Origin: Siphonodentalium dalli
Taxonomy: Eukaryota > Mollusca > Scaphopoda > Gadilida > Siphonodentaliidae
DNA: 64,000 nucleotides
Assembly (NCBI GenBank): GCA_032622095.1
Contig: CP136061.1
Location: 37,143,797-37,207,796 of the forward strand
Reading direction: 5' to 3'
Part shown: positions 1 through 64,000 of the stretch, one piece after another
Position numbering within the stretch: position 1 is the stretch's first letter
How the letters are laid out: every line of letters starts with the position of its first letter
Position numbers and translations under genes: made by a program
The notes under the pieces: model-generated
The model's database searches: none
What the model was told of the DNA's origin: nothing
What the model saw: only the letters and a program-made list of their open reading frames with translations

Positions 1-343
1 GTAACAGTATCGTGTGTCGTATATATACTAACTTACATAATTAGAGCGCAATGACTGTGACTCGATCTTGAAAAACAATAAAAACATGGTGTACGGACTT
101 GAATTCAATTCATTTATTTCTCATTTCCTTAACAAAGACATTGAGATAAATATATTAAGTATATACAGATATGTAATATTTACATGTGGTCAACATGGCG
201 AACAAACATATGTATATAGCAACATGCTATCAATTAAATAAATAATGTCATACATATCCTATAATTTGGCTACAGCTGTACAAGTATATATATACTTCAG
301 TATAGATTTAAACACTGTTTTATAATATGATATATTCTAATGC
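1..343. other. AT-rich region upstream of LINE ORF1
   Basis: No gene is seen. The sequence is AT-rich and lies directly before ORF1 of the LINE, so it may be the element's 5' untranslated region. The true 5' end of the element cannot be placed because no target-site duplication or promoter motif was recognised and the element may start outside the window. Confidence 0.35.
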
Positions 344-1903
344 ATGGGCGTTCATATACGTTATATGATATATACATCTAAGAATTTTTTTTTTACTATT
401 TGTCTTATCAGAATACATAGATGTCGAAATAATTGTTTGTCTTTAGTGTTGAGTAATTCTGGAACATTGAATTTTCTGTCAACCGCATCTATCAAACGGT
501 CAGTGGATGAGATGCAGCTCATGGTTGAGGAAACTAAACTGGAACAAAATGAAATGAATGACTATCTCCACGAAGCAATCGCGGGTATTTCACGGCAACT
601 GAAAGAGGATATGGACAAAAAGACATCCGAAATAACATGTAAAATACGGAATAATTTCGAAATTAAAACAACAGAGTTGGAGGATAAAATCGCAAAATTA
701 GATAAAGAATGTAAGGAACTGAAGCGACACAATGGTCGACTTGCTAATCAGGTTTCTTCATTGAAGAGGTCTATAAAAGGACATGAATGCCCGGTCGCTG
801 ATATTGAAGAAACTGCTACTCCAAATTCGGAACCAGGAAATGTGAAATCTAAGGAATGCAAAGAAATCACAGCTGGCGATTGTGATTCAGAGGAACAGAT
901 TCTAGACGACAGCGTGGTCGTCTCAAATAAATTCGACGCCTTATCATTTATAAATGAAAGCTTGCAGTCGATTCCAGGAGAGTGTGACATTGATTATTCT
1001 GATGCGAAGCATGAAAATGGGACATCGGAATCAGACAATTACAGCCACCAGAAATTTACTAAAACGTCTTCACTCCAAACACCAATTCATCTCATCCTTG
1101 GTGATTCTGTTTTAAGAAAGCTCGATCCAAATAGGATGGCGTTAGTAGGTGAGCGTGCGGAGATAGTGTTCCAACCAGGTCAGAGGATTGCCGGCTTAAT
1201 GAGATGGCTGGACGATGACAATACTGTAAAGTTCAATAATGTACATAAAGTTACTGTACATATTGGTATCAACAGTTGTCGGTATGGTATTCAGACGTCG
1301 CGCGAGGAAATTTCGGACTTGATAGGGAAACTTCGAGAAAAATTGCCTGCAGCAAAGATAAGTTATTCTTCAATTCTCCCTACGCTGCATTCGGACCGCA
1401 TCAATGAATTGGTTCTGGAAACAAATAACCTTATTCGTGAGGTGTGTCAAAATAATGGGTGTAATTTCATTGACAACGCGCCTGGATTTGTGAATTTGAA
1501 CACATCTGAGATCTACAGAGACTTGTATTGGGACAATTGGCACCCTAGTTATTCGGGAGTCAGGGTCTTAGCTAAGAACATTAAATATACGAAGAATACT
1601 CCACAACCAGGACAATTTCAAAGTAAATTCCAACAAGTTCGTGATAATAGATGGTACAACCGAGAGAACTTCTCACAGAATCAGTACAGAGGAGACGCTC
1701 ACAGCGGGAGAGTTATACAGGACCAGAGATTTGGAGCAGCTTACGCCGGTCCGTTTAAGCCGCGACAGCCAAGCGATTCAAATCCCAATGTGACACAGAA
1801 TAAGAGTGCACGTACTGACTCTTCTCTGAGAGATGACTTGAGGGTATTCACCAGTCAACTTATGAAATTTTCAGAAGCAATCAGTAGAACAGTCAATGCT
1901 TAG
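344..1903 (+). CDS. LINE ORF1: coiled-coil and SGNH/GDSL esterase-like protein
   Basis: This ORF of 519 codons is uninterrupted. The first 56 residues look non-coding (Phe-rich, no pattern), so the likely start is the ATG at 512 (residue 57, MQLMVEETK). Residues about 57-145 form a charged coiled coil, as expected for a trimerising, RNA-binding ORF1 protein. Residues about 247-412 resemble an SGNH hydrolase: GDSVLRKL at 253-260 holds the nucleophile Ser, GIN at 308-310 fits block III, and DNWH at 397-400 gives the catalytic Asp and His. Esterase-type ORF1 proteins are known from CR1-like LINEs. The C-terminal 100 residues are basic and Gln/Asn/Arg-rich and may bind RNA. The intact catalytic triad suggests a fairly young copy. 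Confidence 0.75.
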   Translation: MGVHIRYMIYTSKNFFFTICLIRIHRCRNNCLSLVLSNSGTLNFLSTASIKRSVDEMQLMVEETKLEQNEMNDYLHEAIAGISRQLKEDMDKKTSEITCKIRNNFEIKTTELEDKIAKLDKECKELKRHNGRLANQVSSLKRSIKGHECPVADIEETATPNSEPGNVKSKECKEITAGDCDSEEQILDDSVVVSNKFDALSFINESLQSIPGECDIDYSDAKHENGTSESDNYSHQKFTKTSSLQTPIHLILGDSVLRKLDPNRMALVGERAEIVFQPGQRIAGLMRWLDDDNTVKFNNVHKVTVHIGINSCRYGIQTSREEISDLIGKLREKLPAAKISYSSILPTLHSDRINELVLETNNLIREVCQNNGCNFIDNAPGFVNLNTSEIYRDLYWDNWHPSYSGVRVLAKNIKYTKNTPQPGQFQSKFQQVRDNRWYNRENFSQNQYRGDAHSGRVIQDQRFGAAYAGPFKPRQPSDSNPNVTQNKSARTDSSLRDDLRVFTSQLMKFSEAISRTVNA

Positions 1904-2137
1904 AAATTGGGATACAATTTAGTTGATATTCATGTGTATATATGTTATTTAATGTATGTCATATATATATATATGTTAATGTTGAAATCACACGAACAAT
2001 TTAAATATCCGATGATCGTTAACAGGTCTATTGTAAATTCACGAAAAGGAAAATTGTATATTAACTATAGATTTGAGTATTGAAAGACTCCGCTCTATCT
2101 CCGATGGCCGCGGAATACTTATATTTATATAATTCCG

Positions 2138-5100
2138 ATGTTTAAAGTTCTCAATTCAGACACACACAGCGTGTGCTATTCGTCGTGGAATGCACAGGGT
2201 CTTGTAAATAAAGTAAAAGATCTTGAATTCACTGCACTTTTAAATCGTTATGACTTTATTACAATAACTGAAACGTGGCACAACGATGCTGCATTGATAC
2301 AAATGCCTAACTATAGATGTATAGAACTATGTCGCGATACACACAAAAATGCAAGAGGCGGCATAGCTTTCTATTGTCGCTTGAAATATGAAAAGTTCGT
2401 AAAACGTACTGAATACATTAACGATGTGGCTTTATCAATAGAATTTGATGGTAAGATGTTCAATATTGACGAGAATATTGTATTTATATCCGTTTACATT
2501 CCACCAGAAAATTCTAGTTTTTGGAAAACAAACGATAAGAAAGAACTTGTTTTTACTAACATTGAAGAGTATATCGCTAGTTTGGAGCCTAATCAGTTAG
2601 TTATAATGGGGGGTGATTTCAACGCACGCGCAGGTGAACGACCGGACTATGTTGCGCAGGACGATGATTCTCATGTCACACTTTCTGAAAACTATATTCT
2701 AGATACAGTTAGAGATAGGTTGAGCTTAGATAAAAATTGTAACGGTTTTGGAAAGCAGCTCCTGTCGATGTGCCAATCGACCGGAATGCAAATTTGGTGA
2801 TTTGCTTGGCAATTTCACGAGTTACCATTACAATGGAACTAGCGTCGTTGATTACATACTTATTAAAGAGCGCCATTTGTCTGATATAAGCTATTTTTGT
2901 GTCAAATCACCAACAGAATATTCAGATCATTGCCAGCTGGCAATGCACATAAAATTAAGTAAAAATTGTCCGACTAAAAAGCGACTAAAATATAAGTATA
3001 ACGTGTGTTCAACATAGACGAAATGGTACAAAGAAAGTAGTGAAAGAGCAAAGCAAGCTGTTTTTCAACCGCACGTGCGAAGTAAACTTATGAAGTTCCA
3101 AATGTCTTCGTACGGGCTAGATCCCACAGATACGGAAATGGCGATTCGAGATTTAAATGAAATACTCCAGTTAATAAATAATGCATCAACAAAAGTATTT
3201 TCCCTTAATAAACATAGGTGCAGACGTAAACGACTATGGTTTGATAATGAATGCAAAAGTCTTAAAAAAGAAATGGAAAATGTCATTGAGGAAATAAAAA
3301 GAAAACCACATGATAGATCTCTGACATCGAAATTTTTCACAGCAAAAAAAGCATATAAACGGGAGACAAAAAGAAAATCTCGCATTTTCCACCAAAATAT
3401 TGTTGACGAGCTATCAAATCTCGAAACCAGTGACCCCTCGAAATATTGGAGAATCGTGAATAATATGCGACCGAAGAAGGAAAACTCTAATAATTTAGAC
3501 CCGGATGAAACAATCGATTTTTTCGATAAACTTCTATGTCCAAAAATTGAATCAAATGAAAAGCAATTAAAATCCGTGAAACAAAGTACCGTTGAGACAA
3601 ATTTCAACAATGATGATATAACTAAAGGCGAGATATTAGATAACCTGTATCAACTTAAAAATAACAAAGCTAGTGGACCAGATAACATTTCAAATGAATT
3701 ATTAAAATCAGTAATTCCATTTATGTTGGACGAGGTCACAAAAATTTTCAACACAGTTTTACACTCAGGTCATTACCCTGTATGCTGGAGCGAGTCAACA
3801 ATCAAAACCCTATATAAAAAGGGCAATAGACATGACCCTAACAATTATAGACCTATTGCTTTAAGTAGTAATTTTGGTAAGTTATTCAACAAAGTTATAA
3901 ACACACGAATAAACTCTTGTCTTGAAGCAAATGACTTAATTAGTGACAAGCAATTCGGATTTAGGAAAAATCGGAGTACAATTGATAGCGCTTTTATATT
4001 GCGAACTATCGTTAATAGGTATAAAGAAAACAAAAAACCTATATATGCAGCTTTTGTTGATTTTCGGAAAGCATTTGATTCAGTTGATAGATCGTTGTTA
4101 TTTGAAACATTGCAACGTGTAGGAATTAATGGTCATATATATGACGCGTTATCTTCTCTTTACAAATCAAGTTACTATTCTGTTAAAACAACGGCGGGAA
4201 TTGGTCCCCCTATATTGTCTACAATAGGTGTCCGTCAAGGGTATTCTCTATCCCCTACGTTGTTCAAGATTTTCATTGATGATATAGCTAATATTTTTGA
4301 CGAAACATGTGACCCCGTACACGTTCATGATCATAACCTCAATCATTTGCTTTTCGCAGACGATCTGGTGATATTATCTGAATCACCAACAGGTTTACAA
4401 TCGGGAATTAAGAAGTTAGAGCAATACGCGCTTGACAATGGACTATCTGTTAATGTAAGCAAAACAAAATGTATGATCTTTCGTTCAAGGAAAACAAAAC
4501 ATGGTCCTGTATTTAACATTAATGATATGCCAATAGAAGTAGTGGATGAATATAAATATTTAGGACTAATTTTCACATCTAATGGAAAAATGAAAAAAAT
4601 ACAGGATAATCTGAGCGCAAAAGGATCAAAAGCCATGTTCTTTTTAACAAATTTAACAAAAACAACACCGGTGTTACCTATCGCCATTAAATGCAAATTA
4701 TTCGATAAACTAATTAAGCCTATTTTATTGTATGGATGTGAGATATGGTCCACTGACCTTAATTTGCCGTTCAAAGATACCATACCATGTGAACAAACAC
4801 ATCTAAAGTTTTGTAAACGGGCTCTATGTTTGAATAGAAAGGCCTCAAATCACGCTTCTAGAGCAGAGTTAGGCCGTTTCCCTATCGCGAATGATGCCAT
4901 TTTACAACTCTTCAGGTACATGCTAAAACTATCAAAAGTAGATGACCATAATATCTTATCCGCATGCTACAAAGAATCTCTGAGTTGTAAATTACCTTTA
5001 ACATGGCTCACCTAATTGTCGCGTTATAACATTGTAATCAATAACGCAGGCCAATTATCAGGGCAGCGTGAACAAATGCTGACTAAGACATTGAAATCAG

Positions 5101-6906
5101 AACACATGGAAGTGTTTCGCAATGAAATATTCAATGACGATAAGGCCTAAACAAAAAATACGTTTGTTTCCGCTAACCCGACCGACCCTATTTTAAACCG
5201 CCGACCCTAAACTTTTTATTGCCATTGCACAAAAAAAAAAAATTGGACCAAAAAAAAAAACCAACAAAAGTTTTTTGATTTAAATTTTTTTTTTTTTAAT
5301 TTAGGTCCCAATTCATATCATAACAAGATGCAAAACATTTATATATTTATATATATTGACATAAGAAATTTAAGTTTAAAGTATGTTTGGCTTTATCTAG
5401 CTTTCATCTGTGAAAACTTCAAATAATTTGAGTTCAGGTATGGTATGTTATCGTTCAGCGTTCAGACTTCAGTATTTCAATCAATTACAGCACAGGAACA
5501 TTAACAATTTGATCAAATCAACCTGGTTATCAAGTGGGATCTCATAATACCAAATGAAAAATTAACATAGAGATTAGTACCATTTATAGTCATTACTATC
5601 TTAATACATGTACATTGTTTCTGTACTACATGTACATGTAGGATTTCTGTATTACATGTACATGTAGTATATTATGTACGGTATGTGTCTCACTTGAATT
5701 TTATAAAATAGTCTATTTATGAATTAGAGTGATGATGGCAAGTCTAATTTCAAGCAGGATAAGGCTTCCGATAAGCATAATCCATAGAACCAAAAGATAT
5801 CTGACAATAACTTATAAGCATTTCCAATCCATACATATATAAAAAGTTCCAAAGTTATGCTTGAGAAACTTGATAAAATTGACCTCTCTGTAAAATTCAA
5901 AATACTGACTCAAAGAGCCTTAGATTAGATCTAAATGCAATGGATTTTCAAAAAATTTCCAGGGGAAGAACCCCCACCATCATCAGGGGGTCACCCTTCC
6001 CAAACATTCCTCCGATCAGGCCTTCAGGTTATGCCTTCGGCATATCATTGCCCAAAAACAGGTGTCCCCAAAAAATACCTAGATCCTTCACTGAATGCGG
6101 AGAAGGTGGTGTTGTGAAGCCATCCTTAAGAGATCGGTACAAGACGGTCACTCCAATATGTGTACAGTGCAGTGGTGCTGGACTGACTCCAGTTGTCGCC
6201 AGACCATATAGGAAATATTAGGAATATCAAAGACTATCTTAGTATATAGACTAGTATATATGTAAATATTAAAGCATATGTAAGATTGAATTGGAGTTTC
6301 TAGTTCCTCTGTCATCTGGGTTAACCTGATTGGGGCTAAGAAGTGCATAGTTTGGGTCATTGACAAGTATTATACAGTTATTTTTAAAGATACAAAAAAA
6401 AAGTTAAGCCTACCTACCTACCCTAATTTTTTTTAGCTCGTTAGCGGAAACAAAGGTATTATTTGTTTAGGCCTAAACCAACAGGGAAAAATAAACTACG
6501 AACCTATAGGATATTTAAAGATGAATACAAAATTGAGCCATATGTCATTCACACACGATCACAAATTGCTTGCGAAATGTTTTCTAGATTGCGCGTGAGC
6601 AACCACATATTGGCAATAGAAAAAGGGAGGCATAGACAACCAGTAATACCATTAGAAAATCGGCTGTGTTCCATGTGTGACAAACAATGTGTCGAATCTG
6701 AAATGCATTTTATCATTGAATGTAACGCATACGATGATTTAAGATCTAATTTATTCATCGAAATTGAGAAACACGATAGTGAATTCAATAATTTGAATGA
6801 TGCAGATAAATTTGCACTGATTATGAGAAATGATAACATTAAATTAATTAACAAGGTTTGCAACATAGTCCGGCTATTCTTCCTTCGGCGGAATAATAAA
6901 ACTTGA
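2138..6906 (+). pseudogene. LINE ORF2: endonuclease-reverse transcriptase, disrupted
   Basis: The ATG at 2138 opens an APE-type endonuclease. Visible motifs are SSWNAQGL, TETW, VYIPPE, GGDFNA, SVVDYIL and SDHCQL, the last two in another frame after a shift near 2780-2795. A TAG at 3015-3017 is followed in the same frame by the reverse transcriptase to 5012. It has NYRPIAL, FGFRKNRST, FVDFRKAFD (Asp codon 4059-4061), GVRQG and FADDLVIL (Asp codons 4359-4364), so the catalytic Asp triad is intact. A TAA at 5013-5015 interrupts the frame, which then stays open to the transposon at 5144-6473. It resumes at 6478 and ends at 6906 with a knuckle of the form C-x2-C-x8-H-x4-C (LCSMCD...EMHFIIEC). This is a non-functional copy. 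Confidence 0.88.
5144..6473. mobile_element. Harbinger-like non-autonomous transposon inside LINE ORF2
   Basis: This 1,330-bp insertion has terminal inverted repeats of about 35 bp. The left end reads GGCCTAAACAAAAAATACG and continues to TTTCCGCTAAC, and the right end is its near-perfect reverse complement. TAA precedes it (5141-5143) and follows it (6474-6476). A 3-bp TWA duplication with ends starting GG is typical of PIF/Harbinger. No transposase is encoded, so it depends on another copy. Internal sequence includes repeated 'acatgtacatgtag' blocks near 5620-5670. With the element and one TAA removed, the host LINE frame is continuous. Confidence 0.85.
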
Positions 6907-6944
6907 AGAAATTGTTGAGGGAATGTTGATAAGAACTGTGTTTG

Positions 6945-7465
6945 TTATAATAATTTTGTTATGTATTGCTTATTTATGTATATGATATTCATCAGTATCT
7001 TGCAACTGCCCATTGGGGTGTTTTGCAATAAATTCTTGTATCTTGTAACTATTACATTTGGTTTTTCTGTGAATTCTATTGGCAAGAGACGGGTTCTTGA
7101 TTCTTTAAATTTATCGCATTTGAATAGATAATGGAATTTATCGCCATCGTCTTCAGAAGTATACATAACGTGCAACTTCGTTCTTCAATTTCAATGTCAT
7201 GCCATCTAGTACCCACTTCGACTGGGTGTTCATGGTTGCATGTTTGAAATTTGCATTATGTTGTTTTGTCATTTTCATTCGTACAGTCAAGATAGTCTTC
7301 AAACTGGAAATTGTGTTTGTATATTCGATAAACGGTGCCTCCACTAGACTTATCAATATCGGTCGACCAAGACGAAATCAAGTTATCTATCAAGCAACAT
7401 ATTATGTAATCAATGAATTGGTCTACATTTTGTATACGTTCAGCTCCCCATAAGGGCGATTGCAT
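6945..7465 (-). pseudogene. Fragment of a second LINE ORF2 C-terminus (minus strand)
   Basis: Three overlapping minus-strand frames read as one decayed LINE tail. First comes a segment with GGTVYRIYKHNFQFEDYLD (about 7290-7345). Next is a segment at 7153-7260, then GDKFHYLFKCDKFKESR in the frame ending at 6945. The pattern of FEDYLD followed by HYLFKC and a Phe/Arg tail is the known C-terminal region of invertebrate CR1/Jockey-type ORF2 proteins. At least two frameshifts separate the parts. It is tail-to-tail with the plus-strand LINE. TTCTTGTATCTTGTAACT (7034-7051) resembles the short tandem tails of such elements, but I cannot say to which element it belongs. Confidence 0.65.
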
Positions 7466-7704
7466 GGCCCCATTCTTCTAATACAGCACGAACCTTACCC
7501 ATCCAGGGGAGACACGACTCGTTTTCGTTTAAAACACGTATCGTGTAGCTAGCTTATAAAGTGATTTACTAGAGATGCAATCGTCATTGTTTATAATTTT
7601 ACACCAAAACTTAATTATTCGTACATTGATCAGTATATATAGTAAGTGGCAGTCGACCGCTTTCGCCATACACCAGGGGGTGTTGCACTTTTCCCAATAT
7701 CGGC

Positions 7705-8158
7705 ATATGTGACCCGCCATATCAAATCCAGTCGTAAGTCGGGATTTTTTTTACCCTGTGCCAATGCATTCTCTTATATATGCGAGTCGACCATAGGTCG
7801 CCTCGCATATATAAGAGAATGCATTGGCCTAACAATTTTTTATCATTTTTTTTAAATAAATGTTTCTTACAATTTTTAGGACATAAAATAAAAAACATCC
7901 ATTACCCCACACATATATAGAAGCATATAAAAGAGTGTCGTCTGCTCATGTTTGTCTGGGGCTCTGTATGGGTGAAATTATAAAATTGTTAAAGAATACA
8001 AGAAAAAATTATTAAAATTGTAAAAAATTGTTAGGCCAATGCATTCTCTTATATATGCGAGGCGACCTATGGTCGACTCGCATATATAAGAGAATGCATT
8101 GGCACAGGGTAAAAAAAATCCCGACTTACGACTGGATTTGATATGGCGGGTCACATAT
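7705..8158. mobile_element. Foldback MITE with 137-bp inverted arms
   Basis: Arms 7705-7841 and 8022-8158 are near-identical in inverted orientation, beginning ATATGTGACCCGCCATATC. They are separated by about 180 bp of AT-rich sequence. Each arm itself contains the 69-bp palindrome annotated separately (7760-7828 and 8035-8103). No coding capacity is seen; short ORFs here are palindromic artefacts. Target duplication is unclear. Confidence 0.75.
7760..7828. repeat. 69-bp palindromic module, copy 1
   Basis: Each half starts GCCAATGCATTCTCTTATAT and the halves meet at a near-symmetrical TCGACC-ATA-GGTCG centre. Other copies are at 8035-8103, 9114-9182, 9313-9375 (one end truncated), 14192-14260, 14317-14385 and 39808-39876. 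The outer flank always reads CCCTGT before the palindrome. Copies 1-6 occur as inverted pairs around an AT-rich spacer. Confidence 0.85.
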
Positions 8159-9083
8159 ATCATTGCGTTTTGCGTATAACTCCTGCATGGGCAGCTAAAG
8201 GTACCGAAAAACATGCAAATCGAAAATACCGGAGTACAGCATTTAACAACACGTGAATATCGTACGAAACTGGGGTAATGCTAGTGACAAAAGATGGCAT
8301 GGACGTGTACACAAACATCGTGATCAAAGTTGTATTTATCGACCTATTTCGATACAGGGAACAATTCAAAGGCGAATATTATTAGGTGTATTTTGGAGCG
8401 CAAACCGCCATGCACGTGGCTTTAATGTGGACGTAACGGACAAGACATATATACTATACATTATAATTGTGTTAATATATAAAGCCATTTGCATGCAATG
8501 TAATATTTCACGCGTACAACATGACTTCAATCTATATCACACCATGCAGTCGAAATACCGATTCAGAAAGTTTTGCACAAAATTATATATGATATACGTG
8601 CATGTATAAATTTCTACATTACCTTGTATGTATCCGATCTGTACGCAAGGCCGCTGGTGCCGCAACTCACAGATGATTCCGCTTTTTATGCAAATGGCTT
8701 CCAACTGTGTCGGGTAAAACCCGCAGCGCAACAGGTACTGTTAATTCTCGAAAGGAAATATATCCAGTGTGAATAATATCACTCATGTGTATAGTGTGTA
8801 CAATTAACATACAGTGTCGTTATTGTCGCGTAGATCTTTTATATAACTATCATCAGATCGCGAACATAATGAGCTCAAGTAGACAGTTTTTCAAGGAATA
8901 TAGACTTCCATTTTCTGCGCTGTTAAACATTGGGTAAATGGCAGATAGCGCACATTTAAGACTGTACTCATATGATAGTATATTATAAACCCGTCCCAAG
9001 TACTTGTTCGACTATTATACCGGCCAACACCCCTGGTGAAGTAGTCCTGATACATTGCTATGGTGTTGGTGGGTTCTGCAGCT
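8159..9083. other. Non-coding region with a dispersed repeat
   Basis: No gene is recognised. The stretch at about 8335-8420 (TTTATCGACCTATT, then GTGTATTTTGGAGCGCAAAC) recurs at about 25713-25805, so it is a dispersed repeat. The rest shows nothing I can name. Confidence 0.4.
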
Positions 9084-9470
9084 TTAACCCTTTACCCAAC
9101 AGAACGGCCCTGTGCCAATGCATTCTCTTATATATACGAGTCGACCATAGGTCGCCTCGCATATATAAGAGAATGCATTGGCTTAACTCATATTAAAAAT
9201 GATAAAATTGTCAAAGAATGTAGAAAAATATTATAAAAATTGTTAAAAAATGTAAGAAAAAATTATATTTTTTTTAAGAATGAAAGAAAAAATGTTAAAA
9301 AATGTTAAAAAATCATTCTCTTATATATGCGAGGCGACCTATGGTCGACTCGCATATATAAGAGAATGCATTGGCACAGGGCATAACTGTAACCATCACA
9401 ATGTGGTCAATGAACCGGTTCCAATGATATCCATATTTGTATGGTGTTATTGAGACATTCGCCATTAAAG
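9084..9470. mobile_element. TTAA-type MITE, degraded right end
   Basis: The element starts at a TTAA (9084-9087) followed by CCCTTTACCCAACAGAACGG. It carries palindromes at 9114-9182 and 9313-9375 in inverted order around an AT-rich core. It is the same family as 14043-14411 in opposite orientation: its right flank (CATAACTGTAACCATCACAA) matches the reverse complement of that copy's left part. Similarity stops near 9465, so the right terminus is lost or rearranged. Confidence 0.65.
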
Positions 9471-10257
9471 GGGTATTGCATACGCCAATGTGAATAAATT
9501 CCCGGTAATACTATATATCGATAATATATAGAAAAATAATTAATTTGAGTCGAAGATGTCTTCTGTAAACGTTCAGCTAACAGGTTATCTTAAAGTGATG
9601 TGAAACACTGCGGTAGGGTGATTAAAGAGAAATGGAAAATTATCTTGTTCAAAGTAGTAATTTTTACAAATAGTATATCCAAATTGACAACACACACTGC
9701 CATTATTATATGTTAATTAAATGCAGTGACCTTCGATAGCGAAATCGTTTTCGTAAGTTTATCGCCCATTGTTGCGTCCCGAAGTAAATATTTACAATTG
9801 AGCGTAGTTCAGACGATGTTTTCTATGCAGTTGTATGGTCGATTTGCTTGAGATTTTCGGCGATGTTAGTAAATTGCTATATACATTCTCCCAGCTGGCT
9901 TTGCGCCTGAGTACTAACTTATCGTTTTCTCACATCGGAACAAGTCCATAATATATCTTTAAAAACGAATTTAAAATAAATTTACTTTATATATGGCTCA
10001 AGCCAGAAACTAAGTCACGAATTTCCATATACAATTAATTGACGGGTAGCGGATTTGGCGATGCGTAGCACACACCGTTTATACCATATACGTTGATACT
10101 GGGGCGTATATCAAGCCACTCATTGACTGTACAATACAAATGAATAATTATCTGGGACTATTATCCATATTATATAACGTTTATTTGATACATTTGCCTG
10201 AAAAACTGTACAAACATATCTCGATGACGAGCGTTCTATTTTTACATTAATTATCTG
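9471..10257. other. Non-coding region, nothing recognised
   Basis: This is AT-rich sequence without a convincing ORF, RNA gene or repeat match to the rest of the window. Confidence 0.4.
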
Positions 10258-10828
10258 CCCTCTGCAGGGGGTGGGGGGGGGGGGCGGAAAAACATTTCAG
10301 GCACGTATGGCATTTTTTCCCTTTCGATCATTTTTTGTACCCACCCACCCCCACCGCCAAATTTTTTTCCGTTTTCGGCAGTTTTTTTCCGACCATTTTT
10401 TGACACCCACCCCCCTTTTAACACTAAAACAGAGATTTTCGGGGGGAAATTCACTGTAAACAGCTGTATATGAATTTCTGTGCATACTATTTATCATGGA
10501 TGTTAACATGGACATGTAAATAGGAATGAGTCATTTTGAGGTCATTCGTCCAAAAAAACATGGCTGCCAGCGGCCATCTTGGATTTCAAAATTTGCAACA
10601 AATACAACACGATAACTGCCTGCAGTCAGTTTACCAGTTAGAATTACATTATTTCTCTCATTCAAAGTGGTTTTGAAGCCCAACTCATTGCCAAAATACT
10701 AAAAAAACAAGCAGGAATTTTTTTTTTTAGTTGCGGAAAAAATTGCTTGTTGGTGGCTTTGATCACCCACCCACCCCGGCATACGTGCCGGAATTTTTTT
10801 TTTCACCCCCCCCCCCCTGCCCTCTGTT
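10258..10828. mobile_element. MITE-like element with G/C-tract termini
   Basis: The ends are inverted relative to each other. The left end has CCCTCTGCAGGGGG, a G tract, then CAGGCACGTATG. The right end has CATACGTGCCGG, a C tract, then CCTGCCCTCTG. The matching region is about 60 bp and differs in tract length. ORFs here are low-complexity Pro/Gly artefacts. At 10560-10590 there is an 'aacatggctgccagcggcca' segment also found in the 41.7-43.2 kb array. Confidence 0.55.
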
Positions 10829-11594
10829 ACATTATTACACCATCTATAGTGTTTTCTGTTATCGTGTTTTTTACTTCTCAATGGGGGTATGGGCGAATGT
10901 GTGAAATATGAATAAAAATGTACTTGGATATTTTCGTACCCGAACGATATGATTAGAAAAGTAGATGGGTAAGTTCGAACTTCGTACTCGAACCATGTAA
11001 CAAAGATTGACAATAATTATTGTTGTGGTCTAATAGGGGTAGCATCTCGTCGATCGCGATGTATATTCACGTATCGCTTAAAGATTTTGCGGTTAGATTG
11101 GCGTGTATATACATGTCGACATGCTTTGGGCGCCGACTTGCATGGAACTGGAATTCCCGCGTTAACCCCTCGGGCAGTGCGCGTTGTGTGTTTCTATTGT
11201 TGTTTAACATGCTTTGTTATTTTCACGTGACATACATCGGAATGCTATCTACTATTATATTGCATATTATATCGTTTAGTGAACTTTTAAAATTTATTTA
11301 TGTTATATTCTAAATGAATTTGGATTGTAAATATTAACCAACTAACACGTTACTCCTTCGTGCTGTTTGTACATATTGACGTTTAGTGAACTCTAGTCTC
11401 GGTCTAAACTTTTTTTCTTCATTTCTTTGTATGCGGAATATATCTGAGCTATGTATGGTATTAAGAAAGTTCCAACATTAACCCTTCACATTGGTTGTTT
11501 AACATACAATGTGGCCTTATTCTAAACATCGTTTTATGTCTGTGTACGCAGCATATATCAGAATGCTATATGAATTGAACAATGTTAAGAAATT
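10829..11594. other. Non-coding region
   Basis: No gene is recognised. A segment near 10975-11010 (CGAACCATGTAACAAAGATTG) belongs to the same repeat as the copies near 12270 and 12435. Confidence 0.4.
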
Positions 11595-12110
11595 AACCCT
11601 CCTGTGACAATGTTTTAATTGATCATCATGGGGGTGGGCATATTTTAATTAATCCTCATTTGACCATATTTTAATTGACCCTCATGGGAATATATTTTAT
11701 TTAACCCCATGTGACCGTACACCATATTTTTTATTTTAATTAACCCTCGTCATGCGACCGTATTTTAACTTTAATTAACCCACATATTACCATATTTTGA
11801 TTGACATTTATTCGACCATATTTCAATTAACCTCCATGAGTCCATATTTGTATTAACCCTCATGGGACCATTTTCTAATTAATCCTGATCAGTTATGGGA
11901 CCATATTTTAATTAACAATCATGATACCGTTTTAATTAACCCTCATGGGATCATATTTTATTTAACCTTCATGTGACCATATTTTAATTTACCCTCATGT
12001 AACGATATTTTAATTAACCCGCTCTGGGTGTGACCATATTTCAATTAACCCTCATGTGACCATACATATATTTTAATTAACCCTAATGAGAGACCATATC
12101 TTCAGTTGAT
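11595..12110. repeat. Degenerate tandem repeat, unit about 25-28 bp
   Basis: Some 18-20 imperfect copies of a unit close to ACCCTCATGTGACCATATTT-TAATTA follow one another. Units vary in length and sequence, so the array is old. It is non-coding. Confidence 0.75.
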
Positions 12111-12224
12111 ACCATTTATATCACCATTACGCCCTCTTATGGTGTATATTGACAAGTATATCGGGCCCTGTCGTAGTAGGTGATGACTAAATGTGATTAA
12201 AACGCACTCGGTAATTGCGTACTT

Positions 12225-12530
12225 GGGTGGACTAAATGTGATCAGCAACGTACTCGCTATTTGAGGACTTGAACCATGTAACGAAGATTGACAATTGTGG
12301 CCGCATTATTATCATCATGCATGCAATTTCATGCACTTTTCATACTTCTATTATTTCTATAGAAATTAGAACAGGTATTTGCATACTCGGGTGGACTAAG
12401 TGTGATTAGAAACGTACTCGATATTTGCGTACTTGAACCATGTAACGAAGATCGAGAGCTTTTTTGCCTGATTATTATTCAGCATGCTATTTCATGCACT
12501 ATTCCAATAGAAATTAGAACAGATAACAAA
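12225..12530. repeat. Direct repeat, period about 161 bp
   Basis: The segment GGTGGACTAAATGTGATCAG and what follows (about 12229-12380) recurs at about 12390-12530, including ACTTGAACCATGTAACGAAG and AGAAATTAGAACAG. A partial third copy precedes it near 12185. The ORF at 12402-12848 runs through this repeat and is not considered a gene. Confidence 0.6.
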
Positions 12531-13082
12531 GAAAAGATACCTGCCAGTCGAAAACAATTTAAATGTCGTAGAAGACAACCTAGAAACCAACAGTTTAGTG
12601 AATTTGCCGCGAGCTGGCAGCGCGTCGAAATACTAACGTGTCAATCGCCAATGCGTTCGTCACTTCTTTGGCAATGGGTGTGTGGTTATTGGTGTATCAA
12701 TGCAATGGTCGTTGTATGTTTCGCGATGAACATATCAGAACGTATTATATACTATATATATAGTTGGCACGTCCGATTAAAAAAATGTTTTCACATCCTT
12801 TCTCACCAAGTGTACACAATACGCACATACACAAAATATCACATATAATCAACTACATAGGCGTTACCTACGTTTTTCACAATCACTACATTAAAGTTCG
12901 AATTTATTTTATATATGCCTGATAATATGATCTTGATGGCGTTACCATTTCTGACTGGTTTTCTTGTACTGTTGTCGTCCGCTGTCGAGGGAGGCATTGA
13001 TATTTGTCACCAAAGTCCACCAGCGCCCCCTCCGTTATCACTGGGATAGCGATGGGAGATAACTCTGCCTGGAGTTTGATTT
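12531..13082. other. Non-coding region
   Basis: No recognisable gene. The 148-codon ORF ending at 12848 has no family resemblance that I can see and begins inside a repeat. Confidence 0.35.
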
Positions 13083-13170
13083 GTCATCAGCGTAGAGAAG
13101 GGACTGAACTCTACCTTTCAGTTTTTGTCACCAGCGTAGAGAAGGGACTGAACTCTACCTTTCAGTTTAT
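13083..13170. repeat. Two tandem copies of a 44-bp unit
   Basis: GTCATCAGCGTAGAGAAGGG (13083) and GTCACCAGCGTAGAGAAGGG (13127) start two nearly identical 44-bp units. Confidence 0.8.
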
Positions 13171-13239
13171 GCCTGAAGTTCATGAGTGCCGTTACGATTT
13201 GTCTTCCCGATAAAGCTTATTAATTGCTTAAGCATTTGG

Positions 13240-13410
13240 ACTGTACACTAAATCCGGCCATGTATGGGACCATCTCCTTTTATGCTCAACCGAATATATG
13301 CAACAACTGGATGAATTTGAGCCATGGAATAGTGCAAAATACACTCGTTGTTTTCATCGTTTATATAGCACACGAGTGTATTTTACACTTATCCATGGCT
13401 CTAATTCATA
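13240..13410. mobile_element. Partial MITE copy (family of 39975-40326)
   Basis: It starts CTGTACACTAAATCCGGCCA and contains GAATATATGCAACAA and CACGAGTGTATTTTACACTT-ATCCATGGCTC. These match both arms of the complete element at 39975-40326. The terminal AAAGGGG is missing and the centre is shorter. Confidence 0.6.
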
Positions 13411-13522
13411 ATGTAATTTCCGATAAATCCGTAATATATGTTTGAGTATCCAGCTTCAATTGTGCATGGAAGATTAAGATTGCCATGACTACCAATGTTG
13501 AAATTATCACCTCTGCGCCGTC

Positions 13523-14042
13523 TTAAAGATGGTCTATCTCTTTAAACATGTGCTATATATAGTTACCGGGGTATAAAATATTAGATATGAATCGACGACC
13601 CCTGTCCGGAAATGCTTCTATCGATTAATATTGATTATATTTAGAATATTTTCTGATCTAAAACGTGTGTTTGTTTAGCTAACGAAAAATATTGGTTACT
13701 CTTAACAGAGACCGAAATTGTATTGTGTAATTATGTCACAAATATACGTTAATTAAACTCATTATCGCTTATAACTATGTAATAAAACAATACAAACAAA
13801 CAATATGGGACACTTGACATTCGTAGCATAGCTATGGGCAACACCCCACTAATCTCTATCGCTTGAATGGTCTAAACAATAAAGTGTCCCATCTCATCTA
13901 ATTTTATAATAAAATATTTCAAAATAAAATCAATATTAATTGATCGAAGAGTTTCCGGACATGGGTCTTCGATTCATACTTATTATTTTATACCCACAAA
14001 ACTATTTCAAAATTGTTATATGAAAAGATAATCCATCTTTAA
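13523..14042. mobile_element. Long-TIR MITE with TTAA ends
   Basis: Imperfect inverted arms of over 100 bp begin TTAAAGATGGTCTATCTC on the left and end AGATAATCCATCTTTAA on the right. Internal arm segments GGTATAAAATA, GAATCGACGACCC and TCCGGA recur inverted. Related pieces lie near 21965-22072 and 36845-36910. No coding capacity. Its right TTAA (14039-14042) is shared with the next element. Confidence 0.7.
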
Positions 14043-14411
14043 CCCTTTACCCAACAAAACGGCCAAAAACGCCCAAATAAAGCTTCAACAGTCTAAAATA
14101 TCTTCGGTCTGTCTCAATAGAACCATACAAATATGGATATCATTGGAACCGGCTCCTTGACCACATTGTGATAGTTACAGTTATGCCCTGTGCCAATGCA
14201 TTCTCTTATATATGCGAGTCGACCATAGGTCGCCTCGCATATATAAGAGAATACATTGGCCTAAAAAACATTTTTTCTTACATTCTTTAACAATTTTATA
14301 ATTTTTAATGTGTTAAGCCAATGCATTCTCTTATATATGCGAGGCGACCTATGGTCGACTCGCATATATAAGAGAATGCATTGGCACAGGGCCGTTCTGT
14401 TGGGTAAAGGG
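14043..14411. mobile_element. piggyBac-like MITE (TTAA target) with two palindromes
   Basis: The element is bounded by TTAA at 14039-14042 and 14412-14415. The left end CCCTTTACCCAACAAAACGG is inverted on the right as CCGTTCTGTTGGGTAAAGGG. TTAA target duplication with CCC..GGG ends is the hallmark of piggyBac. It carries the 69-bp palindromes at 14192-14260 and 14317-14385 and encodes nothing. Confidence 0.8.
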
Positions 14412-14415
14412 TTAA

Positions 14416-14890
14416 GGGGCAGACGCACGTTTTGCATAAATGCAGCCAAAAATTGCAAGATATTTTCAACAAATAATTCCTCTTGATCTATCTGGCAAAA
14501 CTCTTTAATTACACATAGCGTCATCTTCATTGTGTATCGAATCTGAGCAATTAAGAGACGATAAAATACTGGACATTAATATATGCGAGAGGTTGAAAAT
14601 ATTATTCTCATTTTTGTCCCTTCCGGTTCCAAGAATTGCTAAAATAATTAATAATTTCACACAACACTCCGATCACTAAATAGCATAGCGTCTTGGCTCT
14701 ATGAAAGGAGGCTTTATTGTATCATGCTGTTGAGTTATATTTTTAAATTCAGATTATAACATCATATATTATAATGGAGAATAAAGCAGTCACAAATATT
14801 CCAGCCAAATGATAACACATGCTGATGTGCAGTGTGATCCACTCACACAGGGAGAAATCAACTGTAATTAGGCCACAGTGACATGGTAGT
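14416..14890. other. Non-coding region
   Basis: No gene or named repeat is seen between the TTAA element and the dispersed repeat at 14891. Confidence 0.4.
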
Positions 14891-15340
14891 CAGCTTTAAC
14901 TTGGTTATAAACCCATGACCCACAACTCGCCTCAGCCCAATTTTGCATTGGTCAACAGGCATGACATGAACATTCTCAAATCTAGAAAATTATTGATGGA
15001 TAGTTGCCTTTCTAAATGATAATAGTCATTAAATTTCACGAATCAAGAATAATTAAGTTTTCTCTCATGATCTTCAGATATGATATCATGAACATATGAA
15101 CAACATTTTTTTGAGAAAACAAATCTATTTTACAGAAGTTATTGGCACCTGGAGATAGTTAAATTTTAAATATGGTTCATGCCATAAACGGTAAGTAAAT
15201 GAGTTTATAATTGCCGATGGGTTGGCGGTTTTTAAATATTATACCACAGTGGTCGTTTGTCCCAACTTTCACAAAACATTTCGAAAAATTCCATTTACGA
15301 TGGATACCAGGGAATTTGGCAAAACGTACGTTTGACCCTT
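14891..15340 (+). repeat. Dispersed 450-bp repeat, copy 1
   Basis: From CAGCTTTAACTTGGTTATAA to the segment ending TTTGACCCTT, this stretch aligns along its length with 19095-19552 in the same orientation, with many substitutions. No inverted ends and no ORF. It is probably a fragment of an old interspersed element. Confidence 0.75.
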
Positions 15341-15869
15341 ATTGAATAACAGTTTTGAGGATAATTTAACCTACATACAGTTTCTAACCTTTGTTACTTG
15401 TCCGATGTAACAGCTATTGAATTAAATGCTTACATACGTGTCCCGTCTGGTCTTGAATCGATTGATTGTCTGCATATAGTTCTAATTAGAACGGTTTATA
15501 TGTATGAGGGGATGTAATAAGTTGGATTCTTTGTGTGACTGTCCAGCGCTAGTTGATCGAGCGACCTTATACGTTGTTGTTGAATGACTGGTGTTTCAAT
15601 GGAAGACACTATTCTGCATTGTTCAACAATATACACTGCGCAGCTCTCGAGATGTGCGGCATCGACCATAAAAGATACACGATTTATTCCTCCGTGCCAC
15701 CATCCTGCATGTGTTATTTCATGGTACCTCTTTGTGCTGCAGATATAGACAAGACAGTCAATGACTGTCTGGTCGCTCACCAGACTGCAAAGACTGATAA
15801 GACTGGGACTCTGGAGACCACAACAGTCAGAACTTTTCATAATCACTTTAAAAGAAGTAGATATCTAAA
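15341..15869. other. Region with overlapping unrecognised ORFs on both strands
   Basis: Open frames of 107 codons (plus, 15553-15876) and 116 codons (minus, 15496-15846) overlap almost completely. Neither shows a domain I recognise, a convincing start context or splice sites. This could be a decayed transposon fragment or chance. Confidence 0.3.
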
Positions 15870-16345
15870 GAGTTAAATCTAAAACCAAAAATTTGGAGTT
15901 ATGTCCCTGGCCCCGCCCACATTTGACCCAGTGTCCTGATTTGAACAAATCTGAACCCCAGTAACCCAAGGATCCTTCATACCAAATATGAACCCATATA
16001 GCCTGATGTTATTTGAGAAGAAGTCACTTTAAGAATACTATGGAGGGAAAGAGTTATGGCCCTGGCTTCGCAACTATTTCAAGTGAACTCATTTGAACAA
16101 ATCTGAATGTGAGTCACCTAGGGAACATCCACACCAAATATGAAACCATTCGGTCTTATTGTTCTGAAGATGTTTAAAAGAATTACTATGGTGGGAAAGA
16201 GTTATGGCCCTGGCTTCGCAACTATTTGACCCAGTGACCGCATTTGAACAAATCTGAATGAGAATCACCTAGGGAACATTCACACCAAATATTAACCCAT
16301 TTGGTCTTATGGTTCCAGGGGAGAAGATGTTCAAATAATTGTTGT
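15870..16345 (+). repeat. Tandem repeat, period about 148 bp
   Basis: About three units share AAGAATTACTATGG, GAGTTATGGCCCTGGCTTCG and CACACCAAATATGAACCCAT; two successive GAGTTATGGCCCTGG cores lie at 16051 and 16199. A further diverged copy is at about 16550-16800. The array ends in GGACGGATGGACGGACAGAC (16347-16380). Such units are common in mollusc genomes. Confidence 0.65.
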
Positions 16346-16964
16346 CGGACGGATGGACGGACAGACGATGGACGGACGAGGAGTGATGACTATAGCTCCG
16401 CCGGAGCACAGGTAGGGTGGCTGGTTGATAATTAAATCTCTTATCTCCGCCCCTATTTGAACAAACGTGAATCCCCATCTATGAGGTCCATTCATTTGGT
16501 AATTTCAGACATTAGATTTTAAGAGTTGAACTGAACTGATTTTCCTAAAATGACCCCAAATCTGAACAAATCTAAACCCCAGTCACCGAAGGACCCTCCA
16601 TACCAAACATAATCTAAATAGTCCAGATGGTTCTTGAGAAGAAATTGTTTTAAGAATTACTATGGAAGGAAAGAGTTATGGCCCTGACTTCTCACCTATT
16701 TGACCTGATGAACTCATTTGAACAAATCTGAATGTGAGTCACCTGGGGGACATCCACACCTAAATATATAAACCCATTTGGTCTTTAATATGTATCTGGA
16801 GAAGAAAACAATTGATGGACGGATAGAGACATAGAGACTGAAAAATTCAATCCAATATACCCCCAAGTTTTCTTTGCAAAATCAGGGTATAATGAGTTCA
16901 ACTGGATACTGGTGGTTAAGAACATAATATTCGAACAGACAAGCCTGAACATAGTGTCTGACAT

Positions 16965-18550
16965 TTGCAGAATGAGGTCCCCAAAGGGTGAATTTAATGA
17001 CACAATCCTGCAATGTGGGCTAGCATCACCAAATTCACCCTCTGTGGACCTCATTATGTGTAGGCCTCAACTGATATGGGAGACATAGCATTAGATTGAA
17101 GTTCTCCAGTTAAAGTTGGTGATGTGCACCCATTGGGCACCTCATTTATGCATTTTATATTTACAAATTAGGGGATATAGAAACTAAACAGAAGGGCTAA
17201 AGTAAGTAAAAATGTCAATTTAAGTGCCTATATACTTCCCAGAAGATGAGGCCTAAGCAGAATGAGGACCCTGGCTAGTGTATTTGGTGATGCTAGACTG
17301 CTGTGAAGGGTAGCATAACTAATTCACCCTCTGGGGACCTCATTCTGCAAATGCCAGATAGAAGACAAATTTAATCCAATATATACCCCCCACCCCCATT
17401 TTTCTTTGAATATTAGTCGTATGATTTCATCTGGATAAGTGGTGATTAAAACAATAATATGAAATGGCCAAACCTGAATTTAGTATGTCTGACATTTGCA
17501 GAATTAGGTCCCAAAAATGTGGATTTAATGACAATATTCTGTAAGGCAGGCTAGCATCACCAAATTCATCCTCAATCTGATTAGGCCTCAATGGCCAATA
17601 AAACCAAGGAACAGATTGAAGTCCTACAGTTGAAGTTGGTGATACACACCCATTGAGCACCTCAATTATGAATTTTATCTTCTGCAAATTAGGGGGACAT
17701 TGAAACTGAACAGGTGGAAAAAAGTGACTAAATCAATGAAGTCCTACAGTTGAAGTTGGTGATACACACCCATTGAGCACCTCAATTATGCATTATATCT
17801 TCTGCAAATTAGGGGGACATTGAAACTGAACAGGTGGAAAAAAGTGACTAAATCAAACTGTCAATTTGATACTTAGGATACTTCCCAGAAGATGAGGACT
17901 AAGCAGAATTAGGTCCCTGGCGGGTGTATTTGGTGATGCTAGCATGCTGTATGGGGTAGCAACACTAAATTCACCATCTGGGGACCTCACTATGTAAATG
18001 TCAGACACACTATTTCCAGACTTGAAGAAATCAAAGCCATTCACAGTATCATTGAATGTCAGTCATCACCTAACAATGGAAGCACCAGTTCGTTGTTAAA
18101 TTGCTACAGATATGTTTAGATTAGAATAATACATGTCATCTGGCCAGTTTATATAATTAATGACCTGTACCTTTACAGATATATTTGCCTCTGTGGTGAG
18201 AAGAGGTATTAAATTGAGAGGTGATATGGCTTGGAAGGGATGTTGGTTGATGGCAGGGTTGGGCCTGGGCCATGTGGGTGGGGGAGGGTGGAATGTTTCC
18301 ATAATTTCATTAAAGAGTAAAGTTTCATAACTCTGCAGATGTTTAATATAATGGTGTCACTTTTTTTTCAAATTTTAAAACATGTTTTTAAAACAATTGT
18401 CCCAGAAAATGAGGCCTAAGCAGAATAAGGTAATTGAGGGTGTATTTGGTGATGCTATCCTGCTGTATGGGGTAGCAACACTAAATTCACCATCTGGGGA
18501 CTTCATTCTGCAAATGTCAGACACACTATGTCCAGGCTTGGAGAAATTAA
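16965..18550. repeat. Cluster of 'GAATGAGGTCCCC' inverted repeats
   Basis: Several modules read GCAGAATGAGGTCCC...GGTGAATTT followed by the inverse AAATTCACC...GGGGACCTCATTCTGC (for example 16971-17055, 17255-17360, 17885-18005, 18405-18515). Between them are TGGTGATGTGCACCCATTGG segments. A related cluster lies at 36945-37830. This looks like a nested or tandemly amplified foldback MITE family. Confidence 0.65.
17618..17857 (+). repeat. Tandem duplication of 120 bp
   Basis: Two successive copies start GAAGTCCTACAGTTGAAGTT at 17618 and 17738. They are nearly identical, so the duplication is recent relative to the surrounding diverged repeats. Confidence 0.85.
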
Positions 18551-19094
18551 CAATGGACTATTCCTTGTAGACTCTGGTAGAATAGTTGTTTAGCTAATGT
18601 CATGTCTTGTAATGACAGATGGTAAACTGGTCTGAAGCAAGCAGTCTTCAGCAAGAGTATCAAGTGACCACACTATGATAAATTGGCTTTTTCAATAATA
18701 CAGGCTTCAGTGTTCTCTTAAAAATTAATAGTGCATAGCAAAGTGGTGTGAATTATAAAGGGCCATAACTCTGTTAAAATATATCGGATCAAACCCATAT
18801 TTTAACTTGATCTGTATATAAGTGTCAAAAATTAATATACCAAATTTGGTGTTGATCAGGTGAAAAATGTTTGAGTAATCCTGTCTTGGATGAATTCTAT
18901 ATCAAAACAAGAGTGGAAGGGGTTAAATAAACAATACCAAAATCCATACAGATGAAGAACATGCTAAGAAAAATCCAGGTAAGAAATATGAGGCTGTGAT
19001 GTGTCCTAAACAAAAATTAAAGGTCAAAATGCGAAAATTAATTTTTTTGTTTTTAAAGTTATGTCCCTGGCTCTGCCCCTATTCGACCCACTCT
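18551..19094. other. Non-coding repeat-like region
   Basis: No gene. Phrases such as GGGCCATAACTCTGTTAAAA and CCAAATTTGGTGTTGATCAG are of the kind that recur in mollusc interspersed repeats. Confidence 0.4.
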
Positions 19095-19552
19095 CAGCTT
19101 TAACTTGGTTATGAACCCATGACCCACAACTCATCTCAGCCCAATTGTTCATTAATCAACAGACATGGCATTGAAATCCTCAAATGTAGAACATATTTAT
19201 GGGTAGTACCCTTTCTTAATGAAACTAGTCATTAAATTTGACCAAAACAAAAAATAATAATTAAGTGTCCTCTCATGATCTTGAGATGTGATATCATGGA
19301 TATATGAACTTCACTTTAAATTTTTTTTTTTTACAGAAGTTCTTGCTACCTGAAAACAGTGACATTTTAAATATTGTTCTTGCCATAAAAGTGAAGTAAA
19401 TGAGGTTATAATATCCAATTGGTCGATGGTTCTTAAATATTGTGTCACAATAATCATTTGTACCAAATTTCACAAAGAAATTCCTAACAGACTTTGAGAA
19501 AATCCATTTTGAAATACCAGGAACTTTTGGCAAAAACCTGCGTCTGACCCTT
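19095..19552 (+). repeat. Dispersed 450-bp repeat, copy 2
   Basis: Second copy of the repeat at 14891-15340, in the same orientation, with shared blocks such as ACCCATGACCCACAACTC and CTCTCATGATCTTGAGATGT. Confidence 0.75.
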
Positions 19553-19740
19553 AACCGTGCGACGCCATGCCCGTGTTGGTCGCATACTGCAGCTGTTTAC
19601 GCTTTGCTTGGATGTACACACCGATTGAGTCTGTTATCCAGTGTGTTATCCACACAAAAAGATGTATCTTTTCTGTAATATTATCCACAACAAGGGTTAT
19701 GTGGAAGTCTCCATTGCCGAAAGATAGCTTGCGATGAAGA

Positions 19741-20620
19741 ATTTGGACTCATATACAGAGGCTGGTTTGTGACTGCGAGAAAGGTAATGTGGATGTACGC
19801 GTTGCCATCAGTGTTTGAAATAATGGAAAGCCCACGTGACAAGAAGTCCTGGAAGAAAATGGTAGATAAGAAGGTGAATGTGATTTTGGGAAGGGAGGAT
19901 AAAGGGGGACATGAAGTCTAAATCTTGACTGAAGTATTTCAACCCCGATACAGTACAAATTGGTTCCCATCATCACTTATGGGTCAGTCTACACTCCAAT
20001 GTTCATGATGTTAACCTGGCAGCAATAAAAGCAGGACTTATGATTGGTACCTACACAATCCAGATAAATAGATCGGTTTACAGTCATTCAAAATGATAGT
20101 TGGGTGTGTCCACTGTGTGAATATGGAGAAGAAACAAGAGAGCATGTTCCAAGGGTACGTTCATACTCTGACAAGTTTGTACGGTATGTTTTTGCGGGCA
20201 TTTCATCATAGAAAACCACATGGTGCCATAATATGAAATAAACGTGCATATAATATGCATCTTTACCAAAGCGAACGACATGAAAAGTAAAATTCTGTAG
20301 TTCCACTTGTAACGACGCAACTGACATTTTGCCTGCAAATACCTTATGATTTTACTTCTCATGTAGTTAGCTGTGGTGCAAATGCATTTTATATGCTTGT
20401 TTCCGTTAATATGATGGCATCATATCGTTTTCTACGCCGAAATGCCTGCAAACCATACCGTGCAAACTTGCTAGCGTATGCACGTACCCCAACAGTCTGT
20501 AGGCATGACCGAATGAGGGACACTAGAGAGAGTGCAATCAGAAAACTGCAATATATTCTATCCGACTCTATACTCTTACTAACATATACTGGTAGAGTAA
20601 CGCAGACTATATATTAACTC
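19741..20620 (+). pseudogene. LINE ORF2 C-terminal fragment split by a MITE
   Basis: The conceptual translation near 20017-20150 reads AAIKAGLMIGTYTIQINR and then, after a 1-base shift, VCPLCEYGEETREHV. This matches the C-terminal knuckle region of LINE ORF2 proteins (C-x2-C-x8-H-x4-C). The sequence is interrupted at 20153-20489 by a MITE and continues after it with the last Cys and an Arg-rich helix (RMRDTRESAIRK). Upstream, 19741-19960 contains SPRDKKSWKKMVDKKV, which fits the region preceding the knuckle. It differs from the LINE at 0.3-6.9 kb. It is a 5'-truncated dead copy. Confidence 0.6.
20153..20489. mobile_element. GGGTACG-type MITE, copy 1, with 3-bp duplication
   Basis: The ends are GGGTACGTTCATACTC and, inverted, GTATGCACGTACCC. 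Imperfect arms of over 100 bp share TTTGTACGGTATG and GCATTTC-CGTAGAAAAC. CAA flanks both sides (20150-20152, 20490-20492). A 3-bp duplication suggests mobilisation by a Harbinger-like transposase. No ORF of its own. Confidence 0.8.
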
Positions 20621-22374
20621 AACTAATATTGGACCTTTCAATGTCAGTAATAGTGGAGTTTATTCACGTGGGTCAGCTGATGTTAAATTCTATTGAGATG
20701 TGGAGCAGACAAAAAATTGTGTGTGGGGGGGGGGGGGGGTGTTCCTTACCAGAATGATGTCGGTAGAAGATTCCCATTTCATTATTCCAGTTAATTACCA
20801 ATCTTAATCATTGTATGAAATTCAGACTAATCAGTGTATATATAAAGAAATAAAAGAAACACAAACTTACTCTGACTTACATGTAACTGGATCAGATGTG
20901 CTGCGTATTTAACGACCTATTTTGTTTTTGTTTTGGTATATTCTAGAGATCACATATGATAAAGAGCGTTTCTGGTTTACCTGACATTAACGGCGACCAT
21001 TAAACAACGCGTTTGTGATATCCCTGCCCATTAATAATTTACTTACACATGCTCCTTGTAGTATTTGGTATGTTCTTCTGGATTAGTCGTGATGCAATGC
21101 ATGAAACTCGGCTTATAAAACGTCTGATTTGAATGCTGAATATCTCGAGTCAGTTTATAGCTGCACATATTCATCCGAACCCCAATAAAAGTGGTCTATA
21201 TCATCCCAGTCACAAGAAAAACAACATATTTTTTATAAATCCGGACTTCAAGACTACACATAACTATATTATGTGCATAAAATACAGATATAACTGAAGA
21301 TTTGGTATATTATTTGTCTATAGGGGCACAATAAAGTGGTTTATTTAGATCATAATGTGGTGCTCTCTTGTTTCTTCTCAATGGCCAATTCTAAACTTAA
21401 AGCTGAAAGTATAAACTAAACTACCACATATCTCAAACCTAAATGAGGTCCACTGATTGTACAGCCACATCCTTGATATTCACATAAAACATTTTAATTT
21501 GTTCTTGGAGTTGACTTAATATATATACTTTATGAGCATCGCCCAACATATTATGCACACCATGTAATCTTGCGCCCCCCCCCCCCCCCCACCAGCCCCA
21601 ACTCTCCCCAATCCTTGCATGCACCTACCTGCACTCAGTTTATATTCATTATTGTATTTATCATGCTATTATAGGGCTCTGGCCCATAAGCCATGCCTTC
21701 TACAGAGCCCCGTTGTTATTGTGTATAATATGCATAATTTAATTTATCAAATAAAAATCACTTCAGTTCAGTTCAGTTCAAAAATCATAAGAGCGTGGTG
21801 AAATCTGTAGTCTAACTGCAATTTGCTGTGTTTGCTAACAAGATAGAGTTGTCCTTCCTTGTACGCTTTTGGTGGCTCTGAATGTTTTCGCGCGGATATC
21901 TGTCTAAAAAATAGCCACCACAACTGTCCCGCGGATGTGATAAGAAATTATAAATATAATTTATATTTGAAATAGATTTTTCCGGAAAGGTGTCCTAGAT
22001 TCATATCTATAATGTTATACCCCATAATCTATATATATGAAACCTGTTAGGAAGAGATAGATCATCTTTAAGCGATTGACAAGAATGCCGACTCGGTAAT
22101 ATTTCACATTACATTACTCACGTAACTGCAGTTATGTGGAATCGAACCAGCATAGCTGGACGGTTATTGGTGGATTTTTTTGTTTGTTTGGTTATTGCTG
22201 TATTAAAAGTCACATCCGACTCGCCATAAACAGAAAGAATATTAAAATATAGATAGCTATTGTTCTTATACCAATCATAGATATCGCATAAATAGCACGG
22301 TATTGTCAAGATCATACGCCTTTTTTGTAAACAAAAGTCATATTATGATAAAGTATACATTGTTTAAAGAGGGT
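20621..22374. other. Non-coding region with diverged repeats
   Basis: No gene is recognised. There is a G tract near 20726-20739 and a C tract near 21575-21590. The part at 21790-22072 (GCTAACAAGATAGAGTTGTC; TTTTCCGGAAAGGTGTCCTA; AGATAGATCATCTTTAA) matches the 36.66-36.9 kb region and the right arm of the MITE at 13523-14042, so it is a remnant of that family. Confidence 0.45.
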
Positions 22375-22584
22375 ACGATACGCAAAACACTCAACACCGG
22401 GGTGGGAGGAACCCCACTATAAGTGATATGTGTTTAAAATGTACACCATATTGTTTACATCATACCGATATAGAGCTCGATAATCCTCATCACTCATTAT
22501 TTCGGTGTTGAATGGGTTACCGCGACTCACTCTTCCAAAATATTCGCTACGGTGTTGAGTGTTTTGCTTATCGCACACTCTTTA
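22375..22584. mobile_element. 210-bp MITE
   Basis: Inverted ends of about 34 bp: left TAAAGAGGGTACGATACGC-AAAACACTCAACACCG, right its inverse with three mismatches. The interior has no ORF. Superfamily not assigned. Confidence 0.75.
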
Positions 22585-23477
22585 CGTAATGTATATGAAC
22601 AAAAGCTCGGCTCACACAACTTGTGTTTTGTGGATAATATCGCATTCATATTATCATTATACTATACTATTGTATATTTATTTATAAGTTATAACATACA
22701 ACCAATACCATCCGTTAATACGCTATATGCATCTTACTAGCGGTGACAACGGTGTGCCTGTCTACCATACCACCAATGTATATGACCATATTGTTGTCAC
22801 ACACTGAAAACAAACACTTGGGCGGGAATTTGAACATCGATCGGAGAACGAACCCACGTTAACAACCACAAATCAGTGAGCGAACATTAAATCATAGAGC
22901 ACAAATGAGATTCCAATGAACTATCGTCTCTATGAGAGGGGTCTTTGATTCCTCGATATTTACTTTCAATAATGCACTGTCAGTGCACAATAGACCACGC
23001 TATGCACGGCTATTAACTTATAATACAAGAGCGTAATGCTAGCAATTATAGGCAACACCACGGGGCTTTAATGCTTCTTTTTGTGAAGGGACTACAACAA
23101 AACCTCTGATAACTTCACTAATGCACTGGATGTCAGTGCAGTAAAAAGTTTACGAGACATTTAACTCGTCTTTCCGATCAATCCATTTGCGTGGGATCTG
23201 CGACATCTACATTGTTTCTTGCTGTGTCTGTCTCTCTGTGTCACTCTTTAGACAATAGAATCGTTTGTATCACGGATGGGAATCCGGGAATTTCATAAGA
23301 CATATCGACTTGAGACGTGTCAATCGTTAAAACATATAGTTTGAGCATATATTGTTTCTTCCGTGTGGATTTGATCGGATCAACCAGGTGTACATGTATA
23401 TGGAGAATTCGCTGGATTAGTTGTCTGTGAAGTATCCTCAGCGATCATAGTTTTGTAAGTAAATCTTTCAGCGTCAT
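22585..23477. other. Non-coding region, nothing recognised
   Basis: No gene. A short direct repeat 'aatgcactg.. tgtcagtgca' occurs near 22972-22990 and 23120-23140. Confidence 0.4.
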
Positions 23478-24158
23478 TGGCTGCGGACACACGTAACGTA
23501 GATGTAGATGGCATAGTAGGTGTGACAATTTATTATGGTGGAGTTTGGTGACAATTGGTCATCATAATTAATACGCCACAGCTAGTCATGTCGCCCGTTG
23601 CATATTCGCACAATGAGTCTTCCAAAGTTCGTTATAATCAGCCTTGTTCTTGTTTGGTCCGTGTATAATTCGCTTTGTTTATTCCAGATACTTTCGCTCA
23701 GCTGCATGACCTCTAACAGTTCGGACACAGCTTCATCGGCCCACGTGATAAAATAAAAAACGCAATTGGGGAACTGTCTTAATATACGCTTGGAATTAAT
23801 ATAAGTAGATAAACATGCATTGATAATTTGAGATGATATCAATAAACATATTTCGTGTATGATATGTGAGTGAATGAGGGATTTCCACGGTCAAACACAA
23901 TTTTGGACGATCGATCGATTATATGTATCGTATAAAGAATACAATGTAGCAAACCGTAATGAGTAGAGATCAACCCTGGTGAAACGCAATGGGTTAATTG
24001 GTCCAGTCAACTCATTATGCGGAAACTCATGCAGCGGGCAACATGGCTTGCTATGACACAGAATTATATATATGACGACCAATTGTTACCAAACTCCACC
24101 ATAATAAATTGTCACACCTACTATGGCATCGCTACTGTGGTCCGTGTGTCAGCGGCCA
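23478..24158. mobile_element. Internally deleted Harbinger copy
   Basis: About 681 bp long. The left end TGGCTGCGGACACACGTAAC and the right end TCCGTGTGTCAGCGGCCA are inverted, and the arms (over 130 bp) include GGCATAGTAGGTGTGACAAT and TTTGGTGACAATTGGTC. The same ends bound the intact element at 26962-32429. It retains a piece of the MADF gene but no transposase, so it is a non-autonomous relative of the downstream copy. No clear 3-bp duplication is seen. Confidence 0.85.
23582..23842 (-). pseudogene. Remnant of the Harbinger MADF gene 5' end
   Basis: On the minus strand the stretch reads TWADEAVSELLEVMQLSES and IWNKQSELYTD. This is nearly identical to the first 30 residues of the complete MADF protein (MWTDAAVSELLEAMQIRES, IWNKQSDLYKD). 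Similarity is then lost at a deletion junction and the frame runs into the left arm (near 23610-23640, GTTCGTTATAATCAGC is also shared with the gene). The original start Met is replaced. Confidence 0.8.
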
Positions 24159-24368
24159 TTATTCTGGATTGCCGCACATGCAAAGTTATCATAACTTCGT
24201 CTGAGATTTTAGTGTGTTATTTCATGAGAAATCAGTTCCAAGAAGCACCTAATAGAAACATACGCAGTAGCGTATACACAATATATACATGCACCTGTTA
24301 TGAATTAGTTTAGAAATGCATATTTGTCATTATTGTGTATACAAATACATACATTTGGCAACAGGGTT

Positions 24369-25015
24369 GAAGAGCAAGTGCGGGCCATTCATATCATACA
24401 TATACACCATAGAACAAATATTATCATACCATTAATCATTTCTTTACTAAATATACTCATTGGCGAGTAGTTCCTTCATGAATTATTCTGATAATAATAA
24501 GGCACTTTTCTATTTTTACGTGTATTCTAACAGAAATTAATATTTATATATACCTTTATTTCCTCCGCAAACGGAGAGTTTAAACATACACAAGATTAGT
24601 GTTTCAACATATAGGTGAAAAAATAAATATAAATATATCGCATAATTTTATACACAAAAAATATGCACGATACAAATTCAATGAGGTATATGCAAAACAC
24701 ATGTATAGGCCACGTACATTTGTGTTTTCGAGAAACACTTCAACTAGATAATTATGCAAGTATGTTTATCTGTCGAATGGAGCAAGACGGAGTTGTCTGT
24801 GGTAGCTTAAGTTATAGAGTATATCATGTTTATTAAGTGCGGGCCATTCATATCATACATAATGTATACACCACAGGACAAAGATTATCATGCCATTAAC
24901 CATTTCTTTAATAAATATTCATTGGCGAGTAGATCCTTCATGAAATATTCTGATAATAAAAAATTGTACATGTATTTGTGTATGTGTATTCAAACAGATA
25001 TTAATATTTGGGGAA
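24369..25015 (+). repeat. 180-bp direct repeat, about 465 bp apart
   Basis: The segment GTGCGGGCCATTCATATCAT at 24373 and the following 175 bp recur from 24838, with shared CATTGGCGAGTAG and TTCTGATAATAA. The intervening sequence is AT-rich and non-coding. It could be the two ends of an inserted element or a simple segmental duplication. Confidence 0.7.
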
Positions 25016-26040
25016 ACAGATTTTCATAGCTGCATGAGAAGTTACGTGTCTGTGCCCAGTATAGAGTGTGGGAAAACTTGTGTTGCGTGACTGCTGTCAC
25101 ATACTCCGAATTAATATAAAATACCCACGAATAAACACTATATATAGATCAGGAAACGAAACTCGTAATATGAATTTTAGATTTCGCTAATGGTGATCAA
25201 TGATTATGTAATAGGCGCGAGTACCAGTGACGAGGCAGATGTGAAAATTTTTGGCAACGCGTAAAGATGCCTTATTATCACTTTCTGGGAAAACCTCCAA
25301 CATAAGCAACATCATTTCTAGGAAACTCTTTTGAGGGAACACTTGCTTTGCTGTTTCCAAACAAATCCACTTGAAACGTTTGGTGTCAAAACTATTTAAA
25401 CGGACACGGCTCATTCGAACCTCCAATTTTTTTCTACGTAAATTGGAGCGACGGATACGATAGGTCGATAAATAAACGAACACTTGCCAAAGTCACAGAC
25501 ATTTTTCAGAGTTTTCAACTTTTCGCCAGAAGTCAGATAAACGCTCTTTATTGCTACCATAACAGTAATAGAATACCATTGAACGCTCTTTTCTGTTCCA
25601 TGTCGCGCAAATGGCTGTTTTGTGTTTGGGACCAAAACACCGGATTCACTGTTGTATTTTTCATTACTTCAATGCGTCTTTTTGGGTTACATAATGTTTG
25701 TAGAAAGGTAGTTCAGATATTTATCGACCTATTCGATACAGAGAAAATTTCAATAGCGAATAGTATTATGTGTATTTTGGAGCGCAAACCGCCATGTGGC
25801 TTTAAACTAAAACTGCTTTAAAGTAGGGTTTGCTATAAAACATGTCATGAATTACCACTATAGTATAATGTGCTGAAAATAGCAACATTTTCAGTCCCAA
25901 TTCGTGGAAAATGAATTGGAAAACTTATCATTTCCTAGTGACTGGTTTCTCTTAATCATTGTATTGTTTTACCCATGAGTCTACACAGCCCGGAAGTTCA
26001 ATGAAGAGATACACAATATTCACACAGAATTAGTATTAAT
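25016..26040. other. Non-coding region with a dispersed repeat
   Basis: Minus-strand ORFs at 25187-25483 and 25411-25635 have no recognisable domain. The part near 25713-25805 matches 8335-8420 (GTGTATTTTGGAGCGCAAAC). Confidence 0.35.
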
Positions 26041-26150
26041 ACCAGCGACGGATATGATATTATTTGTAGAATCTGTAGAATAATGTATAAACCAGCGACG
26101 TGTATGATATTATTTGTAGAATCCTGTAGAATCTGTAGAACAATGTCACG
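26041..26150 (+). repeat. Two tandem copies of an approximately 53-bp unit
   Basis: ACCAGCGACGGATATGATAT and ACCAGCGACGTGTATGATAT start the two copies, both followed by TATTTGTAGAATC. A diverged single copy occurs near 32530. Confidence 0.7.
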
Positions 26151-26961
26151 GTGGGGAAATCAAGTAATTTCGAGGTTGGTGAGTACCACGCATTCAAAAT
26201 TGTGCAAATGCGCAAAAAAAATAATATATGAGTAACTGGCATAAAACATAGCATTTCGACGGATGATGATTTATTCTCGAATTAATTTGAATATATAGAG
26301 AATTACAAAAAGTTATTTACAGAAGATAATATAAGTATTATGATAGGGTATATACATATTATATACATGTCTCCGGTGCAATGGGGAAATAGTTCACCCG
26401 TCATGGGTTAATCGTTTTATCTTGGTGTACGAAGATGTCAAGTACGTTTTTTGTTATCTAACCTAATGAAAACAGAAGCACGTGTAAGCGGAATGTCGCT
26501 GATTGTGTGGAAAGTAAACAGGTAATCTAATAACGAAGATTGTCGATGATTGTAACGGAAAATAAATATTACTATCAGTATCACTGACCTGAACTGTGGA
26601 CTGCTGAAGTTCGATTTACACTGGGAATGTTCGGAAAATGATCTCAACAAACATCCTATAAGTTCGCTTATTGAGTTCATCACCTGAACATGCCACCACA
26701 AATTACTGAGTTGGTATATAACATGCAACTTGTATCAGACTGTTACAAACATATACTCTTTTATTTTTAAAACAAATTAATACTTTATTTGTTCGGAAAT
26801 ACTCAGTAGCTTTCTATAACATTCTGACCACAGTTGCCAGTCGGAGGTCGTGTATTACACAAGTCCATATATACATCTAGGAGAATCCTTCGATTGACAA
26901 CTTTGATCAGGTATCAGCTTGTTTGAAAAATATTATAGCTTATGCCAAATATATATCATTA
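26151..26961. other. Non-coding region upstream of the Harbinger element
   Basis: Nothing recognised apart from the TTA (26959-26961) directly before the transposon end. Confidence 0.4.
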
Positions 26962-27116
26962 ATGGCTGCGGACACACGTATCACAGTAGCGATGGCATAG
27001 TAGGTGTGACAATTAATTATGGTGCAATTTTGGTGACAATGGCTGCGGACACACGTATCACAGTAGCGATGGCATAGTATGTGTGACAATTAATTATGGT
27101 GCAATTTTGGTGACAC
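26962..27116 (+). repeat. Tandem duplication of the Harbinger left end (77 bp)
   Basis: ATGGCTGCGGACACACGTAT starts at 26962 and again at 27039, each followed by GGTGTGACAATTAATTATGG. The two copies are almost identical. Confidence 0.85.
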
Positions 27117-27428
27117 TTGGTCGTCATATTTCTGTGCCATAGTGAGCCATGTCGCCCGCCGCACATTCACACAATGAGTCTTTTCCAAGCTCTATCAGCG
27201 TCGAGATCGACATCTCAATGATTTATCTAACCGAATGTCTTGTCGCTGTTGATCTTTACTCAACACGCAATGTTATATTTTAATGCTAACACACAAGTCC
27301 ACTTGATAACTTAATGAATACCTTGTTTCTGTCAACAGTCATGATTGTTCTTACTAAGAACAAATCACCGGTGTAATTTCTCAGCATATATAAAAGTGGG
27401 TCAAACATTGCGATCAGTTATAAGTGTT

Positions 27429-29054
27429 ATGTCGCGTTCACATGTACGGTCGAATGATGATACGTTGTTGGCCCTTGTGGGTCTGGGCACGTTACTATTG
27501 GGAGAACTGGAACGAACAAAACGACATCTAAATCGTAAGTGCTGGACAAAACCAATGAACTCCACCCTAGAACGGAACCGGTATGGAATTTCTCACAGTC
27601 TACTGCAGGAATTAGAAGACGCGGATGAGAAAGAATTCACCAACTTCACGAGGTAAATATAAATGTTTATGTTGATAGGTGCATATTACCAGGAGAGTAT
27701 TACTATTGAGACATAACCATTTCACATGGGTGGACAATATAAAATATATTATAGGGTGAGTTGATGGCTGGTGCCACAGTCCCATGATGTACATAGTTCC
27801 AGTGCCACCGGGGGCCTATACATTACAACGCATTGTGCGAATGTTCTTGGGTGAGAATGCGTGCGTATTTGCAGTAAAGTTATTTTGGCATTCTGTGTTT
27901 TCGGCGTCTGTGTCTTCTGCGTCGTTTTCAGCGTATAAAATATGGCCCATTCTATGATTGCATATGGGAGGGGGTGATAATTTGTCAAAATATGTTATGA
28001 GCTACTTTACATGGTGTTTTCTTTTTTCTTCAGGCTGAACAAGTCGGAGTTCCATACCGTATTGCAAAAAGTGACCCCATTGATTGCGAAACAAGATACA
28101 GTTATGAGATCAGCGTTGACTCCATATGAAAAACTTGCCACAACACTCAGATTTCTTGCTACAGGGGAAACGTACACAAGTCTACACTTCACTTCCAGAA
28201 TCGCCAGATCAACCATTGGTGCGTTTATTCCGGAAGTTTGTGATGCTATTTACGACACTCTACAGGGAGATTTCTTGAGAATGCCCGAAAACAAGCAAGA
28301 GTGGTTGCTCCACGCAGATAACTTTGACAAAATGTGGCAGTTTCCTCATTGCTTGGGTGCAATCGATGGGAAACACATTGAAATTCGGAGGCCGTCTGAC
28401 AGTGCATGCGATCATCGGAACTATAAGGACTACGAGAGCATTGTTCTGATGGCTGTAGTTGATGCAACGGGAAAATTTATATGTTATGATCTGGGATCAC
28501 CAGGGAGTAGTGCTGATGGTGGCATTTTCAAGGACAGTGGGATGTGTGATATACAGCAGAACTTCCCAGATGCTAGTCCACTTTCCAGTCCTAACAGAAC
28601 ACTGAGCATACCGTATTTCCTTGTTGGTGATGACGCTTTCGCATTAAGCAATCACCTAATGAAGCCGTATCCCCATCGAACAGCCATTGGTGATCAGAAA
28701 GTTTTCAATTACCGACTTTCGAGGGCACGTAGGACCGTCGAGTGTGCATTTGGTGTTTTGGTGGCTAGATTTAGAATACTTCTAGGGTCCATACAGTTGG
28801 ACACCGATAACGTGAATCGGGTAGTCCGTGCATGCATTGCTCTTCACAATTTTCTTGGGAAGGATGCGGATTTAGGTGTTTCGCAGAGCGGATGTTTACG
28901 ATATGCTGAACATAATGCACAGTTGACTGCAACTGGAGATATTGGAGATTCGACAACTGTTCCGAATGTCGATGCTCGTGAAGTGAGGGACGAACTCAGT
29001 GACTTTTTTTTTGATGAGGGTGCGCTCCCTTTTCAGTGGAGTCTTATTGAGTAA
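27429..29054 (+). CDS. Harbinger transposase (HARBI1-like DDE nuclease), two exons
   Basis: The nuclease cuts and joins the transposon ends at TWA-type targets. Proposed exons are 27429-27652 and 28034-29054. The donor is ACGAG|GTAAAT, and the acceptor follows a pyrimidine tract (TTTTTTCTTCAG|GC). The join gives 414 aa and continues NFTR|LNKSEF, a typical HARBI1 junction. The start is the ATG at 27429 (MSRSHV); an in-frame upstream ATG-like start at 27345 is less likely. A helix-turn-helix region (SRIARSTIGAFIPEV) lies near residue 125. Catalytic residues are D186 in GAIDGKH, D274 in VGDDAF and E311 in TVECAFG. No stop or frameshift is seen. It faces the MADF gene across a hairpin-containing spacer. 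Confidence 0.9.
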
Positions 29055-30182
29055 TAATTATTATGTGCTTGCAAAATTCAACACTCGATTTAATGAGATT
29101 AAACTATAAACTATGTTTTATAATGTGTGCGGTTTATGTGTATAGTCGTGTAGTCCCAGTAATATGCCATATGTAAATATTTCGCTGCTTAAATGTAGGT
29201 GTCATTGAACTCTTGACAATTGTTTTGGTAGTTTTGAAATATTTTTCAAATGACTAATATTAACATGTACTGATATATGATTATAAGGAATGACTTGCTG
29301 GTTGATTGGGGTCATTGGTTTTGACCGGCAGGGTAGTTAAACAAAGTTCGTTTGAATCATTTTGGGATTCACACACTTTATTTAATTACTCTGCCGGTCA
29401 AAATCCAATGATCCCAATCGATCTGCAAGTCGTTCCTTGAGTAACGTATTTACCAAGCTAATTTATCCCCGGAACAACTGTTCTTAACATTAATATATGT
29501 GGTTCCGGCGTGTATGGGTGTGTTTATAAGTTATCTTTTCTGCGTATGTCCAACTTCGAATGTTGACCCCCCCCCCCCCCCCCCCCCCCCCCCCGAGTCC
29601 GATATGAAAGATCAAAAGTCTTATTTTCTCCATATTTGTTGTTGGAAATATCCACATTACTGTCTATATGCAGTCATCCAATGATGAGATGTCACATGTT
29701 AAAACATATGTTATGTAAACAGATCAGCAAATTAAGATCAATTTACAAATGGTAACAACAATAAATTAAACCAAAAAAAATTTCGACTTAACATTTGATT
29801 AGCTACTCCATTTGGCGATATGTATGGGATGACTGGCGTGTAACAGTACTGTTTACAAAAGAATGGTGCCAACATGCTATACATCGTCATCGGAGTTATC
29901 AGTATTGATAATAAAAAATACTTTTTCCATGTTAATTAATTTTGTTATATTTATTAAATATTTTTATTTTATTTTCCACATTTACTTGAACCCACTGCGA
30001 CTGCCTTGTGTCTCTTTTTAACTAGTTGGAATTTTTTACCATCAGTGCGGTCGATTACCATCCACTTCTCCCTATCCCCATGTCAGTGATAAAATGGAAT
30101 GACACATAAGAAACTCACGAACGCTCTTTTAATCAATTATCTCAAGACACCAACGAACTAGTTCAAAATGTCAGTCATCAGT
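29055..30182. other. Spacer between the two convergent Harbinger genes
   Basis: No gene. It contains the inverted repeat at 29285-29438, a run of about 28 C at 29567-29594, and AT-rich sequence where both transcripts must end. AATAAA-like motifs occur on the plus strand near 29760. Confidence 0.5.
29285..29438. repeat. Inverted repeat, arms about 57 bp, in the intergenic spacer
   Basis: AAGGAATGACTTGCTGGTTG at the left arm pairs with the inverse at the right (CTGCAAGTCGTTCCTT). Inner segments TTTTGACCGGCAGGGTA and TACTCTGCCGGTCAAAA also pair. The loop is about 40 bp. It may be an inserted small MITE or a structure between the 3' ends of the two genes. Confidence 0.8.
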
Positions 30183-31139
30183 TCAACAGTCTGGTGTACT
30201 AGGGGGTTGTACGTCCGTGGTGACACATGACTGTCCAGTCGGATAAACATTACCATTCTGCATTCCACTCAGAGAATTATAATTCGATGTGAACATAACA
30301 TTAGATCCTTGATTAGATTGTCCATTCATCGAAGATCCAACATTTGGATACGCTGGCACCGTCGGTCCGGAAATAAAAGTTGAAGGGAAACTTTGATTTC
30401 CTTGGAAATTTTGTAAATAGCTGCTGCTCTCTTCAAAATTATATACAGTGGTTTGTAGCAAAAACTTGAGTCTACGTCGCTTTTCTGCATCCGGACAACG
30501 CCTCAGGGCCATCGCGATGTCTCTACCAAACACATCACATTCATCCTCTTTCTGTGTAACATTATCGGCGATTGTAGCGAATGCCTGGGCTGCTGTGTCC
30601 ACCCATGACGTAGCACCACGCTTCCTTCTCACGTTGGATGTCGACGGTAGCGTCGATTGCACAGAACTGTTATCGTTTGTGTCATTACTGCTGGTAGCAG
30701 GCACATCAGCATCACCTGAAATACTATCCGAGATACTGGCTTGTGTTACATCGGAGTGGTCAGAAACGACGGTATTTGCACGTGTTTGTGGAATGTTAGA
30801 ATAAGTCCCTGGTCCGGTCCACAGACTTTCCTCCAGAAAAGAGCATTCCTCAAAAAACTTCCATTTTGGTACATATATATCTTTGGCAGCAACGCCGCTT
30901 TTCTTGCTTTTATTCACCTTTCTCACTTCCTCTCGATACATGGTCCTTAAACTCTGTATTTTACTCTTCAGTGATTTTTCCGATAAACCCGGAATAATCG
31001 TGGACAAAATTTCCAAAAGTTCGTTATAATCAGCTTTTTTCTTGTTTAGATCCTTGTATAAGTCGCTTTGTTTATTCCATATACTTTCTCTTATCTGCAT
31101 CGCTTCCAGCAATTCCGATACAGCTGCATCTGTCCACAT
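30183..31139 (-). CDS. Harbinger MADF/Myb-SANT-like DNA-binding protein
   Basis: A single-exon protein of 318 aa, read from the ATG at 31139. Residues about 4-105 form a MADF (Myb/SANT-like) domain: VSELLEAMQIRESIWNKQSD, then YNELLEILSTI, LKSKIQSLRTMYREE, and the closing WKFFEECSFLEE. The middle is Ser/Thr/Asn-rich and likely disordered. Residues about 205-245 (CDVFGRDIAMALRR and following) resemble a BESS-type interaction motif. In known Harbinger elements such a second protein binds the transposon ends and carries the transposase into the nucleus. Gene order and orientation inside the element support that role here. The frame is intact. Confidence 0.88.
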   Translation of the reverse strand: MWTDAAVSELLEAMQIRESIWNKQSDLYKDLNKKKADYNELLEILSTIIPGLSEKSLKSKIQSLRTMYREEVRKVNKSKKSGVAAKDIYVPKWKFFEECSFLEESLWTGPGTYSNIPQTRANTVVSDHSDVTQASISDSISGDADVPATSSNDTNDNSSVQSTLPSTSNVRRKRGATSWVDTAAQAFATIADNVTQKEDECDVFGRDIAMALRRCPDAEKRRRLKFLLQTTVYNFEESSSYLQNFQGNQSFPSTFISGPTVPAYPNVGSSMNGQSNQGSNVMFTSNYNSLSGMQNGNVYPTGQSCVTTDVQPPSTPDC

Positions 31140-31304
31140 GATGTTAGCCTAATTATGCGTAGAATTTAACGTCGCAAAATAAAACACGCAATTGGGGAAC
31201 TGACTTAATACGCGTGAAAATAATATAAGTAGATAAACATGTATTCAGCTCATATCAATAAAAACATGCCACTTGCATGATATGTGAGTGAATAGGTTCA
31301 AACA

Positions 31305-32429
31305 CAATTATGGACGATCGATCGTGCAATTTTATGTATCGTAGAGAATACAATGTGGCTAAACGTAATGAGTAGAGATCAGCCTTGGTGAAACGCAATG
31401 GGTTAATTGGTCAGTCGACTCACTGTGTGAATATGCGGTGGGCGACATGACTTCCTATGCCATATAAATTATGTTGGCCAATTGTCACCAAACTCCACCA
31501 TAATTAATTATCACACCTACTATGCCATCGAAACTGTGGTACGTGTGTCCGCAGCCAATTGGTCGTCATATTCCTGTGCCATAGCGAGACATGTCGCCCG
31601 CCGCACATTCACACAATGAGTCTTTTCCAAGCTCTATCAGCGTCGAGATCGACATCTCAATTATTTATTAACCGAATGTCTTGTCGCTGTTGATCGTTAC
31701 TCAACACGCAATTTATATTTTTAATGCTAACACACAAGACAATTCTGGACGATCGGTCGTGCAATTTTATGTATCGTAGAGAATACAATGTGGCTAAACG
31801 TAATGAGTAGAGATCAACCTTGGTGAAACTCAATGGGTTAATTGGTCAGTCGACTCACTGTGCGAATATGCGGCGCGCGACACGACTCCCTATGGCATAT
31901 AAATTATGTTGACCAATTGTCACCAAACTCTACCATAATTAATTGTCACACCTACTATGCCATCGCTACTGTGGTACGTGTGTCCGCAGCCAATTGGTCG
32001 TCATATTCCTGTGCCATAGCGAGACATGTCGCCCGCCGCACATTCACACAATGAGTCTTTTCCAAGCTCTATCAGCGTCGAGATCGACATCTCAATGGTT
32101 TATCAAACCGAATGTCTTGTCGCTGTTGATCGTTACTCAACACGCAATGTTATATTTTTAATGCTAACACACAATACAATTCTGGACGATCGGTCGTGCA
32201 ATTTTATGTATCGTAGAGAATACAATGTGGCTAAACGTAATGAGTAGAGATCAACCTTGGTGAAACTCAATGGGTTAATTGGTCAGTCGACTCACTGTGC
32301 GAATATGCGGCGCGCGACACGACTCCCTATGGCATATAAATTATGTTGACCAATTGTCACCAAACTCTACCATAATTAATTGTCACACCTACTATGCCAT
32401 CGCTACTGTGGTACGTGTGTCCGCAGCCA
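31305..32429. repeat. Tandemly repeated right subterminal region (about 435 bp)
   Basis: The phrase CAATGTGGCTAAACGTAATG occurs at 31351, 31786 and 32223, giving steps of 435 and 437 bp. Each full unit joins the left subterminal sequence (TTGGTCGTCATATTCCTGTG, as at 27119) to the inverted right end (...GTGTGTCCGCAGCC). The junction lies at a CCAATTGG palindrome. ORFs of 70-73 codons here are repeat artefacts. Confidence 0.8.
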
Positions 32430-32432
32430 TTA

Positions 32433-33262
32433 TCCTAGTTTATTACATTTTCCCTCGTTTCTGATCGCCTCGGCCATTTTAAATGCGTGATACTCATCAA
32501 CTCGAAACCACGTGATTCCCCACCCTGAAGATATAAACCAACGACGTGTATATGATCTTATTTGTAGAATATATTATTTAAAAAAAAAGGATTATATCGA
32601 CCATCCAAAGGAAGACATTTTCTTATAATTAAAGGCATTTTATAATTCCGCGTAACTATAAATTGCCATGTCAAAGAATCCAGGGGAAAATATTGTATTT
32701 TAAATGGACAAAGTGATATGATGAAAAACTTACAGAGGAGTAGTCAGTACAGGATGACACCAACCGCAAATATGTTATGAAACTCTATATCAGGCGCCGC
32801 ATAATATCACTTACACGATCGTATATATAAACATTGTATGTGATTTGGATACCGGATGACGATGACTATATATATTAAAGCCACATGGGGCCTAAAATTA
32901 TATATCTATAGTAGTGCTCTTGTGTGTCATACTCCGGTTCGGTGCATGACGAAGATCAAAACAGGTCGGTAAATACGTGACATTAGTCTCTGTCGACTCA
33001 ATACTCAGCGGACAGACTTAGTGAAATGTGCATGGTCCGATCTGATACCGAAACCCATCAGCCCATTTTCAGCACAACAAACAAAATAAAATTGAAAAGT
33101 ACTTTCCATCACCATCATTCACATGGTAGAGTCATCGCGAAAATTCATAAAAGCATTCACCATGCAGTTTTTTTCACGTTAAAACGAGGTATATAATTAT
33201 CCTTCATGTAAGAATACACGTGTCAAATAAGACTGGCAATATTTAAGTCATATGGTGTATCG
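32433..33262. other. Non-coding region
   Basis: No gene recognised. A diverged copy of the 53-bp repeat of 26041-26150 is present near 32530-32575. Confidence 0.4.
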
Positions 33263-33400
33263 GAATAAAGAGCGTTTATTGTTAGTTGATTTCTGATATA
33301 GTATACATAAAGAGCGTTCATTGTTAGTTGATCTCTGATATAGTATGAACAAAGAGCGTTTATTGTTTGTTGATTTATGATATAGTATGAATAAAGAGCA
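33263..33400 (+). repeat. 42-bp tandem repeat, about 3.3 copies
   Basis: AAAGAGCGTTTATTGTTAGT-type units start near 33267, 33309, 33351 and 33393. The 42-bp period keeps a minus-strand frame open with a 14-residue repeat (YYIRNQLTINALYS-like). No other coding sign is seen. The same core recurs at 37291-37345. Confidence 0.8.
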
Positions 33401-35633
33401 TTAGCCTCACTCATGGCAAAATCAAAAGAAAACGACTGGCAACGATAACGACGCATGGAAGTTGTTTTGTCTCAGAGTGTACAATGTCTGTATATCCGGT
33501 AGTTCGATCCTGTGTGTGTCGACCTTTATTGTCCGGCTATCATAGTATGTATATGTATATATCACATGAAACCCTTATATTATTATATCATTAAAAGAAG
33601 CCATAAAATATTTCCTTATCTCTCACAAGTTATGAATAGGCGCGTGCCACATATCAATTGGCAGCGCGCCAACAAAATGACCACGCCGCGTCTTTACATT
33701 GATCCAGGCTGAGTAATACTATTTCGAAATGCCGCAAATGACACAAACACACGACAATGCAAAATTATTGCTTTGTTTATTAAAGTCATATTATTGTCCA
33801 AGTGTGTTGCACTAACGAAAATAGACTTTAAAAGAGGCACATTGGTGGACTATATTTTCCGTTGCCATCCCCAGAGCGCAATAGTGAAGCGTCTCAGTCT
33901 CAGTCAATGTATGCATTTTGAATTGGTTTCTTTTAAGGATTTTGATCTAGTTGCAGTCAAATTCTGCCAGGATATACCTTCATTGTTGTCAAAAAAGCCA
34001 ACGTCCCAAAAAAAAGCCATCTCGATTCGGGGACGTGGGGTCAGGGACCTTTTATAATCTTTAAACTAGATCCTATATCCCATGCCTTTTTTATAAGTCG
34101 GATTTCTAATTCCAGTGTGAGGTGGCCTCTAGATTAGAACGGCCCTAGGTTCCTGTTGTTAGCCGATGTATAGTTCCAAGTACGCATTGTTACACGCTGC
34201 ACTATATTTGTTGGCTCAATTCAAAAATATTATTTCTATCCTTTCATTTCATTATCAACTTGGGGGCTATTGCAAACAACATCGTGCATTGCTGGCTGTG
34301 GACCGATCTTAATTTGTTTGAACTGTTTGAATAGTTATGTTTGATTCCGAAATTCGATCAATATTTGCATCGAGAACGGAGTATTTATAAGCGCGATTGA
34401 TATGCATCGTGGGATCCGCCTTCATATGAGACGGCTGCCTCAGGATGCAAGGTAAGCGTCGCGTTACGATAACGGCAAGGTTGAACGGACAAGGATATGT
34501 TTTTTTCAAATTGATATACACATGTTAAATACATAGGTACGTTATATGCCATAATATATATACATATTCCGCTTTTAGCGATTGTGCATGTGCGAGGGGT
34601 TGTAACGTGTACCCTTCACACCAATGTCGTGATTATATATACACTTTCGTTGCTTACATGCATGCGACTGGCGACTAGAATGAGACTGGGTCTGTGCTTG
34701 AGTCAAACTTTCTCTACGTGCATGTAGACACGGGTTTTTCTATTTCTAAAACAGTCTTTCCCAACTCTGTGAGTGTGCGTGAATGGATTGTTCACCAACG
34801 CTTATTTAATAGTTTGATATGGTCATCCGAAAATTGGCTGAAAATGTAGATAAATATTTAACTTTTTAATGCAAGTTTAATGTACCTGAAGTATATAAGC
34901 AAATATTTTACTCTTGAATACACATAGTATACCATAAATATTGCTTTGAAAATTGAACTATCGGAACTATGTCACTCGATATTCCAGTCATAAATTTCCA
35001 GACTTTTACCAATTATGTGATAGTTTAACCAGGGTATATGGAAAGTGTGGTAATATACCTCAAAACCCTGACTTTCAATTGCTGCTGTTTCGATGCATAA
35101 ACATTTGAAAGAAGAGCATCATTAAGGCGTGGTAAAATACGTCCGTTAGCCATTTCGAATTGTACACTACCGCAAAATACAAAAACAATTTGAGCTTACA
35201 AAGAATGTCATAGATTCATAGTATACCAGTAATTCCAATTCCAAAATGCGGTCAAATTCAAAGTCGAAAAAGGGCCGTAACTCATGTGAACATAATTGGA
35301 CAGAACCCACATTCGAACTTTTGGCCTTATTTTTAGATGGGAAACACGCATACCGCAGCTGTCAAAAATATCACTATAGTCATTTTATATTTTCAGATCT
35401 TACGCCAGTGATATGGATATTTAAACATTCTCAAGTTGGCGCTGACGAAGAGACCGAAACGAATCGTTATTTGTTTGTAAGATAAGCGTATCAATATCAT
35501 AGATATTTACATGCCATAATGTATAACTCCACGAGATAACCGCAATTAACAGGGTGATATATCATATGAACTGTACCGGTCACCAAGTACATATTAAGTA
35601 CAATATGACCACGTGACTTGTGGTTACGTAATA
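33401..35633. other. Non-coding region upstream of the 35.6-kb gene
   Basis: No gene is supported. ORFs at 33512-33712, 33773-34057 and 35246-35485 lack recognisable domains. An upstream exon of the 35.6-kb gene could lie here, but I found no convincing splice signals. Confidence 0.35.
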
Positions 35634-36347
35634 ATGTACCAAATAAAAGGAAAGAAGTTAGATTCTACAGTCGCTACAGTGAAAAATCTCAGAAAACAGA
35701 GAGATTTGGACGAGGAGCTGATGCACATACAAGAGAAATGGTACGAACAACTGAAAGACATCACGAGGCAAAAGTTGGATCTATTAAGGGATATCGGAAA
35801 GTTTGACATGGCGAAACGACGAGTTCATCACTTCCGTGGTGACATAACTTCCGACGAGCTGAGAAGTGTGGTGAATACAAATAGAAATAGCATGCAAAAT
35901 GACAAGGAAGAGAGATTGATGAAAAAGTGGGAATTCAAACCGGATCCTGTCGACAAGCTTGCATTCGATTTGCCAGCAGTTGACCCGGACACGGCTGGGT
36001 ACATCATGCCTCCGCTACGAGCCATTAATATTAAAAACAATCTCAGTCATTTACCCATGTTAAAACGATGGGGTTCAGATCCGGGTTTGGCGAAACGAAC
36101 TAAATCGGATAACCCTTTTCAATCCGAACAAAGAGTTCGTACAAAACATCATAGTTTACCTGGTTCACGGAATTGGGATAGATGGAACGCTAACAATATG
36201 AAGTTTAAAGAAAGGGGAGATGACTGTGTCAAATACTCAGTCCCTTCGCTCTTACCTGAAAACATTATGTTCAAAAAGGCACAGAGCGAGAACATACCTT
36301 ATTCCAAAAAGAGACCAATCACTCTACCGCCATTAAAGGAACGCTAA
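35634..36347 (+). CDS. Hypothetical coiled-coil protein, 237 aa
   Basis: This frame looks like a real host gene. It has a balanced composition, no repeat overlap, and clear protein-like segments. The start is the ATG at 35634 (A at -3); a stop at 35595-35597 precedes it and no earlier ATG is in frame. Residues about 14-65 are a charged coiled coil (KNLRKQRDLDEELMHIQEKW). The middle is Pro/Asp-rich (FKPDPVDKLAFDLPAVDP), and the basic C-terminal half ends PITLPPLKER. No signal peptide, membrane segment or known catalytic motif is seen. I do not recognise the family. It could be a single-exon gene or the last exon of a longer one; an AG at 35597-35598 could be an acceptor. Confidence 0.6.
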   Translation: MYQIKGKKLDSTVATVKNLRKQRDLDEELMHIQEKWYEQLKDITRQKLDLLRDIGKFDMAKRRVHHFRGDITSDELRSVVNTNRNSMQNDKEERLMKKWEFKPDPVDKLAFDLPAVDPDTAGYIMPPLRAINIKNNLSHLPMLKRWGSDPGLAKRTKSDNPFQSEQRVRTKHHSLPGSRNWDRWNANNMKFKERGDDCVKYSVPSLLPENIMFKKAQSENIPYSKKRPITLPPLKER

Positions 36348-36944
36348 CGGTGTTCTCTGGAATGTGTTGTTAAAGAATGAAGAGGGGTAGGGCCAGGTCA
36401 CCAGGTTAATGACTGATATTCATTGGTATTGTCAGTTTCGGGCCAGTATATGGTAACCAGTTTATTCAAATGGAAATTTACCGTGAACTTATTGGTACAG
36501 TATCTCTTCTGCGCCACAATTACAACAACAACAATTTTGTTTATAAAACACGAATTCACAAAGCTATACAAATAGCTTTTCTATGTAATACAATACAGAA
36601 CAATCTGCAAATTGGTTAAATTATTCGTCTATAAAGTGGTTTATTTCTTATCAACCGATCGCAATTCGTGGTGAAATATGTTAGTTGAAAAGACATTGGC
36701 CTTGATTGAGTGTGCTAACAAGATAGAGTTCTTCCCCTTGAAGCGCTCTGAACGTTTCCGCGAGATTTCTGTTCGAAACACTATCCCATTTTCTTGTCCA
36801 TCTACAGGAAGTATGTATTATATGAGAACAATGATACATCAAATCGATATTAATTAGAAGCTTTTCCGGACATGTGTCCCCGATTCATATCTATTATTTT
36901 ATACCTCCGATTCAGGCCTGGTAAACTTGTGCTGGATATTTACA
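36348..36944. other. Region 3' of the orphan gene, with MITE remnant
   Basis: No second gene. From about 36640, AAGTGGTTTATTTCTTATCA, GCTAACAAGATAGAGTTC and TTTTCCGGACATGTGTCCCC match the 21.3-22.07 kb region and the arms of the MITE at 13523-14042. A canonical polyadenylation signal directly after the gene was not obvious. Confidence 0.45.
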
Positions 36945-37830
36945 GAATGAGGTTCCCAAACGATGAATTTAGTGACGCTACATCGCACAGTGGGCTATAT
37001 CATCACTGAATTCACATTATGGGGACCTCATTCTGCGTAGGCCACATCTGCTATGGGAGACTCAGATTTAAAGACACGGTTGGCCTTGGCGGTGGGTATC
37101 CTATGAAAATATCTCCACCGTCAAAAACCGTCACAAACAGAAAGAACATCAAAATGTAGATAGACTTTGTCCGTATACAAATAAGAAATATCGCACAAAC
37201 AGTATGTTATGGTTATATGTTTGACCATTGTTATGTAAACAAAAGCATAAAAAGTTACTTTTCTGGCGTTTGTTTATATTATGATGGTAAACATAAAGAG
37301 CGTTCTTTGTTAGTGAATACCTGATATGGAACTAATAAAGAGCGTTTATGCCATTTGTGTGTGATTAGCCAGTACCATTGTGCTGTCTTCTGTAACACAA
37401 TCAGGCTCTTGCTTAGGTAAAATATAGTAGGTCTTTATAATAACATGCTGTTTACGCGATGGTCATGGTATATATCAACGGAACTGTATGCGTTTTAATG
37501 TTTTTCTGTTTACGGCGTTTGGAACAAATAAGAATATTTTCGACAATTAAGGCCGTACGTGCCTTTAAGTTCCCAGATGGTGAATATTATGATGTGCACC
37601 CACTGGGTACTTAGATTATGCAATAAGTCGTATGCCAAATTTGGGATATAGATAAACTAAAAAAAAGGAGAATCTTTGTGAAAAAGTTTATAAAAAAAAG
37701 GACTTTTTAATTTGTTAATAAAGATACTTTCCTAGATACTAGGGTGAATTTAGTGATTATAGTGCACTGTGTGGGATAGCGTAACTAAATTCACCCTCTG
37801 GGGGCCAGCTCAATCTGCAAATGCCCAGCA
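36945..37830. repeat. Second cluster of the 'GAATGAGGTCCCC' repeat family
   Basis: ACAGAATGAGGTTCCCAAAC opens the region. GGGGACCTCATTCTGCGTAG (37020) and AAATTCACCCTCTGGGGGCC (37790) are inverted partners, and TGATGTGCACCCACTGGGTA (37591) matches 17110. Two AAAGAGCGTTC/T units of the 42-bp repeat are embedded at 37291-37345. Confidence 0.65.
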
Positions 37831-37908
37831 CAATATGAGCAACCATGCTCGGAATCTATGTAAACTTGCAAAGAAGAGATACACTATCTTTAAGAGCGCA
37901 ACAATAAA

Positions 37909-38374
37909 TTAAAGGCCCACTTAATTTTCGAATGCCCAGATCATATTATACACAACATATTCCATAGTATATATACAATTTGGAAGAGAAGCCAACATGC
38001 AATATATAGCTTCCACCAAAATACAGAACAGCTGCATGTGACCCAGGTGTTTCCACCAAGTGACAGAGATTCTCAGATTCACCGCAAGTCTTTCCCCGAT
38101 ATTTACCCAAAATGCATCATAATTACAACTAAGATATAGAGTTATTCCCCTTCCATTGAGAATAATGGACTCGATGTACACTGCAGATCAGATCGAAATT
38201 TAGCACATAAGACACGTCGATACATTGACAAAAACAACTTTTCACAGTTTACTCAACCGGAGAAGTTGATGATACACTGTATTGGTGCTTCCTCTTCCAA
38301 CTATCATATCATATGGAATATGTTGTATATAATGTTATCTTCGAATGGATTCGAAAATTAAGTGGGCCTTTTAA
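37909..38374. mobile_element. MITE with AGGCCCAC ends and TTAA flanks
   Basis: The left end TTAAAGGCCCACTTAATTTT is inverted at the right as AAAATTAAGTGGGCCTTTTAA. Deeper arm matches include ACAACATATTCCATA and TATGGAATATGTTGTAT. TTAA occurs at both edges (37909-37912, 38371-38374). The 86-codon ORF here is the arm read through. Confidence 0.75.
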
Positions 38375-39481
38375 TACGAAAATCACAAAAAATGGCAAAC
38401 CAACGTTTTGGTGTCATTTTACCGACTTTGAGATGAAACTCCAGTCTTCAGACGCAACATTACTTCGTTGATGTGAGTGCGAGGAGCATTACAAGCTTAA
38501 ACGTGATAAGATAGTCCGATCCCTGGCCCAGTCTAACATACCTCCGAGCTGTAGTAAACCCGACCCCCCCCCCCCCCCCCCATTAGTGCATAGAAGGAGT
38601 CACAATTAGTATTTCGACATGAGGCGCTGGTTCAGGCGGACCTTTCATTGTTAATTATTGGTAATTCATTCTATTTCTTGCAGGATGAAATTATTATTTT
38701 GATTATATACACATGTTCACATTTCGTAAACTTTCTATACATTTATTAATTATATCAAACTTGTTTTACACCTCCGTATTTTAGACTAACAACAATCTGT
38801 CCCAGCCAAAGGTACTAATGGGTCACCCCTTTCCCTGTATATGTGTATGTGGGATTCATACCACGCTGTGAGACAGCGCTAACAAGAAAACCAATGTCAG
38901 AAATGGTAACGCGCTCAAGATCATATATTATGTACCCATGATTGTAATTATAGAATATAAAATATATGGTTTCACGAATTACCAACTCATAGAATTAATA
39001 GACTTGTACGTCTTGACATCCCAATAACAATTGAAATTTCCAACTACAACTTTTACCGGACTCGGCCTCCGGGTCGCAGTTCGACTTTTAATCCGTGCAA
39101 AAATTCCCATTCTATAAATAAAACCCCAGCGCCCATAAGATACAGTAATCTCTACATTAGTTATACACGCGGAGCGCGGAATAATCTCTACATTAGTTAT
39201 ACACGCGGAGCGCGGAATAAGATCTGATCTGACGCTTCCCGTCTGCTGATACCGCTAATATTGTTAACAAAATGTTATACAGTAATGGCCTAAATAATCG
39301 AATCCTTAACAACAGCAGAATTATGGATACTTTTTCACGATTCAGTGTGAAATATGCGCTGTTGTCATTCATCAGAAACGCTACCACGGAAATATGTTTA
39401 AAAAGTTAGACCCTAGCAGCGCTAACACGATCTTATCTCTATAGCTCTTTAAAATCACTTCATCGGAAATAAAAACGCTCT
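38375..39481. other. Non-coding region
   Basis: No gene. It contains a C tract at 38565-38580 and, at about 39148-39222, two tandem 38-bp units of AATCTCTACATTAGTTATAC-ACGCGGAGCGCGGA. Confidence 0.45.
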
Positions 39482-39485
39482 TTAA

Positions 39486-39924
39486 CCCTTTGAGTGCCAC
39501 GGGCCGATCTCATCGGCCCTAATTTACGTTCTGTAAAATCGGCCCTAAACAAAATAAAAAATAAAAACAAACATTTTTTTTTAGATTTTTTTTTTTTTTT
39601 TGGTTGATTTTTTTTTAGTATGCTTAAGCATGCTATAGGGCATGTTATAACTCAAAACTATCACCAAGTATTCATAGTAATAAGTTTGATGCCCATGAAA
39701 AACGTAAGATTCCCTGGCCCTAAACCTACAAAATAAGACTGTTAAAGAATATAAGAAACAATTATTAAAATTGTAAAAAATAATAACAAATGATGAAAAA
39801 TTGTTAGGCCAATGCATTCTCTTATATATGCGAGGCGACCTATGGTCGACTCGCATATATAAGAGAATGCATTGGCACAGGGTATATGGGTTTATACAAA
39901 AAATCGGACCTGGCACTCAAAGGG
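39486..39924. mobile_element. piggyBac-like MITE (TTAA, CCCTTTGAGTGCCA ends)
   Basis: The left end is CCCTTTGAGTGCCACGG and the right end is TGGCACTCAAAGGG, flanked by TTAA at 39482-39485 and 39925-39928. The terminal motif and target are those of piggyBac-type elements. A small GGGCCGAT/ATCGGCCC hairpin lies near the left end. One 69-bp palindrome copy is at 39808-39876. Confidence 0.85.
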
Positions 39925-39974
39925 TTAATATGACTTCTTCGAGAAAAAAAAAAGCTTTATAAAACACTCTTTAA

Positions 39975-40326
39975 TAAAGGGGTACTATACACTAAATCTG
40001 GTCATTTATGGAACCGTCTCCTTTTATACTCAACCGAATATATGCAACAAATGAATGAATTCGAGACATGGATTAGTGCAATAATACACTCGTGTGCTCT
40101 AATTACGATGCAAACAACAAGGTAATTATAATGAAAATTAATTTATGGCTGGAGTCATAAATTCATTTTCATTATAATTACAATGTTTATTGCATCGTTC
40201 GGAGAGCACACAATCGTATTTTCACTAATCCATGGCTCGAATTCATTCATGTGATGCATATATTCTGTTGAGTATACAAGGAGATGATCCCATAAATGAC
40301 CAGATTTAGTGTACAGTACCCCTTTA
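39975..40326. mobile_element. Foldback MITE with AAAGGGGTAC ends
   Basis: Nearly the whole 352 bp is one inverted repeat. The left arm is TAAAGGGGTACTATACACTA and the right arm ends TGTACAGTACCCCTTTA. The arms meet near 40145 around TTATGGCTGGAGTCATAA. A shorter relative lies at 13240-13410. Confidence 0.8.
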
Positions 40327-40821
40327 AAACTGTTAACAAATTTAGCGGTGCCAACAGACGGAGATTGGATCTCAAGCTATGAATATCATACCTTATTAGC
40401 GCTGCCAGGGCCTAACATGTTAAACAGGTTTACGCTAGTAGCGCATAACATTGTAAGAATCGGTGCAGTGTGTGTATGTGTGGGTATGTCGCTATGACCG
40501 TTGACACACATTTAGTGCTTCGCGGTTGTCACAATTTGCCCAACGGACTCAACGGTATACCCTTCAATAAAACACAATGCTACTGCATTCATTTCTATAA
40601 TAGACATTGCAATAATGTGTAGGGATGGTCACATACAATAAGAATGCAACAGACACAGCGACATGCATTGTTTATTTGTAAGTGTATTCAGCAACCAATT
40701 CAACAAAGTCTAATGAAATATGAATCAATATGAATACGGTAACAACCCATCAGCAAATGTTATTTGTTCTGTTGTCAAGGATTAACCGTTTCTATACTAA
40801 ATGGATTATCCCATTCAGTTA
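40327..40821. other. Non-coding region, nothing recognised
   Basis: No gene or repeat match seen. Confidence 0.4.
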
Positions 40822-41234
40822 GGGTACGTTCACACGCTGGCAAGTTTGCACGGTATGTTCTGCAAGACATTTTATCATAGAAAACCACATGGTGCCATAC
40901 TTTGAAAGTAAACGTGCATATAATATGCATCGTTACCAAAGCGAACGACATGAGAAGTAACAGTTATGTAGTTCCACTTGTAACAGCGTTACTGACATTT
41001 GCCTTCAAATACCTGTATGATTGATGCTTGCGAGATAATTGCACGCTATTTACAAGCAAATTCCGGTAGCATGGCTACAGGTGGAACTACGGGGATTTTA
41101 CTTCGCATGTAGTTAGGTGTGGTACATGTATATTTTATATGCTTGTTTCCATTCATATTCTGGCACCATATCGTTTTCTACGACGAAATGCCTGCAAGCT
41201 TACTGTGCAAACTTCACAGTGTATGAAAGTACCC
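40822..41234. mobile_element. GGGTACG-type MITE, copy 2, with TTA duplication
   Basis: GGGTACGTTCACACGCTGGC at the left and its inverse ending AAAGTACCC at the right. TTA flanks both sides (40819-40821, 41235-41237). Same family as 20153-20489, sharing GAAAACCACATGGTGCCATA and CATATAATATGCATC. The TTA duplication fits Harbinger-type mobilisation. Confidence 0.82.
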
Positions 41235-41237
41235 TTA

Positions 41238-41699
41238 TACATGTATACATGTGAATAGTTCATTATTTATTTGGAAGGATGTTTAGAAGGATTCATATTC
41301 TTTGGTGGCAAATGTTTAGATAATAAGTTCAACAAATGGTCGTTTATTGAACTTATTATCTGAACATGCCCATACGGTAACTACTCATCAATGAGTATTT
41401 AGTAAAAGAGAGGTTTTCAGAAACATAATCATAAAAACTAAGACATCAAACTTATGGATTGATCAGAAAGCTAGAACACTTATATGGTACAAGTATTGGT
41501 TCATTTTGCGGGAAAACATTCTATCCAAGAAAATCTGAACACTTTATTAATGCAAGTTCCAATGGCAACGTAGCTCAACTTGGGAAGGAGTTAATGTTTT
41601 GCTGAGCAATGAATAGAATGACAAAGAAGAAGGAAATAGTCAATAAGTTTTAGAGTAAAGGGCTTCTATTGTGTAGATGAAATTATTTTCATTTCAAAC
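41238..41699. other. Non-coding region
   Basis: No gene. An imperfect inverted repeat is seen near 41310-41370 (TTTAGATAATAAGTTCA and TGAACTTATTATCTGAA). Confidence 0.45.
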
Positions 41700-43220
41700 A
41701 TTTCACCAATACATGCGGACTGCAGGATGTGTATGCCAATGGATACACATTTGAAACCAAGATGGCTGATGGCAGCTATGTTTTTATAACGAAATTCGGA
41801 AATTATCGTTAGCTCCAATCTACATATCACACCGAAGATCCATATGCAGTTTGATGACGATTGGATGAGGGATGTGCCCTGTATGATTTAGTCATTCAAA
41901 CAGTAAAATCCAAGATAGCCACTAGCAGCCATGTTTTCAAAGAATTTCGGAAATTATCCATGGCTCCCATCTGGATATCACATCGAAAGAAGATCCATAT
42001 GAAGTTTGGTGACGATCGGATGGGGGATGTGACATGTAAGGTGTGTCAAAGTATTTAGTCATGCAAAGAGTAAAATCCAAGATGGCTGTCGGCGGCCATG
42101 TTTTTCATCGAAAAGTGTTCAAATTCGACAGCTCCCATCTAGAGGTGATCCTAAACATGCCTGCATATTATTAAAACAATTCTCCAATAAATGCAGCCTG
42201 TATCGATGGATTCAAATTTGAAATCCAAGATGGCTGCTGGCGGTCATGTTTTTTAACGAATTTCGGGAAAAATCGATGGCTCCTATCTAGAGGTCACCCC
42301 GAAGTTCCATATGGAGATTGGTGAAGATCGGACGAGGGTGTGGTCTGTAGGGTGTGCCAAAGGAGTTAGTCATGCAAAGAGTAAAATGCAAGATGGCTGC
42401 CGATGGCCATGTTTTTCATCGAAAATCATTCGAATTCGATAGCTATCATCTAGAGGTGATCCCAATTATGCCTGTAAGTTTACAAAACATTTATTCGATG
42501 TATGCGGGCTACATGATGTGTCGATAGGATTCGAAATTTGAAATCCAAGATGGCTGCTGGTGGCCATATGTTTAACAACTTTCCGAAATAATCGATGGCT
42601 CCCATGCATCGAGAGGTCACCATGCACGAAGATCCGTATGAAATTTGGTGATGATCCGATGAGGGATGTGGCCTGTATGGTGTGCCGAAGGATTTAGTAT
42701 TGGCAAAGAGTAAACTCCAAGATGGCTGCTGGCGGCCATGTTTTAAAACGTATTTCGTAAATAGTCAATAGCTCCCATCGAGAGGTCATCCCGAAGATCC
42801 CTATGGAGTTTGGTGGCGATCATATGAGGGTGTAGTCTGTAGGGTGTGCCAAAGGATTTAGTCATGCAAAGAGTAAAATTCAAGATGGCTACTGGCGGCC
42901 ATAATTTTTATCGAAAATCGCTGGGGAAAAAAACCTCCCATCAAGAGGTGATGCTAAACATTACTCCAACAAATGCAGGCTGCAGGCTGTACCGATGATT
43001 TCAAATTGAAATCCAAAATGCCTGCCGGCGGCCATGTTTTTTAACGAATTTCTGAAAAAATATCGATGGCTCCCATCTAGAGGTCACCCCGAAGATCCAT
43101 ATACAGTTTGGTGATGATCGATGAGGGATGCGGTATGTAGTGTGAGCCAACGGAAATTGGTGACGGACGCACACCCGCACGAACGACACACGCCAACCCA
43201 TGGCAATACAATAGCTCAAG
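41700..43220 (+). repeat. Tandem array of about 320-bp units
   Basis: About four to five diverged units recur with a step of about 315-327 bp. Each has two half-units that both contain CCAAGATGGCTGCTGGCGGC followed by CATGTTTTT. One half continues with GATGGCTCCCATCTAGAGGT and GGTGATGATCGGATGAGGG, the other with GAGGTGATCCTAAACATGCC. It ends at 43150-43200 in GACGGACGCACACCCGCACG. This unit type is widespread in mollusc genomes. No stable ORF. Confidence 0.75.
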
Positions 43221-43430
43221 CTTGACTTCGTCATGTTGACCTAAAAATGACCCTTCCTGGTTTTCAAAAGAATATCCATGTTCTCAACTAAAGTGAATCT
43301 ATAATTTGAATTAACAAATCAGTGAGTGTAATATAGATCACAATATTAACTTTCTGTTGTGTCTGTTTTTGTTATTTTCACAAGGATTCAACTAGTTTGA
43401 TAGTCACCTAATTCTGCAAACTCCATGCAG

Positions 43431-44115
43431 GGTTCACTTCCATTGATGACTCGGTAAGACCGCTGCTACCGGCGACATTTCACCCACATTTGATATTAAG
43501 ATATATACTAAGCGAACAGATCAACATGCTGCCCTTGTTAAGCACACAACATATAGAACAAAATTAGTAAAAAAATTGAACATTAAGTTTAAAAAGTCCC
43601 ATTAAAACCGAAGAACTATATTTCGAAACGGTGTGATTCGGTTCTCCAATTATTTTATCATCACCAAAGTCTAAACGTACGTGTACGACATTGTCACAAC
43701 TCGCACGACAAGTCAAACACAAGAGTTCTAATCTGCTGCAATGTTGACGAGTAGCTTGCGAAAATCGTCAACAAAACTACCGCTCTGATTTATTATTCAT
43801 TATGTTTTAGTGCGGGAATTGTTCTAAAAGCACATAGAACATTTTGGACGTTTGTGTTGAGAAAACAATCGGAGAACCAAATCACACCATCTCGCAAATA
43901 GATCGAATGCCTTGTTTCTAAAGGGACTTTCCAAACTTAATAAAGATACGAAATTACACAAATTTTGTTCAATGTTTGAGTGCTTAATACGGGCAACATT
44001 GCTATGTTCGCTTAGTGTATATAATAATATTGCAGAAGACCATCAAATGTGGGTAAAATGTCACCGTTTGCAGTGGTCTGATGGAGTCATCAAGGGAGAT
44101 AAACCCTGCACGGAG
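43431..44115. mobile_element. Long inverted-repeat element, arms about 240 bp
   Basis: The left arm CTCCATGCAGGGTTCACTTC is inverted at the right (AAACCCTGCACGGAG). Further matched blocks are TTTACCCACATTTGATG, CTAAGCGAACA and GGTGTGATTCGGTTCTCC. The arms diverge by 15-20%. The central 200 bp has no gene. The 81-codon ORF at 43912 is the right arm read through. Confidence 0.7.
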
Positions 44116-44136
44116 CTTGGTATCAGACGAGAAACT

Positions 44137-44599
44137 GTATGGCCCGATTCGTCATAACCAGCTTAAACCACTGGGGTTAAAGTCCAAATTTGAACTGTTA
44201 CATTTCTGCCATGATAACATTTTTGATAAATTTTATACGCCCAGCATTGTTTGTATTAGAAGCTCATAACGGACTCTGAATAAATAGTTGGCAAATTAAT
44301 TCGCCCTCTGAATATGACTCTTATTTGTACTCGGTTTAGACACAGTTACCTGGGTTACTCAGATTTATCAGATAATGCGGGCGCCTATAGCCTGGGTTTC
44401 TCAGTCGGATATCCGTAATAATATAATATCTATTTGGTGTATAAGTTGATTGCACCAGTTTCTCTTTTCCAAATATAAGGATATCGCATTTACGGTACGC
44501 AAATCAGCAGTACGATTTTTCCCATTCACATAATAATGTATTACTGCAAAACAAGGTTTAACATGTGGTTTAAACTAGAGGTGACGAATCGGGCATACA
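44137..44599. mobile_element. MITE with TGTATGGCCCGATTCGTCA ends
   Basis: The left end TGTATGGCCCGATTCGTCAT pairs with the inverse TGACGAATCGGGCATACA on the right. CAGCTTAAACCAC and GTGGTTTAAACTAG also pair. It lies 21 bp after the previous element. No ORF. Confidence 0.65.
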
Positions 44600-44773
44600 T
44601 GTTTAGTACCTTGTTCGATATATATATATATACAATTATGCACGCGTCTCCTTGTAACACTGGAATCTCAACCTGATATCTGAAGATAGAGCATTATATA
44701 AGGTATATAACAAAGCAGTCCAAAATGCAGATATCGATTGACATGCCAAACATGCCCAGTGTATATTATAGTG

Positions 44774-44825
44774 CATGCTACACTATGAACATGCTACACT
44801 ATGAACATGCGACACTATGAACATG
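44774..44825 (+). repeat. 16-bp tandem repeat, three copies
   Basis: CATGCTACACTATGAA is repeated three times with one change. The repeat overlaps the stop codon of the PHD-like frame on the minus strand. Confidence 0.8.
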
Positions 44826-45011
44826 CCGCACAACTCCATGTTAGACGCTCTGCCTTTGATCGAATCTTGCAACAGAATCGATGGAATTTGAGGTGACATT
44901 CTTTGCATTCGACGTACCTCACTTCCTTGGCCTTTGACTTTCTTATTCTGCACGACGCACCAGCAGCACACGACTCTTCATTGTTTGTTGAAGATCTCCG
45001 GCGAACTGTGG
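44815..45011 (-). CDS. PHD-finger-like fragment, possible terminal exon
   Basis: Read on the minus strand from 45011, one open frame ends at a TAG (44815-44817). It contains ESCAAGASC, then YVECKECHLKFHRFCCK, then LTWSCAAC. The spacing C-x2-C-x4-H-x2-C followed by W-x-C-x2-C is that of a PHD-type zinc finger, which binds histone tails in chromatin proteins and also occurs in some transposable-element proteins. No Met opens the frame. A good acceptor, TTATTTCTTTCAG|CC, lies directly upstream (45012-45014), so this may be a last exon beginning in phase 1. The upstream exon was not found; the satellite begins about 490 bp upstream. It could equally be a decayed fragment. Confidence 0.45.
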
Positions 45012-45014
45012 CTG

Positions 45015-45498
45015 AAAGAAATAAACACCGTAATGGAGTGGAAGATCATGCCATGCATCTCTACTATGACTAACGCTCTTAGAGATCATAATCCACCTGT
45101 ATAAAACCCCGGAACGTTTTGATGTTGTGACAGATAATATATTTATTGGTTACTTCATGTTCCTTAATAATGTACTTCACTGTAGGTGAAGGTCCCAACC
45201 CGAAATTGCACGATTTAAGTGACATGTGAGCAATTTTGCTTTGCCCGCTCTGTGGAATTTATCCTGGTAATTATTGCGATATCGGCTCACAAAAGTCACA
45301 AAAACATGCAAGCTCGAGCTGGGACAACCCCCTAATGTAAAGTAGAGTATTTATATTAGGAACAAGTATTAACAAAGAAATGTTTGTTTGTTTGTTCAAT
45401 GTTATAAAGTTCCATGTCAGAACGGGTCAGAATATCAAAAAGTTCCCAGGTTTTGTGCTGTTGAAATACGATATATACGGACATAAGCCGGAGTAGGG
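45015..45498. other. Left flank of the satellite
   Basis: No gene recognised. On the minus strand the satellite frame runs out of the last monomer into a 25-residue non-repeat tail ending at a stop at 45427. No polyadenylation signal or splice donor was convincing. Confidence 0.4.
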
Positions 45499-48400
45499 AT
45501 TCATGACATGATATAACGAGGTGGCTGCCGTTTCCTGTAAGTTACCTTGTTGGCTAGTTGACAGGGACGTGGCTCGATTCATGACATGATATAACGAGGT
45601 GGCTGCCGTTTCCTGTAAGTTACCTTGTTGGCTAGTTGACAGGGATGTGGCTCGATTCATGACATGATATAACGGGGTGGCTGCCGTTTCCTGTAAGTTA
45701 CCTTGTTGGCTAGTTGACAGGGATGTGGCTCGATTCATGACATGATATAACGGGGTGGCTGCCGTTTCCTGTAAGTTACCTTGTTGGCTAGTTGACAGGG
45801 ATGTGGCTCGATTCATGACATGATATAACGAGGTGGCTGCCGTTTCCTGTAAGTTACCTTGTTGGCTAGTTGACAGGGATGTGGCTCTATTCATGACATG
45901 ATATAACGGGGCGGCTGTCGTTTCCTGTAAGTTACCTTGTTGGCTAGTTGACAGGGATGTGGCTCTATTCATGACATGATATAACGGGGTGGCTGCCGTT
46001 TCCTGTAAGTTACCTTGTTGGCTAGTTGACAGGGATGTGGCTCGATTCATGACATGATATAACGAGGTGGCTGCCGTTTCCTGTAAGTTACCTTGTTGGC
46101 TAGTTGACAGGGATGTGGCTCGATTCATGACATGATATAACGAGGTGGCTGCCGTTTCCTGTAAGTTACCTTGTTGGCTAGTTGACAGGGATGTGGCTCT
46201 ATTCATGACATGATATAACGGGGTGGCTGCCGTTTCCTGTAAGTTACCTTGTTGGCTAGTTGACAGGGATGTGGCTCTATTCATGACATGATATAACGGG
46301 GTGGCTGCCGTTTCCTGTAAGTTACCTTGTTGGCTAGTTGACAGGGATGTGGCTCGATTCATGACATGATATAACGAGGTGGCTGCCGTTTCCTGTAAGT
46401 TACCTTGTTGGCTAGTTGACAGGGATGTGGCTCGATTCATGACATGATATAACGAGGTGGCTGCCGTTTCCTGTAAGTTACCTTGTTGGCTAGTTGACAG
46501 GGATGTGGCTCTATTCATGACATGATATAACGGGGTGGCTGCCGTTTCCTGTAAGTTACCTTGTTGGCTAGTTGACAGGGATGTGGCTCGATTCATGACA
46601 TGATATAACGAGGTGGCTGCCGTTTCCTGTAAGTTACCTTGTTGGCTAGTTGACAGGGATGTGGCTCGATTCATGACATGATATAACGAGGTGGCTGCCG
46701 TTTCCTGTAAGTTACCTTGTTGGCTAGTTGACAGGGATGTGGCTCGATTCATGACATGATATAACGGGGCGGCTCTCGATTCCTGTAAGTTACCTTGTTG
46801 GCTAGTTGACAGGGATGTGGCTCGATTCATGACATGATATAACGGGGTGGCTGCCGTTTCCTGTAAGTTACCTTGTTGGCTAGTTGACAGGGATGTGGCT
46901 CGATTCATGACATGATATAACGGGGTGGCTGCCGTTTCCTGTAAGTTACCTTGTTGGCTAGTTGACAGGGATGTGGCTCGATTCATGACATGATATAACG
47001 GGGTGGCTGCCGTTTCCTGTAAGTTACCTTGTTGGCTAGTTGACAGGGATGTGGCTCGATTCATGACATGATATAACGGGGTGGCTGCCGTTTCCTGTAA
47101 GTTACCGTGTTGGCTAGTTGACAGGGATGTGGCTCGATTCATGACATGATATAACGGGGTGGCTGCCGTTTCCTGTAAGTTACCTTGTTGGCTAGTTGAC
47201 AGGGATGTGGCTCGATTCATGACATGATATTACGGGGTGGCTGCCGTTTCCTGTAAGTCACCTTGTTGACTAGTTGACAGGGATGTGGCTCTATTCATGA
47301 CATGATATTACGGGGTGGCTGTCGTTTCCTGTAAGTTACCTTGTTGGCTAGTTGACAGGGATGTGGCTCGATTCATGACATGATATTACGGGGTGGCTGC
47401 CGTTTCCTGTAAGTTACCGTGTTGGCTAGTTGACAGGGATGTGGCTCGATTCATGACATGATATAACGGGGTGGCTGTCGTTTCATGGAAGTTACCTTGT
47501 TGGCTAGTTGACAGGGATGTGGCTCGATTCATGACATGATATAACGGGGTGGCTGTCGTTTCCTGTAAGTTACATTTCTGGCTAGTTGACAGGGATGTGG
47601 CTCGATTCATGACATGATATAACGGGGTGGCTGCCGTTTCATGGAAGTTACATTGTTGGCTAGTTGACAGGGATGTGGCTCGATTCATGACATGATATAA
47701 CGGGGTGGCTGTCGTTTCCTGTAAGTTACCTTGTTGGCTAGTTGACAGGGATGTGGCTCGATTCATGACATGATATAACGGGGTGGCTGCCGTTTCATGG
47801 AAGTTACCTTGTTGGCTAGTTGACAGGGATGTGGCTCGATTCATGACATGATATAACGGGGTGGCTGCCGTTTCCTGTAAGTTACCTTGTTAGCTAGTTG
47901 ACAGGGATGTGGCTCGATTCATGACATGATATAACGGGGTGGCTGCCGTTTCCTGTAAGTTACCTTGTTGGCTAGTTGACAGGGATGTGGCTCGATTCAT
48001 GACATGATATAACGGGGTGGCTGCCGATTCATGGAAGTTACATTGTTGGCTAGTTGACAGGGATGTGGCTCGATTCATGACATGATATAACGGGGTGGCT
48101 GCCGATTCCTGTAAGTTACATTGTTGGCTAGTTGACAGGGATGTGGCTCGATTCATGACATGATATAACGGGGTGGCTGCAGTTTCATGGAAGTTACCTT
48201 GTTGGCTAGTTGACAGGGATGTGGCTCGATTCATGACATGATATAACGGGGTGGCTGCCGATTCATGGAAGTTACATTGTTGGCTAGTTGACAGGGATGT
48301 GGCTCGATTCATGACATGATATAACGGGGTGGCTGCCGATTCATGGAAGTTACATTGTTGGCTAGTTGACAGGGATGTGGCTCGATTCATGACATGATAT

Positions 48401-51400
48401 AACGGGGTGGCTGCCGATTCATGGAAGTTACATTGTTAGCTAGTTGACAGGGATGTGGCTCGATTCATGACATGATATAACGGGGTGGCTGCCGATTCAT
48501 GGAAGTTACATTGTTGGCTAGTTGACAGGGATGTGGCTCGATTCATGACATGATATAACGGGGTGGCTGCCGTTTCATTGAAGTTACCTTGTTGGCTAGT
48601 TGACAGGGATGTGGCTCGATTCATGACATGATATAACGAGGTGGCTGCCGTTTCCTGTAAGTTACATTGTTGGCTAGTTGACAGGGATGTGGCTCGATTC
48701 ATGACATGATATAACGGGGTGGCTGCCGTTTCATGGAAGTTACCTTGTTGGCTAGTTGACAGGGATGTGGCTCGATTCATGACATGATATAACGGGGTGG
48801 CTGCCGATTCATGGAAGTTACATTGTTGGCTAGTTGACAGGGATGTGGCTCGATTCATGACATGATATAACGGGGTGGCTGCCGATTCATGGAAGTTACC
48901 TTGTTGGCTAGTTGACAGGGATGTGGCTCGATTCATGACATGATATAACGGGGTGGCTGCCGTTTCATGGAAGTTACATTGTTGGCTAGTTGACAGGGAT
49001 GTGGCTCGATTCATGACATGATATAACGGGGTGGCTGCCGATTCATGGAAGTTACATTGTTGGCTAGTTGACAGGGATGTGGCTCGATTCATGACATGAT
49101 ATAACGAGGTGGCTGCCGTTTCCTGTAAGTTACATTTCTGGCTAGTTGACAGGGATGTGGCTCGATTCATGACATGATATAACGGGGTGGCTGCCGTTTC
49201 CTGTAAGTTACATTGTTGGCTAGTTGACAGGGATGTGGCTCGATTCATGACATGATATAACGAGGTGGCTGCCGTTTCCTGTAAGTTACATTGTTGGCTA
49301 GTTGACAGGGATGTGGCTCGATTCATGACATGATATAACGGGGTGGCTGCCGTTTCCTGTAAGTTACCTTGTTGGCTAGTTGACAGGGATGTGGCTCGAT
49401 TCATGACATGATATAACGGGGTGGCTGCCGATTCATGGAAGTTACATTGTTGGCTAGTTGACAGGGATGTGGCTCGATTCATGACATGATATAACGGGGT
49501 AGCTGCCGTTTCCTGTAAGTTACCTTGTTGGCTAGTTGACAGGGATGTGGCTCGATTCATGACATGATATAACGGGGTGGCTGCCGATTCATGGAAGTTA
49601 CCTTGTTGGCTAGTTGACAGGGATGTGGCTCGATTCATGACATGATATAACGGGGTGGCTGCCGATTCCTGTAAGTTACCTTGTTAGCTAGTTGACAGGG
49701 ATGTGGCTCGATTCATGACATGATATAACGGGGTGGCTGCCGATTCATGGAAGTTACATTGTTGGCTAGTTGACAGGGATGTGGCTCGATTCATGACATG
49801 ATATAACGGGGTGGCTGCCGTTTCGTGGAAGTTACCTTGTTGGCTAGTTGACAGGGATGTGGCTCGATTCATGACATGATATAACGGGGTGGCTGCCGTT
49901 TCCTGTAAGTTACCTTGTTGGCTAGTTGACAGGGATGTGGCTCGATTCATGACATGATATAACGGGGTGGCTGCCGTTTCCTGTAAGTTACCTTGTTGGC
50001 TAGTTGACAGGGATGTGGCTCGATTCATGACATGATATAACGGGGTGGCTGCCGTTTCCTGTAAGTTACATTGTTGGCTAGTTGACAGGGATCTGGCTTG
50101 ATTCATGACATGATATAACGGGGCGGCTGCCGTTTCATGGAAGTTACCTTGTTGGCTAGTTGACAGGGATCTGGCTTGATTCATGACATGATATAACGGG
50201 GTGGCTGCCGTTTCCTGTAAGTTACCTTGTTGGCTAGTTGACAGGGATGTGGCTCGATTCATGACATGATATAACGGGGTGGCTGCCGTTTCCTGTAAGT
50301 TACCTTGTTGGCTAGTTGACAGGGATGTGGCTCGATTCATGACATGATATAACGGGGTGGCTGCCGTTTCCTGTAAGTTACCTTGTTGGCTAGTTGACAG
50401 GGATGTGGCTCGATTCATGACATGATATAACGGGGTGGCTGCCGTTTCCTGTAAGTTACCTTGTTGGCTAGTTGACAGGGATGTGGCTCGATTCATGACA
50501 TGATATAACGGGGTGGCTGCCGTTTCCTGTAAGTTACCTTGTTGGCTAGTTGACAGGGATGTGGCTCGATTCATGACATGATATAACGAGGTGGCTGCCG
50601 TTTCCTGTAAGTTACCTTGTTGGCTAGTTGACAGGGATGTGGCTCGATTCATGACATGATATAACGGGGTGGCTGCCGTTTCCTGTAAGTTACCTTGTTG
50701 GCTAGTTGACAGGGATGTGGCTCGATTCATGACATGATATAACGGGGTGGCTGCCGTTTCCTGTAAGTTACCTTGTTGGCTAGTTGACAGGGATGTGGCT
50801 CGATTCATGACATGATATAACGGGGTGGCTGTCGATTCCTGTAAGTTACCTTGTTGGCTAGTTGACAGGGATGTGGCTCGATTCATGACATGATATAACG
50901 GGGTGGCTGCCGTTTCCTGTAAGTTACCTTGTTGGCTAGTCGACAGGGATGTGGCTCGATTCATGACATGATATAACGGGGTGGCTGTCGATTCCTGTAA
51001 GTTACCTTGTTGGCTAGTTGACAGGGATGTGGCTCGATTCATGACATGATATAACGGGGTGGCTGCCGATTCCTGTAAGTTACCTTGTTGGCTAGTTGAC
51101 AGGGATGTGGCTCGATTCATGACATGATATAACGGGGTGGCTGCCGATTCCTGTAAGTTACCTTGTTGGCTAGTCGACAGGGATGTGGCTCGATTCATGA
51201 CATGATATAACGGGGTGGCTGTCGATTCCTGTAAGTTACCTTGTTGGCTAGTCGACAGGGATGTGGCTCGATTCATGACATGATATAACGGGGTGGCTGT
51301 CGATTCCTGTAAGTTACCTTGTTGGCTAGTTGACAGGGATGTGGCTCGATTCATGACATGATATAACGGGGTGGCTGCCGATTCCTGTAAGTTACCTTGT

Positions 51401-54400
51401 TGGCTAGTTGACAGGGATGTGGCTCGATTCATGACATGATATAACGGGGTGGCTGCCGATTCCTGTAAGTTACCTTGTTGGCTAGTTGACAGGGATGTGG
51501 CTCGATTCATGACATGATATAACGGGGTGGCTGCCGTTTCATGGAAGTTACCTTGTTGGCTAGTTGACAGGGATGTGGCTCGATTCATGACATGATATAA
51601 CGGGGTGGCTGCCGATTCCTGTAAGTTACCTTGTTGGCTAGTCGACAGGGATGTGGCTCGATTCATGACATGATATAACGGGGTGGCTGCCGATTCCTGT
51701 AAGTTACCTTGTTGGCTAGTCGACAGGGATGTGGCTCGATTCATGACATGATATAACGGGCGGCTGCCGATTCCTGTAAGTTACCTTGTTGGCTAGTTGA
51801 CAGGGATGTGGCTCTATTCATGACATGATATAACGGGGTGGCTGCCGATTCCTGTAAGTTACCTTGTTGGCTAGTCGACAGGGATGTGGCTCGATTCATG
51901 ACATGATATAACGGGGTGGCTGCCGATTCCTGTAAGTTACCTTGTTGGCTAGTTGACAGGGATGTGGCTCGATTCATGACATGATATAACGGGGTGGCTG
52001 CCGTTTCATGGAAGTTACCTTGTTGGCTAGTTGACAGGGATGTGGCTCGATTCATGACATGATATAACGGGGTGGCTGCCGATTCCTGTAAGTTACCTTG
52101 TTGGCTAGTTGACAGGGATGTGGCTCGATTCATGACATGATATAACGGGGTGGCTGCCGTTTCATGGAAGTTACCTTGTTGGCTAGTTGACAGGGATGTG
52201 GCTCGATTCATGACATGATATAACGGGGTGGCTGCCGATTCCTGTAAGTTACCTTGTTGGCTAGTTGACAGGGACGTGGCTCGATTCATGACATGATATA
52301 ACGGGGTGGCTGCCGTTTCATGGAAGTTACCTTGTTGGCTAGTTGACAGGGATGTGGCTCGATTCATGACATGATATAACGGGGTGGCTGCCGATTCCTG
52401 TAAGTTACCTTGTTGGCTAGTTGACAGGGATGTGGCTCGATTCATGACATGATATAACGGGGTGGCTGCCGTTTCCTGTAAGTTACCTTGTTGGCTAGTT
52501 GACAGGGATGTGGCTCGATTCATGACATGATATAACGGGGTGGCTGTCGTTTCCTGTAAGTTACCTTGTTGGCTAGTTGACAGGGATGTGGCTCGATTCA
52601 TGACATGATATAACGAGGTGGCTGCCGTTTCCTGTAAGTTACCTTGTTGGCTAGTTGACAGGGATGTGGCTCGATTCATGACATGATATAACGGGGTGGC
52701 TGCCGTTTCCTGTAAGTTACCTTGTTGGCTAGTTGACAGGGATGTGGCTCGATTCATGACATGATATTACGGGGTGGCTGCCGTTTCCTGTAAGTTACCT
52801 TGTTGGCTAGTTGACAGGGATGTGGCTCGATTCATGACATGATATAACGGGGTGGCTGCCGTTTCCTGTAAGTTACCTTGTTGGCTAGTTGACAGGGATG
52901 TGGCTCGATTCATGACATGATATAACGGGGTGGCTGCCGTTTCCTGTAAGTTACCTTGTTTGCTAGTTGACAGGGATGTGGCTCGATTCATGACATGATA
53001 TAACGGGGTGGCTGCCGTTTCATGGAAGTTACTTTGTTGGCTAGTTGACAGGGATGTGGCTCGATTCATGACATGATATAACGGGGTGGCTGCCGTTTCC
53101 TGTAAGTTACCTTGTTGGCTAGTTGACAGGGATGAGGCTCGATTCATGACATGATATAACGGGGTGGCTGCCGTTTCCTGTAAGTTACCTTGTTGGCTAG
53201 TTGACAGGGATGTGGCTCGATTCATGACATGATATAACGGGGTGGTTGCCGTTTCCGGTAAGTTACCTTGTTGGCTAGTTGACAGGGATGTGGCTCGATT
53301 CATGACATGATATAACGGGGTGGCTGCCGTTTCATGGAAGTTACATTGTTGGCTAGTTGACAGGGATGTGGCTCGATTCATGACATGATATAACGGGGTG
53401 GCTGCCGTTTCCTGTAAGTTACATTGTTGGCTAGTTGACAGGGACGTGGCTCGATTCATGACATGATATAACGGGGTGGCTGCCGTTTCCTGTAAGTTAC
53501 CTTGTTGGCTAGTTGACAGGGATGTGGCTCGATTCATGACATGATATAACGAGGTGGCTGCCGTTTCCTGTAAGTTACCTTGTTGGCTAGTTGACAGGGA
53601 TGTGGCTCGATTCATGACATGATATAACGGGGTGGCTGCCGTTTCCTGTAAGTTACCTTGTTGGCTAGTTGACAGGGATGTGGCTCGATTCATGACATGA
53701 TATTACGGGGTGGTTGCCGTTTCCGGTAAGTTACCTTGTCGGCTAGTTGACAGGGATGTGGCTCGATTCATGACATGATATAACGGGGTGGCTGCCGTTT
53801 CATGGAAGTTACCTTGTTGGCTAGTTGACAGGGATGTGGCTCGATTCATGACATGATATAACGGGGTGGCTGCCGTTTCCTGTAAGTTACCTTGTTGGCT
53901 AGTTGACAGGGATGTGGCTCGATTCATGACATGATATAACGGGGTGACTGCCGTTTCCTGTAAGTTACCTTGTTGGCTAGTTCACAGGGATGTGGCTCGA
54001 TTCATGACATGATATAACGGGGTGACTGCCGTTTCCTGTAAGTTACCTTGTTGGCTAGTTGACAGGGACGTGGCTCGATTCATGACATGATATAACGGGG
54101 TGGCTGCCGTTTCCTGGAAGTTACCTTGTTGGCTAGTTGACAGGGATGTGGCTCGATTCATGACATGATATAACGGGTGGCTGCCGTTTCCTGTAAGTTA
54201 CCTTGTTGGCTAGTTGACAGGGATGTGGCTCGATTCATGACATGATATAACGGGGTGACTGCCGTTTCCTGTAAGTTACCTTGTTGGCTAGTTGACAGGG
54301 ATGTGGCTCGATTCATGACATGATATAACGGGGTGGCTGCCGTTTCCTGTAAGTTACCTTGTTGGCTAGTTGACAGGGATGAGGCTCGATTCATGACATG

Positions 54401-55235
54401 ATATAACGGGGTGACTGCCGTTTCCTGTAAGTTACCTTGTTGGCTAGTTGACAGGGACGTGGCTCGATTCATGACATGATATAACGGGGTGGCTGCCGTT
54501 TCCTGTAAGTTACCTTGTTGGCTAGTTGACAGGGATGTGGCTCGATTCATGACATGATATTACGAGGTGGCTGCCGTTTCCTGTAAGTTACCTTGTTGGC
54601 TAGTTGACAGGGATGTGGCTCGATTCATGACATGATATAACGGGGTGGCTGCCGTTTCCTGTAAGTTACCTTGTTGGCTAGTTGACAGGGACGTGGCTCG
54701 ATTCATGACATGATATAACGGGGTGGCTGCCGTTTCCTGTAAGTTACCTTGTTGGCTAGTTGACAGGGATGTGGCTCGATTCATGACATGATATAACGGG
54801 GTGGCTGCCGTTTCCTGTAAGTTACCTTGTTGGCTAGTTGACAGGGACGTGGCTCGATTCATGACATGATATAACGGGGTGGCTGCCGTTTCCTGTAAGT
54901 TACCTTGTTGGCTAGTTGACAGGGATGTGGCTCTATTCATGGCATGATATAACGGGGTGGCTGCCGTTTCCTGTAAGTTACCTTGTTGGCTAGTTGACAG
55001 GGATGTGGCTCGATTCATGACATGATATAACGGGGTGGCTGCCGTTTCATGGAAGTTACTTTGTTGGCTAGTTGACAGGGATGTGGCTCGATTCATGACA
55101 TGATATAACGGGGTGGCTGCCGTTTCCTGTAAGTTACCTTGTTGGCTAGTTGACAGGGATCTGGCTCGATTCATGACATGATATAACGGGGTGGCTGCCG
55201 TTTCATGGAAGTTACCTTGTTAGCTAGTTGACAGG

Positions 55236-57809
55236 GATGTGGCTCGATTCATGACATGATATAACGGGGTGGCTGCCGTTTCCTGTAAGTTACCTTGTTG
55301 GCTAGTTGACAGGGATGTGGCTCTATTCATGACATGATATAACGGGGTGGCTGCCGTTTCCTGTAAGTTACCTTGTTGGCTAGTTGACAGGGATGTGGCT
55401 CGATACATGACATGATATAACGGGGTGGCTGCCGTTTCCTGTAAGTTACCTTGTTGGCTAGTTGACAGGGATGTGGCTCGATTCATGACATGATATAACG
55501 GGGTGGCTGCCGTTTCCTGTAAGTTACCTTGTTGGCTAGTTGACAGGGATGTGGCTCGATTCATGACATGATATAACGGGGTGGCTGCCGTTTCCTGTAA
55601 GTTACCTTGTTGGCTAGTTGACAGGGATGTGGCTCGATTCATGACATGATATAACGGGGTGGCTGCCGTTTCCTGTAAGTTACCTTGTTGGCTAGTTGAC
55701 AGGGATGTGGCTCGATTCATGACATGATATAACGGGGTGGCTGCCGTTTCCTGTAAGTTACCTTGTTGGCTAGTTGACAGGGATGTGGCTCGATTCATGA
55801 CATGATATAACGGGGTGGCTGCCGTTTCCTGTAAGTTACCTTGTTAGCTAGTTGACAGGGATGTGGCTCGATTCATGACATGATATAACGGGGTGGCTGT
55901 CGTTTCCTGTAAGTTACCTTGTTGGCTAGTTGACAGGGATGTGGCTCGATTCATGACATGATATAACGGGGTGGCTGCCGTTTCCTGTAAGTTACCTTGT
56001 TGGCTAGTTGACAGGGATGTGGCTCGATTCATGACATGATATAACGGGGCGGCTGCCGATTCATGGAAGTTACATTGTTGGCTAGTTGACAGGGATGTGG
56101 CTCGATTAATGACATGATATAACGGGGCGGCTGTCGATTCCTGTAAGTTACCTTGTTGGCTAGTTGACAGGGATGTGGCTCGATTCATGACATGATATAA
56201 CGGGGTGGCTGCCGTTTCCTGTAAGTTACCTTGTTGGCTAGTTGACAGGGATGTGGCTCTATTCATGACATGATATAACGGGGTGACTGTCGTTTCCTGT
56301 AAGTTACCTTGTTGGCTAGTTGACAGGGATGTGGCTCGATTCATGACATGATATAACGGGGCGGCTGCCGATTCATGGAAGTTACATTGTTGGCTAGTTG
56401 ACAGGGATGTGGCTCGATTAATGACATGATATAACGGGGCGGCTGTCGATTCCTGTAAGTTACCTTGTTGGCTAGTTGACAGGGATGTGGCTCGATTCAT
56501 GACATGATATAACGGGGTGGCTGCCGTTTCCTGTAAGTTACCTTGTTGGCTAGTTGACAGGGATGTGGCTCGATTCATGACATGATATAACGGGGTGGCT
56601 GCCGTTTCCTGTAAGTTACCTTGTTGGCTAGTTGACAGGGATGTGGCTCGATTCATGACATGATATAACGGGGTGGCTGTCGTTTCCTGTAAGTTACCTT
56701 GTTGGCTAGTTGACAGGGATGTGGCTCGATTCATGACATGATATAACGAGGTGGCTGCCGTTTCCTGTAAGTTACCTTGTTGGCTAGTTGACAGGGATGT
56801 GGCTCGATTCATGACATGATATAACGGGGTGGCTGCCGTTTCCTGTAAGTTACCTTGTTGGCTAGTTGACAGGGATGTGGCTCGATTCATGACATGATAT
56901 AACGGGGTGGCTGCCGTTTCCTGTAAGTTACCTTGTTGGCTAGTTGACAGGGATGTGGCTCGATTCATGACATGATATAACGGGGTGGCTGTCGATTCCT
57001 GTAAGTTACCTTGTTGGCTAGTTGACAGGGATGTGGCTCGATTCATGACATGATATAACGGGGTGGCTGCCGTTTCCTGTAAGTTACCTTGTTGGCTAGT
57101 CGACAGGGATGTGGCTCGATTCATGACATGATATAACGGGGTGGCTGTCGATTCCTGTAAGTTACCTTGTTGGCTAGTTGACAGGGATGTGGCTCGATTC
57201 ATGACATGATATAACGGGGTGGCTGCCGATTCCTGTAAGTTACCTTGTTGGCTAGTTGACAGGGATGTGGCTCGATTCATGACATGATATAACGGGGTGG
57301 CTGCCGATTCCTGTAAGTTACCTTGTTGGCTAGTCGACAGGGATGTGGCTCGATTCATGACATGATATAACGGGGTGGCTGTCGATTCCTGTAAGTTACC
57401 TTGTTGGCTAGTTGACAGGGATGTGGCTCGATTCATGACATGATATAACGGGGTGGCTGCCGATTCCTGTAAGTTACCTTGTTGGCTAGTTGACAGGGAT
57501 GTGGCTCGATTCATGACATGATATAACGGGGTGGCTGCCGATTCCTGTAAGTTACCTTGTTGGCTAGTCGACAGGGATGTGGCTCGATTCATGACATGAT
57601 ATAACGGGGTGGCTGTCGATTCCTGTAAGTTACCTTGTTGGCTAGTCGACAGGGATGTGGCTCGATTCATGACATGATATAACGGGGTGGCTGTCGATTC
57701 CTGTAAGTTACCTTGTTGGCTAGTTGACAGGGATGTGGCTCGATTCATGACATGATATAACGGGGTGGCTGCCGATTCCTGTAAGTTACCTTGTTGGCTA
57801 ATTGACAGG
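55236..57809. repeat. Higher-order unit, 33 monomers (2,574 bp), copy 1
   Basis: Diagnostic variants recur exactly 2,574 bp later: CTCTATTCAT at 55321 and 57895; CGATACATGA at 55401 and 57975; the stop-forming TTAGCTAG near 55845 and 58419; GGGGCGGCTGCCGATTC near 56045 and 58619; and GCTAATTGAC near 57798 and 60372. Outside these limits the variant order no longer matches. Confidence 0.85.
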
Positions 57810-60383
57810 GATGTGGCTCGATTCATGACATGATATAACGGGGTGGCTGCCGTTTCCTGTAAGTTACCTTGTTGGCTAGTTGACAGGGATGTGGCTCTAT
57901 TCATGACATGATATAACGGGGTGGCTGCCGTTTCCTGTAAGTTACCTTGTTGGCTAGTTGACAGGGATGTGGCTCGATACATGACATGATATAACGGGGT
58001 GGCTGCCGTTTCCTGTAAGTTACCTTGTTGGCTAGTTGACAGGGATGTGGCTCGATTCATGACATGATATAACGGGGTGGCTGCCGTTTCCTGTAAGTTA
58101 CCTTGTTGGCTAGTTGACAGGGATGTGGCTCGATTCATGACATGATATAACGGGGTGGCTGCCGTTTCCTGTAAGTTACCTTGTTGGCTAGTTGACAGGG
58201 ATGTGGCTCGATTCATGACATGATATAACGGGGTGGCTGCCGTTTCCTGTAAGTTACCTTGTTGGCTAGTTGACAGGGATGTGGCTCGATTCATGACATG
58301 ATATAACGGGGTGGCTGCCGTTTCCTGTAAGTTACCTTGTTGGCTAGTTGACAGGGATGTGGCTCGATTCATGACATGATATAACGGGGTGGCTGCCGTT
58401 TCCTGTAAGTTACCTTGTTAGCTAGTTGACAGGGATGTGGCTCGATTCATGACATGATATAACGGGGTGGCTGCCGTTTCCTGTAAGTTACCTTGTTGGC
58501 TAGTTGACAGGGATGTGGCTCGATTCATGACATGATATAACGGGGTGGCTGCCGTTTCCTGTAAGTTACCTTGTTGGCTAGTTGACAGGGATGTGGCTCG
58601 ATTCATGACATGATATAACGGGGCGGCTGCCGATTCATGGAAGTTACATTGTTGGCTAGTTGACAGGGATGTGGCTCGATTAATGACATGATATAACGGG
58701 GCGGCTGTCGATTCCTGTAAGTTACCTTGTTGGCTAGTTGACAGGGATGTGGCTCGATTCATGACATGATATAACGGGGTGGCTGCCGTTTCCTGTAAGT
58801 TACCTTGTTGGCTAGTTGACAGGGATGTGGCTCTATTCATGACATGATATAACGGGGTGACTGTCGTTTCCTGTAAGTTACCTTGTTGGCTAGTTGACAG
58901 GGATGTGGCTCGATTCATGACATGATATAACGGGGCGGCTGCCGATTCATGGAAGTTACATTGTTGGCTAGTTGACAGGGATGTGGCTCGATTAATGACA
59001 TGATATAACGGGGCGGCTGTCGATTCCTGTAAGTTACCTTGTTGGCTAGTTGACAGGGATGTGGCTCGATTCATGACATGATATAACGGGGTGGCTGCCG
59101 TTTCCTGTAAGTTACCTTGTTGGCTAGTTGACAGGGATGTGGCTCGATTCATGACATGATATAACGGGGTGGCTGCCGTTTCCTGTAAGTTACCTTGTTG
59201 GCTAGTTGACAGGGATGTGGCTCGATTCATGACATGATATAACGGGGTGGCTGTCGTTTCCTGTAAGTTACCTTGTTGGCTAGTTGACAGGGATGTGGCT
59301 CGATTCATGACATGATATAACGAGGTGGCTGCCGTTTCCTGTAAGTTACCTTGTTGGCTAGTTGACAGGGATGTGGCTCGATTCATGACATGATATAACG
59401 GGGTGGCTGCCGTTTCCTGTAAGTTACCTTGTTGGCTAGTTGACAGGGATGTGGCTCGATTCATGACATGATATAACGGGGTGGCTGCCGTTTCCTGTAA
59501 GTTACCTTGTTGGCTAGTTGACAGGGATGTGGCTCGATTCATGACATGATATAACGGGGTGGCTGTCGATTCCTGTAAGTTACCTTGTTGGCTAGTTGAC
59601 AGGGATGTGGCTCGATTCATGACATGATATAACGGGGTGGCTGCCGTTTCCTGTAAGTTACCTTGTTGGCTAGTCGACAGGGATGTGGCTCGATTCATGA
59701 CATGATATAACGGGGTGGCTGTCGATTCCTGTAAGTTACCTTGTTGGCTAGTTGACAGGGATGTGGCTCGATTCATGACATGATATAACGGGGTGGCTGC
59801 CGATTCCTGTAAGTTACCTTGTTGGCTAGTTGACAGGGATGTGGCTCGATTCATGACATGATATAACGGGGTGGCTGCCGATTCCTGTAAGTTACCTTGT
59901 TGGCTAGTCGACAGGGATGTGGCTCGATTCATGACATGATATAACGGGGTGGCTGTCGATTCCTGTAAGTTACCTTGTTGGCTAGTTGACAGGGATGTGG
60001 CTCGATTCATGACATGATATAACGGGGTGGCTGCCGATTCCTGTAAGTTACCTTGTTGGCTAGTTGACAGGGATGTGGCTCGATTCATGACATGATATAA
60101 CGGGGTGGCTGCCGATTCCTGTAAGTTACCTTGTTGGCTAGTCGACAGGGATGTGGCTCGATTCATGACATGATATAACGGGGTGGCTGTCGATTCCTGT
60201 AAGTTACCTTGTTGGCTAGTCGACAGGGATGTGGCTCGATTCATGACATGATATAACGGGGTGGCTGTCGATTCCTGTAAGTTACCTTGTTGGCTAGTTG
60301 ACAGGGATGTGGCTCGATTCATGACATGATATAACGGGGTGGCTGCCGATTCCTGTAAGTTACCTTGTTGGCTAATTGACAGG
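57810..60383. repeat. Higher-order unit, 33 monomers (2,574 bp), copy 2
   Basis: Tandem partner of the previous block with the same order of variants. It ends at the GCTAATTGAC monomer near 60372; from about 60425 the variants differ from the start of copy 2. Confidence 0.85.
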
Positions 60384-61951
60384 GATGTGGCTCGATTCAT
60401 GACATGATATAACGGGGTGGCTGCCGATTCCTGTAAGTTACCTTGTTGGCTAGTTGACAGGGATGTGGCTCGATTCATGACATGATATAACGGGGTGGCT
60501 GCCGTTTCCTGTAAGTTACCTTGTTGGCTAGTTGACAGGGATGTGGCTCGATTCATGACATGATATAACGGGGTGGCTGCCGATTCCTGTAAGTTACCTT
60601 GTTGGCTAGTCGACAGGGATGTGGCTCGATTCATGACATGATATAACGAGGTGGCTGCCGTTTCCTGTAAGTTACCTTGTTGGCTAGTTGACAGGGATGT
60701 GGCTCGATTCATGACATGATATAACGGGCGGCTGCCGATTCCTGTAAGTTACCTTGTTGGCTAGTTGACAGGGATGTGGCTCTATTCATGACATGATATA
60801 ACGGGGTGGCTGCCGATTCCTGTAAGTTACCTTGTTGGCTAGTCGACAGGGATGTGGCTCGATTCATGACATGATATAACGGGGTGGCTGCCGATTCCTG
60901 TAAGTTACCTTGTTGGCTAGTTGACAGGGATGTGGCTCGATTCATGACATGATATAACGGGGTGGCTGTCGTTTCCTGTAAGTTACCTTGTTGGCTAGTT
61001 GACAGGGATGTGGCTCGATTCATGACATGATATAACGAGGTGGCTGCCGTTTCCTGTAAGTTACCTTGTTGGCTAGTTGACAGGGATGTGGCTCGATTCA
61101 TGACATGATATAACGGGGTGGCTGCCGTTTCCTGTAAGTTACCTTGTTGGCTAGTTGACAGGGATGTGGCTCGATTCATGACATGAAATAACGGGGTGGC
61201 TGCCGTTTCCTGTAAGTTACCTTGTTGGCTAGTTGACAGGGATGTGGCTCGATTCATGACATGATATAACGGGGTGGCTGCCGTTTCCTGTAAGTTACCT
61301 TGTTGGCTAGTTGACAGGGATGTGGCTCGATTCATGACATGATATAACGGGGTGGCTGCCGTTTCCTGTAAGTTACCTTGTTGGCTAGTTGACAGGGATG
61401 TGGCTCGATTCATGACATGATATAACGGGGTGGCTGCCGTTTCCTGTAAGTTACCTTGTTGGCTAGTTGACAGGGATGTGGCTCGATTCATGACATGATA
61501 TAACGGGGTGGCTGCCGTTTCCTGTAAGTTACATTGTTGGCTAGTTGACAGGGATGTGGCTCGATTCATGACATGATATTACGGGGTGGCTGCCGTTTCC
61601 TGTAAGTTACCTTGTTAGCTAGTTGACAGGGATGTGGCTCGATTCATGACATGATATAACGGGGTGGCTGCCGTTTCCTGTAAGTTACCTTGTTGGCTAG
61701 TTGACAGGGATGTGGCTCGATTCATGACATGATATAACGGGGTGGCTGCCGTTTCATGGAAGTTACCTTGTTAGCTAGTTGACAGGGATGTGGCTCGATT
61801 CATGACATGATATAACGGGGTGGCTGCCGTTTCCTGTAAGTTACCTTGTTGGCTAGTTGACAGGGATGTGGCTCGATTCATGACATGATATAACGGGGTG
61901 GCTGTCGATTCATGGAAGTTACCTTGTTGGCTAGTTGACAGGGATGTGGCT

Positions 61952-62636
61952 ACATTGCCCGATATATATCCGTTGATTAAAGGACATGTGGACGATGTGG
62001 TACTCACAGAGGGTAATATGAGCATGAGACAACGTGTATAATAGATAGACTTTGTTCATATATTGCTAAATTTTCTATGATGAGACATCGCGCGTTGAAA
62101 TATTCATTGCTGATAAAAACCATGCATAAAGGTCCACAGTACAGGAGGTCAAATCATTGAAACGTATTTCAGAAAAGACAGTCGCCACTCGATTGCTATA
62201 TTTCGGAAATAATTTCAAATTAGTTTTGCATTGAAAATGAACCCAATGACCTATTGGCGAGCACGCACTGAGAATTATTATAGTGATCGTTGATTGGTTA
62301 AACCTGCATCACGCGTATTTTGTATAGGTTGGAATTTTAAGAATCGGTTCAGGCGTTTGTGAATTATGGCTAGTAGTGAGGAGGCATCTGGAAAAGTAAA
62401 CTCCCATTGTTACGCATAGTATTGCGAAGCGATTTTGAAAGTGGCTCGCTCGATTTATATTTAATTATTTTTAAATTTATATTTTACTCGTTTGACGGGT
62501 GGTGGGCTTGGGGAGGTTTGGGGTACGCTCTTTAAAAACACTTCTTCAAATATTTCCGTTATTTCGTCAAAAACACTTCTTCAAATATCTCCGTTATTTA
62601 GTTAATAAAAATATTTTCTTATTTTAGGATCACATA
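61952..62636. other. Right flank of the satellite
   Basis: No gene is supported. On the minus strand an ATG at 62025 opens 24 non-repeat residues (MLILPSVSTTSST...) that run in frame into the first monomers, but a stop follows at about 61771. Two similar 25-bp phrases AACACTTCTTCAAATAT occur at 62537 and 62571. Confidence 0.45.
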
Positions 62637-62696
62637 TCAAAATGAGAGGATATGGTGATCCCCTTTTCGTGGGATCACCATATCCTCTCATTTTGA
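62637..62696. repeat. Perfect hairpin, 26-bp arms
   Basis: The left arm from 62637 starts TCAAAATGAGAGGATATGGT; the right arm 62671-62696 is its exact inverse; the loop is 8 bp (CTTTTCGT). Nearby GAGGATCACATAT phrases recur at 62626, 62742 and 62778. Confidence 0.92.
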
Positions 62697-62839
62697 AAAA
62701 TGATCCTGCCTTCATTGAGCCACGAGTTACTCCTGAGACGAGGATCACATATTATATGATACCCTATCCTACGGAGGATCACATATTGTTTGATATCTAC
62801 TCAGGGATGTGGCTAGAGGGTCTCCCTTGGGAATTTCCA

Positions 62840-63045
62840 ACTGCACCCCCCCCCCCCCTTGAGTCGCAATCACACCAACACAACTTTTTGCATAATTCCA
62901 TTTGCACCCCCCCCCCCCTTGAGTCGGAATCACACCGACACAACTTTTTGCATAATTACATTTGCACCCCCCCCCCTTGTGTCGGAATCGTGCCAACACA
63001 ACTTTTTGCATATTTCCATTTGCACCCCCCCCCTTGTACCTCATG
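62840..63045 (+). repeat. 60-bp tandem repeat with C tracts, about 3.5 copies
   Basis: Units consist of TTTGCA, a run of 8-12 C, TTGAGTCGGAATCACACC and AACACAACTTTTTGCATAAT. The C tract shortens along the array. ORFs on both strands here are low-complexity artefacts. Confidence 0.85.
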
Positions 63046-63180
63046 CTCAGGCCTAATTTCCTATATATTCATAAGCCATGCTTCTATTTTCCCAGTATGA
63101 GAACATTAAGATATTTTAACCTGAAAATTGGCCCCAAAAAAAACAACTAGTGATCTAATTCCAGACAAATGCACACAGCT

Positions 63181-64000
63181 ACCGACAACAGACCAGGAAA
63201 CACCGGGCCGACCATGGTTGTTCGGCCCGGTGTGAGAAAATTTTGAAAACTATACAAGTAAATCGCAAATCCTAGCATCAAGACTGGCCTCAACTGAAGC
63301 TTTCCTAGTGTTGGAAATTTCAAACCTCATACTCCCCGTCAGGTTGGAAAATTCTTCAACTGATGACCATTTATGTCTACAAGTTTGACCAAATGTAGTA
63401 AAATATTGTTTTGCTAAACTAATTAGCAGTTTTTGTATTGGCCATGTGAATGGGGCAATGACACACCGGGCCGACCATGGTTCGGCCCGGTGTGTAAAAA
63501 TTTTGAAATCTGAACAAGAAAATCGCAAAATCCTAACATCTAGACTAGCCTCAAGCCTTCCTACTGTTCGAAATTTCAAACCCTACACCCCCACTTAGGT
63601 TGGAAATTTTCCAACTGATGACAATTCCAATGACAATTTTGACCAATTGTATGACAATATTGTTTTCTTAAATTAACTAGAAGTTTTTGACTGGCCACGG
63701 GGGAGAGACCAGGACACAAGCTTTCCAAGTGTTGGAAATTTCCAACCTGTCACCCCCCTAAGGTTGGAAAATTTCCAACTGATGACAATTTCTGTCAAAA
63801 TTTTTGACCAAAAATAGGAACATATGCAAATATTGGTTGAAAAACAATAAATTCCCCCAATAAATTGTTTTATAATCAAACTACAAGAACATTTTCAACC
63901 TATTGTTGGTGTGAAATTTCGTTGTGGCAGGTATGAAATTTCCAACTATTGAAAATATAGCTCTCTGCTGGGGGGGGGGTGAGACACGGGGGGGGGGGGT
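63181..64000 (+). repeat. Approximately 270-bp tandem repeat with GC-rich hairpins, array leaves the window
   Basis: Units share AAATCGCAAATCCTA, AGTGTTGGAAATTTC and AGGTTGGAAAATT-CAACTGATGAC. They recur from about 63227, 63490 and 63715. The first two are preceded by hairpins CACCGGGCCGACCATGG-TTCGGCCCGGTG (63201-63233, 63461-63495). No ORF is convincing. The right end lies beyond the window. Confidence 0.75.

Follow-up and report, generated by a model that had tools for sequence, protein, structure and literature searches.

Eukaryotic short-monomer satellites and long minisatellites are built from head-to-tail monomers of high identity, which become homogenized locally and amplified in blocks. 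Unequal crossing-over and gene conversion are named among the means of this amplification and homogenization in a review (PMC5615363), which also describes higher-order repeats, i.e. blocks of several monomers that are copied as a unit. Satellites can also be connected to mobile elements. The genome of the Pacific oyster Crassostrea gigas, for instance, commonly carries Helitron/satellite hybrids (PMC8268682). Furthermore, a monomer of 78 bp is reported for the plant satellite PSAT5 of Petunia, whose GC content amounts to about 40% (PMC10587573). The locus analyzed here is an array of 211 monomers of 78 bp in a 64-kb window, i.e. the whole stretch of Siphonodentalium dalli DNA under study, within which all positions are counted. 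It shares the head-to-tail order, the high identity, the local homogenization and the block amplification with other eukaryotic satellites, whereas its monomer sequence was unmatched in the collections searched and it represents one locus seen within this window. Like the higher-order repeats of the review, it contains a multi-monomer block (33 monomers) that was copied as a unit; however, it has one tandem block duplication and lacks the regular higher-order period. The agreement with PSAT5 is known for the monomer length alone, and the GC content of the monomer differs with 49%. The array is real and ordinary, and it is explained by known array dynamics.

TRF reported a single array at 45498..61951 (no strand was assigned to it or to its parts given below) with a period of 78, 211.0 copies, 97% matches, 0% indels and a score of 30647. 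A wrap-around alignment against the TRF consensus resolved 211 head-to-tail monomers with zero inserted bases, of which monomers 81, 112 and 196 each have a 1-bp deletion; the mean pairwise identity of the monomers is 96.6%. The first monomer starts at 45498 and the last one at 61875, which corresponds to 61875 - 45498 = 16377 = 210 x 78 - 3. The original prediction of a satellite with exactly this spacing, in which three 1-bp deletions account for the missing bases, is confirmed by the alignment. It had placed the array at 45499-61951, of which the end agrees with our result, whereas the start is 1 base off or reflects another rotation of the unit. Hence, the locus displays the long head-to-tail run of near-identical non-coding monomers that defines a satellite. 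Its ends are sharp: one base is missing at the final array position, which makes the last monomer 1 bp short, and degenerate monomers were not found at the left end. As to the previous suggestion of an array being part of a larger locus, both ends are contained in the window, and 2 kb of flank on either side are free of more monomers except for a 16-base fragment. This isolated monomer fragment (62802..62817, plus strand, 15/16 match) is situated about 850 bp past the array end and scored 27 compared to at most 25 in 200 shuffles, but stands out in one of four flank-by-strand tests; its possible relation to the array is unproven. The same flank harbors a hairpin at 62626-62707 with arms of 37 nt that are 92% complementary, and a stretch at 63197-63529 with a GC-rich palindrome in two copies about 260 bp apart.

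Regarding the origin of the monomer, a 29-base string taken from it gave 0 exact matches in viral and genome contig collections, neither of which is meant for eukaryotes, and six shorter strings (15-18 bases, from three places of the monomer plus their complements) had no match in the literature searched. Publications dealing with 78-bp repeats that were screened did not identify it either. Such negative searches say little for a eukaryotic satellite, and a new satellite family is plausible.

The internal structure of the array bears the marks of unequal exchange. Monomers 126-158 (55246..57819) equal monomers 159-191 (57820..60393), which represents a tandem duplication of 33 monomers with one difference in 2574 bp. 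Additional copied blocks were found at larger distances. The block of monomers 66-73 (50568..51191) reappears in monomers 145-152 (lag 79) and 178-185 (lag 112) with a run score of 9.4, and monomers 71-75 recur at 153-157 and 186-190, the latter at lag 115 (score 7.1). Altogether, runs of identical monomer types at lags 33, 79, 82, 112 and 115 reached scores from 31.2 to 7.1, compared to 5.8 for the best and 4.9 for the next best run shown among 100 shuffles of the monomer order; weaker runs at lag 4 (5.4) and between monomers 81-83 and 196-198 at lag 115 (5.3) stayed below the best shuffle. In addition to these copied blocks, neighboring monomers are more similar to each other, as is characteristic of the concerted evolution of satellites: shuffled arrays gave a mean monomer difference of 2.66 and the actual order one of 2.09-2.20 for lags 1-4 and of 2.76-2.91 for lags 19-28, and 29 of the 210 adjacent pairs are identical (18.5 when shuffled). 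Moreover, all four combinations are present in 35 of the 91 pairs that can be formed from 14 variants, each found in at least 4 monomers, which points to exchange within single monomers or to changes that arose repeatedly. A regular higher-order period across the array was not detected; in the range of lags 1-59, lag 33 is the sole prominent one apart from the short lags, owing to the one block duplication. The duplication history of this satellite array can be read monomer by monomer, while its significance beyond annotation is little.

The variation among the monomers gives a similar picture. Substitution variants had been regarded as abundant, which holds true for the 320 substituted cells in all 211 monomers; however, these cells comprise just 37 substitution types, and most of them are probably copies of few older changes. 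The monomers fall into 63 haplotypes, and 57 of the 211 are identical to the consensus. Variable positions (35 of 78) were compared with a simulated random placement of 39 types, two gap types among them, which gave a mean of 30.8, and the longest invariant stretch of 7 positions is not longer than under this placement. Because the substitutions are spread across the unit and the invariant runs are no longer than expected, the monomer has no section of conspicuous conservation.

Collectively, our data make it very likely that the locus is a non-coding satellite (long minisatellite) array, which was expanded by unequal exchange or other out-of-register copying. The observed pattern is what unequal exchange combined with conversion usually produces, as outlined in the review mentioned above (PMC5615363). 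In such a scenario, a unique 78-bp stretch would have been duplicated at the start, and the array would have grown by out-of-register exchange involving single monomers up to blocks of about 33 monomers. This exchange would gain or lose whole monomers and thereby preserve the 78-bp period, and it could have carried few substitutions into many monomers. The array is probably young, hence, few 1-bp indels would have occurred so far, among them a recurrent one in a run of four G, and it presumably lacks a function. The type counts of substitutions and indels given below agree with this reading, whereas the lack of degenerate monomers at the left end and the isolated 16-base fragment speak against it.

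Among the alternatives, it is conceivable, though rather unlikely, that the assembly process contributed to the array length or to the 33-monomer duplication. Assemblers can duplicate or collapse repeats such as the 2574-bp block with its one difference, and the three deletions sit in a homopolymer run. However, the many haplotypes are locally clustered and further blocks exist at other lags, which indicates that most of the array is truly resolved, and the window is free of Ns.

Considerably less probable is the view that the array forms the tandem-repeat core within a mobile element, comparable to the short satellite arrays carried by bivalve Helitrons or Helentrons. The hybrids in the oyster genome speak for this view, as does the presence of transposon genes and palindromic repeats in the window. 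A LINE-like element at 344-5015 was recognized by the Pfam domains of its separate ORFs, encoding a GDSL esterase (344-1903), an endonuclease (2138-2800) and a reverse transcriptase (3075-5015). Domain matches at 28011-31139 point to a DDE_Tnp_4 transposase on the plus strand and a MADF-domain protein on the minus strand, a pair typical of PIF/Harbinger elements. From these transposon types the genome was judged to be animal-like, and the array shares with the oyster hybrids its setting as a tandem repeat in transposon-bearing, probably animal DNA. However, the left and right flanks of the array show no significant similarity to each other, neither direct nor inverted, when 300 bp or 2 kb were compared (four tests, P 0.20-0.99). 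Moreover, the array with its 211 monomers is far longer than the element-borne arrays of one oyster family, which comprise about six monomers on average according to PMC8268682.

Still slightly less credible is a length constraint, for example by nucleosome phasing or by protein binding at a fixed spacing, which would purge monomers bearing indels; nucleosome phasing was proposed because two monomers correspond to 156 bp. The original prediction had called indels nearly absent, and this is correct in so far as zero insertions and three 1-bp deletions exist. All three deletions cut the same GGGG run to GGG. In monomer 81 (51738..51814, 77 bp) the deletion is accompanied by T25C and T34A, which are absent from monomer 112 (54155..54231, 77 bp). 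Since monomer 196 (60706..60782, 77 bp) has the same haplotype as monomer 81 and the two following monomers agree as well, one of these two deletions has probably been copied from the other. Therefore, 1-2 indel events have to be compared with at least 37 substitution events. The other repeats of the window served as control and contain 104 mismatches and 13 gap openings in 10 alignment rows or repeat pairs (identity at least 88%, length at least 100 bp), a small set with partly overlapping rows in which transposon copies are mixed with tandem repeats. Its ratio of 104:13 predicts about 4.6 indel types beside the 37 substitution types, whereas 1-2 were observed. Nevertheless, the difference is not significant when types are compared (37:2 vs 104:13, Fisher P 0.36; 37:1, P 0.19), also not after omitting the poly-C row (92:10) and additionally two overlapping rows (70:7) from the control (P 0.27-0.72). 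The comparison of cell counts (320:3 vs 104:13) gave P 5e-6, using 208 of the 211 monomers with 316 cells as the three deletion monomers were left out. This value reproduces the impression of the original prediction, but it was set aside: the cells, being mostly probable copies, are not independent, and a comparison with three deletions must not treat them as separate events. The lesson is that variants in homogenized arrays need to be counted by event and not by cell, although substitution types are a lower bound on events, and indels would be rarer than concluded here if many of the substitutions were recurrent. The scarcity of indels is thus not an anomaly by type counts (P 0.19-0.36) and requires no special explanation.

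The least probable alternative is a repetitive gene, former or present, in which the minus strand encodes a 26-residue repeat and the reading frame held the length constant. Indeed, the consensus has one fully open frame out of six (minus strand, 26 residues), ORFs on this strand extend up to 842 aa, and the open frame runs on into the right flank. However, 89% of 1000 shuffled units had a fully open frame as well, and the frame in the array is interrupted by 16 nonsense cells (types G55A, A18T and G63C) and three frameshifts; coming from the right flank, the frame already meets the G55A stop in monomer 209, the third one on its way. The 842-aa translation matched the Pfam family RNase_J_C with 25.0 bits (1.2 above the cut-off of 23.8; E 4e-5), with no single stretch passing alone, and a 597-aa translation reached 23.7 bits, just under the same cut-off. 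This score is a sum of weak repeated matches and was taken as chance. The substitution types comprise 27 non-synonymous, 7 synonymous and 3 nonsense changes compared to 24.9, 10.1 and 2.0 expected without constraint, and the proportion of synonymous changes is not different from the chance expectation (P 0.36). With an open frame expected by chance, a frame that was not kept, no synonymous excess and no protein constraint, both a former repetitive gene, as suggested in the original prediction, and a repetitive coding exon were rejected.

A satellite bearing a ribozyme or another structured RNA was rejected, too. Neither the whole window at gathering score nor the region 45400-45970 at E values up to 1 gave an Rfam match, and the search for RNA families, tRNA and folds revealed nothing convincing. 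Among four folds, one 150-base stretch of the minus strand had a z of -2.78 against plain shuffles, but minus-strand folds were unexceptional when the shuffled units used for comparison were themselves repeated 2 or 3 times (z -1.36 and -0.95, respectively).

Some smaller observations were made in the array and in the remaining window. The monomer includes the donor-like hexamer GTAAGT, which is retained in 175 of the 211 monomers; from its sequence it may be regarded as a candidate splice donor motif. A 435-bp tandem repeat with 2.6 copies is situated at 31304-32429, and parts of it appear again at 23.5-24.2 kb and 26.9-27.3 kb. The stop-to-stop ORF at 35598-36347 (249 aa) had no significant Pfam match (best E 0.14) and is possibly a host exon. 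Finally, a near-perfect palindrome of about 70 bp exists in seven copies at 7740-7836, 8015-8111, 9094-9190, 9287-9383, 14172-14268, 14297-14393 and 39788-39884 (97 nt in register, 69-97% identical to the reference copy). Several copies form inverted pairs with arms that are 97-99% complementary, and this family looks like a palindromic miniature element.
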